Assembly (NCBI RefSeq): GCF_018613235.1
Contig: NZ_JAGGQP010000019.1
Location: 62,001-126,000 of the forward strand
Direction: 5' to 3'
DNA from: Bacillus sp. ISL-41
GTDB taxonomy: Bacteria; Bacillota; Bacilli; Bacillales; Cytobacillaceae
Length of the DNA: 64,000 bases
The notes beneath the pieces are model-generated. The model had not been told where the DNA came from, searched no databases, and worked only from the letters and a program-made list of their open reading frames with translations. Below are positions 1 to 64,000 of the stretch, piece by piece; position 1 is the first letter of the stretch, and every line of letters begins with the position of its first letter. The position numbers were made by a program, and so were the translations under genes.

Positions 1-238
<238 letters not shown>

Positions 239-477
239 TCATAGACTTCTATTAAACTATCATGAATGTGGGGGTGAAAGGTTGTTTGTTACTAAAACGT
301 TATCTAACTGTAAAAGTTGAGGAAAATTTTTTCAAAAGATGATATAAGAGAATAACATTTGTAAAATACGGGTATAATGCATAGATGTTCAACTGCTTTC
401 TATTTAATGGTAAGATAAATTATGATGTCAGATATGAAATGACTGACACCCTCTATGAAAAGGCAGTGTGAAATTTT

Positions 478-1431
478 TTGGAACAAAAACAGAAATTGAT
501 TGTGTTAATTGGGCCGACTGCAGTTGGCAAAACGAAGCTGAGCATTGAGCTTGCGAAAAAGTTCAACGGTGAAATCATTAGCGGTGATTCTATGCAAATT
601 TACAAAGGGATGGATATCGGAACCGCGAAAATCACCCAGGAAGAGATGGAGGGGATTCCCCACCATTTAATTGATATCAAGGAACCTGACGAAAGCTTCT
701 CAACCGCTGAATTCCAGGAGCTTGTCCGCATGAAAATCGATGAAATCAGCTCTCGAGGGAAGATGCCGATGATTGTCGGCGGTACAGGATTATACATCCA
801 GTCAGTGATCTTTGATTATCAATTCACGGATGCACCCTCAGACCCCTCTTTCAGGCGCAGTTTAGAGCAAGCGGCAGATGAAAACGGTCAGGAATTTTTA
901 CATGGAAAATTGAAGGATGCGGACCCTGAAAGTGCATCACGTATACATCCTAATAATGTCCGGCGTGTCATCAGGGCGCTGGAGATCATCCACTGCACAG
1001 GCAAAACTGCTGGAGAGCTGCAGGAGAACCAATCACCGGAACTTTTGTATGATACAGCACTAATCGGTCTGACAATGGACAGGGAGATGCTATACAATAG
1101 AATCAATTACCGTGTCGACCTAATGATGAAGCAGGGGCTCCTTGATGAGGTCCAATACTTTTATGAAAAGGGCTTAAGGGACTGCCAGTCCATCCAGGCG
1201 ATTGGATACAAAGAGCTTTATGACTACTTTGATGGCAAGGTTCCCCTGGAGCTGGCAATCGAGAATTTAAAACAAAATTCCCGCCGATATGCAAAAAGGC
1301 AGCTAACATGGTTTCGAAACAAGATGAATGTGGAATGGTTTGATATGTCAGAGTCTAAAGACGCTGAAAAAAAATTCGCTGAAATTTCCAAGTTCATTGA
1401 AGGAAAGCTCGAGATAAAAGCGAATACATAA
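478..1431 (+). CDS. miaA: tRNA dimethylallyltransferase MiaA
   Basis: Transfers dimethylallyl from DMAPP to N6 of A37 in tRNAs that read UNN codons. The 317-residue protein has the usual length. It carries the P-loop GPTAVGKT at residues 12-19, the [15 protein letters not shown] substrate motif and GGTGLYIQS, and a conserved C-terminal QLTWFRNK. The start is TTG at 478; the ribosome site is weak, but the N-terminus aligns with known MiaA. It lies 29 nt upstream of hfq, the usual Bacillus order, so the two are probably cotranscribed. A TATAAT-like hexamer at 373-378 could be the -10 element, but no good -35 matches it. Confidence 0.97.
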
Positions 1432-1460
1432 TAATAGAGATAAAAGAGGAGGATCCGCCC

Positions 1461-1691
1461 ATGAAACAAGTGAACATTCAGGACCAGTATTTAAACCAGC
1501 TCCGCAAGGACAATATCAATGTGACCGTCTTCTTATTGAACGGATTTCAATTGAGAGGCCAGATTAAAGGTTTTGATAACTTTACCGTGCTTTTCGAATC
1601 AGAAGGAAAGCAGCAGCTTGTCTATAAGCACGCCATCTCAACATTCGCACCGCAAAAGAATGTCCAGATTGATTTCGATGCTCAGGCTTAA
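1461..1691 (+). CDS. hfq: RNA chaperone Hfq
   Basis: Sm-like hexameric RNA chaperone that binds A/U-rich RNA and promotes sRNA-mRNA pairing. The 76-residue protein is typical of Bacilli. It has [12 protein letters not shown] at the N-terminus, the Sm1 region [22 protein letters not shown] and the Sm2 signature YKHAIST near residue 58, and lacks the long acidic tail of proteobacterial Hfq. The start ATG has an AGAGGAGGA ribosome site. It follows miaA and ends at a strong terminator. Confidence 0.97.
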
Positions 1692-1706
1692 TTAAATAAC
1701 GAGTAA

Positions 1707-1734
1707 GAAAACCCGCCATCGTGCGGGTTTTTTC
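1707..1734 (+). terminator. Rho-independent terminator after hfq
   Basis: The stem AACCCGC/GCGGGTT around a short ATCGT loop is followed by a run of six T. It closes the miaA-hfq unit. Confidence 0.9.
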
Positions 1735-1769
1735 TGCTTATAGAGATATTTCCTAGAATCCAATGGAAA

Positions 1770-1968
1770 GGTACACTTATGAGAGGAAATCCAACTGCAT
1801 AAGGTCACCATTCGGCACAAAAGGTACCCTTATGAGCGCAAATCCAGCTGCATAAGGTCACCATTCGGGGCTAAAGGTACCCTTATGAGAGGAAATCCAG
1901 CTGCATAAGGTCACCATTCGGGTTTAAAGGTACCCTTATGAGAGCGAATCCAGCTGCATAAGGGTACC
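1770..1968. repeat. Tandem array of four 53-bp palindromic units
   Basis: Four units begin at 1770, 1823, 1876 and 1929, exactly 53 bp apart. Each starts with GGTACNCTTATG and carries, after a purine-rich stretch and ATCCAGCTG, the near-reverse complement CATAAGGTCACC. In the last unit the arms are perfect (GGTACCCTTATG and CATAAGGGTACC). Units differ at only a few positions, and the bases between the arms are as conserved as the arms, so this is not a CRISPR. Function unknown. Confidence 0.9.
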
Positions 1969-2304
1969 GATTCATTCAAAATTTGTCTTAACTAATTTCC
2001 CTCCAGCCTCCTTATGGTTCTCCTTCCTAACTTTTGCTCCTTTTACGCGATAATTGTTTATTTTTAAAAATGAATTTCCTCCTTCTTGAATACATATAAA
2101 TATAGAAGTTTATTTCTTGGGAAACCGCACATTATGACAAACGGCATAAAAATACTGCCGGAGCTTGACGGAACATATCGAAGGGGGAAGTATTCCCATA
2201 AGGATAGAAGTTTGCAAGAATCCAATGAACATGATGATATTTAGGCGGATATCACAAATACAGCTTAGATGCGTATACTGTTTCCAGAATGAGAGGTGAA
2301 ATCT
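1969..2304. other. Non-coding stretch upstream of spoVK
   Basis: No credible open reading frame is visible. The stretch is AT-rich and ends at the spoVK ribosome site. spoVK is a mother-cell sporulation gene in B. subtilis, so a sigma-E promoter is expected here. CGTATACT near 2271-2278 is a partial -10 match, but no correctly spaced -35 was found, so no promoter is called. Confidence 0.4.
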
Positions 2305-3264
2305 TTGGACCAACCGCTTCGAAAGAAAAACAACGGTCAAATCAGCATTGTTTTGAATGCGCAGCAAAGGAAGACATTGACAAAGGAATTGCCTGAGTCG
2401 CAGCTGGTTCCAAAGTCAATCCCGCAGGAGCATGCAGCCTTAAAGGAAATTGAGGAAGAGCTCGGGGCACTTGTTGGCATGGAAGAAATGAAAAGGATGA
2501 TCAAAGAAATTTATGCCTGGATCTATGTGAACAAGAAACGGGAAGAGATGGGCCTGAAAGCTGGAAAACAGGCTCTTCACATGATGTTCAAGGGAAATCC
2601 GGGAACGGGAAAGACAACGGTCGCCAGGATAATCGGAAAGCTTTTCCTTAAGATGAATGTCCTTTCGAAAGGGCATTTGATCGAAGCAGAGAGAGCTGAC
2701 CTTGTCGGTGAGTATATCGGGCATACCGCGCAAAAAACGCGCGATTTAATAAAAAAAGCAATGGGAGGCATCCTGTTCATTGATGAAGCCTACTCCCTGG
2801 GCAGAGGTGGGGAAAAGGATTTCGGCAAGGAAGCGATTGATACACTTGTTAAACACATGGAGGATAAACAGCATGAATTCATCTTGATCCTTGCCGGATA
2901 TTCGAGAGAAATGGAATTTTTCCTGACTCTAAACCCTGGACTTCATTCAAGGTTCCCTCTCGTGATTGATTTTCCCGACTATTCTATAGACCAGCTTATG
3001 GATATAGGCCAGCGTATGCTGAAGGAAAGGGAATATAGTTTGAGTCACGAGGCAGAACGGAAATTGCGGGAGCATCTTGTAAATGTAAAATCAACACTTG
3101 GGGCGGCGGCATTTTCGAATGGTCGCTATGTTCGGAACGTGATTGAAAAATCAATCCGGGCACAGGCGATGCGGCTGTTAATGCAGAATCAGTATGACCG
3201 ACATGAACTAATGACACTACGGAGCAATGACCTTGTTTTTACAGATGATAACAGGGGGAAATAA
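2305..3264 (+). CDS. spoVK: Stage V sporulation protein K (AAA+ ATPase)
   Basis: AAA+ ATPase needed for spore maturation in B. subtilis; its substrate is not known. The protein has an N-terminal segment of about 60 residues, the CbxX-type AAA core with Walker A GNPGTGKTT, the pore region HLIEAERADLVGEYIGHTA, Walker B ILFIDEAYSL and sensor region ILAGYSREM, then a lid domain ending near SNGRYVRNVIEKS. I place the start at TTG 2305, six nt after GAGAGGTG; an in-frame GTG at 2296 lies inside that ribosome site. The conserved CbxX-like core and the hfq-hflX neighbourhood support the name. Confidence 0.94.
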   Translation: MDQPLRKKNNGQISIVLNAQQRKTLTKELPESQLVPKSIPQEHAALKEIEEELGALVGMEEMKRMIKEIYAWIYVNKKREEMGLKAGKQALHMMFKGNPGTGKTTVARIIGKLFLKMNVLSKGHLIEAERADLVGEYIGHTAQKTRDLIKKAMGGILFIDEAYSLGRGGEKDFGKEAIDTLVKHMEDKQHEFILILAGYSREMEFFLTLNPGLHSRFPLVIDFPDYSIDQLMDIGQRMLKEREYSLSHEAERKLREHLVNVKSTLGAAAFSNGRYVRNVIEKSIRAQAMRLLMQNQYDRHELMTLRSNDLVFTDDNRGK

Positions 3265-3293
3265 TGTCAGCATCTTTGTTGACATTATTTTTT
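3260..3293 (+). terminator. Terminator after spoVK
   Basis: The perfect 10-bp stem AATAATGTCA / TGACATTATT is followed by T residues. The right arm also contains the TTGACA -35 box of the next gene, so terminator and promoter overlap. Confidence 0.88.
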
Positions 3294-3307
3294 CAGTTTG
3301 ATAATAT
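3279..3307 (+). promoter_or_regulatory. Consensus sigma-A promoter of the glutaredoxin-like gene
   Basis: TTGACA at 3279-3284 and TAATAT at 3302-3307 are separated by 17 bp. This is an almost ideal vegetative promoter. Its -10 element overlaps the palindrome at 3304-3323. Confidence 0.8.
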
Positions 3308-3323
3308 ACCCCTATAGGTATAT
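3304..3323. promoter_or_regulatory. CsoR/CstR-type operator
   Basis: ATATACCCCTATAGGTATAT has perfect 7-bp arms (ATATACC/GGTATAT) around CCTATA. The C-rich centre with TATACC arms resembles operators of the CsoR family, especially CstR, the persulfide-responsive repressor of staphylococci. It covers the -10 and the presumed transcription start, a typical repressor position. Which family member binds is inference; no csoR/cstR gene is in the window. Confidence 0.6.
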
Positions 3324-3350
3324 AAAAAGTAGGTATTGGGGGATTTTAAA

Positions 3351-3581
3351 ATGAACGAAATTACAGTTTACACAACAAATACTTGTCCTTACTGCACGAT
3401 GCTGAAAAATTTCCTGGATGATAAAGGCTTAGCTTACAAAGAAGTGAACGTGCAGCAAGACCCAATCGCGGCACAAAGATTGGTCAACGCAACAGGCCAA
3501 ATGGGTGTGCCACAGTCAAATGTAAACGGGAAATGGGTATTAGGCTTCGACCCTAATTCAATCATGTCATTCTTAAAATAG
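3351..3581 (+). CDS. Glutaredoxin/NrdH-like redox protein
   Basis: Small thiol-disulfide oxidoreductase of 76 residues with the thioredoxin-fold active site CPYC (TNTCPYCTMLKNFL, residues 9-22) and the later cis-proline region MGVPQSNVNGKWVLGF. In bacilli such proteins may act in ribonucleotide reduction or on low-molecular-weight thiol disulfides; the specific partner cannot be told. The start ATG at 3351 follows a GGGGG ribosome site. The preceding CsoR-like operator suggests induction by copper or, more likely for a thiol redox protein, by persulfide stress. It is monocistronic with its own terminator. Confidence 0.85.
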   Translation: MNEITVYTTNTCPYCTMLKNFLDDKGLAYKEVNVQQDPIAAQRLVNATGQMGVPQSNVNGKWVLGFDPNSIMSFLK

Positions 3582-3587
3582 TTACAG

Positions 3588-3622
3588 AGGATTCCAGTTT
3601 TACTGGGATCCTTATTTATTTT
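3588..3622 (+). terminator. Terminator after glutaredoxin-like gene
   Basis: Stem AGGATTCCAG / CTGGGATCCT (one mismatched pair) with a short T-rich loop, followed by a T-rich tail. Confidence 0.75.
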
Positions 3623-3653
3623 TAAGGAGTAAACGATTGCCGTATGATTTTAA

Positions 3654-3679
3654 GTTTAAAGGAATTAAATAAAGGGTAA
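3654..3679 (+). promoter_or_regulatory. Sigma-B-type general-stress promoter
   Basis: GTTTAA at 3654-3659 and GGGTAA at 3674-3679 are separated by 14 bp. The sigma-B consensus is GTTTAA-N12-15-GGGTAT, so five of six bases match at -10 and all six at -35. It lies about 100 nt upstream of the V4R-STAS gene, and no other promoter was found in the gap. Confidence 0.65.
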
Positions 3680-3776
3680 AGATGGGGGTTTCCTTAAAGT
3701 TTTTTGGGGAAACTAATTTTCATCGTAAAAATGAAGAGCTTAACTATTACATAGAGAAAAAAAGGAGCTATCAATT

Positions 3777-4796
3777 ATGGGGTATGAGTATAACTATGAT
3801 ATTGCAGGTTATGATTTTGGCTGGGATGTAAAATCCGGAAAATTTACGTTCGAGGGTCAGGACGCAGTGCTTTTCTGGATTTCTTCAGCAATGAAAACCT
3901 TTTTTGATACTATTGAAGAGATTTCTGGAGAAGAGGCATCCAACCTGGTTTTTGAAACAACTGGTTTTCGCCAGGGCCTTGTGGTTGGCCAATTTTTTGA
4001 AAAGATGAAAGAAGTCAGCGTATCTGAAGCTGCTGACATGATCACAAATACATATGCAACCGCCGGATGGGGGTTGACAATTATCAAGGATTTGGACTTT
4101 GAAACGAAAACATTCACAGTCTTTATGAAGGACAGCTGGGAGCATAAAGTGAATGTTGCCCAGGGAAAGAAAGTGGGAGGAAGTTTCCTGCCCGCACATT
4201 ACGCTGGAGTTTTTTCTGGACTGTTCGGAAGAAATATCTGGTATAAAATCAAGCAGCATCAGTTAGAAGGGCATGAATACAGTGTGATTGAGTACTTCCC
4301 TTCAGATGTCACAATCGCTGATAATATCCATCAGCTGGCACGAAAGAAAGAATCCGAACAAATCAGGCAACTCGAAGGCCTTGTTGAAGAGAAAACAGCC
4401 GAATTAAAGGAGCTGGTCAATAAGCTATCCTCTCCAATCATCCCGGTTCTTGAGGGTGTCGTTGTCGTTCCCTTGATCGGAAAATATGAAGAAGACAGGG
4501 CAGATCAGCTGATTGTAAACACCCTGAATCGACTTCCATCCTATAAATCAAGCTATCTCGTCCTGGATTTGACGGGCATGGATCAAGAAATCGGACCACA
4601 TGCAGTCAGTCTTATTGAGAAAATTGGGTCTGCAGCTAGGCTTATTGGTACGAAAACAATTCTTGTCGGGATTTCATCGACACTTGGGATTGAAATAACC
4701 CAGTCCAACATCAATCTATCGAAATTTGATTGCTTCCAGACACTGCAGCATGGCATCCACTACGCTATCGGGCAGATGGGAAGGAAGATTATATAA
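3777..4796 (+). CDS. V4R-domain / STAS-domain sensor protein (RsbR-like C-terminus)
   Basis: Predicted cytoplasmic sensor of 339 residues. Residues 1-190 look like an XylR_N/V4R module: the stretch PAHYAGVFSGLFGRN followed by a GHEYSVIEYFPSD segment matches the C-terminal part of V4R domains, which in XylR and DmpR bind aromatic effectors. Residues 195-225 are a charged helix that could signal as a coiled coil. Residues 230-339 are a STAS domain with the RsbR-type lead-in SPIIPVLEGVVVVPLIG and YLVLDLTGM. The usual phosphorylatable Thr after the DLTG segment is absent. ATG 3777 has an AAAGGAGC ribosome site. The ligand is unknown. Confidence 0.75.
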   Translation: MGYEYNYDIAGYDFGWDVKSGKFTFEGQDAVLFWISSAMKTFFDTIEEISGEEASNLVFETTGFRQGLVVGQFFEKMKEVSVSEAADMITNTYATAGWGLTIIKDLDFETKTFTVFMKDSWEHKVNVAQGKKVGGSFLPAHYAGVFSGLFGRNIWYKIKQHQLEGHEYSVIEYFPSDVTIADNIHQLARKKESEQIRQLEGLVEEKTAELKELVNKLSSPIIPVLEGVVVVPLIGKYEEDRADQLIVNTLNRLPSYKSSYLVLDLTGMDQEIGPHAVSLIEKIGSAARLIGTKTILVGISSTLGIEITQSNINLSKFDCFQTLQHGIHYAIGQMGRKII

Positions 4797-4804
4797 TTAG
4801 ACAA

Positions 4805-4841
4805 AAAGCAGAGCTGATTCAACAGGAATCAGCTCTGCTTT
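4805..4841. terminator. Bidirectional terminator
   Basis: Perfect 16-bp stem AAAGCAGAGCTGATTC / GAATCAGCTCTGCTTT with a 5-nt loop, lying between two convergent genes. Confidence 0.88.
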
Positions 4842-5450
4842 CTAGTGTACTCCCAGTTTACGGACTGGCAAATGCCATTTGTAGGTGTATGACAACACGC
4901 GGAGTGCTGTAATGACTGCAAAAAGTCCATAGAGTTCGACAGCTTTATCAGCCATTCCGAGGCCGATGACAAGTCCGGCAAGAACAGCCCAGACTGCATA
5001 TATTTCCGCCTTCAATACTAATGGTTTTCTGCCGGCGAGCAGATCACGGATGATTCCGCCGCCGCTTCCTGTCAACACAGCAGCTACAATGACGGCGCTT
5101 AAAGGATGGCCCATATTGGAAGCGTAGATCGCGCCCTGGATTGCAAAGGCTGCAAGCCCGATGGCATCGAAAAAGTTTCCCCATCTCTGCCAGTGTTTTA
5201 ATAGATTGCTGGGAAATAAAAACACGATGGTGATTGACAACAAGGCCAAATTGAAAAATAACCCCTGTTCCCAAAGTGCTGATACTGGTACCCCGATTAG
5301 CAGGTTACGGATTGCACCGCCGCCAAATGCTGTGACGATTCCTAATATATAAACTCCGAAGATATCATATTCTTCTTCCATTGCGATGATTGCACCGCTG
5401 ATCGCGAATGCTACTGTTCCAATCATGCTGAGTACTTCCCATGTCATCAT
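4842..5450 (-). CDS. TRIC/UPF0126-family membrane protein (YvgT-like)
   Basis: Integral membrane protein of 202 residues and about seven hydrophobic helices built from two repeats. Each repeat holds a glycine-rich signature, FGGGAIRNLLIG near residue 43 and GSGGGIIRDLLAG near 127. These are the marks of the bacterial family related to trimeric intracellular cation channels. A cation-channel role is inferred from homology, and the physiological ion is not known. Start ATG at 5450 follows GAGGAGAAAAAC. It is a single gene divergent from hflX. Confidence 0.85.
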   Translation of the reverse strand: MMTWEVLSMIGTVAFAISGAIIAMEEEYDIFGVYILGIVTAFGGGAIRNLLIGVPVSALWEQGLFFNLALLSITIVFLFPSNLLKHWQRWGNFFDAIGLAAFAIQGAIYASNMGHPLSAVIVAAVLTGSGGGIIRDLLAGRKPLVLKAEIYAVWAVLAGLVIGLGMADKAVELYGLFAVITALRVLSYTYKWHLPVRKLGVH

Positions 5451-5564
5451 GTTTTTCTCCTCTTGTTAAAATAATGCCTGAATACTAAAATAGTTAAATG
5501 AAAACATATTGATTTTAACATGTTTATTCCAATTTACAACCACTTTTACACCTGCTTTCAAAAT

Positions 5565-5593
5565 TTTTGTTTGCGGCATTATTTTGGTATGAT
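5565..5593 (+). promoter_or_regulatory. Probable extended -10 promoter for hflX
   Basis: TGGTATGAT at 5585-5593 gives a TGN-extended -10 (TATGAT). The matching -35 region is TTTTGT/TTGTTT-like, so the call rests mainly on the extended -10. Confidence 0.45.
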
Positions 5594-5628
5594 GTCTTTA
5601 GCTATATATATGGAAAGAAGGGTGTTAT

Positions 5629-6888
5629 TTGGAACAGGAAAACGTATTTGAAAAAGTGATTCTTGTTGGCTGTCAGACGACTGAAGAAGAAGATCTTCGT
5701 TTTCAATATTCAATGGAGGAACTTGAATCACTTACGGAAACGGCAAAGGGAAATGTCCTGATGCAGGTTGTCCAAAAGCGGCCAAAGGTCCATCCTGCTA
5801 CATACATTGGCAAAGGGAAGGTGGAAGAGCTCCAGGCACTTGAGGAGGAGCTCGAGCCAGATTTAATTATTTTTAATGATGAACTGTCGCCAAGCCAGAA
5901 CCGCAATCTTTCAGCCGGCTTAAAGGCAAGAGTCATCGACCGTACACAGCTGATCCTGGATATTTTCGCTCAAAGGGCCCGCTCGAAAGAAGGGAAACTC
6001 CAGGTCGAGCTTGCTCAGCTTCAGTATCTTCTGCCGCGTCTTGGCGGAAAAGGGATTGAAATGTCACGTCTTGGTGCGGGAATCGGGACGAGGGGACCTG
6101 GTGAAACAAAGCTGGAGTCAGACCGCCGGCACATCCGCAAACGTATCGACGATATTAAAACGCAATTGTCAGTCATCGTTCAGCACCGTGACCGCTACCG
6201 GGAGCGCCGGAAGAAGAACAAAACGTTCCAGATTGCTTTGGTCGGGTATACGAATGCAGGAAAATCGACGCTTTTTAACCGGTTGACAGAAGCAGAGTCG
6301 TTTGAAGAAAATCAATTATTCGCTACCCTGGATCCAATGACAAGGAAAGCGATTTTACCAAGCGGCTTTACGGCTCTCCTGACAGATACGGTCGGATTCA
6401 TCCAGGACTTGCCGACCACCTTGATTGCAGCTTTCCGTTCAACTCTGGAAGAAGTACGTGAAGCTGATTTGCTTCTGCATGTAGTGGATATGTCCAATGA
6501 GGATTATTTTTCACACGAACAGACAGTCAATAAATTGCTGAAGGACCTTGAAGTCCACCAAATCCCGCAGATTACCGTCTATAACAAGCGGGATATCGCC
6601 CACCAGGATTTTGTGCCAAATGCACAAAATGAAACGGCGTTCATAAGTGCGTTCAGTGAGGAAGACCGCAGGAATCTCCTAGTGAAAATTGAACAGTCCA
6701 TCATCGGATTGATGGAACCAATCCATGTCCTTGTGCCTTCAGATGAAGGAAAACTGCTGGCACAGCTGAAAAATGAGACCATTCTTCGTGAGCTTGCTTT
6801 TGATGAAGATAAACAAGGCTATGTCTGCAAGGGCTACTCTTTGGCAGACCATCAGATTACCGGCCAGCTGAAACGGTTCTCGGTATAA
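5629..6888 (+). CDS. hflX: GTPase HflX
   Basis: Ribosome-associated GTPase that binds the 50S subunit and splits stalled ribosomes. The 419-residue protein has the HflX N-terminal domain ([19 protein letters not shown] and the INFD-like [13 protein letters not shown]) and a long helical linker with [15 protein letters not shown]. The G domain has G1 [10 protein letters not shown]3 [10 protein letters not shown] and G4 NKRD, and a short C-terminal domain follows. The start TTG 5629 follows GAAGGGTG. It lies between spoVK and the ynbB-like gene, as ynbA does in B. subtilis. Confidence 0.95.
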
Positions 6889-6902
6889 ATAGATTTTGTA
6901 TA

Positions 6903-6999
6903 AAGCTCTTTTCTCAAACTTTGCTGCTATTGACCACTAAATAGGATTGAATGCCTGTGTTTGTTTACAAAATTATAGCTACTTATGAGAAAAGAGCTT
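6903..6999. repeat. Perfect 14-bp inverted repeat with 69-nt loop
   Basis: AAGCTCTTTTCTCA at 6903-6916 pairs exactly with TGAGAAAAGAGCTT at 6986-6999. The enclosed 69 nt hold a small CTATT/AATAG hairpin. It lies between hflX and the PLP-lyase gene and there is no T-tract after the right arm, so it is not a simple terminator. It might be an RNA element in the leader of the downstream gene, or a small mobile remnant. Confidence 0.6.
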
Positions 7000-7109
7000 G
7001 CACACATAATATTGAACTACAAAATGGCTTTTTATTACGTTAAAATCGGTTTTAAGATTTTAACAACTATTTTTACGAAAACAGCCTTATATATAGATAG
7101 GAGAGCAAC

Positions 7110-8381
7110 ATGTTTAAACAACTAAAAAACGGGCAGATGCTGCAGCCGCTTGTCAGCGAAATTGAACAGCAAATTGCACATGTGCACAAGAAAATAGATG
7201 AACGGATTGATTCTAACCAATTCAGGGTATTGCAGAGTTTCCAGAAGCATCGGGTGAGTGATTCCCATTTCATCCCGACCACCGGTTACGGCTATGATGA
7301 TGCCGGCAGGGAAACCCTCGAAAAGATTTACGCAGAGGTTTTTGGTGCAGAAGCCGGACTGGTCCGCCCGCAAATCATCTCTGGAACTCATGCGATTTCG
7401 ATATCGCTATTTGGGATCCTTCGTCCAGGCGATGAGCTGTTATACATCACTGGAAAACCTTATGACACTCTTGAAGAGATTGTCGGGATACGCGGTACCG
7501 GAAACGGATCATTGAAGGAATTTGGAATTTACTATAATACTGTGGATCTTACAGATAAAGGAGAGATTGATTGGGCTGCCGTCGAAAAAGCGATTAAACC
7601 TGAAACAAAAATGATCGGTATCCAGCGATCCAAAGGGTATGCGACAAGACCGTCCTTCACTATTGAGCAAATTGGTGAAATGGTGAGGTTTGTAAAGGAA
7701 ATCAAATCCGATGTCGTAGTATTTGTTGACAACTGTTATGGGGAGTTTGTTGAGGAGCTTGAACCATGCCATGTCGGCGCAGATCTGATGGCTGGTTCTT
7801 TGATTAAAAATCCTGGCGGTGGTATTGCCAAGACAGGCGGATACATAGTAGGCAAGGAAGAGTTTGTCGAGGCATGTTCTTACCGGATGACATCCCCGGG
7901 AATTGGGGCAGAGGCCGGTGCTTCTTTATACTCTTTACAAGAAATGTACCAGGGATTCTTTATGGCACCGCATATTGTCGCACAAGCCTTGAAGGGTGCT
8001 GTATTCACAGCCGCAATGCTGGAACGTGTAGGTATGAATTCCTCTCCTAAATGGAATGCGGAACGGACCGATCTAATCCAGGCAGTCCAATTCGATGACC
8101 GCGATAAGATGGTTGCATTTTGCCAGGCGATTCAGTATGCATCCCCAATCAATTCTCATGTAACCGCACATCCTGCTTATATGCCGGGATATGAGGATGA
8201 TGTGATTATGGCAGCTGGTACATTCATCCAGGGAGCGAGTATTGAATTAACAGCTGATGGACCGATCAGACCGCCATATGTCGCGTATGTGCAAGGTGGC
8301 TTAACCTATTCCCATGTTAAGATGGCCGTTTGTATTGCAATCGATTCTTTAATCGAAAAAGGTTTAATTCTTATAAAATAG
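7110..8381 (+). CDS. ynbB: Methionine gamma-lyase-family PLP protein (YnbB-like)
   Basis: Fold-type I PLP enzyme of 423 residues from the family annotated as aluminium resistance protein or methionine gamma-lyase-like. Visible marks are the N-terminal region with GYGYDDAGRETLEKIYAEVFGAE, the glycine-rich RPQIISGTHAISISLFG cofactor loop, and DNCYGEFVEE followed by GSLIKNPGGGIAKTGGYI, where the Lys of SLIKNPGG is the likely Schiff-base residue. The substrate is not established. ATG 7110 has GGAGAGC upstream. It is placed between hflX and glnR as in B. subtilis. Confidence 0.88.
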   Translation: MFKQLKNGQMLQPLVSEIEQQIAHVHKKIDERIDSNQFRVLQSFQKHRVSDSHFIPTTGYGYDDAGRETLEKIYAEVFGAEAGLVRPQIISGTHAISISLFGILRPGDELLYITGKPYDTLEEIVGIRGTGNGSLKEFGIYYNTVDLTDKGEIDWAAVEKAIKPETKMIGIQRSKGYATRPSFTIEQIGEMVRFVKEIKSDVVVFVDNCYGEFVEELEPCHVGADLMAGSLIKNPGGGIAKTGGYIVGKEEFVEACSYRMTSPGIGAEAGASLYSLQEMYQGFFMAPHIVAQALKGAVFTAAMLERVGMNSSPKWNAERTDLIQAVQFDDRDKMVAFCQAIQYASPINSHVTAHPAYMPGYEDDVIMAAGTFIQGASIELTADGPIRPPYVAYVQGGLTYSHVKMAVCIAIDSLIEKGLILIK

Positions 8382-8391
8382 GTAAATATAC

Positions 8392-8427
8392 AACAGGACG
8401 CTTTCTAAATAAGTCCTGTTCTTTTTT
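8392..8427 (+). terminator. Terminator after ynbB-like gene
   Basis: AACAGGAC / GTCCTGTT stem with a 13-nt loop, then CTTTTTTT. Confidence 0.88.
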
Positions 8428-8439
8428 TATGATTTTTCA

Positions 8440-8456
8440 TGTCAGATAATCTAACA
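8440..8456. promoter_or_regulatory. GlnR/TnrA box 1 of glnRA
   Basis: TGTCAGATAATCTAACA matches the consensus TGTNA-N7-TNACA at every defined position. It lies just upstream of the -35 box of glnR, where GlnR represses its own operon under nitrogen excess. Confidence 0.85.
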
Positions 8457-8461
8457 TATGT

Positions 8462-8490
8462 TTGACAACATACCTTACATTGAATATAAT
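8462..8490 (+). promoter_or_regulatory. Sigma-A promoter of glnRA
   Basis: TTGACA 8462-8467 and TATAAT 8485-8490 with a 17-bp spacer are a full consensus promoter. Confidence 0.88.
8463..8479. promoter_or_regulatory. GlnR box 2 overlapping the -35 of glnRA
   Basis: TGACAACATACCTTACA matches TGTNA-N7-TNACA with one mismatch in the left half. It covers the -35 and spacer. The paired arrangement mirrors the two GlnR sites of the B. subtilis glnRA promoter. Confidence 0.72.
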
Positions 8491-8524
8491 GAGAGTATCT
8501 TAAAAGGAAGGAGGAGAAATCATC

Positions 8525-8929
8525 ATGGGCGGAAGTGAAATTCGCCGGAATATGCCGCTCTTTAGCATTGGGATTGTCATGCAGCTGACAGATTTGACTG
8601 CTAGGCAAATCCGCTACTATGAAGAGCATGAATTGATTTCTCCGGCAAGAACAGAGGGCAATAAACGACTCTTTTCCTTAAACGATATTGACAAGCTCCT
8701 CGAGATCAAAGATTTGATTGACCAGGGAGTCAACATGGCAGGCATCAAGCAAATATTTAATGTTAAACAACAGACAGCTATTAATGCTGCTGAGAAAAAA
8801 CAAGCTGAAAAAACGAGACGGGAGCTATCTGATGCCGATCTGCGGAAATTGCTTCGCAAAGAACTGCAGCAGGCAGGACGCTTTAACCGATCTGGCAATC
8901 ATGGAGACATGTCGAGATTTTTTCATTAG
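8525..8929 (+). CDS. glnR: Nitrogen regulator GlnR (MerR family)
   Basis: Represses glnRA and other nitrogen genes when glutamine is plentiful. The 134-residue protein has the MerR helix-turn-helix ([22 protein letters not shown]) and wing ([10 protein letters not shown]). Its C-terminal tail ends in GDMSRFFH, the segment that feedback-inhibited glutamine synthetase contacts to switch on DNA binding. A GGAGGAG ribosome site precedes ATG 8525. It is 46 nt upstream of glnA, and its own GlnR boxes show autoregulation. Confidence 0.96.
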
Positions 8930-8975
8930 TTATCCAAATTATCTATCATTTAAATTCTAGGAGGAACTTTTAACA

Positions 8976-10316
8976 ATGGCTAAGACGTTTACAAGAGAAG
9001 ACATTATTCGCTTATCAAAAGAAGAAAATGTAAAATTCATTCGTTTACAGTTCACTGATATTTTAGGAACGATCAAGAACGTTGAAATCCCGATCAGCCA
9101 GCTTGAAAAAGCACTTGATAACAAAATGATGTTCGACGGATCATCCATTGAAGGCTTCGTTCGTATTGAAGAATCTGACATGTACCTGATCCCAGATTTG
9201 GATACATGGGTAATCTTCCCTTGGACAGCTGAAAAAGGTAAGGTTGCGCGTTTGATCTGTGATATCAAAAATGCTGATGGCACACCATTTGCGGGCGACC
9301 CGCGCGGTAACCTCAAGCGCATTCTGAAGGAAATGGAAGAGCTTGGCTTCACAAACTTCAATCTTGGACCAGAACCTGAATTCTTCCTGTTCAAGCTGGA
9401 TGTCAATGGCGAGCCTACACTTGAATTGAATGACAATGGTGGTTACTTCGACCTTGCACCAACCGATCTTGGCGAAAACTGCCGCCGCGATATCGTTCTT
9501 GAGCTTGAAGAAATGGGCTTCGAGATTGAAGCATCTCACCATGAGGTTGCTCCAGGACAGCACGAAATCGACTTCAAATATGCAGATGCTTTGACAGCTT
9601 GTGACCAGATCCAGACTTTCAAGCTTGTTGTTAAAACAATTGCCCGTAAACATGGTCTGCACGCAACATTCATGCCGAAACCATTGTTTGGAGTGAACGG
9701 ATCCGGAATGCACTGCAACATGTCATTGTTCCGTAACGGCGAAAACTCATTCTATGACCCATCCGATAAAAAACTCGAGCTAAGCGAAACTGCGTACCAG
9801 TTCATTGCTGGAACATTGAAGCACGCTTCTGGATTTACAGCAGTAACCAACCCGACTGTAAACTCATATAAGCGTCTGGTACCTGGTTATGAAGCACCTT
9901 GCTACGTTGCATGGTCTGCTAAAAACCGTTCACCATTGATCCGTATCCCTGCATCACGCGGCTTGAGTACACGTGTTGAAGTCCGCAGCGTCGATCCTGC
10001 AGCTAACCCGTACCTTGCAATGGCAGTTTTACTTGCGGCAGGCCTTGACGGAATCAAGAACAAAATGACTCCTCCTGCATCAGTAGACCGTAACATCTAC
10101 GTGATGAACAAAGAAGAGCGTGTAGAAGAAGGAATCGATGATCTGCCGCCAACATTGGCAGCTGCTCTCGACCAGCTGAAGAAGAACGAAGTAATCAGCT
10201 CAGCACTTGGCGACCACATTCTCGAACACTTCATCGAAGCAAAAGAGATCGAATGGGATATGTTTAGAACTCAGGTCCACCCATGGGAGCGCGAACAGTA
10301 TATGAGCATGTATTAA
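8976..10316 (+). CDS. glnA: Glutamine synthetase, type I-alpha
   Basis: Condenses glutamate and ammonia with ATP to glutamine, and acts as the glutamine sensor for GlnR and TnrA. The protein has 446 residues. Visible motifs are the latch region FDGSSIEGF, the [10 protein letters not shown] metal-site segment, [12 protein letters not shown], and the ATP/ammonium region [21 protein letters not shown]. It lacks the adenylylation-site context and the I-beta insertion, as expected for Firmicutes. RBS AGGAGG precedes ATG 8976. Confidence 0.98.
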
Positions 10317-10322
10317 TAGAAC

Positions 10323-10361
10323 AAAATGGCCTTCTGACTCTGTCAGGAGGCCATTTTTTTA
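10323..10361 (+). terminator. Terminator after glnA
   Basis: AAATGGCCT-T-CTGAC paired with GTCAG-G-AGGCCATTT, then seven T. Confidence 0.9.
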
Positions 10362-10552
10362 TCCGAAAAAAGTGACATAAGCAGGAGCAAGCGCGCCTTT
10401 TAAGGTGAAAAGAGCCTTAGTAATATCACTATGAATTCACTCGAAATCAATAGGACTTTCCCAATAATCATTCCAAAATTCTGCACAATCACTTCTATTG
10501 CCATTTATAACTAGATTTTCTTCAGTAAAAATTAAAATTTTCAGAAAAATAA
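10362..10552. other. AT-rich spacer before the paa promoter
   Basis: No open reading frame with a ribosome site, no strong hairpin and no repeat was seen. It separates the nitrogen genes from the phenylacetate operon. Confidence 0.4.
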
Positions 10553-10581
10553 TTGACTTTTTCCTATATACACGTTATCTT
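10553..10581 (+). promoter_or_regulatory. Promoter of the paa operon
   Basis: TTGACT 10553-10558 and TATCTT 10576-10581 with a 17-bp spacer. The -35 is the same TTGACT as in the promoter of the aromatic ABC transporter operon. The -10 match is only fair. Confidence 0.55.
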
Positions 10582-10595
10582 TGTTTTAAAATATA

Positions 10596-10635
10596 TAACA
10601 CATTTATAGTGTTACGGTTATATAACGTTATATAA
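10596..10635. promoter_or_regulatory. Candidate PaaX operator region of the paa operon
   Basis: TTATATAACGTTATATAA at 10618-10635 is a perfect 18-bp palindrome centred on AACGTT. Just upstream TAACAC/GTGTTA (10596-10601, 10609-10614) form a second inverted repeat. The inner ATATAACGTTATAT recurs exactly at 27530-27543 before the aromatic ABC transporter. Assignment to PaaX is inference, based on paaX being the only regulator gene in the cluster. Confidence 0.65.
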
Positions 10636-10667
10636 ATAAAATTTTATGTATGACAGGGGGCGGAATC

Positions 10668-11993
10668 TTGATTCTACATGAAATTGAAACGAGCAGTCGT
10701 GAGTCCATCGAAGAGATTCAACTTCAAAGACTCAAGACAGTAGTGGAGAAAGTTGCTCAAAGGGTACCGTTTTATAAGAAGAAATTTGAGGATGCGAGTT
10801 TTACGCCTGATAAGCTAAATAGTCTGGAAGATTTGGAAGCGCTTCCTTTCACAGAAAAACAGGATCTGCGGGATCACTATCCATTCGGGATGTTCGCTGT
10901 TCCGCAAAGTGAATTGGTCAGGGTGCACGCCTCATCAGGTACGAGCGGGAAGCCGACGGTGGTAGGCTATACACAAAATGATATCGAAATGTGGGGAGAG
11001 ATTGTTGCCAGGGCGATTGCTCTTGGTGGCGGGGAACCAGGGAGTTTCCTCCATAATGCTTATGGCTATGGCCTTTTTACCGGCGGGTTGGGGCTGCATT
11101 ACGGAAGTGAACAGCTGGGGATGGTCACTGTACCGGTTTCTGGCGGCAACACCCAGAGACAAATCATGTTGATTGAAGATTTTAAACCTCAGGTCATTTG
11201 CGGGACACCTTCTTACATTCTGAATATTGCTGAAACGATGGAGGAAATGGGCATGGACCCACGCGAAACTTCATTGAAATACGGTATTTTCGGGGCTGAG
11301 CCTTGGTCAGAAGAAATGAGGAGAACCCTTGAAGAAAAGCTGGGAATCAAGGCGTGTGATATTTACGGGCTGAGTGAAGTGATCGGGCCTGGTGTCGCAA
11401 GTGAATGCCATGAAGCACAGGATGGATTGCATGTTGCCGAAGATCATTTTTTAGTTGAGGTAATTGACCCTGAAACATTAAAGCCTGTTTCTGATGGGGA
11501 AGAAGGGGAACTGGTATTCACAAGCCTTACGAAGGAAGCCTTTCCGGTCATCCGCTATCGTACCGGGGATATTGCTTCCCTGACGAAGGAAAAATGCAGC
11601 TGCGGACGGACGACAGTAAGAATGTCTCGAGTCAAAGGGCGAATCGATGACATGCTGATCATCAATGGTGTAAATGTTTTTCCGTCACAGATTGAACATT
11701 GCCTGCTGACAGTACCTGAACTTGCCCCGCATTACCAGATTCAGATTTTACAAAAGCGTACGTTAAAAGTTCTTGAGCTGCATGTTGAGATGAATGAGGA
11801 ATATTTCACAGTGATCGGGGCGGATCCGATTTCGGATTTGGTTTATCAGCTGGAGCAAAGGATTCAGTCATTGCTCAGGAGCCAGTGCCTGATTTCGATG
11901 GAGGTGCGTGTGCATCGCCCGAAAACTATCCCGCGCTCTGAAGGGAAGGCAGTGCGAATACTTGATAAAACCAAGGAAGCGATTGGAACTTAA
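10668..11993 (+). CDS. paaK: Phenylacetate-CoA ligase PaaK
   Basis: Activates phenylacetate with ATP and CoA to phenylacetyl-CoA, the entry step of aerobic phenylacetate breakdown. The protein has about 441 residues, with the AMP-binding loop SSGTSGKPTVVGY near 91-103, IFGAEPWSEEMR, the YGLSEVIGPGVA segment, YRTGD and the C-terminal hinge region GRIDDMLIINGVNVFPSQIE. I choose TTG 10668 because AGGGGGCGG ends 4 nt before it; an in-frame ATG at 10650 has no ribosome site. First gene of the paa operon, downstream of the AACGTT operator. Confidence 0.95.
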   Translation: MILHEIETSSRESIEEIQLQRLKTVVEKVAQRVPFYKKKFEDASFTPDKLNSLEDLEALPFTEKQDLRDHYPFGMFAVPQSELVRVHASSGTSGKPTVVGYTQNDIEMWGEIVARAIALGGGEPGSFLHNAYGYGLFTGGLGLHYGSEQLGMVTVPVSGGNTQRQIMLIEDFKPQVICGTPSYILNIAETMEEMGMDPRETSLKYGIFGAEPWSEEMRRTLEEKLGIKACDIYGLSEVIGPGVASECHEAQDGLHVAEDHFLVEVIDPETLKPVSDGEEGELVFTSLTKEAFPVIRYRTGDIASLTKEKCSCGRTTVRMSRVKGRIDDMLIINGVNVFPSQIEHCLLTVPELAPHYQIQILQKRTLKVLELHVEMNEEYFTVIGADPISDLVYQLEQRIQSLLRSQCLISMEVRVHRPKTIPRSEGKAVRILDKTKEAIGT

Positions 11994-12014
11994 AATCTAA
12001 GGAGGTAAGGCAGC

Positions 12015-12974
12015 ATGGAAAACACAATTTCATTCGATCTAATGAGCGAAGAAGCGAAATATGAGCACTTCATGAGCCGGATCGAAGCGGGCGATAAAAT
12101 CGAAGCAGACGACTGGATGCCGGATGACTATCGAATGACACTGATCAAGCTTATTTCAATGCACGGCATCAGTGAAATAATGGGGGCGCTCCCGGAAAAG
12201 GAATGGGTCCCAAAAGCTCCATCTTTGAAAAGAAAGCTGGGGATCATGGCCAAGGTGCAGGATGAAATGGGACACGGACAACTGCTGTTAAGAGTGGCCG
12301 AAGATTTGATGAAGCCGCTTGGAAAATCACGCGAGAACATCATTCAGGATTTGCTATCAGGCGACTTGAAATTCCACAATGTCTTCCATATGGAAGCAAA
12401 AACCTGGGGGGATGCCGGATTGATTGGCTGGCTTGTCGATGGTGCAGCGATTATATCCCAGACGAATATGCTTGATGCTTCGTATGGTCCTTACGCAAGA
12501 GCGTTAAAGCGAATCTGCGCCGAAGAGGTTTTCCACGCCCAGCATGGCGAGGCGATCATCATGGCGCTTGCAGAAGGAACTGACGAGCAAAAAGCGATGA
12601 TCCAGGATTCATTAGACCGCTGGTGGGAAGCACTTCTTATGTTCTTCGGTCCTGCAGATGCGTCTACTACTGGAACTTCCAAACAGGACACAACCATCAA
12701 ATACAGGATCAGAACGAAAACAAACGAGGAGCTTCGCCAGGACTTTTTCACAAAATATATTCCAAGGGTCCTGTCGCTTGGTTTAAAGCTGCCAGATGAA
12801 ACGATGCATTTTGACCAGGAGTCAGGCATGTGGCAATACAAGCAGCCGGACTGGAGTAAGTTTAAGCAAATCATTAAGAATAATGGACCCAAATCAAAGG
12901 ATCGTTTAAGGCTTAGGGAAATTTCCTATAGCAACAACAAATGGGTCATCGACGCATTAAGTGCTAAAGCATAA
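12015..12974 (+). CDS. paaA: 1,2-phenylacetyl-CoA epoxidase, catalytic subunit PaaA
   Basis: Diiron subunit of the multicomponent monooxygenase that epoxidises the ring of phenylacetyl-CoA. The 319-residue protein is ferritin-like, and iron-ligand motifs are visible in KVQDEMGHGQ (near 80) and CAEEVFHAQHGE (near 175). RBS AAGGAGG precedes ATG 12015. The order paaA-B-C-D with short gaps is conserved in bacterial paa clusters. The reductase gene paaE is not next to it. Confidence 0.95.
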   Translation: MENTISFDLMSEEAKYEHFMSRIEAGDKIEADDWMPDDYRMTLIKLISMHGISEIMGALPEKEWVPKAPSLKRKLGIMAKVQDEMGHGQLLLRVAEDLMKPLGKSRENIIQDLLSGDLKFHNVFHMEAKTWGDAGLIGWLVDGAAIISQTNMLDASYGPYARALKRICAEEVFHAQHGEAIIMALAEGTDEQKAMIQDSLDRWWEALLMFFGPADASTTGTSKQDTTIKYRIRTKTNEELRQDFFTKYIPRVLSLGLKLPDETMHFDQESGMWQYKQPDWSKFKQIIKNNGPKSKDRLRLREISYSNNKWVIDALSAKA

Positions 12975-13028
12975 GCCGCCAGCTAATGAAGAATTAGCCC
13001 GGGAATTCCACAGGAAAGGAGAGAGATC

Positions 13029-13376
13029 ATGTCTGGGAATGGATTTTATCAGGAGTTTGAAGTCTTCAGCAAAAGGACGGCCACTTCGCCTATGCAGTAC
13101 CAGTTCTCATTGCTGGCTCCGAACCACGAACTGGCTCTTGTGATGGCTCAGGAAAATTTCATGAGGCGTGAACCGGTTGTCGATATTTGGGTCGTCAAGC
13201 GGGATGATATCAGAAGGATGTCGCTTGAAGAGCGCCAAACATTGCAAAGGCTTGATAACAAAGATTACAGGAATACGAAAGGCTACGGTTATTTGAAAAA
13301 GAAATGGCGCCACTACGAGCAGGAAATGCTTGATGAGAAGGAGATCTTGTCATGGGGAGGGAAGCAGGAGAAATGA
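13029..13376 (+). CDS. paaB: 1,2-phenylacetyl-CoA epoxidase subunit PaaB
   Basis: Small non-catalytic subunit (115 residues) that bridges PaaAC heterodimers. The N-terminal GFYQEFEVFSKRTA and SLLAPNHELALVMAQENF match the PaaB family, which has a conserved 95-residue core. RBS AAAGGAGAG precedes ATG 13029. The stop overlaps the paaC start, indicating translational coupling. Confidence 0.94.
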   Translation: MSGNGFYQEFEVFSKRTATSPMQYQFSLLAPNHELALVMAQENFMRREPVVDIWVVKRDDIRRMSLEERQTLQRLDNKDYRNTKGYGYLKKKWRHYEQEMLDEKEILSWGGKQEK

Positions 13377-14191
13377 AATATGAACTTGAAGATGCGTTGA
13401 AAAATAAAGCCCTTCGCGACGCTGCAGTTGAACTCCTGTTCCAGCTTGCTGATGATGATTTCATTATTGCCTACCGGGGTTCCGAGTGGCTGGGACTTGC
13501 TCCCCATATTGAAGAGGACGTCGCTTTCTCTTCAGTCAGCCAGGATACAATGGGCCATGCGGCGATGTTTTATCAGCTTCTTAGCGCCCTTGGAGCCGGT
13601 GATCCTGACCAGCTTGCCCACAGCAGGCCGGCAGCAGAACGAAAAAATGCGATTTTACTAGAAAAAGTGAACGGCCCAGGTACGTATTTGACAGAGCCGC
13701 ATTATGACTGGGCATTTGCTGTAGTGAGGAACTATTTTTACGCCCAGGCCAAAAAAGTGAAAATTGAATCACTGAAGAATTCATCCTACCAGCCATTGGC
13801 GGAAGCAGCAGTAAAAATTAATATGGAACTTTACTACCATCTGCTGCACTGGAAAACGTGGTTCTCACAGCTTGTGAGTGCCGGCGGAGAAGCGAGGACA
13901 AGAATGGAAGCCGCGATCGAGAAGGTTTTTGATGAACTTGAAGGATTGTTCTCCATGGGAAGCCAGGCCGAAGAATTCACAAAGCACAATTTGATAGATT
14001 CAGAGGAAGCTTTGAGAACGAAATGGATGCAAATGATGTCACCTGTTTTTGAATCCCTTAACCTGGAGATGCCAGATCAATTCAGGATGAAGAGTGGAAA
14101 TGGGCGAAATGGCGAGCATACCGCTGACTTGCAGACTGCTCTAGATACATTGGGTGAGGTCTATAAATCCGATCCGGCAGCAAGCTGGTGA
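13373..14191 (+). CDS. paaC: 1,2-phenylacetyl-CoA epoxidase structural subunit PaaC
   Basis: Ferritin-fold partner of PaaA that lacks a functional diiron site and is needed for the active PaaAC core. It has 272 residues from ATG 13373, which overlaps the paaB stop as ATGA and follows GCAGGAG. An upstream ATG at 13352 after AAGGAG is possible and would add seven residues. LFQLADDDFIIAYRGSEWLG and SQDTMGHAAMFYQLL mark the family. Confidence 0.94.
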   Translation: MKYELEDALKNKALRDAAVELLFQLADDDFIIAYRGSEWLGLAPHIEEDVAFSSVSQDTMGHAAMFYQLLSALGAGDPDQLAHSRPAAERKNAILLEKVNGPGTYLTEPHYDWAFAVVRNYFYAQAKKVKIESLKNSSYQPLAEAAVKINMELYYHLLHWKTWFSQLVSAGGEARTRMEAAIEKVFDELEGLFSMGSQAEEFTKHNLIDSEEALRTKWMQMMSPVFESLNLEMPDQFRMKSGNGRNGEHTADLQTALDTLGEVYKSDPAASW

Positions 14192-14197
14192 TGAAGA

Positions 14198-14680
14198 ATG
14201 ATAAGAGATAAAATCATCGAAGCTTTGCAAACTGTGAAGGATCCTGAGATTGACAGTGTTTCGATTATAGAACTGGGTATGCTCGAGGAAGTCGAAATCA
14301 CATCAAATGATGTTTTGTTAAAACTATTGCCTACCTTCATGGGCTGTCCGGCACTAGATATCATCAAAAACAATGTGATCAAAGCTGTATCAGCTCTTGA
14401 TGAAGTTGAACAGGTAGAGGTTAAATTCATTTTCAGCCCGCCATGGACATCCAATCGGGTCACAGAGCTGGGCAGGGAAAAGCTGAAGGAATTCGGCATC
14501 GCGCCTCCGCCCAGGCATATTGCAGAAACGGGTGAGTGGCAGGCTGATTGTCCTTACTGTGGATCCACCTATACAACAATGGAAAACCTCTTTGGTCCGA
14601 CTGCATGCCGCAGTATTTTGTACTGCAAATCGTGCAAAAACCCATTCGAGGCAATGAAACCTGTATCAACTTTGATGTGA
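14198..14680 (+). CDS. paaD: PaaD, MIP18/SufT-like maturation factor of the epoxidase
   Basis: Accessory protein thought to help iron-sulfur or iron insertion in the Paa epoxidase system. It has 160 residues: an N-terminal MIP18 (DUF59) domain with TVKDPEIDSVSIIELGML and FMGCPALD, and a C-terminal zinc ribbon CPYCGSTYT with a second pair CKSCKNPFEAMKP. Seven nt after paaC. It is the last gene of the epoxidase block. Confidence 0.93.
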   Translation: MIRDKIIEALQTVKDPEIDSVSIIELGMLEEVEITSNDVLLKLLPTFMGCPALDIIKNNVIKAVSALDEVEQVEVKFIFSPPWTSNRVTELGREKLKEFGIAPPPRHIAETGEWQADCPYCGSTYTTMENLFGPTACRSILYCKSCKNPFEAMKPVSTLM

Positions 14681-14799
14681 CGCCAAAGTCGAAAAAAGAT
14701 TCTTAGGTGTCATATCAATTGATTAATAGCTTCAAGAAACAACGCATATATTCTATCTGGTCTATAAAACTTTATTTAAAGAAAAGGGAGAGATTTATA

Positions 14800-15108
14800 A
14801 TGGTAAAACTAATCGCGATTTACAAGCATCCACAGGACAAAGAGGCATTTGACAAGCACTATTTTGAAACGCATGCTCCACTGACTGCAAAGATTCCTGG
14901 CCTTCGCAAAATGGAAGTAACAAGAATCGTCGGTAGCCCAATGGGTGGGGAAGGCAAATATTATCTAATGTGTGAAATGTACTATGACGATCATGAAGCA
15001 TTAAAAGCTGGGATGAAATCTGCTGAAGGCAAAGCTTCTGGAAAGGATGTTATGAGCTTTGCGGGTGATCTGGTCACGATGATGATCGGTGAAGAAGTGA
15101 ATGAATAA
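14800..15108 (+). CDS. EthD-family protein
   Basis: Ferredoxin-like-fold protein of 102 residues (MVKLIAIYKHPQDKEAFDKHY, then PLTAKIPGLRKMEVTR). EthD proteins occur in several aromatic and ether degradation operons; no biochemical role is established for this one. ATG 14800 has AAAGGGAGAG upstream. Its stop overlaps the next start by 8 nt. The operon position suggests a helper role in phenylacetate breakdown. Confidence 0.82.
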   Translation: MVKLIAIYKHPQDKEAFDKHYFETHAPLTAKIPGLRKMEVTRIVGSPMGGEGKYYLMCEMYYDDHEALKAGMKSAEGKASGKDVMSFAGDLVTMMIGEEVNE

Positions 15109-15880
15109 AAACTATGAAATGATTGAAACGACTGTTAAAGGCCAAATCGGATTGATTGAACTTAATCGCCCGAAGGTCCTGAATGCCTTGAACAGGCAAA
15201 TGGTTTCTGAGGTACTTTCGGCAATGGAGGCATATGACGAGGATGCTGACATTAAGGTGATTGTCCTCGCTGGCAAGGGAAGGGCATTTGCTGCAGGTGC
15301 AGATATCGATGAAATGATGGACGCTGACGCGATCTCGATGGAAACGTTGAACCAGTTCACTGACTGGGACCGGCTTGCCTGGATCAAGAAGCCTGTCATT
15401 GGGGCAGTCCATGGTTTCGCACTTGGCGGTGCATTTGAACTGGCGCTATGCTGTGACATGCTGTTCGCCGCAGAAAATACGGAATTCGGATTCCCTGAAG
15501 TCAATCTTGGCGTCATGCCGGGAGCAGGCGGGACGCAAAGGCTTACAAAACTCGTCGGAAAAACAAAAGCAATGGAATGGATCCTCAGCGGCAAGCGTAT
15601 CTCTGCCAAGGAAGCGTTGCACTATGGAATCATCAATTCTACCTTTGCTGAAGAAGTACTGATGGAAGAAACGCTCAAATTCGCCGATACAATCGCAAAG
15701 CAGGCTCCAATTGCCGTAAGACTGATTAAAGAGTCGGTGCTGAAAGCGGTCGACTATCCTTTATATGAGGGAATGCAATATGAGCGCAAAAACTTTTACA
15801 TGCTTTTTGCGACAGAAGATCAAAAGGAAGGTATGAGGGCTTTCAAGGATAAGCGGAAGCCAGATTTTAAAGGGAAATAA
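15101..15880 (+). CDS. paaF: Enoyl-CoA hydratase, PaaF-like
   Basis: Crotonase of 259 residues. Both acid-base glutamates of true hydratases are present, in FGFPEVNLGVMPGAGGTQR and AMEWILSGKRIS, and the oxyanion-hole segments AGADIDE and GFALGGAFELAL are intact. In the Paa pathway PaaF hydrates 2,3-dehydroadipyl-CoA. A second glutamate-bearing crotonase lies at 20371, so which one has which step is uncertain. It overlaps the EthD gene by 8 nt. Confidence 0.85.
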   Translation: MNKNYEMIETTVKGQIGLIELNRPKVLNALNRQMVSEVLSAMEAYDEDADIKVIVLAGKGRAFAAGADIDEMMDADAISMETLNQFTDWDRLAWIKKPVIGAVHGFALGGAFELALCCDMLFAAENTEFGFPEVNLGVMPGAGGTQRLTKLVGKTKAMEWILSGKRISAKEALHYGIINSTFAEEVLMEETLKFADTIAKQAPIAVRLIKESVLKAVDYPLYEGMQYERKNFYMLFATEDQKEGMRAFKDKRKPDFKGK

Positions 15881-15895
15881 GGGGGGTACATAGCT

Positions 15896-16669
15896 GTGTT
15901 TGAAACCGTTTTATACGAAGTACGGAATCAGGTAGCCTACATTACCCTGAACCGTCCTGATAAATTGAATGCCTTCACAGAGCAATTGAACAAGGAAATC
16001 CAGAGTGCAATCAAGTCCGCTTCACGGGATAAAGATGTTAGGGCGCTGGTTCTCACTGGAGCAGGGCGGGCGTTTTGTTCAGGAGAGGATTTGGCAGGTG
16101 TTTCAGATGAAATGGACCATGGCGAAGTGCTTCGTAAACGCTATAATCCAATGCTTTTGGAACTTGGCCGCTGTGAAAAACCGGTCATCGCCGCCGTTAA
16201 TGGGGTGGCGGCAGGAGCTGGAATGAGCTTAGCGCTTGCCTGCGATTTCCGGATTGCCTCTGAAAAAGCTAGTTTCGTAGAAGCCTTTATCCATGTCGGC
16301 CTTGTTCCAGATGCGGGTAATCTATATTATCTTCCACGTCTTATCGGCCACTCGAAAGCAATGGAGCTTGCTGTATTTGGGGAAAAAATTCCGGCAGACA
16401 AGGCAAAGGATCTGGGGCTGGTTACGGAAGTCTACTCATTTGATAACTGGAACGATAATGTCGCTGCATTTGCAGAAAGACTTGCCAATATGCCTACTAA
16501 GGCAATCGGCCTGATCAAAAGGAACTTGAAGGCAAGCTGGCATTCAAGCTTTGAGGACTATCTGGAAAGAGATGCCCAGAGCCAGCGGATTGCCGGTCAG
16601 ACCGCCGACCATCAAGAAGGCGTCCAGGCGTTCATGGAAAAAAGAAAACCAGTCTTCAAGGGTGAATAA
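15896..16669 (+). CDS. paaG: Ring 1,2-epoxyphenylacetyl-CoA isomerase PaaG
   Basis: Crotonase-fold isomerase that converts the ring epoxide to oxepin-CoA and also shifts a double bond later in the route. The 257-residue protein has GRAFCSGEDLAG, NGVAAGAGMSLALACD, and GLVPDAGNLYYLPRLIG, in which an aspartate replaces the hydratase pattern, as in known PaaG. GTG 15896 follows a GGGGGG ribosome site with a 9-nt spacer. Confidence 0.9.
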   Translation: MFETVLYEVRNQVAYITLNRPDKLNAFTEQLNKEIQSAIKSASRDKDVRALVLTGAGRAFCSGEDLAGVSDEMDHGEVLRKRYNPMLLELGRCEKPVIAAVNGVAAGAGMSLALACDFRIASEKASFVEAFIHVGLVPDAGNLYYLPRLIGHSKAMELAVFGEKIPADKAKDLGLVTEVYSFDNWNDNVAAFAERLANMPTKAIGLIKRNLKASWHSSFEDYLERDAQSQRIAGQTADHQEGVQAFMEKRKPVFKGE

Positions 16670-16701
16670 ATCAATCAATCTACTAAAAGGAGATGTTACG
16701 C

Positions 16702-18219
16702 GTGACAACAGTAAAAGAGCAAAAATTCGAAGCAATGGCAGTAAAACGCGAGACATATCAGCTAATCATCAATGGAGTTCGCCAGGACAGTGTAAATGGT
16801 GAAACGTACAAAGTCTACAATCCGGCGACTGGCGAGGAAGTTGCAACTGTGGCTAAGGCTTCAAAAGAAGACGCTGAGCTAGCGGTACAGGCCGCAAGAA
16901 ATGCCTTCGATTTTGGAAAGTGGCGTCATTTCCCTGTAAACAAGCGCTCCCGCACATTGAATAAGATCGCTTCAATTATGCGCTCCCGTTTCAATGAGCT
17001 GGTAGAGTTGGAGATTCTTGATACAGGTAAATCACTGGCTGCAGCTCAGGGACAGGTGATGCAGGCAATCGAGGATTTCGAGTTTTACGCAGGTGCGATT
17101 GTCAGCCACCGCGGTGCCGTGAACAGCATGCCTGGCGCATTCCAAAATATTACCGAGAAAGAGCCTGTCGGCGTTTGTGCCCAGATCATTCCTTGGAACT
17201 ATCCAATGATGATGGCGGCTTGGAAGATTGCTCCCGCGATTGCAGTCGGATGCTCGGTTGTCGTGAAGCCAGCATCACTAACACCATTATCAGCGGTCGT
17301 TCTCGGTGAAATCTGTATCGAAGCAGGTGTACCTGAAGGCGTTGTGAACGTCATTCCTGGATCTGGTTCAGTAGTGGGGAACTATCTGGTCGAGCACGAT
17401 AAAGTCGACAAAGTAGCCTTTACAGGTTCAACGCCAATCGGCAAGGATATCATGGCAAGAGCTTCCCAAACCCTAAAGCGTGTGACTCTTGAACTTGGCG
17501 GAAAGTCACCGAGCATCGTTTTTGAAGATGCGGATATCGATGCTGCAGTAGCGGGCTCTTTATTCGGAATCTTCTACAATACAGGCCAATCATGCGAAGC
17601 ACGTTCTCGTTTGTATGTCCATGAGGATGTATATGATGAATTCATGGAAAAATTCGTGGCAAAAACAAAGCAGCTTAAGCTTGGAAATCCATTTGAAAAA
17701 GAAACTCATGTCGGCGCAGTCATCAGTCAGGACCAAATGGATGTCATTGATGGATATGTAAAATCTGCAGTTGCAGACGGAGCTGAAATTTTAGCAGGAG
17801 GAAAAGCTGCAAATCTCGAAGGCTATGAAAATGGCTACTGGTATGAGCCTACCATCATTGCTGAAACGAATCACAGCATGAAGGCTGTAAAAGAAGAAAT
17901 TTTCGGGCCGGTTGTTGTCGTCATGAAGTTCAAGGATGAAAAAGAAGCTGTCAAACTCGCGAATGACAGTGAATATGGACTTGGATCGGCCATCTGGACG
18001 AAGGATTACGGCCGTGCGACAAGGGTGTCAAAACAGATCCAGGCGGGGATCGTCATGATCAACTGCCCGTTCTCTGCATTCCCGGGCACACCATTCGGCG
18101 GCTATAAGCAATCCGGATTCGGCCGCGAACTGAGCATCGAAACACTTGATTTATATACAGAAACAAAGAGTATCGTCTCTTATTACGGCAGCCGCCCGCT
18201 AAATCCGTTTAACGTCTAA
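16702..18219 (+). CDS. NAD(P)-dependent aldehyde dehydrogenase of the paa operon
   Basis: Oxidises an aldehyde to the acid. The protein has about 505 residues: PWNYPMMMAAWKIAPA, the coenzyme loop GSTPIGKDIM, the general base in ELGGKSPSIVF, and nucleophile Cys in NTGQSCEARSR. I choose GTG 16702, 9 nt after AAAAGGAG, because ATG 16693 touches the ribosome site. It is a stand-alone ALDH, not the PaaZ fusion, so it may oxidise the ring-opened semialdehyde-CoA made in place of PaaZ. Phenylacetaldehyde is an alternative substrate. Confidence 0.85.
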   Translation: MTTVKEQKFEAMAVKRETYQLIINGVRQDSVNGETYKVYNPATGEEVATVAKASKEDAELAVQAARNAFDFGKWRHFPVNKRSRTLNKIASIMRSRFNELVELEILDTGKSLAAAQGQVMQAIEDFEFYAGAIVSHRGAVNSMPGAFQNITEKEPVGVCAQIIPWNYPMMMAAWKIAPAIAVGCSVVVKPASLTPLSAVVLGEICIEAGVPEGVVNVIPGSGSVVGNYLVEHDKVDKVAFTGSTPIGKDIMARASQTLKRVTLELGGKSPSIVFEDADIDAAVAGSLFGIFYNTGQSCEARSRLYVHEDVYDEFMEKFVAKTKQLKLGNPFEKETHVGAVISQDQMDVIDGYVKSAVADGAEILAGGKAANLEGYENGYWYEPTIIAETNHSMKAVKEEIFGPVVVVMKFKDEKEAVKLANDSEYGLGSAIWTKDYGRATRVSKQIQAGIVMINCPFSAFPGTPFGGYKQSGFGRELSIETLDLYTETKSIVSYYGSRPLNPFNV

Positions 18220-18224
18220 TCATG

Positions 18225-18262
18225 AGGCGAGCACTCTACGACCTGGGTGCTCGCCTTTCAGA
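18225..18262 (+). terminator. Weak intra-operon hairpin after the aldehyde dehydrogenase
   Basis: Perfect 10-bp stem AGGCGAGCAC / GTGCTCGCCT with a 12-nt loop. The following TTTCAGATTTT is a poor T-tract, so it may attenuate or stabilise rather than end transcription. Confidence 0.55.
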
Positions 18263-18286
18263 TTTTGTGAACAGGAGGAATATATA

Positions 18287-19150
18287 ATGAAGAAACTCGT
18301 CGTAATCGGTTCGGGTGTCATGGGAAGAGGAATTGCCTATGTCAGCAGCCTGGGCGGTTTTAATACTGTCCTGATTGATGTTGATGAAAAACAGCTTCTT
18401 AACGCCGAACAAGAAATCAACAGCATTTTTGATAAGGGGATTGCCAGAGGGAAAATCGCGCTAGAAGACGCAGAGTCCGCTAAAGCAAGGCTGAAATATT
18501 CGAATTTCCTTGCTGATAATGTGAAGGATGCTGATCTGGTCATCGAAGCCGTGCCTGAAAAAATAGATATCAAGAAAACGATTTTCGAAGTGATTGACCA
18601 GCATGCACCTGAACATTGCCTGTTTGCGTCCAATACATCGACAATGAGCCCTACAGAAATTGCCTCTTTTACGAAGCGTCCTGAGAAGGTCATTGCGATG
18701 CATTTCTTCAATCCGGTCCACAAAATGCCGCTTGTAGAAATTATCCGGGGTCTCGAAACGAGCGATGAAACAGCTGAAGCAATCCAGAAAGCGGCCATCC
18801 AGATGGGCAAAGAAACTGTCATCACCAACGAATTTCCTGGTTTCGTGACAAGCCGGATCAGCGCGTTAGTCGGCAACGAAGCCTTTTACATGCTGCAGGA
18901 AGGGTTGGGCAGCCCGGAGGATATCGATAAGGCAATTAAGCTGGGGCTGAATTATCCGATGGGGCCATTCGAGTTGGGTGATCTTGTTGGGCTGGATACA
19001 CGCTTGAACAATTTAAAATACCTTCATGAGAAGCTCGGTGAAAAATACCGCCCGGCACCATTGCTTGAACAATACGTTAAAGCTGGCCGTCTTGGCAGGA
19101 AGACTGGACGCGGTGTGTACGACTATCAAGAATCTGTGACGACGAAGTAG
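18287..19150 (+). CDS. paaH: 3-hydroxyacyl-CoA dehydrogenase PaaH
   Basis: Oxidises 3-hydroxyadipyl-CoA to 3-oxoadipyl-CoA with NAD. It has 287 residues with the Rossmann start VVIGSGVMGRGIAY, the catalytic FFNPVHKMPLVEII (His) and SNTSTMSPTEIA, and the C-terminal GLGLNYP-like domain. The size also fits 3-hydroxybutyryl-CoA dehydrogenase; operon context favours PaaH. RBS AGGAGGAA precedes ATG 18287. Confidence 0.9.
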   Translation: MKKLVVIGSGVMGRGIAYVSSLGGFNTVLIDVDEKQLLNAEQEINSIFDKGIARGKIALEDAESAKARLKYSNFLADNVKDADLVIEAVPEKIDIKKTIFEVIDQHAPEHCLFASNTSTMSPTEIASFTKRPEKVIAMHFFNPVHKMPLVEIIRGLETSDETAEAIQKAAIQMGKETVITNEFPGFVTSRISALVGNEAFYMLQEGLGSPEDIDKAIKLGLNYPMGPFELGDLVGLDTRLNNLKYLHEKLGEKYRPAPLLEQYVKAGRLGRKTGRGVYDYQESVTTK

Positions 19151-19162
19151 AGGAGGATGGCG

Positions 19163-20371
19163 ATGAGAGAAGTTGTGATTGTTGATGCAGTAAGAACACC
19201 GATTGGAAGGTACAACGGAAGCCTCCGTCATATCCGCCCGGATGATTTAGGGGCAATTGTTATCAAGGCGCTGGTCGATCGTAATCCAGATGTGCCTGCA
19301 GCTGAAATTGAAGAAGTAGTTTTTGGGAATGCCAACCAGGCAGGCGAAGACAATCGCAACGTTGCAAGGATGTCAGGGCTATTGGCTGGACTCCCTGTCG
19401 AGGTTGCCGGGACAACCATCAACCGATTGTGCGGTTCAGGCCTGGATGCTGTCAACTATGCGGCCAGAGCAATTTTGGCTGGTGAAGGCGATATTTTCAT
19501 AGCAGGCGGAACGGAAAGCATGACAAGGGCGCCATTCGTGATGGCAAAGCCTGAAAAAGAATTCCCACGCGGCAATATGGAGATGTTTGATACGACAATC
19601 GGATGGCGTTTCGTAAACACCAAGCTGAAGGAAATGTACGGAACGGACAGCATGCCGGAGACAGCAGAGAACGTGGCGAAAAAGTATAGCATTTCCAGGG
19701 AAGCCCAGGACGAATTTGCAGCAGAAAGCCAGCTTCGCGCACAAAAAGCGATGGAAGCCGGGCGATTTGAAAACGAAATCGTTCCTGTTGTTTACGAAGA
19801 TAAAAAAGGGAACAAGACTATCATTGACTCTGATGAACATCCAAGGCCAGGTACAACGGTTGAAAAACTGGCAAAGCTAAAGCCTTTATTCAAGGATGGG
19901 ACGGTAACGGCAGGCAATGCTTCTGGAGTGAATGACGGTGCGTCTGCGCTGCTTGTGATGAGCCGAGAGAAAGCTGATGAGCTTGGACTGAAGCCACTGG
20001 CAAGATATATTGTATCAGCAACAGCGGGATTGGAGCCTTCCATCATGGGAATGGGCCCTGTTTATGCAGTTCAAAAGGCTCTTAAACGGGCAAATCTGTC
20101 TGTTGGAGATATGGACTTGATTGAGTTGAACGAGGCGTTTGCTGCCCAATCCCTCGGCTGCATCCAGGAGCTGGGGCTGGACCATTCCAGGGTCAATGTA
20201 AACGGCGGGGCCATTGCGTTCGGCCATCCGCTCGGTGCAAGCGGTGCCCGTATTTTGACAACCCTTATATATGAAATGAAAAAGCGGGATTCCACGTATG
20301 GACTTGCGACGATGTGCGTCGGTGTAGGTCAGGGAATCGCGACGATTATCGAGAAAATAGGAGAGAGATAA
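19163..20371 (+). CDS. paaJ: Thiolase PaaJ (3-oxoadipyl-CoA thiolase)
   Basis: Cleaves 3-oxoadipyl-CoA (and the dehydrosuberyl analogue) with CoA. It has 402 residues with active Cys in [11 protein letters not shown], His in [14 protein letters not shown] and the second Cys in [10 protein letters not shown] choose ATG 19163, six nt after AGAGGAGG; ATG 19157 abuts that site. The stop overlaps the next start as TAATG. Confidence 0.92.
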
Positions 20372-21147
20372 TGAACTACATTAAATTCCAGAAAGAGCAG
20401 CATATCGCATATGTGACGATTGACCGTCCGGAATCGCTGAACTGTTTCAATTTTGAAACGCTCCAGGAGCTGGGCGATTTAGTAGACAGACTTCACACTG
20501 ATACAGACGTCAGAGTAGTAATTTTTACCGGAGCAGGGGAGAAAGCCTTCAGCGCCGGTGCCGACTTGAAAGAAAGGAAGCATCTTACTGAGGAAGAAGT
20601 TCGCCGTAATGTGAAAAAGATCCGCGATGTTTTCAGCGCGATTGCCGAGCTGCCGCAGCCGACGATTGCCGCTGTGAACGGCTTTGCTTTTGGCGGAGGT
20701 TTCGAACTGATGCTAGCATGTGACTTTAAGATTGCTGCAGACAGTGCCTTGATGGGCATGACAGAGGTAAGCTGGGGCATTATTCCTGGCGCAGGCGGTA
20801 CACAGCGTCTGTCAAGGCTGATCGGTGAAATGAAGGCGAAGGAATTGATTTTGACAGCAAGAAAGATTTCGGCTGAAAAAGCTTATGAACTGGGAATTCT
20901 TACATCGGTAGAATCAAAAGAAGAAGTCATGACAGCCTGCAAGGAGCTTGCTGAGGAAATCCTCCAGAATGCGCCGATTGCAGTAATACAGGCGAAGTAT
21001 GCCATCCACCATGGCAGCAGCACAGATTTGCAGACAGGTCTGGCAATTGAATCCAAAGCTTATGAAGTAACCATTCCAACAAAGGATCGAGTGGAAGCGT
21101 TAAATGCCTTCAGCGAAAAACGTAAGCCTGTTTTTACGGCACAGTAA
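20371..21147 (+). CDS. Second enoyl-CoA hydratase of the paa operon
   Basis: Crotonase of 258 residues with both catalytic glutamates (GMTEVSWGIIPGAGGTQR and AKELILTARKIS) and GFAFGGGFELMLACD. ATG 20371 follows GGAGAGAG and overlaps the paaJ stop by one base. Having two glutamate-bearing hydratases plus PaaG may cover hydration of 2,3-dehydroadipyl-CoA and another step; the exact substrate cannot be read from sequence. Confidence 0.85.
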   Translation: MNYIKFQKEQHIAYVTIDRPESLNCFNFETLQELGDLVDRLHTDTDVRVVIFTGAGEKAFSAGADLKERKHLTEEEVRRNVKKIRDVFSAIAELPQPTIAAVNGFAFGGGFELMLACDFKIAADSALMGMTEVSWGIIPGAGGTQRLSRLIGEMKAKELILTARKISAEKAYELGILTSVESKEEVMTACKELAEEILQNAPIAVIQAKYAIHHGSSTDLQTGLAIESKAYEVTIPTKDRVEALNAFSEKRKPVFTAQ

Positions 21148-21148
21148 T

Positions 21149-21176
21149 CCATAGGGAGAAATCCCTATGGTTTTTC
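21149..21176 (+). terminator. Terminator after the paa operon
   Basis: Perfect CCATAGGG / CCCTATGG stem, then TTTTTCGCTTTT. Confidence 0.88.
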
Positions 21177-21226
21177 GCTTTTAAAGCAAAAAGTTTTTGC
21201 AAAATAATGATAATACTGTAAAATAT

Positions 21227-21253
21227 TCTATAACGGTTTTAATACGTATAACA
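21227..21253. promoter_or_regulatory. Degenerate AACG half-sites upstream of paaX
   Basis: CTATAACGG and ACGTATAAC lie here in an AT-rich stretch 25-50 nt before the paaX start. They resemble halves of the ATATAACGTTATAT operator seen at the paa and ABC transporter promoters but do not form a clean palindrome. Autoregulation of paaX is inference. Confidence 0.35.
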
Positions 21254-21277
21254 AAAACGGATGAGGATGACATAAGC

Positions 21278-22153
21278 TTGAATACAAGATCAATGATTTT
21301 CACTTTATACGGTGACTATATCTCACACTACGGAAGCAAGATTTGGATTGGCAGCCTGATTCGGCTTCTGAATGAGTTTGGCCACAACGATCAGTCAGTA
21401 AGAGCGGCGATTTCCCGTATGAACAAGCAGGGTTGGGTCCAGGCTGAGAAAATTGGGAACAAGAGCTATTATTCATTGACTCCACGCGGCCAAAAAAGGA
21501 TTGATGAGGCGGGTAAGCGTATTTTCAAATTGAAGCCCGAGGAATGGGACGGCAAGTGGAGAATCCTCATGTACACGATTCCTGAAGAAATCCGCAATGT
21601 CAGGGACGAGCTGCGCAAAGAACTGATCTGGAGCGGATTTGGATCGATGTCGAACAGCTTTTGGATTTCCGCCAATAATCTCGAGAGACAAGTCAAGGAC
21701 TTGATCGAGAAATATGAAATCGAACAATATGTCGATTTCTTTGTTGCAGAATACAAAGGGCCACATGAAAATCAGCGCCTTGTTGAAAAAAGCTGGGACC
21801 TTAAGGAAATTAACGCAAAATACCAGGAATTCATCAGTGAGTACAGCCAGAAATACATCATAGATAAAAATAAGATCCAAAAAGGCAGCATGTCTGACGC
21901 TGAATGCTTTGTGGAGCGCACAAAGCTAGTCCATGAATACAGGAAGTTCCTCTTCTTTGACCCGGGCCTTCCTGAAGAACTATTGCCTGAAAAATGGCTC
22001 GGAAGCCACGCATCCGCATTATTCAGCGAATATTATAAGGAACTGGCAGAACCAGCATCCCGCTTTTTTGAGTCAGTCTTCAAAGAAGGAAATGAAATTA
22101 AGCATAAAGACGTGGACTATAATGTAATGGACCACCCTTATATTCTTGAATGA
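21278..22153 (+). CDS. paaX: Phenylacetate catabolon repressor PaaX
   Basis: Transcription factor of the PaaX family; in E. coli PaaX represses paa genes and is released by phenylacetyl-CoA. About 291 residues from TTG 21278, eight nt after GAGGATG. The N-terminal winged helix includes MIFTLYGDYISHYG and SVRAAISRMNKQGWV, and GKWRILMYTIPEEIR starts the central PaaX domain. The longer frame from 21197 lacks a ribosome site and would read through the presumed operator. It follows the paa terminator, so it probably has its own promoter. Confidence 0.92.
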   Translation: MNTRSMIFTLYGDYISHYGSKIWIGSLIRLLNEFGHNDQSVRAAISRMNKQGWVQAEKIGNKSYYSLTPRGQKRIDEAGKRIFKLKPEEWDGKWRILMYTIPEEIRNVRDELRKELIWSGFGSMSNSFWISANNLERQVKDLIEKYEIEQYVDFFVAEYKGPHENQRLVEKSWDLKEINAKYQEFISEYSQKYIIDKNKIQKGSMSDAECFVERTKLVHEYRKFLFFDPGLPEELLPEKWLGSHASALFSEYYKELAEPASRFFESVFKEGNEIKHKDVDYNVMDHPYILE

Positions 22154-22173
22154 CAATGTCTATGAATATGTAA

Positions 22174-22210
22174 AAGCTGGCCAGGGAAGAACCTGTGCCA
22201 GCTACTTTTT
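22174..22210. terminator. Bidirectional terminator between paaX and the BCCT gene
   Basis: AGCTGGC-CAGG pairs with CCTG-T-GCCAGCT. Flanking A and T runs serve both convergent genes. Confidence 0.8.
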
Positions 22211-23717
22211 AAATGGATTTGTCTTCTCTAAGCCCTTTAATAACTGAGATGCACATGAGTACAATCAGAAGTGCAAATGGAAGGGCAGTAGTAATGGAAG
22301 CTGCCTGGAGTGATTTTAAACCTCCGCTGATTAATAGCACGGCTGCTGTGCCGGAAATGATAAACCCCCAAATCAATTTGACATATTTCTTGGGGTTAAG
22401 AGTTCCTCGTGATGACAAAATACTTAACACATAGGTGGCAGAGTCTGCAGATGTAATAAAAAAGATAGTGATAAGCAACAGCCCGGCAATGCTAAGAACC
22501 TTCCCGAACGGCAGATTTTCAAGCATGATAAACAGGGCTGTTTCTACGTTTTCTTTTGCCGGTTTGACTAGGTCCAGTCCCTCGTAAATTTGCATGTGAA
22601 GAGCTGTACCCCCAAACACAATAAACCACAGGCCGCCCATCAATGCAGGAACAAACAAGACCCCGAGCACGAATTCACGGATTGTCCGCCCTCTGGAAAC
22701 TCTGGCAATGAACGTGCCTACAAATGGTGCCCAGGAAATTCCCCAAGCCCAATAAAAAATTGTCCAATCCCCTCTCCAGGATGAGTCCTTAAAAGGACTG
22801 AGCCCAAGGCTGAGCTGAAAATAGTTCCCTATATAGCTGCCAAAAGAGGTTATTGCACTCTCAAGCAAAAAGACAGTAGGTCCAGCGAACAATACAAACA
22901 GGAATAATAGGCTTGCTATTCCAAGATTGATATTGCTTAATATTCGAATCCCTTTATTGACTCCGGAAAGGGCCGAAATCATGAAGAGAACGGTAACAAC
23001 TGCGATGACAATCAATTGGGACATGGAACTGTTCGGAAATCCCAAAACCTTGCCCAATCCCCCGGATACCTGCATGGCACTGAGACCAAAAGTAGTCGCT
23101 ACTCCAATGGCAGTAGCGATGATGGATACGATATTAATGGATTTTCCTAAAAATCCATTTACTTTTTCGCCCAGCAACGGGTAAAACGCATGACTGATCA
23201 GGCTTGCTTTATTTTTGCGGAATTTGAAATAAGCAATTGTCAATCCAACGAGACCATAACCAGCCCAGGGCTGGAGACCCCAGTGGAATACACTGTATTT
23301 CAGTGCTGATTCAGCTGCTTCAGTGCTCCTTGCTTCAACCCCGGGTGCCGGGTCGGCGTAATGCTGAAGGGGCTCTGCCACACCCCAAAATACTAGTCCT
23401 ACTCCCATTCCCCCGGCAAATAATAGGCCGAGCCATGTAAAGTAAGAATACTTAGGTTCATCCTCATCCTTGCCCAGTTTAATATTCCGATAAGGACTGA
23501 ACGCAAGATACAGCATGAAAAAGACAAAAAAAGTAGTTGCTGCCATGTAAAACCAGCTGAAATAGCTGATTGTCCAATTCAGCGCTTTATTGGCGCTGCT
23601 GCTAAGATTTTCGGGAGCAACTACTCCCCATAAAACAAAACCAAGTACAAAGGCTGCAGATATATATAATGTGATCCCTGGTTGTTTTTTTTGTGAAATA
23701 ATATCCCTCCTTATCAT
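22209..23717 (-). CDS. BCCT-family betaine/choline/carnitine transporter
   Basis: Secondary transporter with 12 predicted membrane helices (about 500 residues), usually importing glycine betaine, choline or carnitine with sodium or protons. It has the BCCT signature GGMGVGLVFWGVAEP, HWGLQPWAGYG, and the substrate-binding helix WTIFYWAWGISWAPFVGTFIARVSRGRT in which several Trp form the betaine cage. The annotated ATG at 23717 has no ribosome site; an AAGGAGGG lies inside the first codons, six nt before an in-frame ATT at 23699. Confidence 0.9.
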   Translation of the reverse strand: MIRRDIISQKKQPGITLYISAAFVLGFVLWGVVAPENLSSSANKALNWTISYFSWFYMAATTFFVFFMLYLAFSPYRNIKLGKDEDEPKYSYFTWLGLLFAGGMGVGLVFWGVAEPLQHYADPAPGVEARSTEAAESALKYSVFHWGLQPWAGYGLVGLTIAYFKFRKNKASLISHAFYPLLGEKVNGFLGKSINIVSIIATAIGVATTFGLSAMQVSGGLGKVLGFPNSSMSQLIVIAVVTVLFMISALSGVNKGIRILSNINLGIASLLFLFVLFAGPTVFLLESAITSFGSYIGNYFQLSLGLSPFKDSSWRGDWTIFYWAWGISWAPFVGTFIARVSRGRTIREFVLGVLFVPALMGGLWFIVFGGTALHMQIYEGLDLVKPAKENVETALFIMLENLPFGKVLSIAGLLLITIFFITSADSATYVLSILSSRGTLNPKKYVKLIWGFIISGTAAVLLISGGLKSLQAASITTALPFALLIVLMCISVIKGLREDKSI

Positions 23718-23889
23718 AATTTCAAGAAAAAGCCCTATAAAATATCTACCCTATCAAACGAGGGGAAATCATGGTCAGTTTTATTTACTGAATTAAGAAA
23801 ATTATCTTGTAAGGAATTAGCGGAGATAAGAAGCAGCTATGAGAATTTGGTATAATCGTGGGGAATACCGTAGTAAGCAGGAGGTACCT

Positions 23890-24927
23890 ATGAAAGTACG
23901 CGAAAGAGGAATTATAGTTGGCAGAATGTCCCCAGGGACCAATAACTGTATAACTGATGTACATGGTGTAATGGTCGGCCATGTAACATTGGATTATCCA
24001 CTGGATGACAAAGGTGAGGAGTTTGCCTGTACGGGTGTGACGGCAATCTTGCCGCATGGAGGGAATTTGTTCGAAGAAAAAGTTACTGCCGCCAGCTATG
24101 TCCTAAACGGCTTTGGGAAGACGACGGGGCTCATCCAGGTGAATGAACTCGGAACAATCGAGTCACCCATTATGCTGACAAATACCTTTGGAGTGCCGGC
24201 TGTCACCCAGGGGACTCTGGAGTACATGCTTGCCCAAAGTGAAGAGATTGGCGAAACGACAGGCACCATTAATATAGTCGTCGGTGAATGCAATGATAGC
24301 TATTTAAACTCGATTCGCCTTTTTCCGGTAAAACCTGAACATGCCATACAAGCAATTAAGAAAGCTTCAGCAAGTCCGGCAGAAGAAGGTGCCGTCGGAG
24401 CAGGAAAAGGTATGGTTTGCTTCGGCCATAAAGGTGGCATTGGAACAGCATCGCGAGTTGTAAAAAATGCCGACACTTATACCGTTGGCTGTCTGGTGCT
24501 CAGCAATTTTGGCAAAAAAGAAGAGTTCATGGCTAAGAAATATGGCATTCACTCAATAAAATCAGGACTAACCGAAACGGCAGACGGTTCCATCATGATC
24601 ATTCTTGCAACTAATTCCCCGTTAAGTGATCGCCAGCTGTTGCGCCTGGCAAAGAGATGTGGAATTGGCCTGGGCCGGACCGGCAGTCATTACAGTCATG
24701 GAAGCGGCGATATCGTGATTGCTTTTTCAACTGCCAATAAAGCAATGCACGATTCAGACGAAGGCATTCTATCAAGCAGCCAGATCAGGGATGACCATCC
24801 ATTAATGAACGAGCTATTCACGGCTGCGGCAGAAGCAACAGAAGAAGCCATCCTGAATTCCTTATCACAGGCTGAAACGACTAAAGGGAGAAAAGGCAGA
24901 GTTGTTGAGGCTTACCCTTTTTTGTAG
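23890..24927 (+). CDS. P1/DmpA-family (S58) self-processing aminopeptidase
   Basis: N-terminal-nucleophile hydrolase related to DmpA and beta-peptidyl aminopeptidases. It has 345 residues from ATG 23890 after CAGGAGGT. NCITDVHGVMVGHVT opens the fold, and ATNSPLSDRQLLRLAKR contains the Asn-Ser pair at which the precursor splits to expose the nucleophilic Ser. GLGRTGSHYSHGSGDI follows. The natural substrate is unknown. No signal peptide, so cytoplasmic. Confidence 0.88.
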   Translation: MKVRERGIIVGRMSPGTNNCITDVHGVMVGHVTLDYPLDDKGEEFACTGVTAILPHGGNLFEEKVTAASYVLNGFGKTTGLIQVNELGTIESPIMLTNTFGVPAVTQGTLEYMLAQSEEIGETTGTINIVVGECNDSYLNSIRLFPVKPEHAIQAIKKASASPAEEGAVGAGKGMVCFGHKGGIGTASRVVKNADTYTVGCLVLSNFGKKEEFMAKKYGIHSIKSGLTETADGSIMIILATNSPLSDRQLLRLAKRCGIGLGRTGSHYSHGSGDIVIAFSTANKAMHDSDEGILSSSQIRDDHPLMNELFTAAAEATEEAILNSLSQAETTKGRKGRVVEAYPFL

Positions 24928-24986
24928 GCAATATTAGGAGAAATGTGATAAGTTAAGAAAAACATAACCTGGAAGGAGAGGTACAT

Positions 24987-25661
24987 ATGCGAGACAAAGA
25001 AACTTTGAAGCAGGAGATTCTTGATGCTTTTCATTTTAGGCATGCCACAAAGGAATTTGATCCAAGCAAAAAGATTCCAGAGGAAGACTTCCGTTTTATC
25101 CTGGAGACCGGCCAGTTATCTCCAAGTTCTTTTGGTTTTGAACCGTGGCGCCTCCTTGTCGTACAGAGTGAGGAGCTTCGCGAAAAAGTTAAGAATACTG
25201 CCTGGGGAGCGTATGGCAAGCTTCCGGAAGCAAGTCATTTTGTGATTATCCTCGCGAGGACTAAAATCGATACTAAATATGATTCTGAATATCTTCAGGA
25301 TCATTTTAGAAACAAGAAAAAGATGCCTGAGGAATTCATGGCGAATTACCTCAAGCGAATTGAGGAATTCCAGAAGTCTGATTTTAAATTGCTCGACGGA
25401 GACCGCCCGCTATTTGATTGGGCGTGCAGGCAAACCTATATCGTCCTTGCCAATATGATGACAGCAGCAGCGCAAATCGGCATTGACTCATGTCCAATTG
25501 AAGGCTTCAATTTTGAAAAAATGAACAAACTTCTTGAAGATGAGGGATTGCTGGAAGGTGGCCATTTCGGAATTTCCGTTATGTGTGCGTTCGGCTATCG
25601 TGTAAAAGAACCCAACCCGAAGACAAGAAGACCATTGGATGACATCGTAAAATGGGTATAA
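24987..25661 (+). CDS. NAD(P)H nitroreductase family flavoprotein
   Basis: FMN-dependent oxidoreductase of 224 residues. The family marks are FHFRHATKEFD (FMN contact near 18), LETGQLSPSSFGFEPW, and GIDSCPIEGF near the C-terminal half. Closest in look to the YfkO/NfsB-type group. The physiological electron acceptor is unknown. RBS GGAAGGAGAGG precedes ATG 24987. Monocistronic, with a terminator shared with the converging gene. Confidence 0.88.
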   Translation: MRDKETLKQEILDAFHFRHATKEFDPSKKIPEEDFRFILETGQLSPSSFGFEPWRLLVVQSEELREKVKNTAWGAYGKLPEASHFVIILARTKIDTKYDSEYLQDHFRNKKKMPEEFMANYLKRIEEFQKSDFKLLDGDRPLFDWACRQTYIVLANMMTAAAQIGIDSCPIEGFNFEKMNKLLEDEGLLEGGHFGISVMCAFGYRVKEPNPKTRRPLDDIVKWV

Positions 25662-25671
25662 TAAAAGAGTA

Positions 25672-25702
25672 ACAAAGAGCCAGGCATCTGCCTGGCTCTT
25701 GT
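25672..25702. terminator. Bidirectional terminator
   Basis: AAGAGCCAGGC / GCCTGGCTCTT stem with an ATCT loop between convergent genes. Confidence 0.85.
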
Positions 25703-25705
25703 CAT

Positions 25706-26227
25706 TTAGGTAATATCCTTTAAAGTTTCTCGGTATTCCTTTCCCTTTTGAACATATGTATCGATCGATAGTTGAATCAGCTCCAGATCTTTATCGCCAA
25801 TCTCCCTGATGACTTTCCCGGGTGATCCGACAACAAGAGACCGCGGCGGTATTTTTTTGCCTGCAGGTATCAAAGTATTGGCCCCGATGATGCATTCTTC
25901 CCCGATTTCTGCTCCATCAAGGATGGTCGAGCCCATTCCGATAATGCATCGTTTCTTGATAGTGCACCCATGAAGGATGGCATTGTGGCCGACCGTGACT
26001 TCATCATCAATGACAAGTGGCGAGCCCTCATAAAGATGGCATGTGACATTATCCTGGATGCTGCAGCTGTCGCCTATAGTGATTGTATCTTCATCCCCGC
26101 GCAAAACTGCATTGAACCACACACTGGAATTCTTGCCGATTTTCACGTCACCGATGATGAAACTGCCGGGTGCCTGGAAAACTGTTTCATCAACGAACGG
26201 TTTTTTATCTGAATAACTTAGAATCAA
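25706..26227 (-). CDS. Gamma-carbonic-anhydrase-like hexapeptide-repeat protein (YtoA-like)
   Basis: Left-handed beta-helix protein of 173 residues with hexapeptide repeats (IGDVKIGKNSSVWFNAVLRGDED, IGDSCSIQDN, IDDEVTVGHNAILHGC, IGMGSTILDGAEIG). The metal-ligand His residues of the gamma class are visible in VTCHLYEG and GHNAILHGC, but whether it hydrates CO2 is unproven for such homologues. I choose TTG 26227, eight nt after AAAGGGGG; an ATG at 26248 lies before that ribosome site. Confidence 0.88.
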   Translation of the reverse strand: MILSYSDKKPFVDETVFQAPGSFIIGDVKIGKNSSVWFNAVLRGDEDTITIGDSCSIQDNVTCHLYEGSPLVIDDEVTVGHNAILHGCTIKKRCIIGMGSTILDGAEIGEECIIGANTLIPAGKKIPPRSLVVGSPGKVIREIGDKDLELIQLSIDTYVQKGKEYRETLKDIT

Positions 26228-26301
26228 TGAAAAATCCCCCTTTTTCAATTGTCATAATTTTAGAACTAGTATAACATTAATTTAACGAAGGGGGAATTTT
26301 T

Positions 26302-27249
26302 GTGAATGGAATTACTTCTGTTCTGGGCATAAAATATCCAATCATCCAGGGTGGAATGGGGAACATCAGCAATGCCATTCTGACAGCTGCTGTTTCAGAA
26401 GCCGGCGGCCTTGGAACAATAGGTGCCGGTACGATGTCAGCTGAAGAAGTGGAACAAATTATTCTTGAAACGAAATTGAGGACATCGAAGCCTTTTTCAG
26501 TGAATGTGGCCTTGAGTGTTTCTCCGAATGTGGTGGAAATCTTGCGCCTGGCTGTCAAACATAAAGTGCAGGCAGTAACATTATCAGCAGGGAATCCTGC
26601 ACCTTTCATTCCTAAGCTGAAAGAGGCTGGAATCAAGATCATTACCGTCGTCGCATCTGTAAAGCAAGCAAAGAAGGCGGAAGCTGCTGGAGCTGATATT
26701 TTAGTAGCTGAGGGATATGAAGCAGCGGGTATTAACTCGAACCTCGAAACAACGACTTTGGCATTGATTCCTCAGATTGCTGACCAGGTGAACATACCAG
26801 TTGTTGCAGCGGGAGGAATCGGGGACGGCAAGGGCCTTGCTGCCATGCTTGCACTTGGAGCGAGCGGAGTCCAGATGGGAACAAGGTTCATCGCTACAAA
26901 GGAAGCTCCATTCCATGAAAACTACAAGCAGAAGCTCTTGCAGGCAAGTGATCATGAAACAGTCATAGTCGGCAGGTCCGTCGGAAGAATTCGCAGGCTG
27001 CTGAATACTTCTTATGCAGGGAAACTGCTGGAGGCAGAAAAACAGGGTCTTACTCCAGAAGAATTTGCCGAGCTGACAACTGAGGAAATACATAAAAAAG
27101 GTGCATTGGAAGGAAGCGAAGAAAACGGGTTCATGAATGGAGGCCAGGTGTCTGGACTGGTATCTGATATCCCGTCAGTAGAGGAATTATTGGATCGAAT
27201 GGTAAAGGAAGCAAAAGATCGATTAAAGGTTGCAGAACTCTTACTATAA
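26302..27249 (+). CDS. Nitronate monooxygenase / FabK-like FMN protein
   Basis: TIM-barrel flavoprotein of 315 residues. IIQGGMGNISNAILTAAVSEAGG, VTLSAGNPAPFIPKLKEAG, VAAGGIGDGKGLAAMLALGASGVQMGTRF are the FMN-phosphate and active-site segments shared by 2-nitropropane dioxygenase-type enzymes and enoyl-ACP reductase II (FabK). The two functions cannot be separated safely by eye. GTG 26302 follows AAGGGGG. Single gene with its own terminator. Confidence 0.85.
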   Translation: MNGITSVLGIKYPIIQGGMGNISNAILTAAVSEAGGLGTIGAGTMSAEEVEQIILETKLRTSKPFSVNVALSVSPNVVEILRLAVKHKVQAVTLSAGNPAPFIPKLKEAGIKIITVVASVKQAKKAEAAGADILVAEGYEAAGINSNLETTTLALIPQIADQVNIPVVAAGGIGDGKGLAAMLALGASGVQMGTRFIATKEAPFHENYKQKLLQASDHETVIVGRSVGRIRRLLNTSYAGKLLEAEKQGLTPEEFAELTTEEIHKKGALEGSEENGFMNGGQVSGLVSDIPSVEELLDRMVKEAKDRLKVAELLL

Positions 27250-27257
27250 TTTTAACT

Positions 27258-27288
27258 AGTGTGCTCAATCTAGGAGCACACTTTTTTT
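27258..27288 (+). terminator. Terminator after the nitronate monooxygenase-like gene
   Basis: AGTGTGCTC / GAGCACACT stem with a 7-nt loop and seven T. Confidence 0.9.
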
Positions 27289-27503
27289 ATGTTTTTCTGT
27301 AAAAAATGTTTTTTTATTTGATCTCCATACCAGGAACCTTTAATATGTTAAGCCTAAAAAAAGCCTATAAAACAAGTGTTTATCAATCGCTTTCGTGCTT
27401 AAAAGCGAAAAAGTTAAATTATTTTTAAAAAACATCTTGATAGTTTATTAAAGTGATGGTTTAATAATTAAATATCATAACATACTAAATTTTCGGAATT
27501 TTA
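27289..27503. other. AT-rich spacer before the aromatic ABC transporter promoter
   Basis: No gene is seen. A small CGCTTT/AAAGCG inverted repeat lies near 27389-27408. Nothing else stands out. Confidence 0.35.
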
Positions 27504-27533
27504 TTGACTTTAATTAAAATCTGGTGTTAATAT
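27504..27533 (+). promoter_or_regulatory. Promoter of the aromatic ABC transporter operon
   Basis: TTGACT 27504-27509 and TAATAT 27528-27533 with an 18-bp spacer. The -10 overlaps the AACGTT palindrome. Confidence 0.65.
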
Positions 27534-27544
27534 AACGTTATATT
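27529..27544. promoter_or_regulatory. Candidate PaaX operator at the ABC transporter promoter
   Basis: AATATAACGTTATATT is a perfect 16-bp palindrome. Its inner 14 bases are identical to the core of the paa operon palindrome at 10618-10635. It covers the -10 and start region, fitting repression. Confidence 0.65.
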
Positions 27545-27574
27545 TACGGTGCCTATAGTGGATATCATACTTTT

Positions 27575-27588
27575 TGGAATCGCTTTCA
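27575..27588. promoter_or_regulatory. cre-like site (CcpA)
   Basis: TGGAATCGCTTTCA matches the CcpA consensus TGWAANCGNTNWCA with one mismatch. It lies about 40 nt downstream of the -10, where CcpA acts as a roadblock. Confidence 0.55.
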
Positions 27589-27595
27589 AAAAATC

Positions 27596-27690
27596 ACATC
27601 CAGATTCTTGTCTAAATTTTCAAATGGACATCCACTGCCTCAAGTTTTGAATGGACATCCAGACCTTTGCCTAACGTTTTCAAATTTGGT
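27596..27690. repeat. Leader repeats upstream of the ABC transporter
   Basis: ACATCCA occurs three times at intervals of about 27-32 bp. The first and third copies continue as near-identical blocks (CAGATTCTTGTCTAAATTTT versus CAGACCTTTGCCTAACGTTT, both then CAAAT). It lies in the untranslated leader between promoter and first gene. Function unknown. Confidence 0.6.
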
Positions 27691-27762
27691 GCGTTCCGGC
27701 TGCTTTCAAGTTTAAGACTACATAGTTTACTGCCGGTTAAAAAATATTCAAGGGGGATTTTT

Positions 27763-28761
27763 ATGAAAAAATCAGTAAAAGCTATTTCTCTTGTTCTGGC
27801 CAGTGCCTTGTTTATGGCTGGCTGCGGAGGAAATGAAGCATCAAATGGATCTTCAGACAAAGATCAGTACAAAATTGGCCTGACCCAATTCGCAGAGCAT
27901 CCTTCTCTTGATGCCGCAACCGAGGGCTTTAAAAAGGCTCTTGAGGACAAAGGGTTCAAAGAAGGAGACAATGTAACATATGACTTCCAGAACGCGCAGG
28001 CAGACATGAATAACACGGCAAGTATTGCGAATAATTTTGTCGGTGATAAAGTCGACCTCATCTTCGCTAATGCTACACCAAGTGCCGTTGCAGCACTTAA
28101 TGCGACAAAGGATATTCCGATCATCTTCACCTCGGTGACAGATCCGGTCGGGGCAGGGCTTGTTGAAGCATTCGATAAACCGGGCGACAATGTCACTGGT
28201 ACGACCGATAACCATCCGGATGCTACCAAAAAGACAATTGACTTCATGACGAATGAAATAGGCGCCAAGAAAATCGGCGTCATCTATAACGCTGGCGAGC
28301 AGAACTCTGAAGTCCAGCTAAAGGAAGTCAAGAAGCTTGCGAAAGCAAATGGAGCGAAGGTTGTTGAAGCCTCTATCTCTACATCAGCTGAAGTTAAGCA
28401 AGCTGCAGAATCTCTTGTCGGACGTGTTGATGCTATCTACGTCCCTACGGATAATACGGTCGTATCTGCACTTGAATCTGTTATTTCTGTAGCTAATGGC
28501 AAAAAGATCCCGTTATTCGTTGGTGAGCTTGATTCCATGAAGCGCGGCGCCGTTGCAGCCAGCGGTTTCAATTACTATGACATTGGTTACCAGTCAGGCT
28601 TGATGGCTGCTGAAATTCTATCTGGTAATAAGAAAGCTTCTGAGATTCCTGTTGAACTTCCAAAATCATTAACACTGACAATCAACAAAAAAGCTGCTGA
28701 AGAGCAGGGTGTTGAAGTTAAGGAAGAATGGGGAGACGACGCAGAGTTTTACGAAGAATAA
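27763..28761 (+). CDS. ABC transporter substrate-binding lipoprotein (TrpX-like)
   Basis: Extracytoplasmic solute receptor anchored as a lipoprotein. About 332 residues from ATG 27763 after AAGGGGGA. The signal peptide ends in lipobox FMAGC near residue 20. The body (KIGLTQFAEHPSLDAATEGFKKAL, PIIFTSVTDPVGAGLVE, YVPTDNTVVSALE) is the COG2984 family, whose streptococcal member TrpX serves tryptophan uptake. The operon sits between paa and phenylalanine genes under the shared palindrome, so an aromatic amino acid, most likely phenylalanine, is the inferred ligand. Confidence 0.9.
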   Translation: MKKSVKAISLVLASALFMAGCGGNEASNGSSDKDQYKIGLTQFAEHPSLDAATEGFKKALEDKGFKEGDNVTYDFQNAQADMNNTASIANNFVGDKVDLIFANATPSAVAALNATKDIPIIFTSVTDPVGAGLVEAFDKPGDNVTGTTDNHPDATKKTIDFMTNEIGAKKIGVIYNAGEQNSEVQLKEVKKLAKANGAKVVEASISTSAEVKQAAESLVGRVDAIYVPTDNTVVSALESVISVANGKKIPLFVGELDSMKRGAVAASGFNYYDIGYQSGLMAAEILSGNKKASEIPVELPKSLTLTINKKAAEEQGVEVKEEWGDDAEFYEE

Positions 28762-28779
28762 GAGAAAGGATGATTCAAC

Positions 28780-29811
28780 TTGTTTACTTCAATATTTGGA
28801 GCATTTGAGTCCGGCATCATCTATGCCATCATGGCTCTGGGTGTATACTTATCCTTTCGGGTACTTGATTTTCCGGATTTGACGGTTGACGGCAGCTTCG
28901 TAACTGGAGCTGCAGTCGCCGCCATCATGATTGTGAATGGTGCAAACCCATTTGCTGCTACAATGGTAGCCATGGTTGCCGGATTCATCGCTGGGTGCTT
29001 AACAGGCATCATCCATACAGTCGGAAAGGTGAATGCACTTCTGTCGGGTATCCTGTTGATGATTGCCTTGTATTCTATCAATTTAAGAATCATGGGTAAA
29101 TCGAATGTCCCTCTGTTGAACACGGATACTGCCATGACAGCGGTAAGGGACTTTTTCGATAAGACGGGAATTGACGGATTCTTTAATGGCATCCTGACAG
29201 CAGTCGGACTTGGAGACAGTCTTCCAAGAACGTGGGGAATCCTACTTTTCATGATTGTCGTGACGCTGTCGATTAAATTCCTTACTGATGCATTCCTTAA
29301 GACAGAACTTGGACTTGCAATCCGGGCAACCGGCGATAACAAGAGAATGATCCGCAGTTTCTCTTCCAATACCAACCTGATGATCATCCTTGGCCTTGGC
29401 CTGTCGAATGCGATGGTAGCTTTTTCTGGCGCATTGATTGCGCAGCAGGGTGGTTTCGCGGACGTTGGTATGGGGATCGGGATGATTATTATCGGTCTTG
29501 CGTCTGTCATCATCGGTGAGGCTTTGTTCGGTACAAAATCGATTGCTAGAACAACACTTGCGGTCATTGGCGGGGCGATCATTTATCGAATCGTTGTCAC
29601 ACTTGCACTAAGGGTAGAGTTCCTTGAGCCGGGCGACATGAAGCTGATCACGGCGATTATCGTAATATTGGCACTGACTGCTCCGAAAATGATAGAAAGC
29701 TATAAAGAGAAAAAACGGAAGGTAAAAAGGCAGCTTGAGCACATGCAGATGGCAGCTATTCCTTCTGAAGGAAAGGGTGAGGCTGGTGCTGCACTTAAAT
29801 CAGATTCATAG
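28780..29811 (+). CDS. ABC transporter permease (TrpY-like)
   Basis: Membrane permease of 343 residues and eight or nine hydrophobic helices, COG4120 family. GAFESGIIYAIMALGVYLSFRVLDFPDLTVDGS opens the protein, and GLGLSNAMVAFSGALIAQQGGFADVGMGIGMI lies near 205-236. The charged C-terminus contacts the ATPase. TTG 28780 follows AGAAAGGATG. It is 18 nt after the binding protein and overlaps the ATPase gene. Confidence 0.9.
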   Translation: MFTSIFGAFESGIIYAIMALGVYLSFRVLDFPDLTVDGSFVTGAAVAAIMIVNGANPFAATMVAMVAGFIAGCLTGIIHTVGKVNALLSGILLMIALYSINLRIMGKSNVPLLNTDTAMTAVRDFFDKTGIDGFFNGILTAVGLGDSLPRTWGILLFMIVVTLSIKFLTDAFLKTELGLAIRATGDNKRMIRSFSSNTNLMIILGLGLSNAMVAFSGALIAQQGGFADVGMGIGMIIIGLASVIIGEALFGTKSIARTTLAVIGGAIIYRIVVTLALRVEFLEPGDMKLITAIIVILALTAPKMIESYKEKKRKVKRQLEHMQMAAIPSEGKGEAGAALKSDS

Positions 29812-30580
29812 AGTCTTCAATGAAGGTACTCCAGATGAAAAGATCGCCCTGGACAATATTAATCTCACCCTGGAAAAGGGAGACTTTGTCACAGTCATCG
29901 GCAGCAACGGAGCCGGAAAATCCACTTTAATGAATGTGATCTCTGGTGTAATGGTTCCAGATCATGGTCAGGTGGAACTGGACGGTAAGGATGTAACTTA
30001 CATGAGCGAATATAATCGGTCAAAATTGATTGGCCGTGTATTCCAGGATCCAATGGCTGGCACTGCTCCGAGCATGACGATTGAAGAAAACCTTGCCATT
30101 GCATATTCGAGGAATAAACGCAGGACTTTGGGACGCGGAGTAACAAAAAAACGCCGGGAACTCTTTAAGGAAGTGCTTGAGTCACTTCACCTGGGACTAG
30201 AGAACCGCTTGAATGCCAAGGTAGGGATGTTATCCGGCGGTGAACGCCAGGCTTTGTCTCTTCTGATGGCAACATTTACAGAGCCTTCGATACTATTATT
30301 GGATGAACACACTGCGGCATTGGATCCTTCTCGTGCAGAGCTGATAACAAACCTTACAAATGAAATCGTCGATAAATACCATCTCACTACATTAATGGTC
30401 ACGCATAACATGCAGCAGGCTCTCGACCTAGGCAACAGGCTGATCATGATGGATAAAGGCCAGATCATCCTCGAGGTAAACGAAGAACAAAAAGCAAAGC
30501 TGACAATCGAAGACTTGCTAAACGAATTCCAGCGGATCCGCGGAACAAAGATGGCAAGCGATCGAGCGTTATTAGGCTAG
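29786..30580 (+). CDS. ABC transporter ATPase (TrpZ-like)
   Basis: Cytoplasmic ATPase that drives the transporter, COG1101 family. About 264 residues with Walker A IGSNGAGKSTL, signature MLSGGERQALSLL, Walker B ILLLDEHTAALDP and the switch His in VTHNMQQAL. The start is placed at GTG 29786, nine nt after GAAGGAAAGG and matching the usual MLHL-like N-terminus; GTG 29777 is an alternative. It overlaps the permease gene by about 26 nt and ends the operon. Confidence 0.9.
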   Translation: MLHLNQIHRVFNEGTPDEKIALDNINLTLEKGDFVTVIGSNGAGKSTLMNVISGVMVPDHGQVELDGKDVTYMSEYNRSKLIGRVFQDPMAGTAPSMTIEENLAIAYSRNKRRTLGRGVTKKRRELFKEVLESLHLGLENRLNAKVGMLSGGERQALSLLMATFTEPSILLLDEHTAALDPSRAELITNLTNEIVDKYHLTTLMVTHNMQQALDLGNRLIMMDKGQIILEVNEEQKAKLTIEDLLNEFQRIRGTKMASDRALLG

Positions 30581-30585
30581 ACAAA

Positions 30586-30618
30586 AAACAACCAGCTACT
30601 GGAGCTGGTTGTTTTTAT
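30586..30618 (+). terminator. Terminator after the ABC transporter operon
   Basis: AAACAACCAGCT / AGCTGGTTGTTT stem with a 5-nt loop and T-tract. Confidence 0.9.
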
Positions 30619-30681
30619 TTTGATAGCTAAATATTATATCAAAATTATTTTTAAGAAAATACCAAAATTTCTTACAATTTA

Positions 30682-30711
30682 TTGACCATTTATTTAACGG
30701 AATGTTATGAT
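30682..30711 (+). promoter_or_regulatory. Promoter of the thioesterase-PheDH-E1/E2 unit
   Basis: TTGACC 30682-30687 and TATGAT 30706-30711 with an 18-bp spacer. Confidence 0.6.
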
Positions 30712-30731
30712 AACGTTAAATAAACGTTATA
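30692..30731. promoter_or_regulatory. Candidate PaaX operator region before the thioesterase gene
   Basis: ATTTAACG (30692-30699) and CGTTAAAT (30714-30721) are perfect inverted arms, ATAACGTTA lies at 30710-30718, and a second AACGTTATA follows at 30723-30731. The block overlaps the -10 box and start region. The AACGTT core is shared with the paa and ABC transporter operators. Confidence 0.55.
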
Positions 30732-30761
30732 CATATTTGCAACTTGGAAAGGTGGGATATG

Positions 30762-31151
30762 ATGCGAGATGGCTTGATCGCTGGGCATACGGCCTCCATC
30801 GATGTCATTGTTACACCAGATATGTTTGCCCGCTTTGAGGGAAAAGTCGTCCATCCAGTATACTCCACGGTTTCAATGGTGTATCACATGGAATGGGTTT
30901 CACGGCAAATTATCATTCCCTTTTTAGAGGATCATGAAGAAGGAATGGGAGGTGCGGTAACTGTAAAGCACATCGCCCCATGTACCGAAGGAGCTAAGGT
31001 AACAATTACTGCTACCGTCACAGATCTAAAGGACAATACCATTCTTACTAATGTAAGGGCTGAAAGCAAGGGTCGCCTTATAGGAGTAGGGGAAGTAAAG
31101 CAAGTGGTCCTTCCTAAAGAGAAGATAACTGAATTACTTACTGGAAGCTAA
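30762..31151 (+). CDS. FlK-like hot-dog thioesterase
   Basis: Hot-dog-fold acyl-CoA thioesterase of 129 residues. HPVYSTVSMVYHMEWVSRQ holds the Thr and Glu, and VKHIAPCTEGAKVTITATV the His, that correspond to the catalytic triad of fluoroacetyl-CoA thioesterase FlK. ATG 30762 is six nt after AAAGGTGG; the ATG at 30759 is also possible. It heads the phenylalanine unit, so it may hydrolyse stalled aromatic CoA esters to recycle CoA, as PaaI does in proteobacteria; this role is inference. Confidence 0.8.
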   Translation: MRDGLIAGHTASIDVIVTPDMFARFEGKVVHPVYSTVSMVYHMEWVSRQIIIPFLEDHEEGMGGAVTVKHIAPCTEGAKVTITATVTDLKDNTILTNVRAESKGRLIGVGEVKQVVLPKEKITELLTGS

Positions 31152-31168
31152 AAATTTTTGCGCCAAAA

Positions 31169-31182
31169 TGAAAGCGCTAACA
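31169..31182. promoter_or_regulatory. Perfect cre site (CcpA) upstream of phenylalanine dehydrogenase
   Basis: TGAAAGCGCTAACA fits TGWAANCGNTNWCA at every position and has the central CG with dyad symmetry. It lies 30 nt before the PheDH start, between the two genes. It implies carbon catabolite repression, either as a roadblock for the upstream transcript or at a local promoter. Confidence 0.75.
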
Positions 31183-31212
31183 TGATTTAACGGAATAAAG
31201 GGGGAAAGAACA

Positions 31213-32319
31213 ATGGATATGTTCGAACAAATTCGTGAACACGAGCAAGTTGTGTTTTGTAATGATGAAGCAACAGGATTAAAGGCGATTATCGCGATTC
31301 ATAGTACTCGGCTGGGACCGGCTCTGGGCGGCTGCCGTATGTACCCTTATAAATCAGTAGACGATGCACTTGAAGATGTACTGCGACTTTCGAAGGGCAT
31401 GACCTATAAGTGTGCAGCGGCTGATGTTGATTTCGGCGGCGGGAAGGCTGTCATCATAGGCGACCCTACAAAAGATAAAAGTCCAGAATTGTTCAGGGCA
31501 TTTGGACAGTTTGTTGAGTCGATCCAGGGCCGTTTTTATACAGGGACAGACATGGGTACGGATCCGGAAGATTTTGTGCATGCATTAAAAGAAACAAATT
31601 GCATCGTTGGCGTGGATGAAGTGTATGGCGGCAGCGGTGATTCTTCTGTGCCGACAGCACAGGGCGTGATTTTTGGATTGCAGGCAACAAGCAAAGCGCT
31701 TTGGGATACGGATGATTTATCCGGGAAGTCTTATTCGATCCAGGGACTGGGCAAGGTAGGCTACAAGGTAGCAGAATACCTTCTGGAAAATGGTGCAGAC
31801 CTGTATGTTACAGATATCAATCAAAAAGCAATCGACCAGATTGTCCAGAAAGCCAAGGAAATGGGAGCGGGAATCAAGGTAGTAAACAGTGACGAAATTT
31901 ATTCCCAGCCAGCAGACATTTTCATTCCGTGCGCAATGGGCGGAATCATCAACGATGAGACCATTCCACAGCTTCAGGTTAAAGCGGTGGTGGGATCAGC
32001 GAACAACCAGCTCAAGGAAGAACGTCACGGCCATATTCTTCAGGAAAAAGGGATCCTTTATGCGCCTGATTATATCGTTAATGCTGGCGGATTGATTCAG
32101 GTGGCAGATGAGCTGTATTCACCAAACAAGGAACGAGTCTTAAAGAAAACGAAGGCAATCTATAATTCACTTTTAAATATTTACAGACAGGCAGAGAGTG
32201 AAGGAATCACAACGGTCGAAGCTGCGAATAAATTTTGCGAAAACCGGATCGAAGCCAGAACAAGACGCAACAGCTTTTTCTCACATATGAAGCGTCCGAA
32301 ATGGGCAGTGAGGATGTAA
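31213..32319 (+). CDS. pdh: Phenylalanine dehydrogenase
   Basis: NAD-dependent oxidative deamination of L-phenylalanine to phenylpyruvate and ammonia. The 368-residue protein is in the Glu/Leu/Phe/Val dehydrogenase family. [22 protein letters not shown] (Lys 66 and Lys 78) and [11 protein letters not shown] are the PheDH forms; leucine dehydrogenases have NLGGGK and ITAEDVGT here. The tail [15 protein letters not shown] matches the known Lysinibacillus PheDH pattern. GLGKVG marks the Rossmann domain. RBS AAAGGGGGAAAG precedes ATG 31213. It is immediately upstream of E1/E2 genes that would use its product. Confidence 0.92.
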
Positions 32320-32352
32320 TAGATTCATAGACTTATAAAAAAGGGTGAGCCG

Positions 32353-33420
32353 ATGGAAAAGGATTTTCCGATTTTTCAAGTGATGGACCAAAACGGAAAC
32401 ATTGTTTCTGAGGAACATAAAGATTTGGTGACTGAAGAGCGAGTGAAGAAATTTTATTCGGAAATGGTAAGGATCCGGACGCTGGACAGGAAATCCATCA
32501 GTCTCCAGCGGCAAGGGCGAATCGGGACATACGCTCCATTTGAAGGACAGGAAGCTTCCCAGGTAGGAACAGCTCTGGCACTCGAAAGTGAAGACTGGAT
32601 GTTCCCGACGTACCGTGATCATGGTGCGGCAACGGTGTTCGGCCACTCCTTGAGGAATATTTTGCTGTTCTGGAATGGACGAAATGAAGGCTGTGTGCCG
32701 CCGGATGGGAAAAAGATTTTTCCGCCGGCCATCCCGATTGCAACCCAAATTCCACACGCTGCAGGTGCAGCATTTGCCGAAAAGCAAAAAGGTACAAAGA
32801 ATGCGGCCATTTGTTATTTCGGTGATGGCGCGACCTCGGAAGGAGACTTTCATGAAGGCTTGAATTTTGCCAGCGTCTTCAAATCTCCGGTCGTCTATTT
32901 TTGCCAGAACAATCAATATGCAATTTCAGTGCCAATCAGTAAACAAATGAACTCTGCAACCATTGCACAAAAAGCTCTTGCCTATGATATTCCAGGTGTA
33001 AGGATTGATGGTAACGATGTTTTTGCTGTTTTTGCTGAAACGGAAAAGGCACTGCATCGGGCTCGAAATGGTGAGGGACCGACACTGATTGAAGCGATGA
33101 CCTGGCGTTATGGGTCCCATACCACTGCTGACGATGCCTCCAAATATCGTGATCAAGGTGAAAGTGCGCTCAAGCGAATGGACACAGATCCTTTGCTAAG
33201 GCTGGAACGCTGGCTGAAAAATGAATGGCTTTACGATGCAGCATGGGTGAAGGAAATAGAAGAGCAGGCAGCGGCAGAAATTGATGGTGCTGTACAAGAA
33301 ATGGAGAAATTCCCTAAAGCTGACCCGGCTGTGATCTTTGACTATGTTTTTGAGAAACCTACATGGACAATCGAGAAGCAGAAGCGGGAGTACCTTGAAC
33401 TGATCGGAGGTGAAGCATGA
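32353..33420 (+). CDS. 2-oxoacid dehydrogenase E1 component, alpha subunit
   Basis: Thiamine-diphosphate-dependent decarboxylase half of a 2-oxoacid dehydrogenase complex. It has 355 residues with the ThDP motif GDGATSEGDFHEGLNFA (about 157-173) ending in the NN of CQNNQYAISVP, and the phosphorylation-loop-like YGSHTTADD. Homology alone would say pyruvate or branched-chain type. Position 33 nt after phenylalanine dehydrogenase suggests phenylpyruvate as substrate, giving phenylacetyl-CoA; this is inference. Stop overlaps the E1 beta start. Confidence 0.9.
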   Translation: MEKDFPIFQVMDQNGNIVSEEHKDLVTEERVKKFYSEMVRIRTLDRKSISLQRQGRIGTYAPFEGQEASQVGTALALESEDWMFPTYRDHGAATVFGHSLRNILLFWNGRNEGCVPPDGKKIFPPAIPIATQIPHAAGAAFAEKQKGTKNAAICYFGDGATSEGDFHEGLNFASVFKSPVVYFCQNNQYAISVPISKQMNSATIAQKALAYDIPGVRIDGNDVFAVFAETEKALHRARNGEGPTLIEAMTWRYGSHTTADDASKYRDQGESALKRMDTDPLLRLERWLKNEWLYDAAWVKEIEEQAAAEIDGAVQEMEKFPKADPAVIFDYVFEKPTWTIEKQKREYLELIGGEA

Positions 33421-34415
33421 TGGAAACAGCACTTCAGACAAAGACTTTGACGCTTGTCCAGGCGATAACCGATGGACTAGATACGATGCTTAGTGAAAGC
33501 AAGGAAGTGATCCTTCTAGGTGAAGATATCGGGAAAAACGGCGGAGTCTTTCGCGCTACTGATGGCCTTCAGGAGAAATATGGGGAGGACCGCGTAATAG
33601 ATACGCCATTGAGTGAAGCAGGTTTTGTAGGGGCAGCGATTGGCATGGCAGTGAACGGATTCCGTCCCGTTGTGGAAATTCAGTTCCTGGGCTTTATTTA
33701 TCCTGCCTATGAACAAATCATGACCCATGCTTCGAGACTGCGGATGAGAACTCTTGGGCATTTTACTGTTCCAATGGTGATTCGCGCTCCTTATGGCGCC
33801 GGTGTGCGAGCACCTGAAATTCATTGTGACAGCACAGAATCCCTTTTTACCCATATGCCAGGAATGAAGGTAGTCTGTCCATCCAATGCCTATGATGCAA
33901 AAGGACTGATGATTGCTGCGATTGAAGATCCAGATCCTGTCCTATTTTTAGAGCCAATGAGAAGTTATCGTTCCTCACGCGGTGAGGTTCCGGAAGGAAA
34001 GTATACAGTTGAAATAGGTAAAGGAAAGAAGATGACAGAAGGCGAAGATGTGACGGTCATTGCCTGGGGCGCAATGGTACCAGTAGCGATGAAGGCTGCT
34101 GAAGATATGAAGCAAAAGGGGATCAATTGCGAGGTCCTTGATTTAAGGACACTCTATCCTATCGACAAGGACCTTGTCATAGAGTCAGTCCAAAAAACTG
34201 GCCGGACGGTAATTGTCCATGAAGCCCATGCGACAGGCGGTACTGGCAGTGATTTAATATCACTGATCAATGATGAGGCATTCCTTTATCAAAAGGCCCC
34301 GGCAGAAAGAGTGACGGGCTATGATACGCCTGTACCGTATTTTGGTTTTGAAGATCATTATCTGCCGACGCCGAAAAGAGTCGCAGCTGCCATACAGAAA
34401 GTAATGAAGTTTTAG
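33417..34415 (+). CDS. 2-oxoacid dehydrogenase E1 component, beta subunit
   Basis: Beta subunit of the heterotetrameric E1 enzyme, 332 residues. LLGEDIGKNGGVFRATDGL (ThDP-binding Glu near residue 40), DTPLSEAGFVGAAIGMA, FTVPMVIRAPYGAG and HEAHATGGTGSDL are conserved. The start ATG overlaps the E1 alpha stop by four nt, so the subunits are translationally coupled. Its substrate is tied to E1 alpha. Confidence 0.92.
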   Translation: MMETALQTKTLTLVQAITDGLDTMLSESKEVILLGEDIGKNGGVFRATDGLQEKYGEDRVIDTPLSEAGFVGAAIGMAVNGFRPVVEIQFLGFIYPAYEQIMTHASRLRMRTLGHFTVPMVIRAPYGAGVRAPEIHCDSTESLFTHMPGMKVVCPSNAYDAKGLMIAAIEDPDPVLFLEPMRSYRSSRGEVPEGKYTVEIGKGKKMTEGEDVTVIAWGAMVPVAMKAAEDMKQKGINCEVLDLRTLYPIDKDLVIESVQKTGRTVIVHEAHATGGTGSDLISLINDEAFLYQKAPAERVTGYDTPVPYFGFEDHYLPTPKRVAAAIQKVMKF

Positions 34416-34427
34416 GAGGCGTGCCGA

Positions 34428-35756
34428 TTGGTTGAAGTAAAGCTCCATGACATTGGGGAAGGCATGACCGAAGCGGACATCAATTGTTATCTGGTGAAAC
34501 CGGGGGATATCGTCAAGGCTGATGATCCCCTGGTGGAAGTCCAGACAGACAAAATGACCGCAGAGATTCCTGCTCCCCGTGCAGGTGTAATTAAAGAACT
34601 GCTGTTAACTCCAGGGCAAACGGTAAAGGTAGGGACAACTTTACTGATCATGGAGGACAGTACCAGTGCAGGTAAGCCTGTTGAGTCCCAGAAGATAGTT
34701 GAAGCTGTAAAAGCAGCAGCCGAACCTGCCGAGTCTGCGGTAGCTGTTTTGGACAGACCCACTGCAAGCAAGGTCCCTGTAGGTGTTAGTGCGCGACTGG
34801 GCCAGATCCTTGCTTCACCTTATACCAGGAAAGTTGCCCGGGAAAACGGCGTCAATATTATGGAGGTCAAAGGGACTGGACCAGCAGGCCGGATTAACGA
34901 AGAAGATATACTTGCCTTTGTTCATCTAAGAGAGCAAGGGGTTGCGAGTAATTCGGAAGGTGGTTCCGAACAGCAGGTTCCGAACGTTTCGGAAGCAAGT
35001 TCCGAACTGCAGGCTTCGAACCTTTCAGAAGCTGGTTTTGAAGAGAAAGATTCCGCTCGTAATGAGGATACATTGCCATTCCGCGGCCGCCGCAAGCAGA
35101 TTGCAAAAAAGATGGTCCAATCCATGTACACGATCCCTCACTGTACTCACTTTGAGGAAATTGATGTAAGTGAGTTGATCACTTTAAGGGAAGAAATCAA
35201 GGCTTCCGGAAACTCTATTTCTGCAACTGCCTTCTTTATCAAAGCTCTTTCGATTGGGTTAAAAGAATTCCCTGTCTTTAATGCGCGGCTTGATGAGGAA
35301 AACGAACGCATCCTGCTGTTGCGTGAGCACCATATTGGAATTGCCGTGGACACGCCAGAAGGCCTGATTGTGCCGGTAATCAGAAATGTGGAGCAGAAGA
35401 ATTTAAAGGAAATCCATAGTGAAATGAAGCATCTGACAAAGCTCGCCCTTAATGACAAGCTGACGGTTAAGGATATATCTGGCGGTACATTCACGATCAG
35501 CAATGTCGGTCCGCTGGGCGGCAGCATTGGTGCGACACCAATCATTCAGCACCCGCAGACAGCGCTCGTTTCCTTCCATAAAACAAAGAAACGGCCAGTT
35601 GTCACAGATCAAGACGAAATTGCCATCCGTTCTATCATGAATCTGTCAATGGTGTTTGACCACAGAGTCGCAGATGGGGCAACGGCTGTTGCCTTTACAA
35701 ACCGTTTTGCACAGTTGATTGAGAATCCGAAAATGATGTTGTTGGAATTGATGTAA
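34428..35756 (+). CDS. 2-oxoacid dehydrogenase E2 (dihydrolipoamide acyltransferase)
   Basis: Core acyltransferase that passes the acyl group from lipoamide to CoA; 442 residues. One lipoyl domain (residues 1-78, lipoylated Lys 42 in QTDKMTAEIP), a linker, a peripheral-subunit-binding domain around 125-160 (SPYTRKVARENG, GPAGRINEED), a second linker with 12-residue repeats, and the catalytic domain with His 412 in DHRVADG. TTG 34428 follows AGGAGGC. No E3 gene follows; a shared dihydrolipoamide dehydrogenase from elsewhere is expected. Confidence 0.92.
   Translation: MVEVKLHDIGEGMTEADINCYLVKPGDIVKADDPLVEVQTDKMTAEIPAPRAGVIKELLLTPGQTVKVGTTLLIMEDSTSAGKPVESQKIVEAVKAAAEPAESAVAVLDRPTASKVPVGVSARLGQILASPYTRKVARENGVNIMEVKGTGPAGRINEEDILAFVHLREQGVASNSEGGSEQQVPNVSEASSELQASNLSEAGFEEKDSARNEDTLPFRGRRKQIAKKMVQSMYTIPHCTHFEEIDVSELITLREEIKASGNSISATAFFIKALSIGLKEFPVFNARLDEENERILLLREHHIGIAVDTPEGLIVPVIRNVEQKNLKEIHSEMKHLTKLALNDKLTVKDISGGTFTISNVGPLGGSIGATPIIQHPQTALVSFHKTKKRPVVTDQDEIAIRSIMNLSMVFDHRVADGATAVAFTNRFAQLIENPKMMLLELM
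34953..35045 (+). repeat. 36-bp in-frame tandem repeat in the E2 linker
   Basis: Two 36-bp units (34953-34988 and 34989-35024) and a partial third encode SEGGSEQQVPNV, SEASSELQASNL and SEAGFEEK. At DNA level TTCCGAAC recurs three times. The expansion lengthens the flexible linker between the E3/E1-binding domain and the catalytic core. Confidence 0.75.
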
Positions 35757-35814
35757 CAGTTTTCAAGAATAGACACTTTACCACACAAAAGCATTATAGC
35801 TTTACATCGCGCTC

Positions 35815-35842
35815 TTGAGAGGGCATGGATAGTTACTATAAA
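35815..35842 (+). promoter_or_regulatory. Possible promoter of the HPPD gene
   Basis: TTGAGA 35815-35820 and TATAAA 35837-35842 with a 16-bp spacer. There is no clear terminator after E2, so readthrough is also possible. Confidence 0.45.
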
Positions 35843-35884
35843 ATTATTTTTAATATTATAAATATTCTTTCAGGAGGTTTTACA

Positions 35885-37000
35885 ATGCAAGAGAAAGTAA
35901 TGGTATCTGGCCAAAGTACAGAGGACTTTTTTCCGGTACAGGATGTTGATTATTTAGAGCTGTATGTAGGGAATGCCAAGCAGGCATCTCACTTTTTCCA
36001 GACGGCTTTTGGCTTTAAGGTAGTAGCTTATTCCGGCCTTGAAACAGGGAATCGTGAAACTACATCTTATGTCCTGCAGCAGCGTAAGATCCGTCTTGTT
36101 GTGACTGGAACCTACAATGATTCATCTCGTGTAGCCCAGTTTGTCAAGGCTCACGGCGATGGCGTCAAGGACATTGCGCTTGCTGTTGATGATGTCGAGA
36201 AAGCGTATGAGGGAGCGGTTAAGCGGGGAGCAATTGAAATCCAGCCGCCGCATGAAGTTTCTGATGAAAACGGTACATTAAAAAAAGCAGTCATCGGTAC
36301 ATATGGTGACACCATCCACACACTTGTTGAAAGAAAAAATTACAACGGCTTGTTCATGCCAGGGTTTGTTGAGCACGAAACAACAGTCCCTGTGAATGAC
36401 GCTGGTTTCATCGGGATTGACCATGTTGTCGGCAATGTTGAGAGAATGGAAGAATGGGTTAACTATTATGCGAATGTTATGGGCTTCAAAGAAATGAAGC
36501 ACTTTACGGATAAGGATATCGTGACAGAGTATTCAGCATTGATGTCCAAGGTAATGCATAATGGCGGTCGCATTAAATTCCCGATTAACGAGCCGGCAGA
36601 AGGAAAGCGCAAGTCGCAGATCCAGGAATACCTGGAATTCTACAACGGACCCGGAGTTCAGCATCTTGCGATTTTGACAGAAGATATTGTCAGCACAGTT
36701 GCACAACTGCATGAAAATGGTGTTGAATTCCTGAGCACACCGGATTCTTACTATGAAATGCTGGCAGAGCGTGTTGGCGAAATTGATGAAGAAATCGATA
36801 AGCTAAAAGAGCTTAGCATTCTAGTAGACCGCGACGATGAAGGCTATCTGCTGCAGATTTTCACGAAGCCAATCGTAGACCGTCCAACTCTCTTTATTGA
36901 AATCATCCAGCGCAAAGGCGCAAGAGGTTTTGGTGAAGGAAACTTCAAGGCTCTATTCGAATCAATCGAGCGTGAACAGGAACGACGCGGCAACCTTTAA
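35885..37000 (+). CDS. hppD: 4-hydroxyphenylpyruvate dioxygenase
   Basis: Fe(II) oxygenase that turns 4-hydroxyphenylpyruvate into homogentisate. About 371 residues in two VOC repeats. Iron ligands are visible as His in FIGIDHVVGNV, His in GPGVQHLAILTED and Glu in TLFIEIIQRKG; GARGFGEGNFKALFESIE is the C-terminal gate helix. ATG 35885 follows CAGGAGG; the longer frame from 35825 has no ribosome site. Opens the tyrosine/homogentisate block. Confidence 0.95.
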   Translation: MQEKVMVSGQSTEDFFPVQDVDYLELYVGNAKQASHFFQTAFGFKVVAYSGLETGNRETTSYVLQQRKIRLVVTGTYNDSSRVAQFVKAHGDGVKDIALAVDDVEKAYEGAVKRGAIEIQPPHEVSDENGTLKKAVIGTYGDTIHTLVERKNYNGLFMPGFVEHETTVPVNDAGFIGIDHVVGNVERMEEWVNYYANVMGFKEMKHFTDKDIVTEYSALMSKVMHNGGRIKFPINEPAEGKRKSQIQEYLEFYNGPGVQHLAILTEDIVSTVAQLHENGVEFLSTPDSYYEMLAERVGEIDEEIDKLKELSILVDRDDEGYLLQIFTKPIVDRPTLFIEIIQRKGARGFGEGNFKALFESIEREQERRGNL

Positions 37001-37005
37001 TAGCC

Positions 37006-37037
37006 GGGAGTGAAGGGGGCGAATCGCTCCCTTTTGT
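37006..37037 (+). terminator. Hairpin after HPPD
   Basis: GGGAGTGA / TCGCTCCC stem (one G-T pair), then TTTTGTT. Probably a partial terminator inside the homogentisate block. Confidence 0.65.
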
Positions 37038-37069
37038 TATAAACGGCGTCTTAGAATTGGGGGATGAAC

Positions 37070-38161
37070 ATGAATGTAAAAGCAAGAGCAGAACTCGAAG
37101 GAATCACACCATACGCCCTCGGACAGACAATTGATGAGATTAAAGAGCAGTATGGACTTACTAAAGTAAGGAAGCTTTCGGATAATGAAAATGTGTATGG
37201 CACATCGCCAAAGGTCAGAGAAGCAATCATACAGGCATCTTCTAAACTGGCATTCTATCCGGACGGATTGACCTCAGGAATCGTGGAGAAACTTTCCGCC
37301 TATTATAAATTGGGTCCAAATCATTTTCTTGTTTCGAACGGTTCAGAGGAAATCATTCGCCTTCTGACAAGAGCGTACATTAATAAAAATGAGGAAGCGG
37401 TCATGGCAGAAGTAACTTTCCCTCGCTATAAAACGAATGTGGTGATCGAAGGCGGCAGAGCTGTCACCGTTCCGATGATTGACGGCAGGCATGATCTTAA
37501 AAAAATGCAGGAAGCCATCAACGAAAAAACAAGAATGGTATTCGTCTGCAACCCGAACAATCCAACCGGAACGATTGTCGCCAAGCACGATTTGCTTTCT
37601 TTTATCGACAATGTACCTTCAAATGTGCTGATCATCATGGATGAAGCTTATTTCGAATACACAGATTCTGATGAATTCCTGGATACGATGCCATTGCTTG
37701 ATCAATATCAAAACATCGTCATCCTCAGAACTTTTTCAAAAATTTATGGCCTTGCCAGCCTGCGAGTTGGCTATGGCATCATGCATGAAGATATCGCGAA
37801 GGAGCTTCATAAAGTCAGGGACGTATTCAATGTGAACCAGCTTGCACAGGAAGCAGCAATAGCTGCTATTGAGGACCAAGATTTCATAAAAGACTGTGCC
37901 GCTAAGAATAGTGCAGAAAGAACTTTCCTTAGTGCGAAGTTTAAAGAGTTGGAGATAGATAGTTTCCCATCGCAATCCAACTTCTTGTTTGCTTTTACAA
38001 ATAGACCAGTTATTCAGAAGCTTACAGAGAATGGTGTTCTTGTCAGGCAGATGCACTTGCCAGGGTACAAGGAAGCATTCCGGATTACTCTCGGCACACA
38101 TGAGGACCATGAGTTCATTTTGAAAATTGTCAGCCAGCTTTTTCATGAAAGGGCGGTGTAA
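37070..38161 (+). CDS. HisC-like aminotransferase, probable aromatic amino acid aminotransferase
   Basis: PLP-dependent class I/II aminotransferase of 363 residues. RKLSDNENVYGTSPKV, NPNNPTGTIV, DEAYFEY and the PLP lysine in RTFSKIYGLASLRVGYG are the HisC-subgroup marks. HisC-like enzymes also transaminate tyrosine and phenylalanine. Placement between HPPD and homogentisate dioxygenase points to tyrosine to 4-hydroxyphenylpyruvate, not histidine synthesis. ATG 37070 is six nt after TTGGGGG. Confidence 0.85.
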   Translation: MNVKARAELEGITPYALGQTIDEIKEQYGLTKVRKLSDNENVYGTSPKVREAIIQASSKLAFYPDGLTSGIVEKLSAYYKLGPNHFLVSNGSEEIIRLLTRAYINKNEEAVMAEVTFPRYKTNVVIEGGRAVTVPMIDGRHDLKKMQEAINEKTRMVFVCNPNNPTGTIVAKHDLLSFIDNVPSNVLIIMDEAYFEYTDSDEFLDTMPLLDQYQNIVILRTFSKIYGLASLRVGYGIMHEDIAKELHKVRDVFNVNQLAQEAAIAAIEDQDFIKDCAAKNSAERTFLSAKFKELEIDSFPSQSNFLFAFTNRPVIQKLTENGVLVRQMHLPGYKEAFRITLGTHEDHEFILKIVSQLFHERAV

Positions 38162-38164
38162 CCC

Positions 38165-38776
38165 TTGGAAATCAAAACAGATCAACTTGAATGGAGAGAC
38201 GCATACAAGCTCTTGCAAGGATCGGTCCTGCCGAGGCCCATTGCCTTTGTTTCCAGCCAGGATGAAAACGGGAACGCCAATCTGGCTCCATTCAGTTTTT
38301 TTACTGTCATCAGCTCAAACCCGATGATGGTCTGCTTTTCGCCAATGAGAAGAGGGACTGACGGCGCGAAGAAAGATACGCTTAAAAATATTGAAAGCAC
38401 AAAGGAGTTCGTCATCAATATTGTCAGTGAGGCGTTCGTCCAGCAGATGAATGACTGTGCGACGGAATTCGCATCAGATGTTGATGAATTTGAGGCTTCG
38501 GGACTGACCAAGGTTGACAGCGTCGCGGTTAGACCATCACGGGTCAAAGAGTCCAAGGTCCATCTTGAGTGTATTCTCGATCAGGTCCTGCACTTTGGCG
38601 GGGAAGAAGCTGGAGCTGGCAGCCTTGTCATTGGCAAAGTTGTTCATGTCCATGTGGAAGATAGCCTTTATGAAAATGGCCGCATTAATTCTGAGAAGCT
38701 AAATCCGGTTGGCAGGCTGGCAGGCGCTACTTATACTCTACCGCTGGCAAAAACCTTTGAACTGCAAAGAAAATAG
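38165..38776 (+). CDS. Flavin reductase-like FMN-binding split-barrel protein
   Basis: 203-residue protein of the flavin reductase-like domain family. VLPRPIAFVSSQDENGNANLAPFSFFTVIS is the FMN-binding opening. Members are either NAD(P)H-flavin reductases or flavoproteins of unknown substrate. Close relatives occur next to homogentisate genes in bacilli, but no role is established. TTG 38165 lies four nt after the aminotransferase stop, with GGGCGGTG as ribosome site. Confidence 0.8.
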   Translation: MEIKTDQLEWRDAYKLLQGSVLPRPIAFVSSQDENGNANLAPFSFFTVISSNPMMVCFSPMRRGTDGAKKDTLKNIESTKEFVINIVSEAFVQQMNDCATEFASDVDEFEASGLTKVDSVAVRPSRVKESKVHLECILDQVLHFGGEEAGAGSLVIGKVVHVHVEDSLYENGRINSEKLNPVGRLAGATYTLPLAKTFELQRK

Positions 38777-38784
38777 GTGATGAC

Positions 38785-39708
38785 ATGAAACTTATTACGT
38801 TTATGAAAAAAGATGGCACAGTGAGAGCTGGCTGGATTGACTCCAGCAATATGGCGGTTGATATGCACGAAGCATCGAATGGGACGTTGCCTGACAATAT
38901 GCTGGCATTCATCGAAAACCATGCGGCATTCATGGAGTATATCCAAGAAAATAAAGGCTTGATTGAGACAGGGAATGGTTCTTATCCGCTGAATGACGTA
39001 ACCTTGAACGCGCCGCTCCCAAATCCTAAGAGTGTCCGGGATTTTTACGCATTCGAGCAGCATGTAAAAACAGCGAGGGAGAACCGGGGGCTTGAAATGA
39101 TTCCTGAATGGTATGAAATCCCGGTATTCTATTTTACCAACCATCTTGCCATCAAAGGGCCAGAAGATGAAATCAGCCGTCCGCAAGCATGCGAGTGGCT
39201 CGATTATGAATTGGAAATCGCCTGTGTCATCGGCAAGGGAGGCCGGAATATCAAGGCTGAGAATGCAGAACAGCATATATTCGGATTTTTTATCATGAAT
39301 GATTGGAGTGCCCGTGATCTGCAGCGTCACGAAATGAAAGTAGGCCTTGGACCGGCGAAGGGCAAGGATTTCGCGACTTCATTTGGTCCATATCTGGTCA
39401 CGAAGGATGAGCTGGATTCCATCAAGGCGGAGAAAGGCTATAACCTGCAAATGACAGCAAGGGTGAACGGAAGGGAACTTTCGAGTGGCAATGTGAAGGA
39501 TCTCTATTATTCCTTCGGTGAGATGATTGAGCGTGCTTCCGCGGGGACGACACTGTATCCCGGAGAGGTAATCGGCTCAGGTACAGTAGGAACAGGCTGT
39601 ATCCTGGAGCTTGGTACAGATGTCCACCGCTGGCTGGAGCCCGGCGATGAAGTAGAGCTTGAGATTGAAGGACTAGGTGTCTTGAAAAATAAAATAATCG
39701 AAGACTAG
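38785..39708 (+). CDS. Fumarylacetoacetate hydrolase family protein
   Basis: C-C bond hydrolase of 307 residues, probably splitting fumarylacetoacetate to fumarate and acetoacetate. The FAH fold shows RDFYAFEQHVKTARE, DYELEIACVIGKGGRNI (metal-binding acidic residues), NDWSARDLQRHEMKVGLGPAKGKDF and GSGTVGTGCILELG. It is shorter than the 420-residue two-domain mammalian enzyme. The neighbour homogentisate dioxygenase supports the assignment. Maleylacetoacetate could be the direct substrate because no isomerase gene is present. Confidence 0.87.
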   Translation: MKLITFMKKDGTVRAGWIDSSNMAVDMHEASNGTLPDNMLAFIENHAAFMEYIQENKGLIETGNGSYPLNDVTLNAPLPNPKSVRDFYAFEQHVKTARENRGLEMIPEWYEIPVFYFTNHLAIKGPEDEISRPQACEWLDYELEIACVIGKGGRNIKAENAEQHIFGFFIMNDWSARDLQRHEMKVGLGPAKGKDFATSFGPYLVTKDELDSIKAEKGYNLQMTARVNGRELSSGNVKDLYYSFGEMIERASAGTTLYPGEVIGSGTVGTGCILELGTDVHRWLEPGDEVELEIEGLGVLKNKIIED

Positions 39709-39723
39709 AAAGAAGGTGTAATT

Positions 39724-40881
39724 ATGTATTACCGTCAGCTGGGAGAAATCCCGAAGAAACGCCATACCATTTTTAAAAAGGAAGACGGTTCGCTTTTTCG
39801 CGAGCAGGTAATGGGAACCAAAGGTTTTTCCGGCACACAGTCAATCCTTTATCATCATCATATGCCGACTGAGGTCGTGAAGAGCGAATTAATCGGCAGT
39901 TACATGCCTGAATATGAAGAACAGGCATCATTGAACCATCGGCACTTCCTGACCGACCAGATCACGAAAACGGGGGATGCTTTAAGTGGAAGGGAATATA
40001 TCCTTGGAAATGATGACCTCCTGATTGGATTTGCGAATATCACTGAAACGATGATGCAATTTTACCGCAATGGTGATGGAGATGAAATGTTCTTTTTCCA
40101 TCATGGATCAGGCAAGGTGGAGACGATGTTTGGAACGATAAACTATCGTCCTGGTGATTATGTCGTAATCCCAATCGGAACGATGTACAGGGTTGTTCCA
40201 GATGATTCTGAGCAGACAAAGGCATTGATTGTTGAATCGTTCAGCCAGATCACGACTCCCCGACGTTACCGCAATGAATATGGGCAGCTTCTCGAGCACA
40301 GCCCATTCTGTGAACGAGATATCCGCGGACCGGAAACGCTGGAAACCTTCTCTGAAAAAGGGGAGCATGAGGTGATCACGAAGACGCGCGGCCATCTGCA
40401 TCGTCACGTGTTGAACCATCACCCGCTTGATGTTGTCGGCTGGGATGGCTATCTGTATCCGTGGGCGTTCAATATCGAGGACTTCGAGCCGATCACCGGC
40501 CGAATCCATCAGCCGCCGCCTGTCCACCAGACGTTTGAAGGCCATAATTATGTTGTATGTTCCTTCGTGCCAAGGCTTTACGACTACCATCCTGAAGCGA
40601 TTCCGGCTCCATATTACCACAGCAATGTCAACAGCGATGAGCTGCTGTACTATGTAGAAGGCAACTTCATGAGCCGCAAAGGAATCAAGGAAGGCTCGAT
40701 TACACTGCACCCAAGCGGGATCCCGCACGGACCGCACCCAGGAAAGACGGAAGCGAGCATTGGCAAAAAAGAAACTTTAGAGCTTGCCGTCATGATCGAT
40801 ACATTCCGGCCGCTGAAAACGGTAAAGAAAGCAATGGGCATCGAAGACGACCAGTATATGTATACCTGGATCGAGAAATAA
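39724..40881 (+). CDS. hmgA: Homogentisate 1,2-dioxygenase
   Basis: Fe(II) cupin that opens the ring of homogentisate to maleylacetoacetate; 385 residues. The C-terminal metal and substrate residues lie in HPLDVVGWDGYLYPWAFN, PPPVHQTFEGHNYVVCSFVPR and LHPSGIPHGPHPGKTE. It is somewhat shorter than the 440-residue mammalian form and of the compact bacterial type. RBS GAAAGAAGGTG precedes ATG 39724. Last gene of the block, followed by a terminator. Confidence 0.93.
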   Translation: MYYRQLGEIPKKRHTIFKKEDGSLFREQVMGTKGFSGTQSILYHHHMPTEVVKSELIGSYMPEYEEQASLNHRHFLTDQITKTGDALSGREYILGNDDLLIGFANITETMMQFYRNGDGDEMFFFHHGSGKVETMFGTINYRPGDYVVIPIGTMYRVVPDDSEQTKALIVESFSQITTPRRYRNEYGQLLEHSPFCERDIRGPETLETFSEKGEHEVITKTRGHLHRHVLNHHPLDVVGWDGYLYPWAFNIEDFEPITGRIHQPPPVHQTFEGHNYVVCSFVPRLYDYHPEAIPAPYYHSNVNSDELLYYVEGNFMSRKGIKEGSITLHPSGIPHGPHPGKTEASIGKKETLELAVMIDTFRPLKTVKKAMGIEDDQYMYTWIEK

Positions 40882-40890
40882 GGAAATAAG

Positions 40891-40922
40891 ACCAATTCGC
40901 TAAAGAGCGGGTTGGTTTTTTT
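40891..40922 (+). terminator. Terminator after hmgA
   Basis: ACCAA-CGCT / AGCG-TTGGT stem with a two-base internal bulge and seven T. Confidence 0.82.
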
Positions 40923-40929
40923 CGTTGGA

Positions 40930-40960
40930 AAACTGGAAAAAACATGCGTTTTTCCAGTTT
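40930..40960. repeat. 12-bp perfect inverted repeat downstream of hmgA
   Basis: AAACTGGAAAAA and TTTTTCCAGTTT flank a 7-nt loop. It abuts the 21-bp-period repeats. Confidence 0.75.
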
Positions 40961-41011
40961 GCGAATAAAATTTTAGATTTTGCGAATAAACATATGGTTT
41001 TTGCGAATAAA
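40958..41011. repeat. Three direct TTTGCGAATAAA repeats with 21-bp period
   Basis: GCGAATAAA begins at 40961, 40982 and 41003, each preceded by TT or TTT. The 21-bp spacing is two turns of the helix, which would place bound proteins on one face. It lies between hmgA and the RNase J gene. Confidence 0.75.
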
Positions 41012-41014
41012 ATT

Positions 41015-41235
41015 TTTTTGCAAAATATACTAATGGAATTCTCTAATAATCCGGGCGAAAAACATGAGCAGCACGATCTTCAGTAATCAAAAAACAAGTG
41101 AAAAATATTAAAAACATGCAAAAACGTCTGGTTTTGAGGGTTTCCTAAACATTATAAGGGTAAAGTCATTGCAAAATAATCCAAACCAAAATAGGCAATA
41201 CTAACAAAATCGATTACGGATTAGGAGGATATGAA
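41015..41235. other. Non-coding spacer before the RNase J gene
   Basis: No open reading frame with a ribosome site. TTGCAAAATA-like strings occur at 41018 and 41168. No convincing promoter was recognised, although one is expected here. The ribosome site TTAGGAGGA lies at its end. Confidence 0.35.
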
Positions 41236-42894
41236 GTGACTTTATCTATATTTGCCTTGGGCGGCATCAATGAAATCGGAAAAAACATGTATGTTGTCCA
41301 ATATGAGGACGATATTTTTGTGATTGACTGCGGAGGGAAGTTCCCTGATGAAAGTTTATTGGGAATCGATTTGATTATCCCGGAAATGACCTATCTTGAA
41401 GAAAACAGAGACAAAATCAGGGGGTTGATCGTGACCCATGGACACGAGGACCACATTGGCGGGGTCCCATATTTCTTCAAGAAACTGAAAGCACCAGTCT
41501 ATGCAACAAATTTCACTCTCGGTTTAATCGAGCTGAAACTGAGTGAACATAAGCTTTTAAGAGGAACTGAACTTAACAAAATAAATTCAGATTCAGAATT
41601 GGATTTCGGCAAGGTGAAGGTTTCTTTTTTCAAAGTGAGCCACAGCATCCCGGATTGTTTGGGGATTGTCTTCCATACGCCTGAAGGTAATGTTGTCCAT
41701 ACCGGAGATTTCAAATTCGACCTGACGCCTGCTAATGATGAGCAATCGGAGATTCATAAGATGGCGAAGATTGGAACAGAAGGTGTAATGGCGTTGCTTT
41801 CGGAGAGCACGAATGCGGAGCGAACCGGATTGACGCCATCAGAAAGAATGGTGGCCAGCCATCTTGAAGAAGCCTTCATGAAAGCGGAAGGTAAAATCTT
41901 TGTTTCAACTTTTGCTTCTAACGTGAACCGGGTTCAGCAGGTTGTGGAGGCAGCAATCAAGACAGACAGAAAGCTTGCGCTGCTTGGCAGGAGTATGGTC
42001 AATGTAGTCGATGTGGCGATCGAAAGAGGGTACTTGAATGTTCCTGAGGGAATGCTGATACAATCGAATGTAGTCGACCAACTGGATCCACATAAGGTTG
42101 CCATCCTGTGTACTGGCAGCCAGGGAGAGCCGATGGCCGCGCTTTCCCGCCTCTCATCAGGAAATTACCGCGATGTCTCGGTATATCCAGGAGATACCGT
42201 CATCATGGCGGCATCGCCAATTCCCGGGAATGAAAAGGATGTTTCCAAGATCATCGATAATTTGTTCAAGCTTGGTGCGAAAGTCATTTACGGCTCCGGC
42301 AGTACCACTGGCATGCATGTTTCCGGGCATGGCTACCAGGAAGATCTCAAGCTGATGCTGACTTTGATGAAGCCTAAGTATTTCATCCCGATACACGGGG
42401 AATACAGGATGCTGCATCACCACCTCTTGCTGGCGGAATCTGTTGGTGTAGAAAAGGGAAATACATTTATCGTGAAAAATGGTGATATCGTTGACATTGA
42501 AAATGGAGAAGCGCGCCAGACCCGCAATGTCCCAGCAGGTGATACGTATGTTGATGGCGTAAGTGTCGGAGATGTAGGCGAGATCGTGCTCAGGGACAGA
42601 AAGCAGCTATCCGAGGATGGAATGCTGGTCATTGTCCTTACATTAAGCAAAGCCGAACGGAAAATCATTTCAGGACCGGATACTATATCACGGGGGTTTG
42701 TTTTTGTGAAAAACTCAGAGGATCTGATGAAAGATGTAAATAATCTTGTGACAAAAACAGTAACCGAACTTCAAGAAGACAATGTATATCGCTGGAATGT
42801 CATTAAGCAGGGCATCAAAAAAGCAGTTGGTCAGCACATCTTCCAAAAAACAAGAAGAAGGCCGATGATCTTGCCGATTATAATTGAGATCTAA
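41236..42894 (+). CDS. Ribonuclease J family protein (additional paralogue)
   Basis: Metallo-beta-lactamase/beta-CASP ribonuclease with predicted 5' exo- and endonuclease activity, acting in the cytoplasm. The 552 residues match the full length of RNase J1/J2. The catalytic zinc motif HGHEDHIGG (near residue 72) is intact, as are GDFKFDLTP, SGHGYQEDLKLML, PIHGEYRM and the C-terminal RRPMILPIIIEI. The intact HxHxDH favours an active, J1-like enzyme over J2. It sits outside the usual rnjA and rnjB neighbourhoods. GTG 41236 follows AGGAGGATATGAA. Confidence 0.9.
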   Translation: MTLSIFALGGINEIGKNMYVVQYEDDIFVIDCGGKFPDESLLGIDLIIPEMTYLEENRDKIRGLIVTHGHEDHIGGVPYFFKKLKAPVYATNFTLGLIELKLSEHKLLRGTELNKINSDSELDFGKVKVSFFKVSHSIPDCLGIVFHTPEGNVVHTGDFKFDLTPANDEQSEIHKMAKIGTEGVMALLSESTNAERTGLTPSERMVASHLEEAFMKAEGKIFVSTFASNVNRVQQVVEAAIKTDRKLALLGRSMVNVVDVAIERGYLNVPEGMLIQSNVVDQLDPHKVAILCTGSQGEPMAALSRLSSGNYRDVSVYPGDTVIMAASPIPGNEKDVSKIIDNLFKLGAKVIYGSGSTTGMHVSGHGYQEDLKLMLTLMKPKYFIPIHGEYRMLHHHLLLAESVGVEKGNTFIVKNGDIVDIENGEARQTRNVPAGDTYVDGVSVGDVGEIVLRDRKQLSEDGMLVIVLTLSKAERKIISGPDTISRGFVFVKNSEDLMKDVNNLVTKTVTELQEDNVYRWNVIKQGIKKAVGQHIFQKTRRRPMILPIIIEI

Positions 42895-42903
42895 TTTTCA
42901 TCG

Positions 42904-42937
42904 TGGACCAGGTACTTAGACATTGTGCCTGGTCCAT
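42904..42937 (+). terminator. Hairpin after the RNase J gene
   Basis: TGGACCAGG / CCTGGTCCA stem, extended by TAC/GTG. The tail is TTCTGTT only, so termination may be weak. Confidence 0.6.
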
Positions 42938-42941
42938 TCTG

Positions 42942-42969
42942 TTGACATGACACTAAAAGGTGTTATAAA
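42942..42969 (+). promoter_or_regulatory. Promoter of the SRPBCC-ArsR pair
   Basis: TTGACA 42942-42947 and TATAAA 42964-42969 with a 16-bp spacer filled by an operator palindrome. Confidence 0.7.
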
Positions 42970-42996
42970 TTAAAGAAGTGACACCAAATAGTGTTA
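42948..42996. promoter_or_regulatory. Two ArsR-type operators
   Basis: TGACACTAAAAGGTGTTA (42948-42965) and TGACACCAAATAGTGTTA (42979-42996) are two copies of an imperfect palindrome, 31 bp apart. One fills the -35/-10 spacer and the other covers the start region. The ArsR-family gene two positions downstream is the likely regulator. Confidence 0.65.
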
Positions 42997-43018
42997 TTTA
43001 ACCAATGGAGGCCAAAAT

Positions 43019-43432
43019 ATGGATACACAAAGAGAAATTCGCAAAACAATCATTCTAAATGCGCCAATTGAAAAAGTATGGAAAGCAGTCGCGACATCTG
43101 AAGGGATCGCTGCCTGGTGGATGCCGAACACATTTGAACCGGAGCTTGGCAAAGAGTTCATCCTCCACGCAGGTCCTTTTGGAGATTCACCATGCAAGGT
43201 AACGGAATTGGATCCGCCGAATCGTCTGGGCTTTGATTGGGGGCAGGATTGGCACCTTCTATTTGAACTGAAGGAGCTGGAAGGAAAGACAGAGTTCACA
43301 TTAATCCACTCCGGTTGGGACCCTGATAAGGTCACTGAGTTTGGACAGCCTCATACGGTTATCCAGGGAATCATGGATAATGGCTGGGACAAAATCGTTA
43401 ACGAAGCACTTCCAGCCTACATCGAGGGCTAA
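43019..43432 (+). CDS. SRPBCC/AHSA1-domain protein
   Basis: 137-residue START-like (Bet v 1 fold) protein of the AHSA1 family: REIRKTIILNAPIEKVWKAVATSEGIAAWWMP and the C-terminal HTVIQGIMDNGWDKI. Such proteins bind hydrophobic ligands, and the ligand here is unknown. Pairing with an ArsR regulator is a recurring gene arrangement. RBS TGGAGGCC precedes ATG 43019. Confidence 0.88.
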   Translation: MDTQREIRKTIILNAPIEKVWKAVATSEGIAAWWMPNTFEPELGKEFILHAGPFGDSPCKVTELDPPNRLGFDWGQDWHLLFELKELEGKTEFTLIHSGWDPDKVTEFGQPHTVIQGIMDNGWDKIVNEALPAYIEG

Positions 43433-43433
43433 C

Positions 43434-43760
43434 ATGTCAGATTCACATGCAAAACATGATGTTTTCCAGGCTGTTGCAGACCCTACTCGCCGGAAAATAC
43501 TGAAGCTGCTCGCGGACAAGGAGATGCCAGTTGCATCTATAACTGAAGAATTTCCGATTACGAGGACGGCTGTAAACAAACACTTATTTGTGTTATCTGA
43601 GGCAGGTTTGGTAACCAGTAAAAAAATTGGACGTGAAACTCGCTATTCATTACAGCCAGAACCGCTTCAGGAATTGAAGGAATGGCTTTCGTTTTTCGAG
43701 TTATATTGGGACAACAAACTATCTGCATTGAAAAATTTCGTGGAATGTGATGATGACTAA
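43434..43760 (+). CDS. ArsR-family transcriptional regulator
   Basis: Winged-helix repressor of 108 residues: DVFQAVADPTRRKILKLLADKEMPVASITEEF, then helix-turn-helix TRTAVNKHLFVLSEAGLV and wing KKIGRETRYSLQP. No cysteine pair for metal sensing, so it belongs to the non-metal group often paired with SRPBCC genes. ATG 43434 follows GAGGG, two nt after the upstream stop; the longer frame from 43341 overlaps the neighbour and is unlikely. Autoregulation is indicated by the two palindromes at the promoter. Confidence 0.9.
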   Translation: MSDSHAKHDVFQAVADPTRRKILKLLADKEMPVASITEEFPITRTAVNKHLFVLSEAGLVTSKKIGRETRYSLQPEPLQELKEWLSFFELYWDNKLSALKNFVECDDD

Positions 43761-43804
43761 GTTTCAGGTGTCCTGGATGCTTACTCTTCTATTTTAAAAC
43801 TTCG

Positions 43805-43831
43805 AGCATGGAGAATTCTCCATGCTTTTTG
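43805..43831 (+). terminator. Terminator after the ArsR gene
   Basis: AGCATGGAGAA / TTCTCCATGCT continuous palindrome followed by TTTTTG. Confidence 0.82.
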
Positions 43832-43910
43832 CATTCCTGCTTAACAAATGAGTAGATAAGGTCTACACTAATAACTATCGATTATTGCATCTCCGAGGAG
43901 GGAGCAGGCC

Positions 43911-46900
43911 ATGGATATCAACCTAAATCAAAAAGTCATCAAGGAATTATGCGGAACTGTTTCCTTCAAGCGGGGGAATGCGTTTTACCGTGCGGATAAA
44001 GTAGAGTTCAAAGACTACGAAGAGAAACGGGTGAATGCAACCGTTACAGGGGCGGATGTATTCCATGTCACTGTCACGAAAACCGGGGCCAGCCGTTTTA
44101 CAACGGAGTGCACTTGTCCGAAGCTTGCTTCTGTCAAATATGAATGCCAGCATGTAGCCGCGGTCCTGCTGGCTATTTTAGATGAGCAAAAGCATGGATC
44201 ATCAAATTCACTCAAGAATTTTAATCATCCAGGAAGTGAGCTGGCTGAAGGGCTGCTGACCATTTTCAGTGAAGGACCACGAAGAACAAGCGGCCACCAG
44301 CTTCATTTTGAAACAAGGAAGCCCTTGAATACGATATTCATGATTGAGCCGGTCGAAACCAGTGATCAGCAAATGATGCTGGGTGTTTCGATGAGTATTG
44401 GGCCGGTCGAAATCGAAGATATTTCGGGATTCTTGATTAGTGTGGTGAATCGGCAGTCAGCATTGCTATCTGATTTGTTCACCTATAATCCTGAGTTTCA
44501 TTGTTTTCATAATGAAAACGACTCAATCATCAAAATACTAATCCAGATTGTCCAGGACTCAGAATTGGTGGTCAAAAACGATAATGACTCGTCAATCTTA
44601 ATCATTCCGCCATCCTTTTGGCAGCAGCTGTTGCCGCTGTTGGAAAAGGCTCCGGATGTTAAGTTGAAAGAGGATGGCCAGGTGACCGGGCCGTTTTCTG
44701 TTTCCAACGATAGTCTTCCGCTTTTGTTCAACTTTGAAAAAATTACCGAGGTAGACTATTCCCTAAAAATTGCTGGAATCTCTAATCTGATCGTCCTTCA
44801 TAAATATGACCTCGTTTGGTCGAAAGCCGAGTTGTTCCAGCTCAGCACCGAGGATTGCAGCAGATTATTCGAACTGAAAAATATGCTGTCACAATCCAAA
44901 AAGGATAGCATACCGATTTTACAGGATCAGATGGGGTTTTTTGTGGAAAAAGTCGTGCCTGGCCTGCGCAGTATTGGGGAAGTGCAAATAGATGGCGATA
45001 TCACGAAGCAATTTTTAACAGAGCCATTGACCGCAAAGCTTTACCTTGATAGGGTAAATAACCGATTGCTGGCAGGGGTCGAGTTCCAGTATGGAAAGAT
45101 CGTTTTCAACCCGATTGAGGAAAGGGAACCGAAAGTGACCTCGTTGTTGATCAGGGACATGGTCAGGGAGGACCTGATTCTGGAGTTGCTGGATGAAGGT
45201 TCATTTGCAAAAACGGATGGCGGTTATTTCTTGCATAACGAAGAGTTGGAATATGAATTTTTGTATCACATCATGCCGAAGCTGCAAAAGCTTGTAGAGA
45301 TATACGCGACAACAGCCGTCAGGACTCGGATTTTCAGGGAGCCGGCCCGGCCGCAAATACGTGTCAAGGTGAAAAAAGAGCGGACAAACTGGCTTGAGTT
45401 CAAATTTGAAATGGAGGGGATTCCTGAAAAACATATCAGGGATATTCTTGAAGCTCTTGAGGAAAAACGAAAGTATTATCGGTTGCGCAATGGAGCGTTG
45501 ATGTCTCTGGAAACGAGGGAATGGGAGGAAATCCAGCGTTTCTTGAAGGCAGGGCCCATCCAGGATGAAGATTTGGAAAAAGGGTTAAATGTCCCGATTG
45601 TCCGTGGGATGCAAATGCTGGAATCATTCGAGGATGGGTCCGTTCTAAGATTAGAGGATTCGTTCCGCAGTTTCCTGAATGAAATAAGTACACCTGGAAA
45701 AGTGAAATTTGAGGTCCCTGATAACCTGGATCCAATCTTGCGAGAATACCAGAAACAGGGTTACCACTGGATGAAAACCCTCGCAAGTTACGGATTTGGC
45801 GGTATCCTGGCAGACGATATGGGACTTGGTAAAACACTGCAAAGCATCGCCTATATTGCATCGGAGCTTTCCAATATAAAGAAGAACCGACAGCCTGTCC
45901 TGATTGTCTGTCCATCTTCCCTTGTTTATAATTGGCTCAGTGAATTCATGAAATTCACTCCTGAAATCCAGGCAGTGATCATCGACGGCAATAAATCAGA
46001 GCGATCCAAGCTTCTTAAGGATGTTTCGGGCATTGATGTAGTCATTACATCCTATATGCTTCTGCGCAGGGATATTCACCTGTACGAAAAAATCAAGTTC
46101 CACACTGTATTTTTCGATGAAGCGCAGGCTTTTAAAAATCCTCTGACACAAACAGCAAAAGCTGTGTTGGACATACAGGCTGACCACCGGTTCGCATTGA
46201 CAGGTACGCCGATTGAAAATTCCATAGAGGAGTTATGGTCTATTTTCCGGGTGGTGTTCCCAGAGTTATTCCAGGGATTAAAGGAATACAGCAATCTGAC
46301 AAGCAAGACCATCTCCCGCAGGATTCGCCCATTTTTACTGCGAAGGGTAAAGGAAGAGGTGCTTGGGGAGCTGCCAGAAAAAATTGAATCAATCGATAGA
46401 GTTGAATTGCTGCCTGAACAAAAAAAGCTTTATGCAGCGTATCTGGCAAAACTTCGCCATCAAACGCTGAAGCAGCTGGATAAGAATACGATCAGGAAGA
46501 ACCGGATCAAAATTCTGGCTGGCTTGACACGATTAAGGCAAATCTGCTGCCATCCTGCTTTGTTCGTAGACGGATACAAGGGTGAATCGGCAAAGCTAGA
46601 ACAGTTGAAACAAATCATTGAGGAATCCAGGTTCGCTGGAAGAAGAGTTCTCATATTCTCACAGTTCACGAAAATGCTCGACTTGATTGGCAGGGAATTG
46701 GCATATGAGGGAATTCCGTTCTTTTACCTGGACGGACAGACACCTCCTGAAGAGCGAGTGGAAACGTGCGAAAAGTTTAATGCTGGAGAACGGGACTTTT
46801 TCCTGATCTCCTTAAAAGCTGGGGGCACAGGCTTGAATCTTACTGGAGCTGACACAGTCATCCTTTACGATCTATGGTGGAATCCGGCCGTGGAGGAGCA

Positions 46901-47093
46901 GGCCGCAGACCGCGCCCACCGAATGGGACAGAAAAATAAGGTCCAGGTCATCAAATTGATCGCCAGAGGAACGATCGAAGAAAAGATGAACGAGCTTCAG
47001 GATAAAAAGCGGAACATGATCGAAGAAATCATCGAAGAAAAAAGCTCAGCTTCGCTGACAGAAGAAGATATCCGCGAAATTTTACAGATTTAG
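43911..47093 (+). CDS. SWIM zinc-finger SNF2-family helicase (YwqA-like)
   Basis: DNA-dependent ATPase/translocase of 1060 residues. N-terminal SWIM finger with Cys67-x-Cys69 and Cys79-x-His81; bacterial SNF2-associated domain to about residue 560; SNF2 N lobe with Walker A DDMGLGKT (near 636), DEAQ box (FFDEAQAFKN near 735) and LTGTPIENSIEELW; helicase C lobe with LISLKAGGTGLNLTGAD and QAADRAHRMGQ. The role in bacilli is not settled, probably nucleoprotein remodelling in repair or transcription. RBS GAGGAGGGAG precedes ATG 43911. Confidence 0.93.
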   Translation: MDINLNQKVIKELCGTVSFKRGNAFYRADKVEFKDYEEKRVNATVTGADVFHVTVTKTGASRFTTECTCPKLASVKYECQHVAAVLLAILDEQKHGSSNSLKNFNHPGSELAEGLLTIFSEGPRRTSGHQLHFETRKPLNTIFMIEPVETSDQQMMLGVSMSIGPVEIEDISGFLISVVNRQSALLSDLFTYNPEFHCFHNENDSIIKILIQIVQDSELVVKNDNDSSILIIPPSFWQQLLPLLEKAPDVKLKEDGQVTGPFSVSNDSLPLLFNFEKITEVDYSLKIAGISNLIVLHKYDLVWSKAELFQLSTEDCSRLFELKNMLSQSKKDSIPILQDQMGFFVEKVVPGLRSIGEVQIDGDITKQFLTEPLTAKLYLDRVNNRLLAGVEFQYGKIVFNPIEEREPKVTSLLIRDMVREDLILELLDEGSFAKTDGGYFLHNEELEYEFLYHIMPKLQKLVEIYATTAVRTRIFREPARPQIRVKVKKERTNWLEFKFEMEGIPEKHIRDILEALEEKRKYYRLRNGALMSLETREWEEIQRFLKAGPIQDEDLEKGLNVPIVRGMQMLESFEDGSVLRLEDSFRSFLNEISTPGKVKFEVPDNLDPILREYQKQGYHWMKTLASYGFGGILADDMGLGKTLQSIAYIASELSNIKKNRQPVLIVCPSSLVYNWLSEFMKFTPEIQAVIIDGNKSERSKLLKDVSGIDVVITSYMLLRRDIHLYEKIKFHTVFFDEAQAFKNPLTQTAKAVLDIQADHRFALTGTPIENSIEELWSIFRVVFPELFQGLKEYSNLTSKTISRRIRPFLLRRVKEEVLGELPEKIESIDRVELLPEQKKLYAAYLAKLRHQTLKQLDKNTIRKNRIKILAGLTRLRQICCHPALFVDGYKGESAKLEQLKQIIEESRFAGRRVLIFSQFTKMLDLIGRELAYEGIPFFYLDGQTPPEERVETCEKFNAGERDFFLISLKAGGTGLNLTGADTVILYDLWWNPAVEEQAADRAHRMGQKNKVQVIKLIARGTIEEKMNELQDKKRNMIEEIIEEKSSASLTEEDIREILQI

Positions 47094-47149
47094 CTTTAGT
47101 TGAATCAACCAGGATATCTATGAGTCTCAGCACATATAATAGCCAAAGT

Positions 47150-47180
47150 AAAGCCCCTAGAATCAGACTAGGGGCTTTTG
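47150..47180. terminator. Bidirectional terminator
   Basis: AAAGCCCCTAG / CTAGGGGCTTT stem with a 7-nt loop between convergent genes. Confidence 0.88.
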
Positions 47181-47185
47181 CTATA

Positions 47186-48025
47186 TTATTTCGTAACTTC
47201 ATTATCCAGATAGGACCTCAGTGTTTGCTGTAACGTACCTTTGGTTTCTGCCTTTAGGTCAAAAGTGATTCCGGCATGGATCATTTTTCTTACAAGCTCA
47301 GGACGCATTCCAGTAATGACAGCGTTTGAACCCATCATTGATACGCCGCTCAATACTTTTTGGAAATGGGAGATGACGTTCATTTCCATATCGGCAATTC
47401 CTGAAAGATCCATAATCAATGTTTGGACTTTCAGTTTTGAAATATCCATCAGGACCTTCTCTTCGATAATCTGCATTCTGTAGTCATCCATCATACCGAT
47501 TAGAGGAAGTACCGCAACGGAACTGCTGACCGGGATAATAGGGACTGACAAGTGTTCTACCAACTTCCTCTGCGAGTTAAGCAGTTCATCTTTGTACTTT
47601 GTATAAGTCAGGAAGAAGGTATTCAGGAATTGGTCAACTCGGTCATTGATCCTTTTCTCAAGCTGGAAGAATTCCTCGCGGTCAGAAAATCGGTTGTACA
47701 TTTGATCATATTTGTTAAGGAAGTGCCACAAAGTTCGGCGAATGGCCTGAATCCATTCCAGCTTGAAAGCAACAGTCAACGAATGTTCTGCCCAGGCGAT
47801 TCCTTCTTGCTCAGCAAAAGCAACCAGATTCTCTTCTTGCTGCTCCACTATGTAAACAATTAACTTTTCTGCATTTTTTAAAAGGTCGATATTCCCTTTT
47901 TGGAGAATCTCATTAATCTTCGAAGCTACGTTCACCGCTTCTGATAATAAGTGTTGTTCGAATAGCTCCCTGTTGGATTGAATGAAATCGGACACTTCAT
48001 CTTTTTGGTTAAAAGTTGATTCCAT
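47186..48025 (-). CDS. RsbR-like STAS-domain protein
   Basis: Likely stressosome-type co-antagonist of 279 residues. Residues 1-155 form an all-helical N-terminal domain typical of RsbR paralogues (globin-like fold in RsbRA), residues 158-279 the STAS domain opening with HLSVPIIPVSSSVAVLPLIG. After IMDLSGIADM the phosphorylatable Thr of RsbRA is replaced (MEMNV). The STAS lead-in closely resembles that of the V4R-STAS protein at 3777. No RsbS or RsbT gene is adjacent. Start ATG at 48025; the upstream region shows no sigma-B site. Confidence 0.85.
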   Translation of the reverse strand: MESTFNQKDEVSDFIQSNRELFEQHLLSEAVNVASKINEILQKGNIDLLKNAEKLIVYIVEQQEENLVAFAEQEGIAWAEHSLTVAFKLEWIQAIRRTLWHFLNKYDQMYNRFSDREEFFQLEKRINDRVDQFLNTFFLTYTKYKDELLNSQRKLVEHLSVPIIPVSSSVAVLPLIGMMDDYRMQIIEEKVLMDISKLKVQTLIMDLSGIADMEMNVISHFQKVLSGVSMMGSNAVITGMRPELVRKMIHAGITFDLKAETKGTLQQTLRSYLDNEVTK

Positions 48026-48248
48026 TATTTGTACACTCCCCGGCTTTTACTTATTTAATTAACAACATCTAGATAGGGTTAAATCTCCTTAATTTAACTG
48101 TAGCAAACAATGAATGTAAACTCAAATAATCCTATGCCAGGAAGCATGATATTCATTTTATTGAAGGAAATATGCTCAGAAAAACGAATTACTTATAGGT
48201 AGATCAAGTTTTAGGACTTTTAATTTAGCAAGGTGAAGGGGGAAAACA

Positions 48249-48368
48249 ATGGGGTGGTTCATCATTGTCATCATTGCTTACTTACCGATAATTTACCGGG
48301 TTCATCGCCGTCTGGACTTTCTGGAAAAAGAGGTTGAGCGGTTAAGCAAGGAAAAGGAAGTTATCTAA
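48249..48368 (+). CDS. Small membrane protein, 39 residues
   Basis: Short frame MGWFIIVIIAYLPIIYRVHR followed by a charged amphipathic tail with LDFLEKEVERLSKEKE. One hydrophobic N-terminal helix and a short coiled-coil-like tail. A strong AAGGTGAAGGGGGA ribosome site lies before ATG 48249. It ends one base before the next start, so it is probably translated with the nucleotidyltransferase gene. Function unknown. Confidence 0.72.
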   Translation: MGWFIIVIIAYLPIIYRVHRRLDFLEKEVERLSKEKEVI

Positions 48369-48369
48369 C

Positions 48370-49242
48370 ATGAAACAAGAACAAGAGATGATAGGCCAGC
48401 TTCTTGATTGGGCCAGTAAAAACGATAATATCCGGACTGTGCTGATGACAAGTTCACGAGCAAATCCACATGCATTCACTGATCTGTTCACCGATCATGA
48501 TTTCGAAATTTTCGTGAATGATTTAAATGCTTTTACCGAGGACGATGGATGGCTCGAGCAATTCGGTCTGCTCATAAAGAAAGTGGTTTTGCAGGACGGC
48601 GATTGGCGAACAAGACTTGTCCTTTACGAAGATGGAACTAAAATCGATTTTCAGATTTCGACGAATGACTTTATAAAAAAACTGGCTGCCATGACTGAAC
48701 TGCCAAAAGAATACGACAATGGCTATAAAGTCTTGTTAGATAAGGATGGAATCACAAATGGAATCCCGGCTCCTGCTTACAAGGCATATATAACAAAGAA
48801 GCCGTCAGCTGACACATTTGCCGATATTATCAACAGTTTTTGGGGAGATACCGCATACGTCGCGAACAGCCTTTGGCGTGATGAATTGTATTTTGCAAAA
48901 TACATGCTTGATAATGTCATTCGATTCCATTATCTCCAGCCTGTTATTGAATGGCACCTGGGAGTAAAGCATGATTGGACCGTCAATCCCAATAAGTTCG
49001 GCCGTTGGTTCAAACGTTACCTGGACTCCGAAACATGGGCAGAACTGGAAGGGACTTATGCAGGAGCAAGGATTGAGGAGAACTGGCAAGCTCTATTCCG
49101 GACAGCAGACCTGTTCAGCACCCTGGCACAGGAAGTGGGGAAGAGTTTGGGATATGAGTACCCGATGGAATATGAGCAGAAAATGAGGATGTATTTGATG
49201 AAGGTGAAAGATTTGCCGAAAGATGCTAAGAGTTTTACATAG
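48370..49242 (+). CDS. Aminoglycoside 6-adenylyltransferase family (AadK-like)
   Basis: Nucleotidyltransferase of 290 residues related to chromosomal AadK, which adenylylates streptomycin. The NTase active-site segment is SSRANPHAFTDLFTDHDFEIFV, with Asp residues for two metals in DHDFE; the C-terminal helical part has SLWRDELYFAKYMLD and WHLGVKHDW. The natural chromosomal role and the resistance level are unknown. ATG 48370 follows AAGGAAG inside the small upstream gene. Confidence 0.85.
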   Translation: MKQEQEMIGQLLDWASKNDNIRTVLMTSSRANPHAFTDLFTDHDFEIFVNDLNAFTEDDGWLEQFGLLIKKVVLQDGDWRTRLVLYEDGTKIDFQISTNDFIKKLAAMTELPKEYDNGYKVLLDKDGITNGIPAPAYKAYITKKPSADTFADIINSFWGDTAYVANSLWRDELYFAKYMLDNVIRFHYLQPVIEWHLGVKHDWTVNPNKFGRWFKRYLDSETWAELEGTYAGARIEENWQALFRTADLFSTLAQEVGKSLGYEYPMEYEQKMRMYLMKVKDLPKDAKSFT

Positions 49243-49243
49243 A

Positions 49244-49278
49244 AGAAAGACTGCCAGTGAATCAGAGGCAGTCTTTTA
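49244..49278. terminator. Bidirectional terminator
   Basis: AAAGACTGCC / GGCAGTCTTT stem with an 11-nt loop between convergent genes. Confidence 0.85.
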
Positions 49279-49282
49279 CATT

Positions 49283-50728
49283 TTAAAATTGATCTAAATA
49301 TATTTTCTCTTCGAGACCTGTTTTTGCGGATATAAATTTTCCCTCGTCAAAGTACTGCAAATCCGGTTCCATGAAAACCAATTCAAAGTTTCCGGTTAAA
49401 GCTGAGTAAATGACAACTGCTTTTTTGTCACCAGTTCTGTCAGATGAAGCTGGAAGGCTGACTGCATCCAGTTGTTCGAAGGAAGGAACATCGGGATTGT
49501 GGTTAAAGCTCTCAAGCTCGCCGTTCCTGGCATTAAGGTTAAGAATAGTTGCGGTTTCAAAAGGTGTATACAATGTATAACCTTGAACTTTTGGCACAGC
49601 TTTGAAGCTATAAACCTTGTATCTGGAATCATTAGCTGAGGAGTTGAAATTAAAGCCTAAAGAAACGAGTTCAAGATTTATATCTTTTCCGTATATTTTT
49701 TCTAAATATAAACTGGCTTTTTTTTCGGCTTCTTCCTGATCCATGATTGGTCCATCGGTTAGCGGGCCAGTATCTCCAAAATACTCAGTTATTTGGCCGG
49801 TAACTGCATCGATCTGTCCGCCATAGCCATTTTTATTCTCAAAACGATAGACATATATATCATTTACAGGACTTACTTTTTCCAATTCAAATTCATCTTG
49901 CTCAATATTTAGAGAGTCGGCAATACGACTTGCTAATTCCGATTCCTTCAGTGGCTCGATCTGGTCAGGCATTTTATGAAAACGAGTATAACTGTAGGTT
50001 AATAAGTTTACGTTTTCATAAAACTTATCCATCTCTTTAACATCTAAAATGTGAAGATAGGAGCTGTAGCCATGGTGGGTTTTTTCATAGTCTTCCCGAA
50101 AATCTTGCCTGTGACTTTGAATATAATCTTTTAGCGCCTGGTATGCTGATTCATCTGTTTCAGACCACCTGCCCTGGTTAAAGCGGGTTTTCATCACTTC
50201 AAGCATCGAATTCAGTCTTTGAGTATTCAGGATGAGATAGAATTCTGTTGAATTTTTATTATACTCTTCAATAAAATTCATATGATCTGTAAGTTCATTA
50301 TTATATTCAAAGAAACGATTCATTACATAAGAGTCAAAATTGATTTGGTCTTTGTTTTTCACAGCATCAATTACTCCGTCCATTTGCCCGAGAACATCAT
50401 AATAACCATCGGTAGCCATGAACAATTGTTCTCGTTCATTGATGTAATCGGTAAATACCATGGAAAAAAGGATGCCGGCTAGAACGACAGAAATGAGCCT
50501 TAAACGATTCAGTTTCATTTTTAAAATGATTTTATCATCAAGGGCTTTTGAAACAGCCGGCTCTTCCATGTCATCTATTTGGATTGTCTTTTCGCCAGTT
50601 TCGTAAAACTTCCTGCACGCCTCACACTCCTCCAGATGTCCATCAACTGCTGTTTTCACAGAAGGGGTTAGGTCATTTTCTATATATAAAGGATATAGAT
50701 CCTGGGCCACTTCATGTTCCATTTTCAT
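49283..50728 (-). CDS. Zinc-finger anti-sigma factor with large extracytoplasmic domain
   Basis: Membrane anti-sigma factor of 481 residues. The N-terminal cytoplasmic ZAS motif is His-x3-Cys-x2-Cys (HLEECEACRKF, near residue 29), followed by one membrane helix near 78-98 (LISVVLAGILFSMVFTDYI). About 380 residues lie outside the cell, ending in a region that reads like a PepSY-type repeat (AEKKASLYLEKIYG). It overlaps the sigma-factor gene by four nt. The large outer part is the presumed sensor; the signal is unknown. Confidence 0.85.
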   Translation of the reverse strand: MKMEHEVAQDLYPLYIENDLTPSVKTAVDGHLEECEACRKFYETGEKTIQIDDMEEPAVSKALDDKIILKMKLNRLRLISVVLAGILFSMVFTDYINEREQLFMATDGYYDVLGQMDGVIDAVKNKDQINFDSYVMNRFFEYNNELTDHMNFIEEYNKNSTEFYLILNTQRLNSMLEVMKTRFNQGRWSETDESAYQALKDYIQSHRQDFREDYEKTHHGYSSYLHILDVKEMDKFYENVNLLTYSYTRFHKMPDQIEPLKESELASRIADSLNIEQDEFELEKVSPVNDIYVYRFENKNGYGGQIDAVTGQITEYFGDTGPLTDGPIMDQEEAEKKASLYLEKIYGKDINLELVSLGFNFNSSANDSRYKVYSFKAVPKVQGYTLYTPFETATILNLNARNGELESFNHNPDVPSFEQLDAVSLPASSDRTGDKKAVVIYSALTGNFELVFMEPDLQYFDEGKFISAKTGLEEKIYLDQF

Positions 50729-51222
50729 GCTTCATCCTCCAAATGCTTGTAGATTTCTTTAAATTTTTTTCTGGCCCGGTACAAGCCAACCTTTACCTGG
50801 CCGATTGTTTCGTTTGTAATCACGGCAACTTCCTCATAAGTAAGATCGTTCACATCACGCAAAATGATATACGTTCTGTAATTTTCCGGCAGCTTAAGTA
50901 ATGTCAGCTCGATTGCATTTTGGTCATCTAAACGTTTGAATTGATCGTGCTGCTGAGTCAAGTGCAGGTCAATCTTATCTGATTGAAGCTCCATGCTGGT
51001 TTGTTTCTTCTTGCTGAAATTGATATATGTGTTTCTTGCAATTTTAAAAAGCCAGGTTTTTAATGAGGACTCACCCCGGAAGCTGGAAAGGGACTGAAAG
51101 GCCTTCAGAAATGTATCCTGGGTAAGATCTTCAGCAATATGCTGATTTAACGTCGAACGGTATAGGTACAAGAAAATCATATTCTTATATTTTTCGTATA
51201 ATTCAATCCTCGGGTCTGACAT
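50725..51222 (-). CDS. ECF-type RNA polymerase sigma factor
   Basis: Extracytoplasmic-function sigma factor of 165 residues. Region 2 is AEDLTQDTFLKAFQSLSSFRGESSLKTWLFKIARN (-10 recognition), region 4 is LPENYRTYIILRDVNDLTYEEVAVITNETIGQVKVGLYRARK (-35 recognition). It resembles the YlaC/SigX-like ECFs of bacilli. Translationally coupled to its anti-sigma gene through ATGA. An ECF-like promoter lies just upstream, so autoregulation is likely. Confidence 0.93.
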   Translation of the reverse strand: MSDPRIELYEKYKNMIFLYLYRSTLNQHIAEDLTQDTFLKAFQSLSSFRGESSLKTWLFKIARNTYINFSKKKQTSMELQSDKIDLHLTQQHDQFKRLDDQNAIELTLLKLPENYRTYIILRDVNDLTYEEVAVITNETIGQVKVGLYRARKKFKEIYKHLEDEA

Positions 51223-51247
51223 TCCATCCCCCTCTCTCTAGAAAACA

Positions 51248-51275
51248 TAGACAGTTAGCATTACCAAAAGTTACA
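51248..51275 (-). promoter_or_regulatory. ECF-type autoregulatory promoter
   Basis: On the minus strand TGTAAC (51275-51270) and TGTCTA (51253-51248) are separated by 16 bp. This matches the Bacillus ECF pattern TGTAAC-N16-CGTCTA with one mismatch. Confidence 0.65.
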
Positions 51276-51410
51276 CATTATTTTACTTTTTTTAGAAAAG
51301 TGAGTTGAGAATTTAAAACCAGATGGTAAAATTAGCTAAAAGTGTATCTGCCACTTAATAATATCATCGGTACATAATAAATGTTTTGTAGAACGACAGG
51401 GGGATCTTTT

Positions 51411-51869
51411 ATGGAATTGACCTTAAGGCCTATAGATAAGGATAATTGGGAAGAGGCAATACAGTTAAAAGTAAAGGATGAGCAAAGGGATTTTATCGCC
51501 TCCAACCTGTACTCCATTGCAGAAGTCCAATTTCTTGATCAGTTCACAGCATACGGGATTTATGCAGTGGAGCAAATGGTTGGGTTTACAATGTTTGGAG
51601 TTGACCCTGATGACGATAATTATTGGATTTATCGTTTGATGATAGATCAAGAGCATCAGGGAAAAGGATTCGGGAGTGCTGCTGTAAAGTTAGTAATCGA
51701 AGAGATTAAGAGAATGAACACGACCGGAATCCCATTGATCATGATCGGTTATGACAGGGAAAATGAAGGTGCCAGAGCGACATACACCAAGGCCGGATTC
51801 GTTGAGACTGAAATTGCGCCATGGGGAGAGCAGTTGGCAGCTTATAGGCTTAAGGCAGAGATTCACTGA
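51411..51869 (+). CDS. GNAT N-acetyltransferase (polyamine acetyltransferase-like)
   Basis: 152-residue GNAT enzyme. ELTLRPIDKDNWEEAIQLKV opens it, and the acetyl-CoA loop is QEHQGKGFGSAAVKLVIEE near residue 85; GYDRENEGARATYTKAGFVE is motif B. The overall look is close to spermine/spermidine acetyltransferases of bacilli, but the substrate is not certain. ATG 51411 follows AGGGGGA. Confidence 0.85.
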   Translation: MELTLRPIDKDNWEEAIQLKVKDEQRDFIASNLYSIAEVQFLDQFTAYGIYAVEQMVGFTMFGVDPDDDNYWIYRLMIDQEHQGKGFGSAAVKLVIEEIKRMNTTGIPLIMIGYDRENEGARATYTKAGFVETEIAPWGEQLAAYRLKAEIH

Positions 51870-51904
51870 TATGACGTACAAAAATCAGTGTAAGCAGGGG
51901 AAAA

Positions 51905-52177
51905 GTGTCCATCATCAAAGTCATGACGGACAGAAGAGAAAAAAAGCACCAGAAAAGTGTCCGTCATCAAGGCTATGACGGACAGAAATGAAAGGAAACA
52001 CCGAAAAAGTTTCCGTCACCAAGGCTATGACGGACAGAAATGAAAAGGAAGTCCTGAAATAGTGTCCGTCATCAAGGCTATGACGGACAGAAATAGAAGG
52101 AAGTCCTGAAAAAGTGTCCGTCATCAAGGTTTGATGGACAGAAATAAGAGGAAACCCCACAAAAATGTCAGTCATTA
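51905..52177. repeat. Tandem array of five 52-bp palindromic units plus a partial sixth
   Basis: Units begin at 51905, 51957, 52009, 52062, 52114 and, degenerate, about 52165. The full-strength unit has TGTCCGTCAT-CAAGGCT-ATGACGGACA, a perfect 10-bp stem and 7-nt loop, followed by about 25 nt rich in A and G (GAAATGAAAGGAA-like). The bases between hairpins are also conserved, unlike CRISPR spacers. It lies between a GNAT gene and a convergent PAP2 gene. Confidence 0.9.
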
Positions 52178-52189
52178 AATGAAGAGGTG

Positions 52190-52714
52190 CTAGCTCGCTT
52201 CAGGTTTGGTCCCGAATTTATTGAATGAAATGATTCGCGCCACCACACTTGTCAGTGAGCCAACAATAGCGCTGCCAATGATGTCTGACGGATAGTGGTG
52301 ACCAACCCAAATGCGGGAGAAGCCTGTTAGCGCTGACATCCACATCATGATCGTACCGAGGGTCCTGTGAAACATCAAGACAGTTGTAGAAGCGGCGAAA
52401 GCGAGCATTGTATGCTTGCTGGGGAAGGAAGAATTCATTTTTGACGGAATAAGGATTCCGACACGTCGTTTCATGAAGGGGCGAGGTTTGAAATAAAATA
52501 AATGGATGAAGAAGTGTGCAATGAAGCTAATGGCTACTGACATGCCTGCTTCATGTGCAATACGTTTATTAAATCTGTTTTTGAACAGCATCAATACTAT
52601 GATCAAAAGATAAGCATAGCGCACCCGATTCGAAATAAGGATCATTAGTTGATCCACTGGTGATACGCGGCCAGAAAGTCTGTTGATTAGCTTGTAAAGT
52701 TTAAGATCCATCAT
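52190..52714 (-). CDS. PAP2-family phosphatase (undecaprenyl-diphosphatase-like)
   Basis: Integral membrane phosphatase of 174 residues with five hydrophobic helices. The three PAP2 motifs are KPRPFMKRR (near 94), SFPSKHT and SRIWVGHHYPSD. Relatives such as BcrC recycle undecaprenyl pyrophosphate and protect against bacitracin; other members act on phospholipids, so the substrate is open. ATG 52714 follows GAGGAGAAAC. The longer frame to 52912 runs back over the divergent gene and lacks a ribosome site. Confidence 0.87.
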   Translation of the reverse strand: MMDLKLYKLINRLSGRVSPVDQLMILISNRVRYAYLLIIVLMLFKNRFNKRIAHEAGMSVAISFIAHFFIHLFYFKPRPFMKRRVGILIPSKMNSSFPSKHTMLAFAASTTVLMFHRTLGTIMMWMSALTGFSRIWVGHHYPSDIIGSAIVGSLTSVVARIISFNKFGTKPEAS

Positions 52715-52790
52715 GTTTCTCCTCAATGTTTTAGTCTTACTTTTCCCTGGCTGAATAGAAAAATGTATGAAAAAAGGAGAGGATAAAATA

Positions 52791-53255
52791 ATGGAAACAA
52801 AGATCGTCAATAAAGAAGCATTTAAGGCTGTAGGGGTTAAATGGATCGGCACTTTTGAACAGGCCGCCAAAGGAGATATTAAGGACTTCCACAAAAAGTT
52901 TCTAAATAGCAAGAACCAAATAAAGAGTGCCGTAAATCCCGAAAATATTATTGGTCTGTCTTATCACATCACAGATAATGGCTTTACCTATTATCTGGCA
53001 CTTGAAGTTGAAGATGGGACAGCTATCCCTGAAGGAATGGAGATTATCTCGGTTCCGTCCTGTACATTTGCCACAACTGAGTATAAGGGTGCAGCTGTGC
53101 ATGAAGCTTATACAGCCTTGTATACATGGATCAAACAGAATCGATATACTTTAAGCCAGGGTGATTTAGAGCATTTGGAAGAGTATCCAGGAAGTTTTGA
53201 TCCTGTTACGGATGTACCTAAGCTGAAAATCCATATTCCGATTAAGGGGATTTAG
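52791..53255 (+). CDS. GyrI-like effector-binding domain protein
   Basis: 154-residue stand-alone AraC-type effector-binding (GyrI-like/Bac_rhamnosid-like SHS2) domain: TKIVNKEAFKAVGVKWIGTFE, then IPEGMEIISVPSCTFATTEYKG and a C-terminal DVPKLKIHIPIKGI. There is no DNA-binding part. Such proteins bind small hydrophobic molecules; the ligand is unknown. ATG 52791 follows AAAAAGGAGAGG, which favours it over ATG 52767. Confidence 0.82.
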   Translation: METKIVNKEAFKAVGVKWIGTFEQAAKGDIKDFHKKFLNSKNQIKSAVNPENIIGLSYHITDNGFTYYLALEVEDGTAIPEGMEIISVPSCTFATTEYKGAAVHEAYTALYTWIKQNRYTLSQGDLEHLEEYPGSFDPVTDVPKLKIHIPIKGI

Positions 53256-53317
53256 AAGAAGGGTATAGTAGGGGATGAAGTGGAGCCAATTAAAAATTTC
53301 CCAAGTCTATTTTTATC

Positions 53318-53348
53318 AAAAAAAAACAAGCACTTTGGAAGCTGCTTG
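53318..53348 (-). terminator. Terminator of the DUF4257-like gene (minus strand)
   Basis: On the minus strand CAAGCA / TGCTTG stem with a 10-nt loop is followed by about nine T. Confidence 0.8.
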
Positions 53349-53398
53349 ACCAATGGCGTTAGCAAACTTCTTTCTTTCAGGCTGAGGTGTTGGTTTTT

Positions 53399-53707
53399 TC
53401 ATTTGCCAATATCCTCCCCACCCTGGTTACTGCTTCCTATTCGAAATAATTCAAGTCCTCTTAGTAAGGCATCACCCCCGAAACCAGCCATGATGGACAT
53501 CAAAAAGACTCTTAGCAGTGAATCAGCTTCAGATGAGACCACTAGAAGTGCGGCGGCTAGTGATCCTGTGAGAATCTCTTCCAGGAAACCCAGGTAAATG
53601 AACTTTTTCGTCCTTCTAGGCATGATGACCTTGCCTCGTTTTCTTACATGAGCTGTCAGTCCAACAAATCCACCGATGACCATTGAGAAAAGAATGTTTT
53701 CTAACAA
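53399..53707 (-). CDS. Small membrane protein, DUF4257-like
   Basis: 102-residue protein with about three hydrophobic segments (ILFSMVIGGFVGLTAHV, EEILTGSLAAALLVVSSEA, VFLMSIMAGFGGDALLRGL) and a basic loop RKRGKVIMPRRTKKFIYLG. It looks like the DUF4257 family of bacilli, for which no function is known. TTG 53707 is eight nt after AGGAGAG; the longer frame to 53803 lacks a ribosome site. Confidence 0.72.
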   Translation of the reverse strand: MLENILFSMVIGGFVGLTAHVRKRGKVIMPRRTKKFIYLGFLEEILTGSLAAALLVVSSEADSLLRVFLMSIMAGFGGDALLRGLELFRIGSSNQGGEDIGK

Positions 53708-53850
53708 ATTGATCACTCTCCTAAAGTCCAGATTTTTGTTGGGTCGACCATAGGTAACTCTAGGTGTAATACTATTATACAAGTAATAATAGTGGAAAAG
53801 CATGTGTAAATTTATCGAATTTTCAGTAAATTTAAATGGTAAAAACTATG

Positions 53851-53900
53851 TGTAACTTTTTGGAAGAATTTAAAATTCAGGACCTTTATAAAAAGTTACA
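53851..53900. repeat. 11-bp inverted repeat TGTAACTTTTT / AAAAAGTTACA
   Basis: Perfect arms at 53851-53861 and 53890-53900, 28 nt apart, between divergent genes. Each arm reads like an ECF -35 box with its T-rich flank (TGTAACTTTT), the same string found in the sigma-factor promoter at 51270. No fitting -10 was found downstream of either. Confidence 0.55.
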
Positions 53901-53974
53901 GGCCTATAGTCATAAAGATTAAATGTTAATGGATGAATCCAAAAGCGGAAAATCAATTTGAAGGGAGCTCATAA

Positions 53975-54412
53975 ATGTTTGTTTTAAATGTGGAAGGCGC
54001 TGTATTCAGAGAGGGAAAGTGGTTAATCATTGAAAGGAGCACTCAGGAGGAACACGCAGGAGGGCTGTTATCGCTTGTTGGAGGAACGGTAGAAAACGAA
54101 GGATTCTCAACAGGTTTGCTTGAGCGAACTCTGAAACGGGAGCTTTTTGAGGAAGTGGGCATTACAATAAAAGATGAAGTTAAGTATGTTCGGAATTCTT
54201 CTTTTGTGCTCCCGGATGGAAGGGAAGTGCTTGATCTGGTGTTCTATTGTGAGATTGCCGCTGGCGAACCATACCCAAAAAGCAAGAATGAAGTTGAAGC
54301 AGTTTACTGGATGACTGCAGCAGAAATTTTAGCTCACCCAAAGGCTCCTATTTGGCTAAGGGAAAGCATTGAAGAGGCCGAAAATCAAAATAATGAAATT
54401 CAACTCAAATGA
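53975..54412 (+). CDS. NUDIX hydrolase
   Basis: 145-residue Nudix-fold pyrophosphohydrolase. The box is recognisable as GGTVENEG then, after a longer than usual loop, LERTLKRELFEEVGI (RExxEExG). The substrate (a nucleoside diphosphate linked to X) is unknown. RBS GAAGGGAG precedes ATG 53975. First gene of a run of small accessory genes. Confidence 0.87.
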   Translation: MFVLNVEGAVFREGKWLIIERSTQEEHAGGLLSLVGGTVENEGFSTGLLERTLKRELFEEVGITIKDEVKYVRNSSFVLPDGREVLDLVFYCEIAAGEPYPKSKNEVEAVYWMTAAEILAHPKAPIWLRESIEEAENQNNEIQLK

Positions 54413-54413
54413 C

Positions 54414-54437
54414 GCCGCCTTTACAAGGTGGTTTTAT
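54414..54437 (+). terminator. Weak terminator after the NUDIX gene
   Basis: CCGCCTT / AAGGTGG stem with a 3-nt loop, followed by TTTTATTGTT. Confidence 0.6.
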
Positions 54438-54518
54438 TGTTGCACCTCAAAAAAGGGATATGTGTAAGTTTAGCGAATAAGTAAGTGTATTTTTAACTTT
54501 TAAATATGGGGTTGTATA

Positions 54519-55130
54519 ATGAACGCTGAAGAAGAGTTATTGGCACAAGTATTTTCGAAGCTATGCACAAATAATCGCTTTATTTTAGGTATAGATGGTC
54601 TTAGCAGGGCAGGAAAAACAACTTACGTGAAGAGAATCGCTTCAATACTTACGGAAAAAGAAATTGAATGTACAGTCATTCACTTGGACGACCATATTGT
54701 AGGGCGGTCAAAAAGGTACAATACCGGCCGAGAGGAGTGGCAGGAATATTATTACTTACAGTGGGATGTAGAGTCACTAGTGAAAACCTTATTTATAAAC
54801 TTGATTCACTCAGATGAAATTGAACTCCCATATTATGAAAATGAAACGGACCAACATGTTAATAGAACGCTGAATCTGGCTTTAAAAAGAGTAATAATTT
54901 TAGAAGGGATTTTCCTCCAGAGAGAGGAATGGAAACCATTTATTGATTATACCGTTTTTATAGACTGTCCACGAGACGTAAGGTTTGCGAGGGAAAGCAG
55001 TCAAACTCAATTGAACATTGAAAAATTCAGAAACAGATACTGGAAAGCAGAGGACTACTACATGGAAAAGCTTCGCCCCGTAGAAGAAGCTGACCTAGTT
55101 ATCCCTTTTACTCAATTAATGAAGTATTAA
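54519..55130 (+). CDS. P-loop kinase, uridine-kinase-like
   Basis: 203-residue P-loop phosphotransferase. Walker A is GIDGLSRAGKTTYVKR near residue 25, VIHLDDHIVGRSKRYN follows, and RVIILEGIFLQREEW is the Walker B-like strand; FIDCPRDVRFARE is the lid. It resembles the uridine kinase/phosphoribulokinase superfamily, but the substrate cannot be named. Start ATG 54519 has a weak GGGG ribosome site. Confidence 0.78.
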   Translation: MNAEEELLAQVFSKLCTNNRFILGIDGLSRAGKTTYVKRIASILTEKEIECTVIHLDDHIVGRSKRYNTGREEWQEYYYLQWDVESLVKTLFINLIHSDEIELPYYENETDQHVNRTLNLALKRVIILEGIFLQREEWKPFIDYTVFIDCPRDVRFARESSQTQLNIEKFRNRYWKAEDYYMEKLRPVEEADLVIPFTQLMKY

Positions 55131-55153
55131 CAAAGAACTGGAGGTGAAGGGAA

Positions 55154-55759
55154 ATGAATTGGAAAAAGCTATTAGGTTTTGGCAAAAGTAAGGAAAACGA
55201 CATCAATATAGAAAAGTGCGGAATCTCAGAAAAGGCAATGACAATTGTCAAAAGAAATATGGATGGTAAATTGCATCCTTTTTACAAAGGAGATTTGTAT
55301 ACTGAGAAGCGTGTTGAAATAGTAGGGATTTGCGTAGAAGCCATACAGGCAGAAGCGGAACAACTGGTTTTAAAACTTAGGGAGGAGCTTAAGGCGATAA
55401 ACTATTTGGCCTTTATATGCGAATCAGAACGTGAAAAAATCGCCATTATCCCTGGTTCAGATCAGTTTGAGATCCTGCGGCTCCAGCAGACGAATGGGGA
55501 TAATTATGATATAAGCAACGATCGGGTTATATCTAAACTGAAGGAATGGCATAGAAGCTATCCATTCACGATAATTGGAGCGGATTACGATTGGGTGGAA
55601 GCGAAAATTGAAGTCTTACCTAAAGGCAAAGAGCTAAATGCGTTTGCCAGAGAAATCGCTCAATTCTGTCCTGACATCGTGGACCAGGGAACAGGAAGCA
55701 TCAAGGGCTTGATTCAAGAGATCAATGAATCAAAAAAATTGTACTTTTGGTGGGACTGA
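55154..55759 (+). CDS. DUF4253-like protein
   Basis: 201-residue soluble protein. The C-terminal half, with YPFTIIGADYDWVEAKIEVLP, EIAQFCPDIVDQGTG and a final KKLYFWWD, matches the DUF4253 pattern, seen in many scattered accessory proteins of bacteria. No catalytic residues are obvious. Function unknown. RBS GGAGGTGAAGGG precedes ATG 55154. It lies two nt before the next gene. Confidence 0.7.
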   Translation: MNWKKLLGFGKSKENDINIEKCGISEKAMTIVKRNMDGKLHPFYKGDLYTEKRVEIVGICVEAIQAEAEQLVLKLREELKAINYLAFICESEREKIAIIPGSDQFEILRLQQTNGDNYDISNDRVISKLKEWHRSYPFTIIGADYDWVEAKIEVLPKGKELNAFAREIAQFCPDIVDQGTGSIKGLIQEINESKKLYFWWD

Positions 55760-55760
55760 T

Positions 55761-56096
55761 ATGCTAAAAAAAGTGCTGCGACATAGATTGGTATTGATAT
55801 CCATTTTTATTGGCTGGACAGGGGTGACAGTTACTCCTTTCTTTGATTCTGTCATTGTAACCCCTGATTATGATCTGACAAAGCATAGACTTGGGCAACC
55901 GCTGCCGATTATTGAACAGAACACCTGGTTGACACCATTGGAGGATGCTTTTCCATTTGAATTGGGATTAGTGAGTCCGCAGGAGAATCCTACGAAGATA
56001 TTAGCAGGGAACTATTTATTCCTTGTAGTGGCAGCTGTGTGTGCTGTTTATGTGGCTCTTTTTAGTATTGTGTCTTTATGTAAGAGAGTTCGGTGA
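55761..56096 (+). CDS. Two-helix membrane protein of unknown function
   Basis: 111-residue protein with an N-terminal basic segment and membrane helix (VLISIFIGWTGVTVTPFF), an outer loop of about 45 residues, and a second helix (NYLFLVVAAVCAVYVALFSI) ending in a basic tail. Not recognised. ATG 55761 follows TGGTGGGA, and the gene is coupled to the DUF4253-like gene. Confidence 0.7.
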   Translation: MLKKVLRHRLVLISIFIGWTGVTVTPFFDSVIVTPDYDLTKHRLGQPLPIIEQNTWLTPLEDAFPFELGLVSPQENPTKILAGNYLFLVVAAVCAVYVALFSIVSLCKRVR

Positions 56097-56102
56097 TGTT
56101 TG

Positions 56103-57122
56103 ATGTTTAATGATCTCTCTAATAAATTCAGAAGATTTGCGATTCATGAATGCAGGGAATCAAGCCCGTTATATGAGTTTCTTTCTTTAAAGATTGCTGA
56201 AGACGGTGAGATGCTTGAACTTGCATCTTCGGCAAAGAAGGGGCAGCCTGTGCCCAATTTGTTCTTTGGAGCGGTACACTATTTAATATTGAGAGGTTAT
56301 AACCATAGGCTCTCTGGTTTTTATCACAGCATAACAAATCATCCAGGAAAGGCAGAAGATGCATACCCTGCTTTCGTGGACTTTTGCCAGACATATTTTA
56401 ATGAGATTGTTGGTTTGTTGAAAAATAAGATCGTCCAGACCAACGAAGTCAGACGGTGTTCGTATCTTTATCCAGTATTCAGTCATATATATCAAATGAC
56501 TAAAAAACCAATGGCATTAATCGAAATCGGAACCAGTGCGGGTTTGCAACTATGCGTGGACCAATACAGTTATTCTTATGGAACTGGAGAGATATATGGG
56601 AACCCGAATTCTCAAGTTCATCTTTCCTCTGTAATTAAAGGGGAAAACACGCTGTTGCAACAAATGAATAAGCCCCAAGTGGCAACAAGGATCGGAGTCG
56701 ACCTACATATAAATGATGTAAGAAATACAGATGATTACTTATGGCTAAAGGCATTGATCTGGCCAGAACACAGTGAAAGACTGGAGCTGTTTGAAAAAGC
56801 AGCAAGATATGTGAGCAATCAAACATTAAGTTTAGTAGAAGGGGATGGAGTTGAAATACTCAGATCCCTGGAAACCGAAATTTCAGAGGAACAAGTGATT
56901 TGTGTATTCCATACTCATGTAGCTAATCAAATGCCAGTCGAGACAAAGGTGAAGCTTCTGGAGCAAATAAAAGAAATTGGACAACGAAGGGCAATTTTTC
57001 ATATATACAATAATATTTACGATGCAAAGCTCCATCTGGATTATTATCTCGATGGAAAAGAAAGCTTGAACACAATTGGGGAAACAGAAGGTCATGGCCG
57101 GTGGTTCAGCCTGGAGTTTTAA
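56103..57122 (+). CDS. DUF2332-family protein
   Basis: About 339 residues. Features are KKGQPVPNLFFGAVHYLIL near residue 45, MALIEIGTSAGLQLCVDQY near 140, RIGVDLHINDV, and VFHTHVANQMP near 270. The GTSAGL segment with a following acidic residue resembles an SAM-binding loop, but activity is unproven for the family. ATG 56103 with GGTGATG just upstream. Seven nt after the membrane protein, possibly cotranscribed. Confidence 0.75.
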   Translation: MFNDLSNKFRRFAIHECRESSPLYEFLSLKIAEDGEMLELASSAKKGQPVPNLFFGAVHYLILRGYNHRLSGFYHSITNHPGKAEDAYPAFVDFCQTYFNEIVGLLKNKIVQTNEVRRCSYLYPVFSHIYQMTKKPMALIEIGTSAGLQLCVDQYSYSYGTGEIYGNPNSQVHLSSVIKGENTLLQQMNKPQVATRIGVDLHINDVRNTDDYLWLKALIWPEHSERLELFEKAARYVSNQTLSLVEGDGVEILRSLETEISEEQVICVFHTHVANQMPVETKVKLLEQIKEIGQRRAIFHIYNNIYDAKLHLDYYLDGKESLNTIGETEGHGRWFSLEF

Positions 57123-57198
57123 CAATTTGGGCGGCGGTGATAAAAGACATCGGGAGCCTATGGCTGCTGGACTAATAACTATGATCAGGAGTGGGGAT

Positions 57199-57627
57199 AT
57201 GATTAGCGATGATAAGAGATTGCTAGCTGAAAGATGGTTCGGAGAATATTTTACTCAGGGGAATCTTGGAGTGATTGAGGAACTGACCACCGAGGACTTT
57301 GTTTACCACTCGCGAAACGGTGAAAACTCACGTGATTTGATGGTTAATTTCATGAAATGGTACCGGTCGGTTTTTCATGATGATGAATGGGTCCTGGAGG
57401 ATTTGATTGAACAGGGCAATAAACTGGTGGTGCGTTATACCGGATGGATGACATACCATGGTGGCTGGTTTGATATTCCTTCAAAAAATCAGCGTGTTAA
57501 AGAGACAGGTATTATGATCTTCAGATTTGAAGGATGTAAAGTAAAAGAAATGTGGTGTGAAAATAGTGATGCAGCTATTCTCTATGATTTGGGTGCACTG
57601 AAGAAAAATACTCATGAAGTATTTTAG
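57199..57627 (+). CDS. SnoaL-like/ester cyclase family protein
   Basis: NTF2-like-fold protein of 142 residues: RWFGEYFTQGNLGVIEELTTEDFVYHSRNGE, then FMKWYRSVFHDDEWVLEDLIEQGNKLVVRYT and MIFRFEGCKVKEMW. The family includes polyketide cyclases, but most members have unknown substrates. ATG 57199 follows AGGAGTGGGG; the longer frame from 57076 overlaps the previous gene. Confidence 0.8.
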   Translation: MISDDKRLLAERWFGEYFTQGNLGVIEELTTEDFVYHSRNGENSRDLMVNFMKWYRSVFHDDEWVLEDLIEQGNKLVVRYTGWMTYHGGWFDIPSKNQRVKETGIMIFRFEGCKVKEMWCENSDAAILYDLGALKKNTHEVF

Positions 57628-57638
57628 GAGGATGAGGC

Positions 57639-57866
57639 ATGGCAGGAACAATATTTTGGCTGTTAGTCATAGCGTTTGGCTTCCTATTAGTTGGAGGCCT
57701 GATAACTAAATCCTGGAAGCTTCTCCTTATGAGCGGGCTTGCTGTTACTCTTCCATCCCTTTATTTTGGAGGAGCGGAGAATTGGTTCAGTATTCTAGCC
57801 CTTGTCCCATTGATCCCCTTTGGATTGAGTTACTTTATGGCGAGAAAGCGAAAGGTTAGCAGATAA
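57639..57866 (+). CDS. Small membrane protein, 75 residues
   Basis: Three hydrophobic segments (TIFWLLVIAFGFLLVGGLI, LLLMSGLAVTLPSLYF, FSILALVPLIPFGLSYF) and a basic C-terminus. RBS AGGAGGATGAGG precedes ATG 57639. Not recognised. Confidence 0.7.
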   Translation: MAGTIFWLLVIAFGFLLVGGLITKSWKLLLMSGLAVTLPSLYFGGAENWFSILALVPLIPFGLSYFMARKRKVSR

Positions 57867-57867
57867 A

Positions 57868-58035
57868 AAGGATTGTATTCAGAAAACTGGCAGCAAGTTG
57901 CTTTCCCGTGTAAATGCATGGGTTGAAGAAGAGAATTTCGAGTTCATCATTGTGTGGCCCATCGATACTAGCATCGAGTTTTATGGCAGAAACGGCTACA
58001 CGCATTGTACAGAACCTATGGAACGGCAATTTTAA
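57868..58035 (+). pseudogene. GNAT acetyltransferase C-terminal remnant
   Basis: The frame ending in TAA at 58033-58035 reads TGSKLLSRVNAWVEEENFEF, then IIVWPIDTSIEFYGRNGYTH and a short tail. This is the GNAT motif A end and motif B, including the FYGRNGY signature. No start or acetyl-CoA loop precedes it, because the upstream sequence is the neighbouring membrane-protein gene in another frame. It is a 5'-truncated relic. Confidence 0.7.
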
Positions 58036-58141
58036 AGACGATTATTCAACGTGAATATTTAGATTGAATTTTCGCAATAGTTGAAACCTTCTTTCCTTAT
58101 AAACGTATTACTGTATATATTGGGAAAAGGAGGAAAAAGTG

Positions 58142-58741
58142 ATGCTGAATTTACGTTCCAATTATGAGGATTCTTCCAAAATAATCCTAGTGACAGCAAT
58201 TATTCTAATCATCAGCAGTTTATTCATGCCTCTCGTTTTTGTTTATTATATCCAAGATTATTTATACCTGTCAGCCGATAAATGGTTTTATGATACACCT
58301 TCATCTGCTTATGTCATTTTCATGATTGGCATGCTTTGGATTGCAATAACCCTATTAGTTCATTTATTCCTTAAGTGGAAGTTCGATTGGAAAGGTGTCA
58401 AATGGTTTACACTTTTCATTATGTTAGGCAGCATACCATTCTTCATGTTCGGCGTGTCGAACTATTATTATCTTGATAACCAGGGAATACATTTTAATCA
58501 TCATAAAACCTACAAAACGATTAATTCTTATTATTGGGAAGATTTGGAGGAAGCGAAAGAAATTTTCGTGAAAAGCAATGGGGTGACCGTGGTGGACCAT
58601 TTAAACCTGGTAACAAAAGAGGGTGATGTTATCGAATTGCCTTACAGCAGTAAGGTGAAAAACAACAGGTTCAAAATCATGGAAAAACTGCAGGAATACA
58701 ATGTTCCCCTGACCAATAATATGGGAGATTTATATGAATGA
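58142..58741 (+). CDS. Membrane protein of unknown function
   Basis: 199 residues with three membrane helices in the first 110 (IILVTAIILIISSLFMPLVF, AYVIFMIGMLWIAITLLVHLF, WFTLFIMLGSIPFFMFGV) and a C-terminal cytoplasmic or outer domain of 90 residues. Not recognised. ATG 58142 is eight nt after AAAAGGAGG; GTG 58139 is an alternative. It overlaps the next gene by eight nt. Confidence 0.7.
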   Translation: MLNLRSNYEDSSKIILVTAIILIISSLFMPLVFVYYIQDYLYLSADKWFYDTPSSAYVIFMIGMLWIAITLLVHLFLKWKFDWKGVKWFTLFIMLGSIPFFMFGVSNYYYLDNQGIHFNHHKTYKTINSYYWEDLEEAKEIFVKSNGVTVVDHLNLVTKEGDVIELPYSSKVKNNRFKIMEKLQEYNVPLTNNMGDLYE

Positions 58742-59291
58742 TTCTAAATTGAAAAGAAAATATGGTGACCGGGCAGATTGGAACCGTGTCGTTCAAAGGG
58801 AATTTATCCAGGATTTCTTCGATGAAATGGATTTTAAGGGCTATGTCACTCTTTTAAAGGTTATCGAAATTACGGAACCATTAGACGTCCAGTATGGGGA
58901 TAAAACGGTACGTATAGTTGACGAGGGTTATACTTGGCTGCAGCATTTTCCTGAGGGGGCGAGTCATTCACTTACCACTATGTTTAATTCTGAGGGAGAG
59001 ATTGTCCAGTGGTATATCGATATATGTTATCGAATGGGCATTGAAAATAGCCGTCCATGGATAGATGATCTTTTTTTGGATATCATTATCCTTCCTTCCG
59101 GAGATGTGTTTCACAAAGATGCTGATGAGCTAGAGTTGGCCTTATCCTCTGGTTCTATTGATGAAGATCTATATAAAATTGCAACCTCTGAGGCTATCTC
59201 CATAAAAAAACGAATCGAAGCAGATGAATTTGATTTGCTTTATTTATCTAAGGTGCATAAAGAATTTTTGGAACGGAAGTTGAGCAGTTAG
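58734..59291 (+). CDS. DUF402-family protein (FomD/YgaC-like)
   Basis: 185 residues. The DUF402 core is YTWLQHFPEGASHSLTTMFNSEGEIVQWYIDICYRMG followed by DLFLDIIILPSGDVFHKDADEL. Characterised relatives hydrolyse nucleoside di/triphosphates or nucleotidyl intermediates with metal ions; the substrate here is unknown. ATG 58734 lies inside the end of the previous gene after ATGGGAG. Confidence 0.8.
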   Translation: MNDSKLKRKYGDRADWNRVVQREFIQDFFDEMDFKGYVTLLKVIEITEPLDVQYGDKTVRIVDEGYTWLQHFPEGASHSLTTMFNSEGEIVQWYIDICYRMGIENSRPWIDDLFLDIIILPSGDVFHKDADELELALSSGSIDEDLYKIATSEAISIKKRIEADEFDLLYLSKVHKEFLERKLSS

Positions 59292-59313
59292 TGAAATGGC
59301 GAGGAGCGAATTT

Positions 59314-60198
59314 GTGTTGGACCATATTGAAATTCATGATATGAAACAAAGTTTTTTAGATTTTTATGAAAAAGCAGCTGGGGCTGAGGTGAATCCAGAA
59401 GAAAGATGGAAGCTATGGCAGGAGTATTATGGATTTGCGGCTGTTCCTCCGGGTACGGAAGGAGAGAAGTTAGCAAGACAGCTCCTGGATAATTGTTGGG
59501 AACAGTATGAACAGCATATTGATGATATCATTTCGTGGAATCCGGATCAGGCTGCAATAAAGGATAAGTTAGGGGAAGTAAAACAAGTTTTAGGATTTAA
59601 CGATGATATCACCTTATTGCTGTTGTTCTTTGTTGGCAATTTTGAAGGGAATGCCTTCATTGCTCCTACAGAGGAAGGGAACATTGCTTTATGTTTCCCT
59701 ATTGAGACTCAGTCATATAGAGATTCCGAGATACTACTTTTACATGAATTAGCACATGTCGTTCACTCCCATAAAGCTGATCACAGTGCAGGTTGGGAGC
59801 GTTCTATTGCTTCGGTAATCATCCAGGAAGGGATAGCGATGCACACAAGCAAGGTTCTTGCACCGGGAAGGAAGCTTGTTGAGTATATTGGAAATGACGA
59901 TCAATGGTTAACATTATGCAATGAGAAAGAGTTAGAGATTTTATCTGGTGCCATTCCTTTTCTGGAGAAGAGCGATTCCGAATCTGTTTTTCGATTTACA
60001 GTTGGCGAGGGGATCTGCGGATTCCAAAACGAGGCCTATTTTATAGGCTGGAAGCTGGTAGAGCATCTTTTGGAAAACGGAATGTCATTGAGTGATTTAG
60101 CAGGCTTCCACGAGCGAGAGTTACCAGGATTTGTTGCAACTCACCTTAATCAATATATAGAAAGTAAATGGTCGGATTATGTATGTCAAGATATATAG
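59314..60198 (+). CDS. Zincin-like HExxH protein of unknown function
   Basis: About 294 residues. The zinc motif HELAHVVHSH (near 145 of the protein) and a later Glu-containing EGIAMHTSKVL resemble DUF2268-type predicted metallopeptidases. No signal peptide, so probably cytoplasmic. GTG 59314 is seven nt after GAGGAG; ATG 59296 lies before that site. It overlaps the next gene by 20 nt. Confidence 0.75.
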   Translation: MLDHIEIHDMKQSFLDFYEKAAGAEVNPEERWKLWQEYYGFAAVPPGTEGEKLARQLLDNCWEQYEQHIDDIISWNPDQAAIKDKLGEVKQVLGFNDDITLLLLFFVGNFEGNAFIAPTEEGNIALCFPIETQSYRDSEILLLHELAHVVHSHKADHSAGWERSIASVIIQEGIAMHTSKVLAPGRKLVEYIGNDDQWLTLCNEKELEILSGAIPFLEKSDSESVFRFTVGEGICGFQNEAYFIGWKLVEHLLENGMSLSDLAGFHERELPGFVATHLNQYIESKWSDYVCQDI

Positions 60199-60520
60199 AT
60201 ATCGCGTAAAGCCGGGCAGGGAGCAAGAATACCTCGAAATACAGAACGAAGCAGAGCGGGTATATTCGCATTTCATACAGAAGAAGACCTTGTTTTTGCA
60301 AAGCAGCCAAGATAGGGAAGTTTGGCAGGAAATACATATCTATCAGGATGAGAAAAGCTATACTGACACTGTCTCTTTAGTAGACCAACAGCCTCGAATC
60401 CAGGTTTTGTACAACCGGTTCCTTGAAGTGATCACCTCAATTGAGGAAATGTCTGAAGAAAACTATCAGCTGATTGACTTGCAGGAAAAAACTTTGAATG
60501 CGAGAAGGTCTGGAGATTAA
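60179..60520 (+). CDS. Small ABM/dimeric-barrel-like protein
   Basis: 113 residues. KIYRYRVKPGREQEYLEIQNEAERVY and REVWQEIHIYQDEKSY look like a ferredoxin-like dimeric alpha-beta barrel, as in antibiotic biosynthesis monooxygenase-like proteins. No cofactor site is seen. Translation probably couples to the upstream gene. Function unknown. Confidence 0.65.
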   Translation: MYVKIYRYRVKPGREQEYLEIQNEAERVYSHFIQKKTLFLQSSQDREVWQEIHIYQDEKSYTDTVSLVDQQPRIQVLYNRFLEVITSIEEMSEENYQLIDLQEKTLNARRSGD

Positions 60521-60521
60521 G

Positions 60522-60935
60522 ATGAAACATACTATTAGATTATTTATTTTAATTTTGCTCATTACAGGCTGCAGTACTAATTTTGAACCAGAGCTCACAA
60601 GGATAGACGTGCAAAAAATTAATGAAGATGGTCTGAAAGACGGTGAAGAAAGAATCATTGCCCCAAGGGAGAAACTGCAAACTATAGAACAGGTATTTGA
60701 ACGTATCAAGTGGTCACCAAAGACGGAAGCAGAAATGGCAAGGAAAGAGGATGTAATTGCCATCTTCTTCATCCAGGAAGAGAAGAATATGCCAGAAAGA
60801 TTATATCATTATCGAATATGGTTTGAAGGTGAAACGGCCACTATTATCAGCGACAAAGAAAATGAGGGTTATGGACGGTTAACAGATAAAGAACAGGTGG
60901 AGGTTCTTGAATCTGAATTTTTGGCTGAGGGGTAG
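60522..60935 (+). CDS. Putative lipoprotein of unknown function
   Basis: 137 residues with a lipoprotein signal peptide (KHTIRLFILILLITGCSTN, lipobox ITGC near residue 17) and a soluble domain of about 115 residues with IAPREKLQTIEQVFERIKW and a WFEGETATIISDKE strand region. No family recognised. ATG 60522 follows GGTCTGGAG, one base after the upstream stop. Confidence 0.72.
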   Translation: MKHTIRLFILILLITGCSTNFEPELTRIDVQKINEDGLKDGEERIIAPREKLQTIEQVFERIKWSPKTEAEMARKEDVIAIFFIQEEKNMPERLYHYRIWFEGETATIISDKENEGYGRLTDKEQVEVLESEFLAEG

Positions 60936-61011
60936 GGTTTTAGAATTGTACCAGATAGATGGGGGTTCATTCAAATATTCAAAAAGCAACAATCAATCCG
61001 AAATCAGAAAT

Positions 61012-61047
61012 AAAAAGTGAGGGAGCAGTTCAACCCTCACTTTCTTA
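61012..61047. terminator. Bidirectional terminator
   Basis: AAAGTGAGGG / CCCTCACTTT stem with a 10-nt loop between convergent units. Confidence 0.82.
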
Positions 61048-61056
61048 TGCTTTCAA

Positions 61057-61593
61057 CTAACTTACAGCATGAAAGGCAGGCGGATACTCTATTTTCCCCT
61101 GTAATCCCGTTAATGAGTCTTTCTTTAGCTCAAGAGCCATAAATACTTCGTCAGGCACAGGGAAAGGGGGAAGTATTCCAAATTGGCTTGTCGGCGAAAA
61201 GCCAAAACGAGGGTAAAAATTCGGGTGCCCAAGGACAAATACATGTTCATATCCTAAATCCTTGCATGCTTTAATCCCTTCATTGACCAAATCAGAACCG
61301 ATTCCGCTATTTTGGTAATTTGGTTTCACCGCCATAGGTGCAAGACTTAAAGTAGGAACAGTTCCTTGGGCTGTAACAAGGTGAATGACACTGAAAAGGA
61401 TATGTCCGATTATTTCACCTTCAGCCTTAACCGCTACGAGGCTCAAAGTAGAGATGAAATTTTCCGACTGCCTTATAAGTTCAACCAAAGAAGCTTCATT
61501 TTCTCCATTGTTAAAAGCCAAAACATTTAATTTCCTTATACCTGTAACATCACCGGTGTTTTCTGGGCGAATGATATAATTAGCGTTTTTCAT
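61057..61593 (-). CDS. GNAT N-acetyltransferase (YhbS-like)
   Basis: 178 residues of the COG3153 GNAT group. APMAVKPNYQNSGIGSDLVNEGIKACKDLGY is the acetyl-CoA loop and helix; FVLGHPNFYPRFGFSPTSQFG is motif B. The substrate is unknown. The start ATG overlaps the end of the upstream membrane-anchored gene by 14 nt. Confidence 0.88.
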   Translation of the reverse strand: MKNANYIIRPENTGDVTGIRKLNVLAFNNGENEASLVELIRQSENFISTLSLVAVKAEGEIIGHILFSVIHLVTAQGTVPTLSLAPMAVKPNYQNSGIGSDLVNEGIKACKDLGYEHVFVLGHPNFYPRFGFSPTSQFGILPPFPVPDEVFMALELKKDSLTGLQGKIEYPPAFHAVS

Positions 61594-62113
61594 ATTCCTT
61601 ATACTCCTTCCATACGAGGTTGGATGTCATGGATTCTGAATTCGTAAATTCCCTATAATAACGGCTTTCATTTTCACCAGAAATAGAGTCAATTTCTTTT
61701 AATAATGGAATGAGAAATTTCAGGTCTTTGTTTATTTGCTCTACATTCTGTTTATAGTCGCTGCCGTTCTTTATATTAATGGCCAATTCGCGGTACTGAT
61801 TTCCAAGGGAATCTAGCACGTCTCCAATCACTGATATTTTACCGTTCATCATATAGTATTGTCTGCTTAATATAGTTATTTCTCCAATGTGGGCCGCTAA
61901 AGTGAATTCACCTTCTTGTTCTTGCATAATTTTGGTCCACATGTTCGGGTCGCCATCACTTTCCAAGAGGAAAATAGAGCCCCGTACTGTGCGTTGAAAG
62001 TCATGCCCCAATTGACTCTCAAAATCTGCGATTCTGTTGTACTGGTAAATTGTAATGAAAATAAGTAAAGCAATGACGGCAAAATTCAGGTAGATAATTC
62101 GTCTTGCTTTCAT
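61580..62113 (-). CDS. Membrane-anchored protein of unknown function
   Basis: 177 residues with one N-terminal membrane helix (IIYLNFAVIALLIFITIYQY) and an extracytoplasmic helical domain of about 150 residues. Not recognised. ATG 62113 follows AAGGGGCG; the longer frame to 62131 starts before that ribosome site. Cotranscribed with the GNAT gene. Confidence 0.75.
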   Translation of the reverse strand: MKARRIIYLNFAVIALLIFITIYQYNRIADFESQLGHDFQRTVRGSIFLLESDGDPNMWTKIMQEQEGEFTLAAHIGEITILSRQYYMMNGKISVIGDVLDSLGNQYRELAINIKNGSDYKQNVEQINKDLKFLIPLLKEIDSISGENESRYYREFTNSESMTSNLVWKEYKEYEKR

Positions 62114-62284
62114 GTAAACGCCCCTTAACATGATTTAGGATTATTTTAGCAATTAATTCCTAATAATGGAATTGGTATTTTTGCCTATATTTTATATTTC
62201 AATTTCTTTCACTAAATGACTGGTTATCTGTTATGATAAAAGTTGGCTTTTTTGCCGGAATCAATATTTTTGAGGAGAAGCTGA

Positions 62285-64000
62285 ATGAAAAATAACCTTC
62301 CATTTACCATTACCAAGAATGATACGTTCTTTGATTTATTAGGAGATTATATTGGTGATGTCTTTTATGATATATTGCCTGAAAAGGGCTATGAACTACG
62401 TGATGAACAGATTTATATGGCCTTCCAGGTGGAGCAGGCGTTTAAGAATAAAGGAATTGTTTTTGCAGAAGCGGGCGTCGGTACCGGCAAGACATTCGTC
62501 TATCTTATTTATGCCATTCTATACGCAAGATATATGGGAAAGCCAGCCATTGTTTCCTGCTCGGATGAAACGTTGATCGAGCAACTCGTGAAAGAGGGCG
62601 GCGATATCGAAAAGCTTGAAAAGGCGCTAGGATTGAAGGTTGATGTCCGTCTCGCAAAAGCTAGAGAACAGTATGTGTGCGTGAAGAAGCTTGACGACCT
62701 TTCAAACACGTCGAATGAAAAAGAAATTCTGGACGTCCATGACCAGCTGCCAGATTTCATCTTTGATGAAGGGATCTCAATGAATTCATTCACTCGTTAT
62801 GGAGACAGAAAGGAATATCCATGGGTCACGAATGAAAAATGGGCTTCAATGGCCTGGGATCCACTTCAGCAATGTTCAACATGCAGCTGGCGCCATCGCT
62901 GCGGCCAAACATTGAACCGTGATTACTATCGTCATGCCGGCGATTTGATCATTTGTTCTCATGATTTTTATATGGAGCATGTTTGGACGAAGGAATCCCG
63001 TAAACGGGAAGGGCAGATGCCATTGCTTCCAGACGCAAGTACGGTGATTTTTGACGAGGGCCACTTACTTGAGTTCGCGGCGCAAAAGGGATTAACATAC
63101 CGGTTCAACTCTCAAACTTTGACCACTGTCCTGACAGGATATATGCACCAGGACGTCCGGGAAGAATCTCTTTATTTAATCGAGGATATTCTGGAGCTCC
63201 ATGATGCATGGTTTGACCTTTTGGTTGAAAATTCCTCGGCAATAGAAGGGTCTAATCGAAAAGAAGTACCGATGCTATCAAGTATCAGGAAAACTGCGGA
63301 AACTCTGGAGAAAAAGGTTACCGATTTAATGGACCAGCTGGTTTTTGATGCCGAAATGTTCCTGATTGACGAGTACCATTTAAAAATCATGGAAGAATAT
63401 CTCGAGTTTTTCGCCTATGGTCTATCGATTTTCCTTAAGAACGACGAAGGGATATTCTGGCTAGAAGAGAATGAAGTACAAACATCGCTGGTCATCATGC
63501 CTCGACTCGTTGAGGATATTTTGAAAAAAGAAGTATTTTCACAAAACATCCCATTTGTATTTTCTTCTGCTACATTGTCCCAAGGGGGAGACTTCAGCTA
63601 TATAGCGAAAAGCCTGGGCATCGAAAAATATTCCTCCTTTACTGTTGAATCTCCATTTGATTATGAAGAGAAAATGGAACTGGTAGCACACAGTGAGGAT
63701 GCTGAAATAAAGAAATGGGACAAAATGGGAGGAGACCTTAGGTCCAGCAATGGCAGCTCGCTTGTTCTGTTCTCGTCCGCGCAAGAGATGGAACGATTCC
63801 GAGCATGGACTGAAAATCAAGAATGGAGTTTCCCTATCTTGTTTGAGGGAGACCGTGAAATCAGTGAAACCGTTAAGGGATTCCAGAATGACACCGCAAC
63901 CGTTCTATGTTCATACAGCTTATGGGAAGGACTGGATGTCCCGGGAGAGTCATTGATTCAAGTCATCATTTCGTCATTGCCATTCCCGCCTCATGACCCA
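62285..64000 (+). CDS. DinG/XPD-family ATP-dependent DNA helicase (YpvA-like), N-terminal part
   Basis: Superfamily 2 helicase whose frame stays open to the right edge (572 codons seen). Walker A is AEAGVGTGKTF near residue 65. Four cysteines, one in EQYVCVKK and three in QQCSTCSWRHRCGQ, form the likely iron-sulfur cluster of the XPD/DinG group. The DEAH box appears as FDEGH (near 258). SSATLSQGG and CSYSLWEGLDVPGE are motifs III-V. RBS GAGGAGAAG precedes ATG 62285. It probably acts in DNA repair or replication-associated unwinding. Confidence 0.9.
   Translation, partial: MKNNLPFTITKNDTFFDLLGDYIGDVFYDILPEKGYELRDEQIYMAFQVEQAFKNKGIVFAEAGVGTGKTFVYLIYAILYARYMGKPAIVSCSDETLIEQLVKEGGDIEKLEKALGLKVDVRLAKAREQYVCVKKLDDLSNTSNEKEILDVHDQLPDFIFDEGISMNSFTRYGDRKEYPWVTNEKWASMAWDPLQQCSTCSWRHRCGQTLNRDYYRHAGDLIICSHDFYMEHVWTKESRKREGQMPLLPDASTVIFDEGHLLEFAAQKGLTYRFNSQTLTTVLTGYMHQDVREESLYLIEDILELHDAWFDLLVENSSAIEGSNRKEVPMLSSIRKTAETLEKKVTDLMDQLVFDAEMFLIDEYHLKIMEEYLEFFAYGLSIFLKNDEGIFWLEENEVQTSLVIMPRLVEDILKKEVFSQNIPFVFSSATLSQGGDFSYIAKSLGIEKYSSFTVESPFDYEEKMELVAHSEDAEIKKWDKMGGDLRSSNGSSLVLFSSAQEMERFRAWTENQEWSFPILFEGDREISETVKGFQNDTATVLCSYSLWEGLDVPGESLIQVIISSLPFPPHDP

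Follow-up and report, generated by a model that had tools for sequence, protein, structure and literature searches.

A phenylalanine dehydrogenase operon in Bacillus probably encodes a phenylpyruvate dehydrogenase complex that feeds the paa pathway

Introduction

The paa pathway is described as beginning with PaaK, which activates phenylacetate at the expense of ATP; a 2026 survey examined the gene neighbourhoods of PaaK homologues (PMC13186573). Ligase-free formation of phenylacetyl-CoA from phenylpyruvate and CoA is described for 2-oxoacid:ferredoxin oxidoreductases, which, unlike the complex considered here, are unrelated ferredoxin enzymes of anaerobes without a lipoamide E1/E2 (PMC5109826, PMC13290082). 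The same conversion is assigned to PglB/PglC, a pyruvate-dehydrogenase-like E1 alpha/beta complex of phenylglycine biosynthesis in Streptomyces pristinaespiralis, which is named phenylpyruvate dehydrogenase (PMC10685826, PMC7089894); the pathway is given as a suggested one in PMC7089894. Within the accessible text of the literature searched, only PMC10685826 uses "phenylpyruvate dehydrogenase" for an enzyme that converts phenylpyruvate to phenylacetyl-CoA. The first-pass annotation of the DNA analysed here knew of no complex dedicated to phenylpyruvate in bacilli; outside bacilli, such an enzyme had thus already been named. Compared by description, however, PglB/PglC is biosynthetic, and the accessible accounts place it in an antibiotic cluster, within a pglA-E operon that has neither a phenylalanine dehydrogenase (PheDH) nor a paa gene.

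The PheDHs of Bacillus badius and Geobacillus kaustophilus were studied as biocatalysts, the B. badius enzyme having a kcat/Km on phenylpyruvate of 370 per mM per s, and the accessible part of that study names no pathway partner (PMC8543943). In the Bacillus bkd operon (ptb-bcd-buk-lpdV-bkdAA-bkdAB-bkdB), as in the operon described below, an ELFV-family amino acid dehydrogenase adjoins E1/E2. However, that enzyme is a leucine dehydrogenase (LeuDH) and not a PheDH, the bkd operon includes ptb, buk and its own E3, and a separate copy of it is present in the same genome. In Thermus thermophilus, TTHA0967 is encoded, together with PaaI and PaaK, in an operon under PaaR control, and the operator core AACGTT is the one found at our locus; PaaR is of the TetR type and not a PaaX, and no E1/E2 is among the PaaR targets named in the accessible text (PMC6651687).

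Results

We analysed a 64-kb stretch of DNA, hereafter the window. Four intact open reading frames (ORFs) on the + strand encode a PheDH (31213..32319), the E1 alpha of a predicted phenylpyruvate dehydrogenase (32353..33420; E1_dh, PF00676, 292 bits), E1 beta (33417..34415; Transket_pyr and Transketolase_C, PF02779/PF02780) and an E2 acyltransferase with lipoyl, E3-binding and catalytic domains (34428..35756; Biotin_lipoyl, E3_binding and 2-oxoacid_dh, PF00364, PF02817 and PF00198). The ORF coordinates confirmed the order and the gaps of 33, -4 (an overlap) and 12 nt read initially, as well as the absence of an E3 gene between E2 and the next gene, encoding HPPD (35825). The E2 translation keeps both the DKM context of the lipoyl lysine and HRVADG near its C-terminal end; E1 alpha, E1 beta and this full-domain E2 together constitute a 2-oxoacid dehydrogenase complex. 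The order PheDH-E1 alpha-E1 beta-E2 recurs in relatives (L018-L027, L032, L033, L035 and L038) at E1 alpha identities as low as 49% (L038), indicating that the arrangement is not due to chance. The operon begins one gene before PheDH, with an FlK-type hotdog acyl-CoA thioesterase (30744..31151, + strand; Pfam FlK, 113 bits). Tyrosine (homogentisate) catabolic genes lie at 35825..40881 on the + strand and encode HPPD, a HisC-like aminotransferase and flavin-reductase-like, FAH-like and HGD-like proteins (NCBIfam/Pfam).

Comparison of sequences leads us to regard this operon, with considerable confidence, as a catabolic phenylalanine oxidation unit with a dedicated phenylpyruvate dehydrogenase complex that would yield phenylacetyl-CoA. 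PheDH would deaminate phenylalanine to phenylpyruvate and NADH, and the thiamine- and lipoamide-dependent E1 alpha/beta and E2 would decarboxylate phenylpyruvate oxidatively, straight to phenylacetyl-CoA, drawing on the E3 of the pyruvate or the branched-chain complex. This product would serve as substrate for the Paa epoxidase, whose genes lie close by. The step from phenylpyruvate to phenylacetyl-CoA, already postulated in the first-pass annotation, is made probable by the PheDH pocket, co-location with paa genes, a shared operator-like site and genomes that show no convincing PaaK.

The operon dehydrogenase contains PF02812 and PF00208 and is a member of the ELFV dehydrogenase fold. All 14 pocket and catalytic residues listed for B. 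badius PheDH (PMC8543943) were identical in it, at a constant offset of 12, and the G and L signature of PheDH was present in 20/20 aligned relatives. The genome's own LeuDH, 50% identical to the operon enzyme, departs from the PheDH pocket at F74, G111, V132 and L294. Leucine dehydrogenases were the nearest solved chains and the Rhodococcus PheDH scored far lower, in a reference set without a Bacillus PheDH. The best NCBIfam model was TrpDH ScyB (393.7 of 600 bits), and no model reached its cut-off. Plasmid records annotated as PheDH did not provide closer references, since 44/44 were below 60% identity to the operon enzyme.

The paa genes span 10650-22153 on the + strand, with the phenylacetate-CoA ligase PaaK, the conventional entry, at 10650..11993 (TIGR02155, 629.9 bits for a cut-off of 646.3), and the genes for ring epoxidation and beta-oxidation, as far as PaaX, at 12015..22153 (Pfam). 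The 20 kb originally quoted as the distance to the epoxidase is right for paaA to E1 alpha. The operator-like site TAACGTTA was found upstream of paaK (10623..10630), of an ABC transporter (27533..27540) and of the PheDH operon, in the last case as the first part of a double site with two AACGTT cores (30711..30730). These three occurrences in the window (10623, 27533 and 30711) compare with 0.50 expected, and 1/100 shuffles reached three. The matching operator that had been noticed at paa and the PheDH operon was thus recovered, and it would place the operon in the paa regulon. We infer that PaaX binds TAACGTTA; with phenylacetyl-CoA releasing such a repressor of the PaaX type, the paa and PheDH operons and the ABC importer would be induced jointly. 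In 10/10 close relatives (L018-L027), the FlK ORF was preceded by an AACGTT pair at -32/-21. In a scan of 37 loci with mechanically assigned ORF starts, 21 had AACGTT no more than 220 nt from a gene of at least one of seven types, and the remaining 16 had none at that distance. Co-location with paa was also seen in distant Alicyclobacillus, as E1 alpha-E1 beta-E2 followed by paaABCD (L037) and as paaK...PheDH-E1-E2 (L038).

We then surveyed 397 genomes of the order, counting E1 alpha as present at a best E <= 6e-125. E1 alpha was found in 159/397 genomes, PaaA in 169/397 and PheDH in 155/397; all three occurred together in 142/397 and none in 210/397, so that the co-occurrence survey proposed at the outset proved favourable. 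PaaA was present in 150/159 E1 alpha genomes, and the three patterns were identical in 12/22 varying genera, genus labels having been assigned to 26 of the 135 genera, chosen because they might vary. Scores of PheDH and PaaA separated cleanly, those of E1 alpha less so: 14 genomes, 8 of them with PaaA, had values from 3.5e-123 to 2e-98 and were treated as lacking it. Counting them as present gave 173 E1 genomes, 158 with PaaA, 144 with all three and 204 with none. Among these borderline genomes, at least G069 (paa and PheDH adjoining, L101) and G105 (a fragment) are probably true members. Ten E1 genomes with a sister setting (nine without PaaA, plus G320) were set apart after inspection, and the resulting post hoc figure was PaaA in 149/149 E1 genomes. 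The genome sets were compiled by hand, and their totals for PaaA (169) and PaaK (171) agreed with automatic tallies; the other sets may contain occasional slips.

The first-pass annotation had the cell bypassing phenylacetaldehyde, phenylacetate and the ATP cost of PaaK. As a predicted route the bypass is supported by comparison, but this genome has retained PaaK. In 26/150 genomes with E1 and PaaA, 23 of which have PheDH, PaaK gave no match at E <= 1e-100; a profile check of the 26 returned nothing in 20 and only sub-cut-off matches in 6. The complex is thus the likeliest source of phenylacetyl-CoA in these genomes. Bacillus sp. FJAT-29790 (L030) combines paa genes with E1/E2/E3 and gave only a 112-bit PaaK-like match, and the stretch analysed around its E1/E2 contained no PheDH. 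An enrichment of PaaK absence with E1 was not upheld (26/150 with E1 versus 4/19 PaaA genomes without), so the argument rests on the existence of such genomes and not on enrichment. The four cases lacking both E1 and PaaK were G105, with an E1 alpha fragment (query positions 118-348); G128, with a stop inside PaaA; G248, with a PaaK fragment (profile positions 299-422); and G374, with PaaA only at E=8.7e-61 and a PaaK-like match of 288 bits. Three genomes counted as PaaK positive (G121, G359 and G379) contain PaaK in pieces only.

We next considered other identities for the complex. A spare pyruvate dehydrogenase (PDH) paralogue in an accidental position would fit the match of E1 alpha to NCBIfam TIGR03181 (pyruvate dehydrogenase subunit) above cut-off (469.7 versus 411.35) and its nearest solved structures, which are pyruvate dehydrogenase E1 alpha, but we regard it as highly improbable. 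E1 alpha is 42% identical to the genome's own PdhA and 35% to its BkdAA, E1 beta 48% to PdhB and 44% to BkdAB, and in a tree that left out seven near-copies or fragments the operon-type E1 alpha grouped apart from PDH and BKD. The PDH motifs GYRDVP and IIGAQ are replaced by TYRDH and PIATQ, so that neither the grouping nor the motifs of PDH were found. Moreover, the setting is conserved across genera, the survey shows the 142/210 split, and a separate PDH with E3 is present (L008); tree, motifs and setting led us to reject the paralogue. Branched-chain complexes can be promiscuous, and some E1 alpha segments are closer to the branched-chain than to the pyruvate enzyme, as expected if a second, broad-specificity branched-chain 2-oxoacid dehydrogenase had been recruited beside PheDH. 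This is very unlikely, given the 35% identity to BkdAA, the lack of both a ptb/LeuDH/buk setting and an E1 alpha near BkdAA, and a co-occurrence that tracks paa and PheDH; a branched-chain complex was rejected because a complete ptb-LeuDH-buk-lpdV-bkd cluster lies elsewhere in the genome (L007). With separate PDH and bkd complexes, pyruvate and branched-chain oxoacids are already served.

We also consider it unlikely that the enzyme is a broad aromatic 2-oxoacid dehydrogenase acting also or mainly on 4-hydroxyphenylpyruvate from the adjoining tyrosine genes to give 4-hydroxyphenylacetyl-CoA. HPPD and the HisC-like aminotransferase do lie directly downstream, and a sister E1/E2 in ten genomes is found beside a HisC-like aminotransferase, with HpaG/HpaF in 7/10. 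However, 4-hydroxyphenylpyruvate already has its own route via HPPD and HGD, the operon itself contains PheDH, with the corresponding pocket, the epoxidase of the partnering paa cluster takes phenylacetyl-CoA, and the ten sister copies form a separate clade (SH-aLRT 98). A complex dedicated to phenylpyruvate is thus the reading that we prefer.

The lack of an E3, pointed out initially, holds for this operon but not as a general trait. No E3 was found in the operon or elsewhere in the window, and those of PDH and bkd are encoded elsewhere in the genome; an E3-like gene lay within 4.2 kb of E1 alpha in 27/52 relatives' copies examined, so the missing E3 looks like a local absence. In Parageobacillus caldoxylosilyticus (L035), E1 alpha, E1 beta and E2 are grouped with an E3-like gene. 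The 52 copies come from loci chosen for differing reasons and not at random, L038 (49%) and L094 (E1 outside the stretch) having been dropped; in 32 of them PheDH is found within 4.2 kb or the stretch includes a paa gene, another 10 belong to the sister type, and the last 10 fall in neither group. E3 is often common to several complexes and hence not strictly defining. That no E3 is needed was rejected, since E2 keeps its E3-binding domain and an E3-like gene is found in many relatives. E1/E2 that are 51-54% identical (L099, L100, L102 and L125-L128) lack paa genes as neighbours, so membership of the wider family does not in itself imply an aromatic substrate. A phylum-wide search gave E <= 1e-95 in 7/298 other genomes, and those 7 stretches contained no paa neighbours.

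Other enzymes of the genome could use phenylpyruvate. A VOR-like ferredoxin oxidoreductase, named by eye (C1:37638), could also act on it, and an IOR alpha profile gave only matches below cut-off in the genome. Three TPP_enzyme_N proteins resemble, by eye and from their first residues, the acetolactate-synthase type, IlvB and MenD, and a phenylpyruvate decarboxylase may be among them.

Discussion

If the proposed function is correct, more than one-third of the sampled species of the order (142/397) would enter paa from phenylalanine without aldehyde, free acid or ATP, and a PaaK-keyed survey would miss some of them. Industrially used phenylalanine dehydrogenases would gain a physiological partner, the "pyruvate dehydrogenase" annotation of E1 alpha would be corrected, and the complex would represent a ferredoxin-free source of phenylacetyl-CoA.

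The first gene of the operon would probably act as a relief valve, releasing phenylacetate and freeing CoA, with PaaK re-activating the phenylacetate. This thioesterase aligned to FlK (E=2.8e-08) with Thr, Glu and His matching those of FlK, which we take to be catalytic. Its best solved match was 2cwz (E=1.5e-25), presumably the structure of T. thermophilus TTHA0967. A cre-like site (31168..31182, + strand) lies between this gene and PheDH, 45 nt ahead of the latter's start, and follows WTGNAAGCGNWWNCA, which we take to be the CcpA cre pattern; the pattern occurs twice in the window (0.19 expected), and the site has the same position in close relatives (L018-L027). The ABC transporter (27667..30580, + strand; ABC_sub_bind type, PF04392 on the binding protein) is a recurrent neighbour in relatives and, with the same TAACGTTA upstream, is a candidate importer of aromatic amino acids within the same regulon.

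Association of the sister E1/E2 with homoprotocatechuate genes suggests a tyrosine version of the complex. We give roughly even credence to a Bacillaceae family of 2-oxoacid dehydrogenase complexes that are dedicated to aromatic substrates and fall into two catabolic branches. One would convert phenylpyruvate to phenylacetyl-CoA for paa and wholly replace PaaK in some genomes; the other, homoprotocatechuate-associated, would convert 4-hydroxyphenylpyruvate to 4-hydroxyphenylacetyl-CoA, whose hydrolysis would fall to a neighbouring esterase. In such a family, PaaK would serve only phenylacetate from outside. The sister E1/E2 proteins are 57-62% identical to those of the operon.

Organization of the operon

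The window lies on contig C12 of a 4.6-Mb host genome, whose nearest named relatives by E1alpha identity are Bacillus sp. ISL-45 (98%) and Mesobacillus species (93 to 96%). An ORF check confirmed that, as the first-pass annotation had observed, a phenylalanine dehydrogenase (PheDH) gene is joined to E1alpha, E1beta and E2 genes (31213-35756, + strand) with gaps of 33, -4 and 12 nt; their domains are intact. A FlK-type thioesterase gene (30744-31151), ending 61 nt before the PheDH start, completes the operon. The paa genes, including those for PaaK and PaaX, lie upstream (10650-22153), and homogentisate-route genes for tyrosine lie downstream (35825-40881). A Pfam scan of 13 paa-cluster proteins recognized no PaaE-type reductase. 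The conserved cluster includes an EthD-domain protein (14707-15108), and a flavin-reductase-like protein inside the tyrosine gene set (38165-38776) had no good NCBIfam match. Two Bacillaceae-type loci (L026 and L033; E1alpha identities of 91% and 59%) carry the titles Chryseobacterium sp. ISL-80 and Roseburia sp. 1XD42-34 and are probably mislabelled or contaminated records.

The dehydrogenase matches a PheDH active site

The window PheDH is 50% identical to the leucine dehydrogenase (LeuDH) of its own genome. For B. badius PheDH, the accessible text of PMC8543943 gives pocket residues L50, G51, G52, M75, F86, G123, V144, L306, V309 and L313, catalytic residues K78, K90, D125 and N276, and a phenylpyruvate turnover of 115 per s (92 per s for G. 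kaustophilus PheDH). The window protein was identical at all 14 positions, with a constant offset of 12; the LeuDH of the same genome has L, A and T in place of F86, G123 and V144 and, in the alignment, V in place of L306. The G and L corresponding to G123 and L306 were kept in 20/20 aligned relatives. Two observations count against PheDH: over the whole sequence, leucine dehydrogenases are the closest solved structures, with Rhodococcus PheDH ranking lower, and no NCBIfam model matched at its cut-off. The host also encodes a second PheDH-like dehydrogenase (L046:7175-10293, contig C33), 55% identical to the first and bearing the G and L signature, with ptb and buk genes alongside and no E1.

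E1/E2 is a third complex with a sister clade

Since the host genome contains both a pyruvate dehydrogenase (PDH) operon with E3 (L008) and a full ptb-LeuDH-buk-lpdV-bkdAA-bkdAB-bkdB cluster (L007), the window E1/E2 is its third such complex. Its E1alpha shares 42% identity with PdhA and 35% with BkdAA. In a quick-search tree of 64 E1alpha sequences, with SH-aLRT support only, 17/61 inner branches open and some long branches, 39 rows grouped together with a support of 91, apart from PDH. These include most paa- or PheDH-linked copies and ten sister copies; the more divergent linked copies L037, L097, L098 and L101, as well as L038 at the base, fell outside, and the paa-linked rows did not form a single clade. 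Most paa-linked and sister copies have the segments TYRDH(G/A) and PIA(T/S)(Q/H), presumably near the substrate pocket, where PDH has GYRDVP and IIGAQ and the host BKD has YYRDMG and PVTTQ. Elsewhere in the host genome (L117, G000:C1:37638) we named by eye genes for a VOR-like 2-oxoacid:ferredoxin oxidoreductase, which might also use aromatic oxoacids.

As the first-pass annotation had noted, there is no E3 gene beside E2 in the window, nor at that place in its closest relatives, unlike many other E1alpha copies, so this lineage has probably lost a local E3. Among the 52 E1alpha copies examined, 27 have an E3-like gene no more than 4.2 kb away on the same strand, for example 3' of E2 in L023, L024, L027 and L035. 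The window E2 keeps its E3-binding domain.

The ten sister E1alpha copies (L077-L084, L087 and L111) form one clade (support 98) and come from nine genomes with E1 only and from G320. Here, E1alpha, E1beta and E2 accompany a HisC-like aminotransferase, an NhaC-type antiporter and a PHA-depolymerase-like esterase, with an E3-like gene in some stretches. HpaG1, HpaG2 and HpaF were present in 7/10 stretches (L077-L081, L083 and L084) and were not found in L082, L087 or L111. On the simplest reading, the sister complex is a candidate 4-hydroxyphenylpyruvate dehydrogenase feeding homoprotocatechuate breakdown.

Second E1 copies in G042 (L085) and G362 (L086) and a copy in G016 (L089) stand in neither setting. 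L085 and L086 hold extra E1alpha/E1beta pairs without an adjoining E2, and in L085 ptb and buk genes separate two E1 sets that lie about 10 kb from each other. The L089 copy adjoins an amino acid permease, a TyrR-like regulator and, directly 5' of E1/E2/E3, a PheDH-like dehydrogenase 80% identical to that of L046.

E1, PaaA and PheDH co-occur across the order

The genome survey proposed with the first-pass annotation was run on one set of 397 genomes of the order. E1alpha was found in 159, PaaA in 169 and PheDH in 155; all three occurred together in 142 and none in 210. The remainder had E1 and PaaA (8), PaaA and PheDH (4), E1 and PheDH (0), or E1 (9), PaaA (15) or PheDH (9) only. No clean gap marks the E1 cut-off, which sits in a sparsely populated range; a lenient one gave 173 genomes with E1, 158 also with PaaA, 144 with all three and 204 with none. 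Fisher P values were below 1e-70 among genomes of common ancestry, and we therefore looked within genera. At least one gene varied in 22 of the 26 tabulated genera, and the three patterns were identical in 12 of these 22. With sister copies set aside, PaaA followed E1 exactly in 14 of the 17 genera varying in E1.

PaaK matched at E <= 1e-100 in 140/397 genomes and in all but 26 of the 150 with E1 and PaaA; 23 of these 26 have PheDH. With TIGR02155, the NCBIfam PaaK profile, 20 of the 26 gave nothing at 1e-10; the matches in the other six reached 102 to 279 bits, less than the cut-off, and the best of these is truncated. The PaaK encoded in the window falls just short of this cut-off as well (629.9 versus 646.3). 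PaaK was likewise missing from 4/19 PaaA genomes without E1, so its absence is not enriched among E1 genomes. Of these four, three show fragments or damage, and the remaining one matches PaaA only distantly. Another ligase or CoA-transferase may be present in the 26.

Proposed route and its precedents

The first-pass reading of E1/E2 as a phenylpyruvate dehydrogenase supplying phenylacetyl-CoA to the paa pathway is supported by these comparisons, from which we infer the substrate. In the scheme that we consider most likely, given gene anatomy and known pathways, PheDH would convert phenylalanine and NAD to phenylpyruvate, NADH and ammonia, the complex would convert phenylpyruvate, CoA and NAD to phenylacetyl-CoA, CO2 and NADH, and PaaABC would epoxidize the ring. 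Protection of the CoA pool would fall to the thioesterase, and the ATP spent by PaaK would be saved relative to the decarboxylase-aldehyde route.

PglB/PglC bear the name phenylpyruvate dehydrogenase in the accessible text of PMC10685826 and PMC7089894, but are biosynthetic, serving phenylglycine formation; that of PMC5109826 and PMC13290082 describes ferredoxin-type enzymes for phenylpyruvate in anaerobes. The first-pass annotation knew of no characterized complex dedicated to phenylpyruvate in bacilli; searches of the open PMC literature, which covers few subscription papers, yielded no catabolic lipoamide-type one in Bacillaceae. The main text of a 2026 paa pathway survey (PMC13186573) does not contain the word "phenylpyruvate."

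Shared operator-like sites and transport

A matching operator at the paa genes and the PheDH operon had also been claimed, and there are indeed three copies of TAACGTTA in the 64 kb, one each ahead of paaK, an ABC_sub_bind transporter and the thioesterase gene. Its core resembles a known paa operator, since Thermus PaaR binds AACnAACGTTnGTT (PMC6651687, accessible text), although the adjacent regulator in the window is PaaX, not PaaR. Both regulators answer to phenylacetyl-CoA, according to the accessible text of PMC9493321. The AACGTT pair upstream of FlK was kept in 10/10 close relatives (L018-L027). L035, L092, L095 and L116 have similar sites in front of paa or ABC genes, and L094 has one site, with 19 identical bases, ahead of both FlK and PaaA; no AACGTT-type site was found in 16 of the 37 loci scanned.

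A cre-like site (31168-31182) lies between FlK and PheDH, 45 nt 5' of the latter, likewise in L018-L027, and a second (27575-27589) precedes the ABC transporter; the scan of 37 loci gave 37 matches in 734,952 bases. Catabolite repression of PheDH and the transporter through these two sites is probable. The ABC_sub_bind transporter, with its operator-like site (27533-30580), is a candidate aromatic amino acid importer and recurs beside paa or PheDH operon genes in other genomes.
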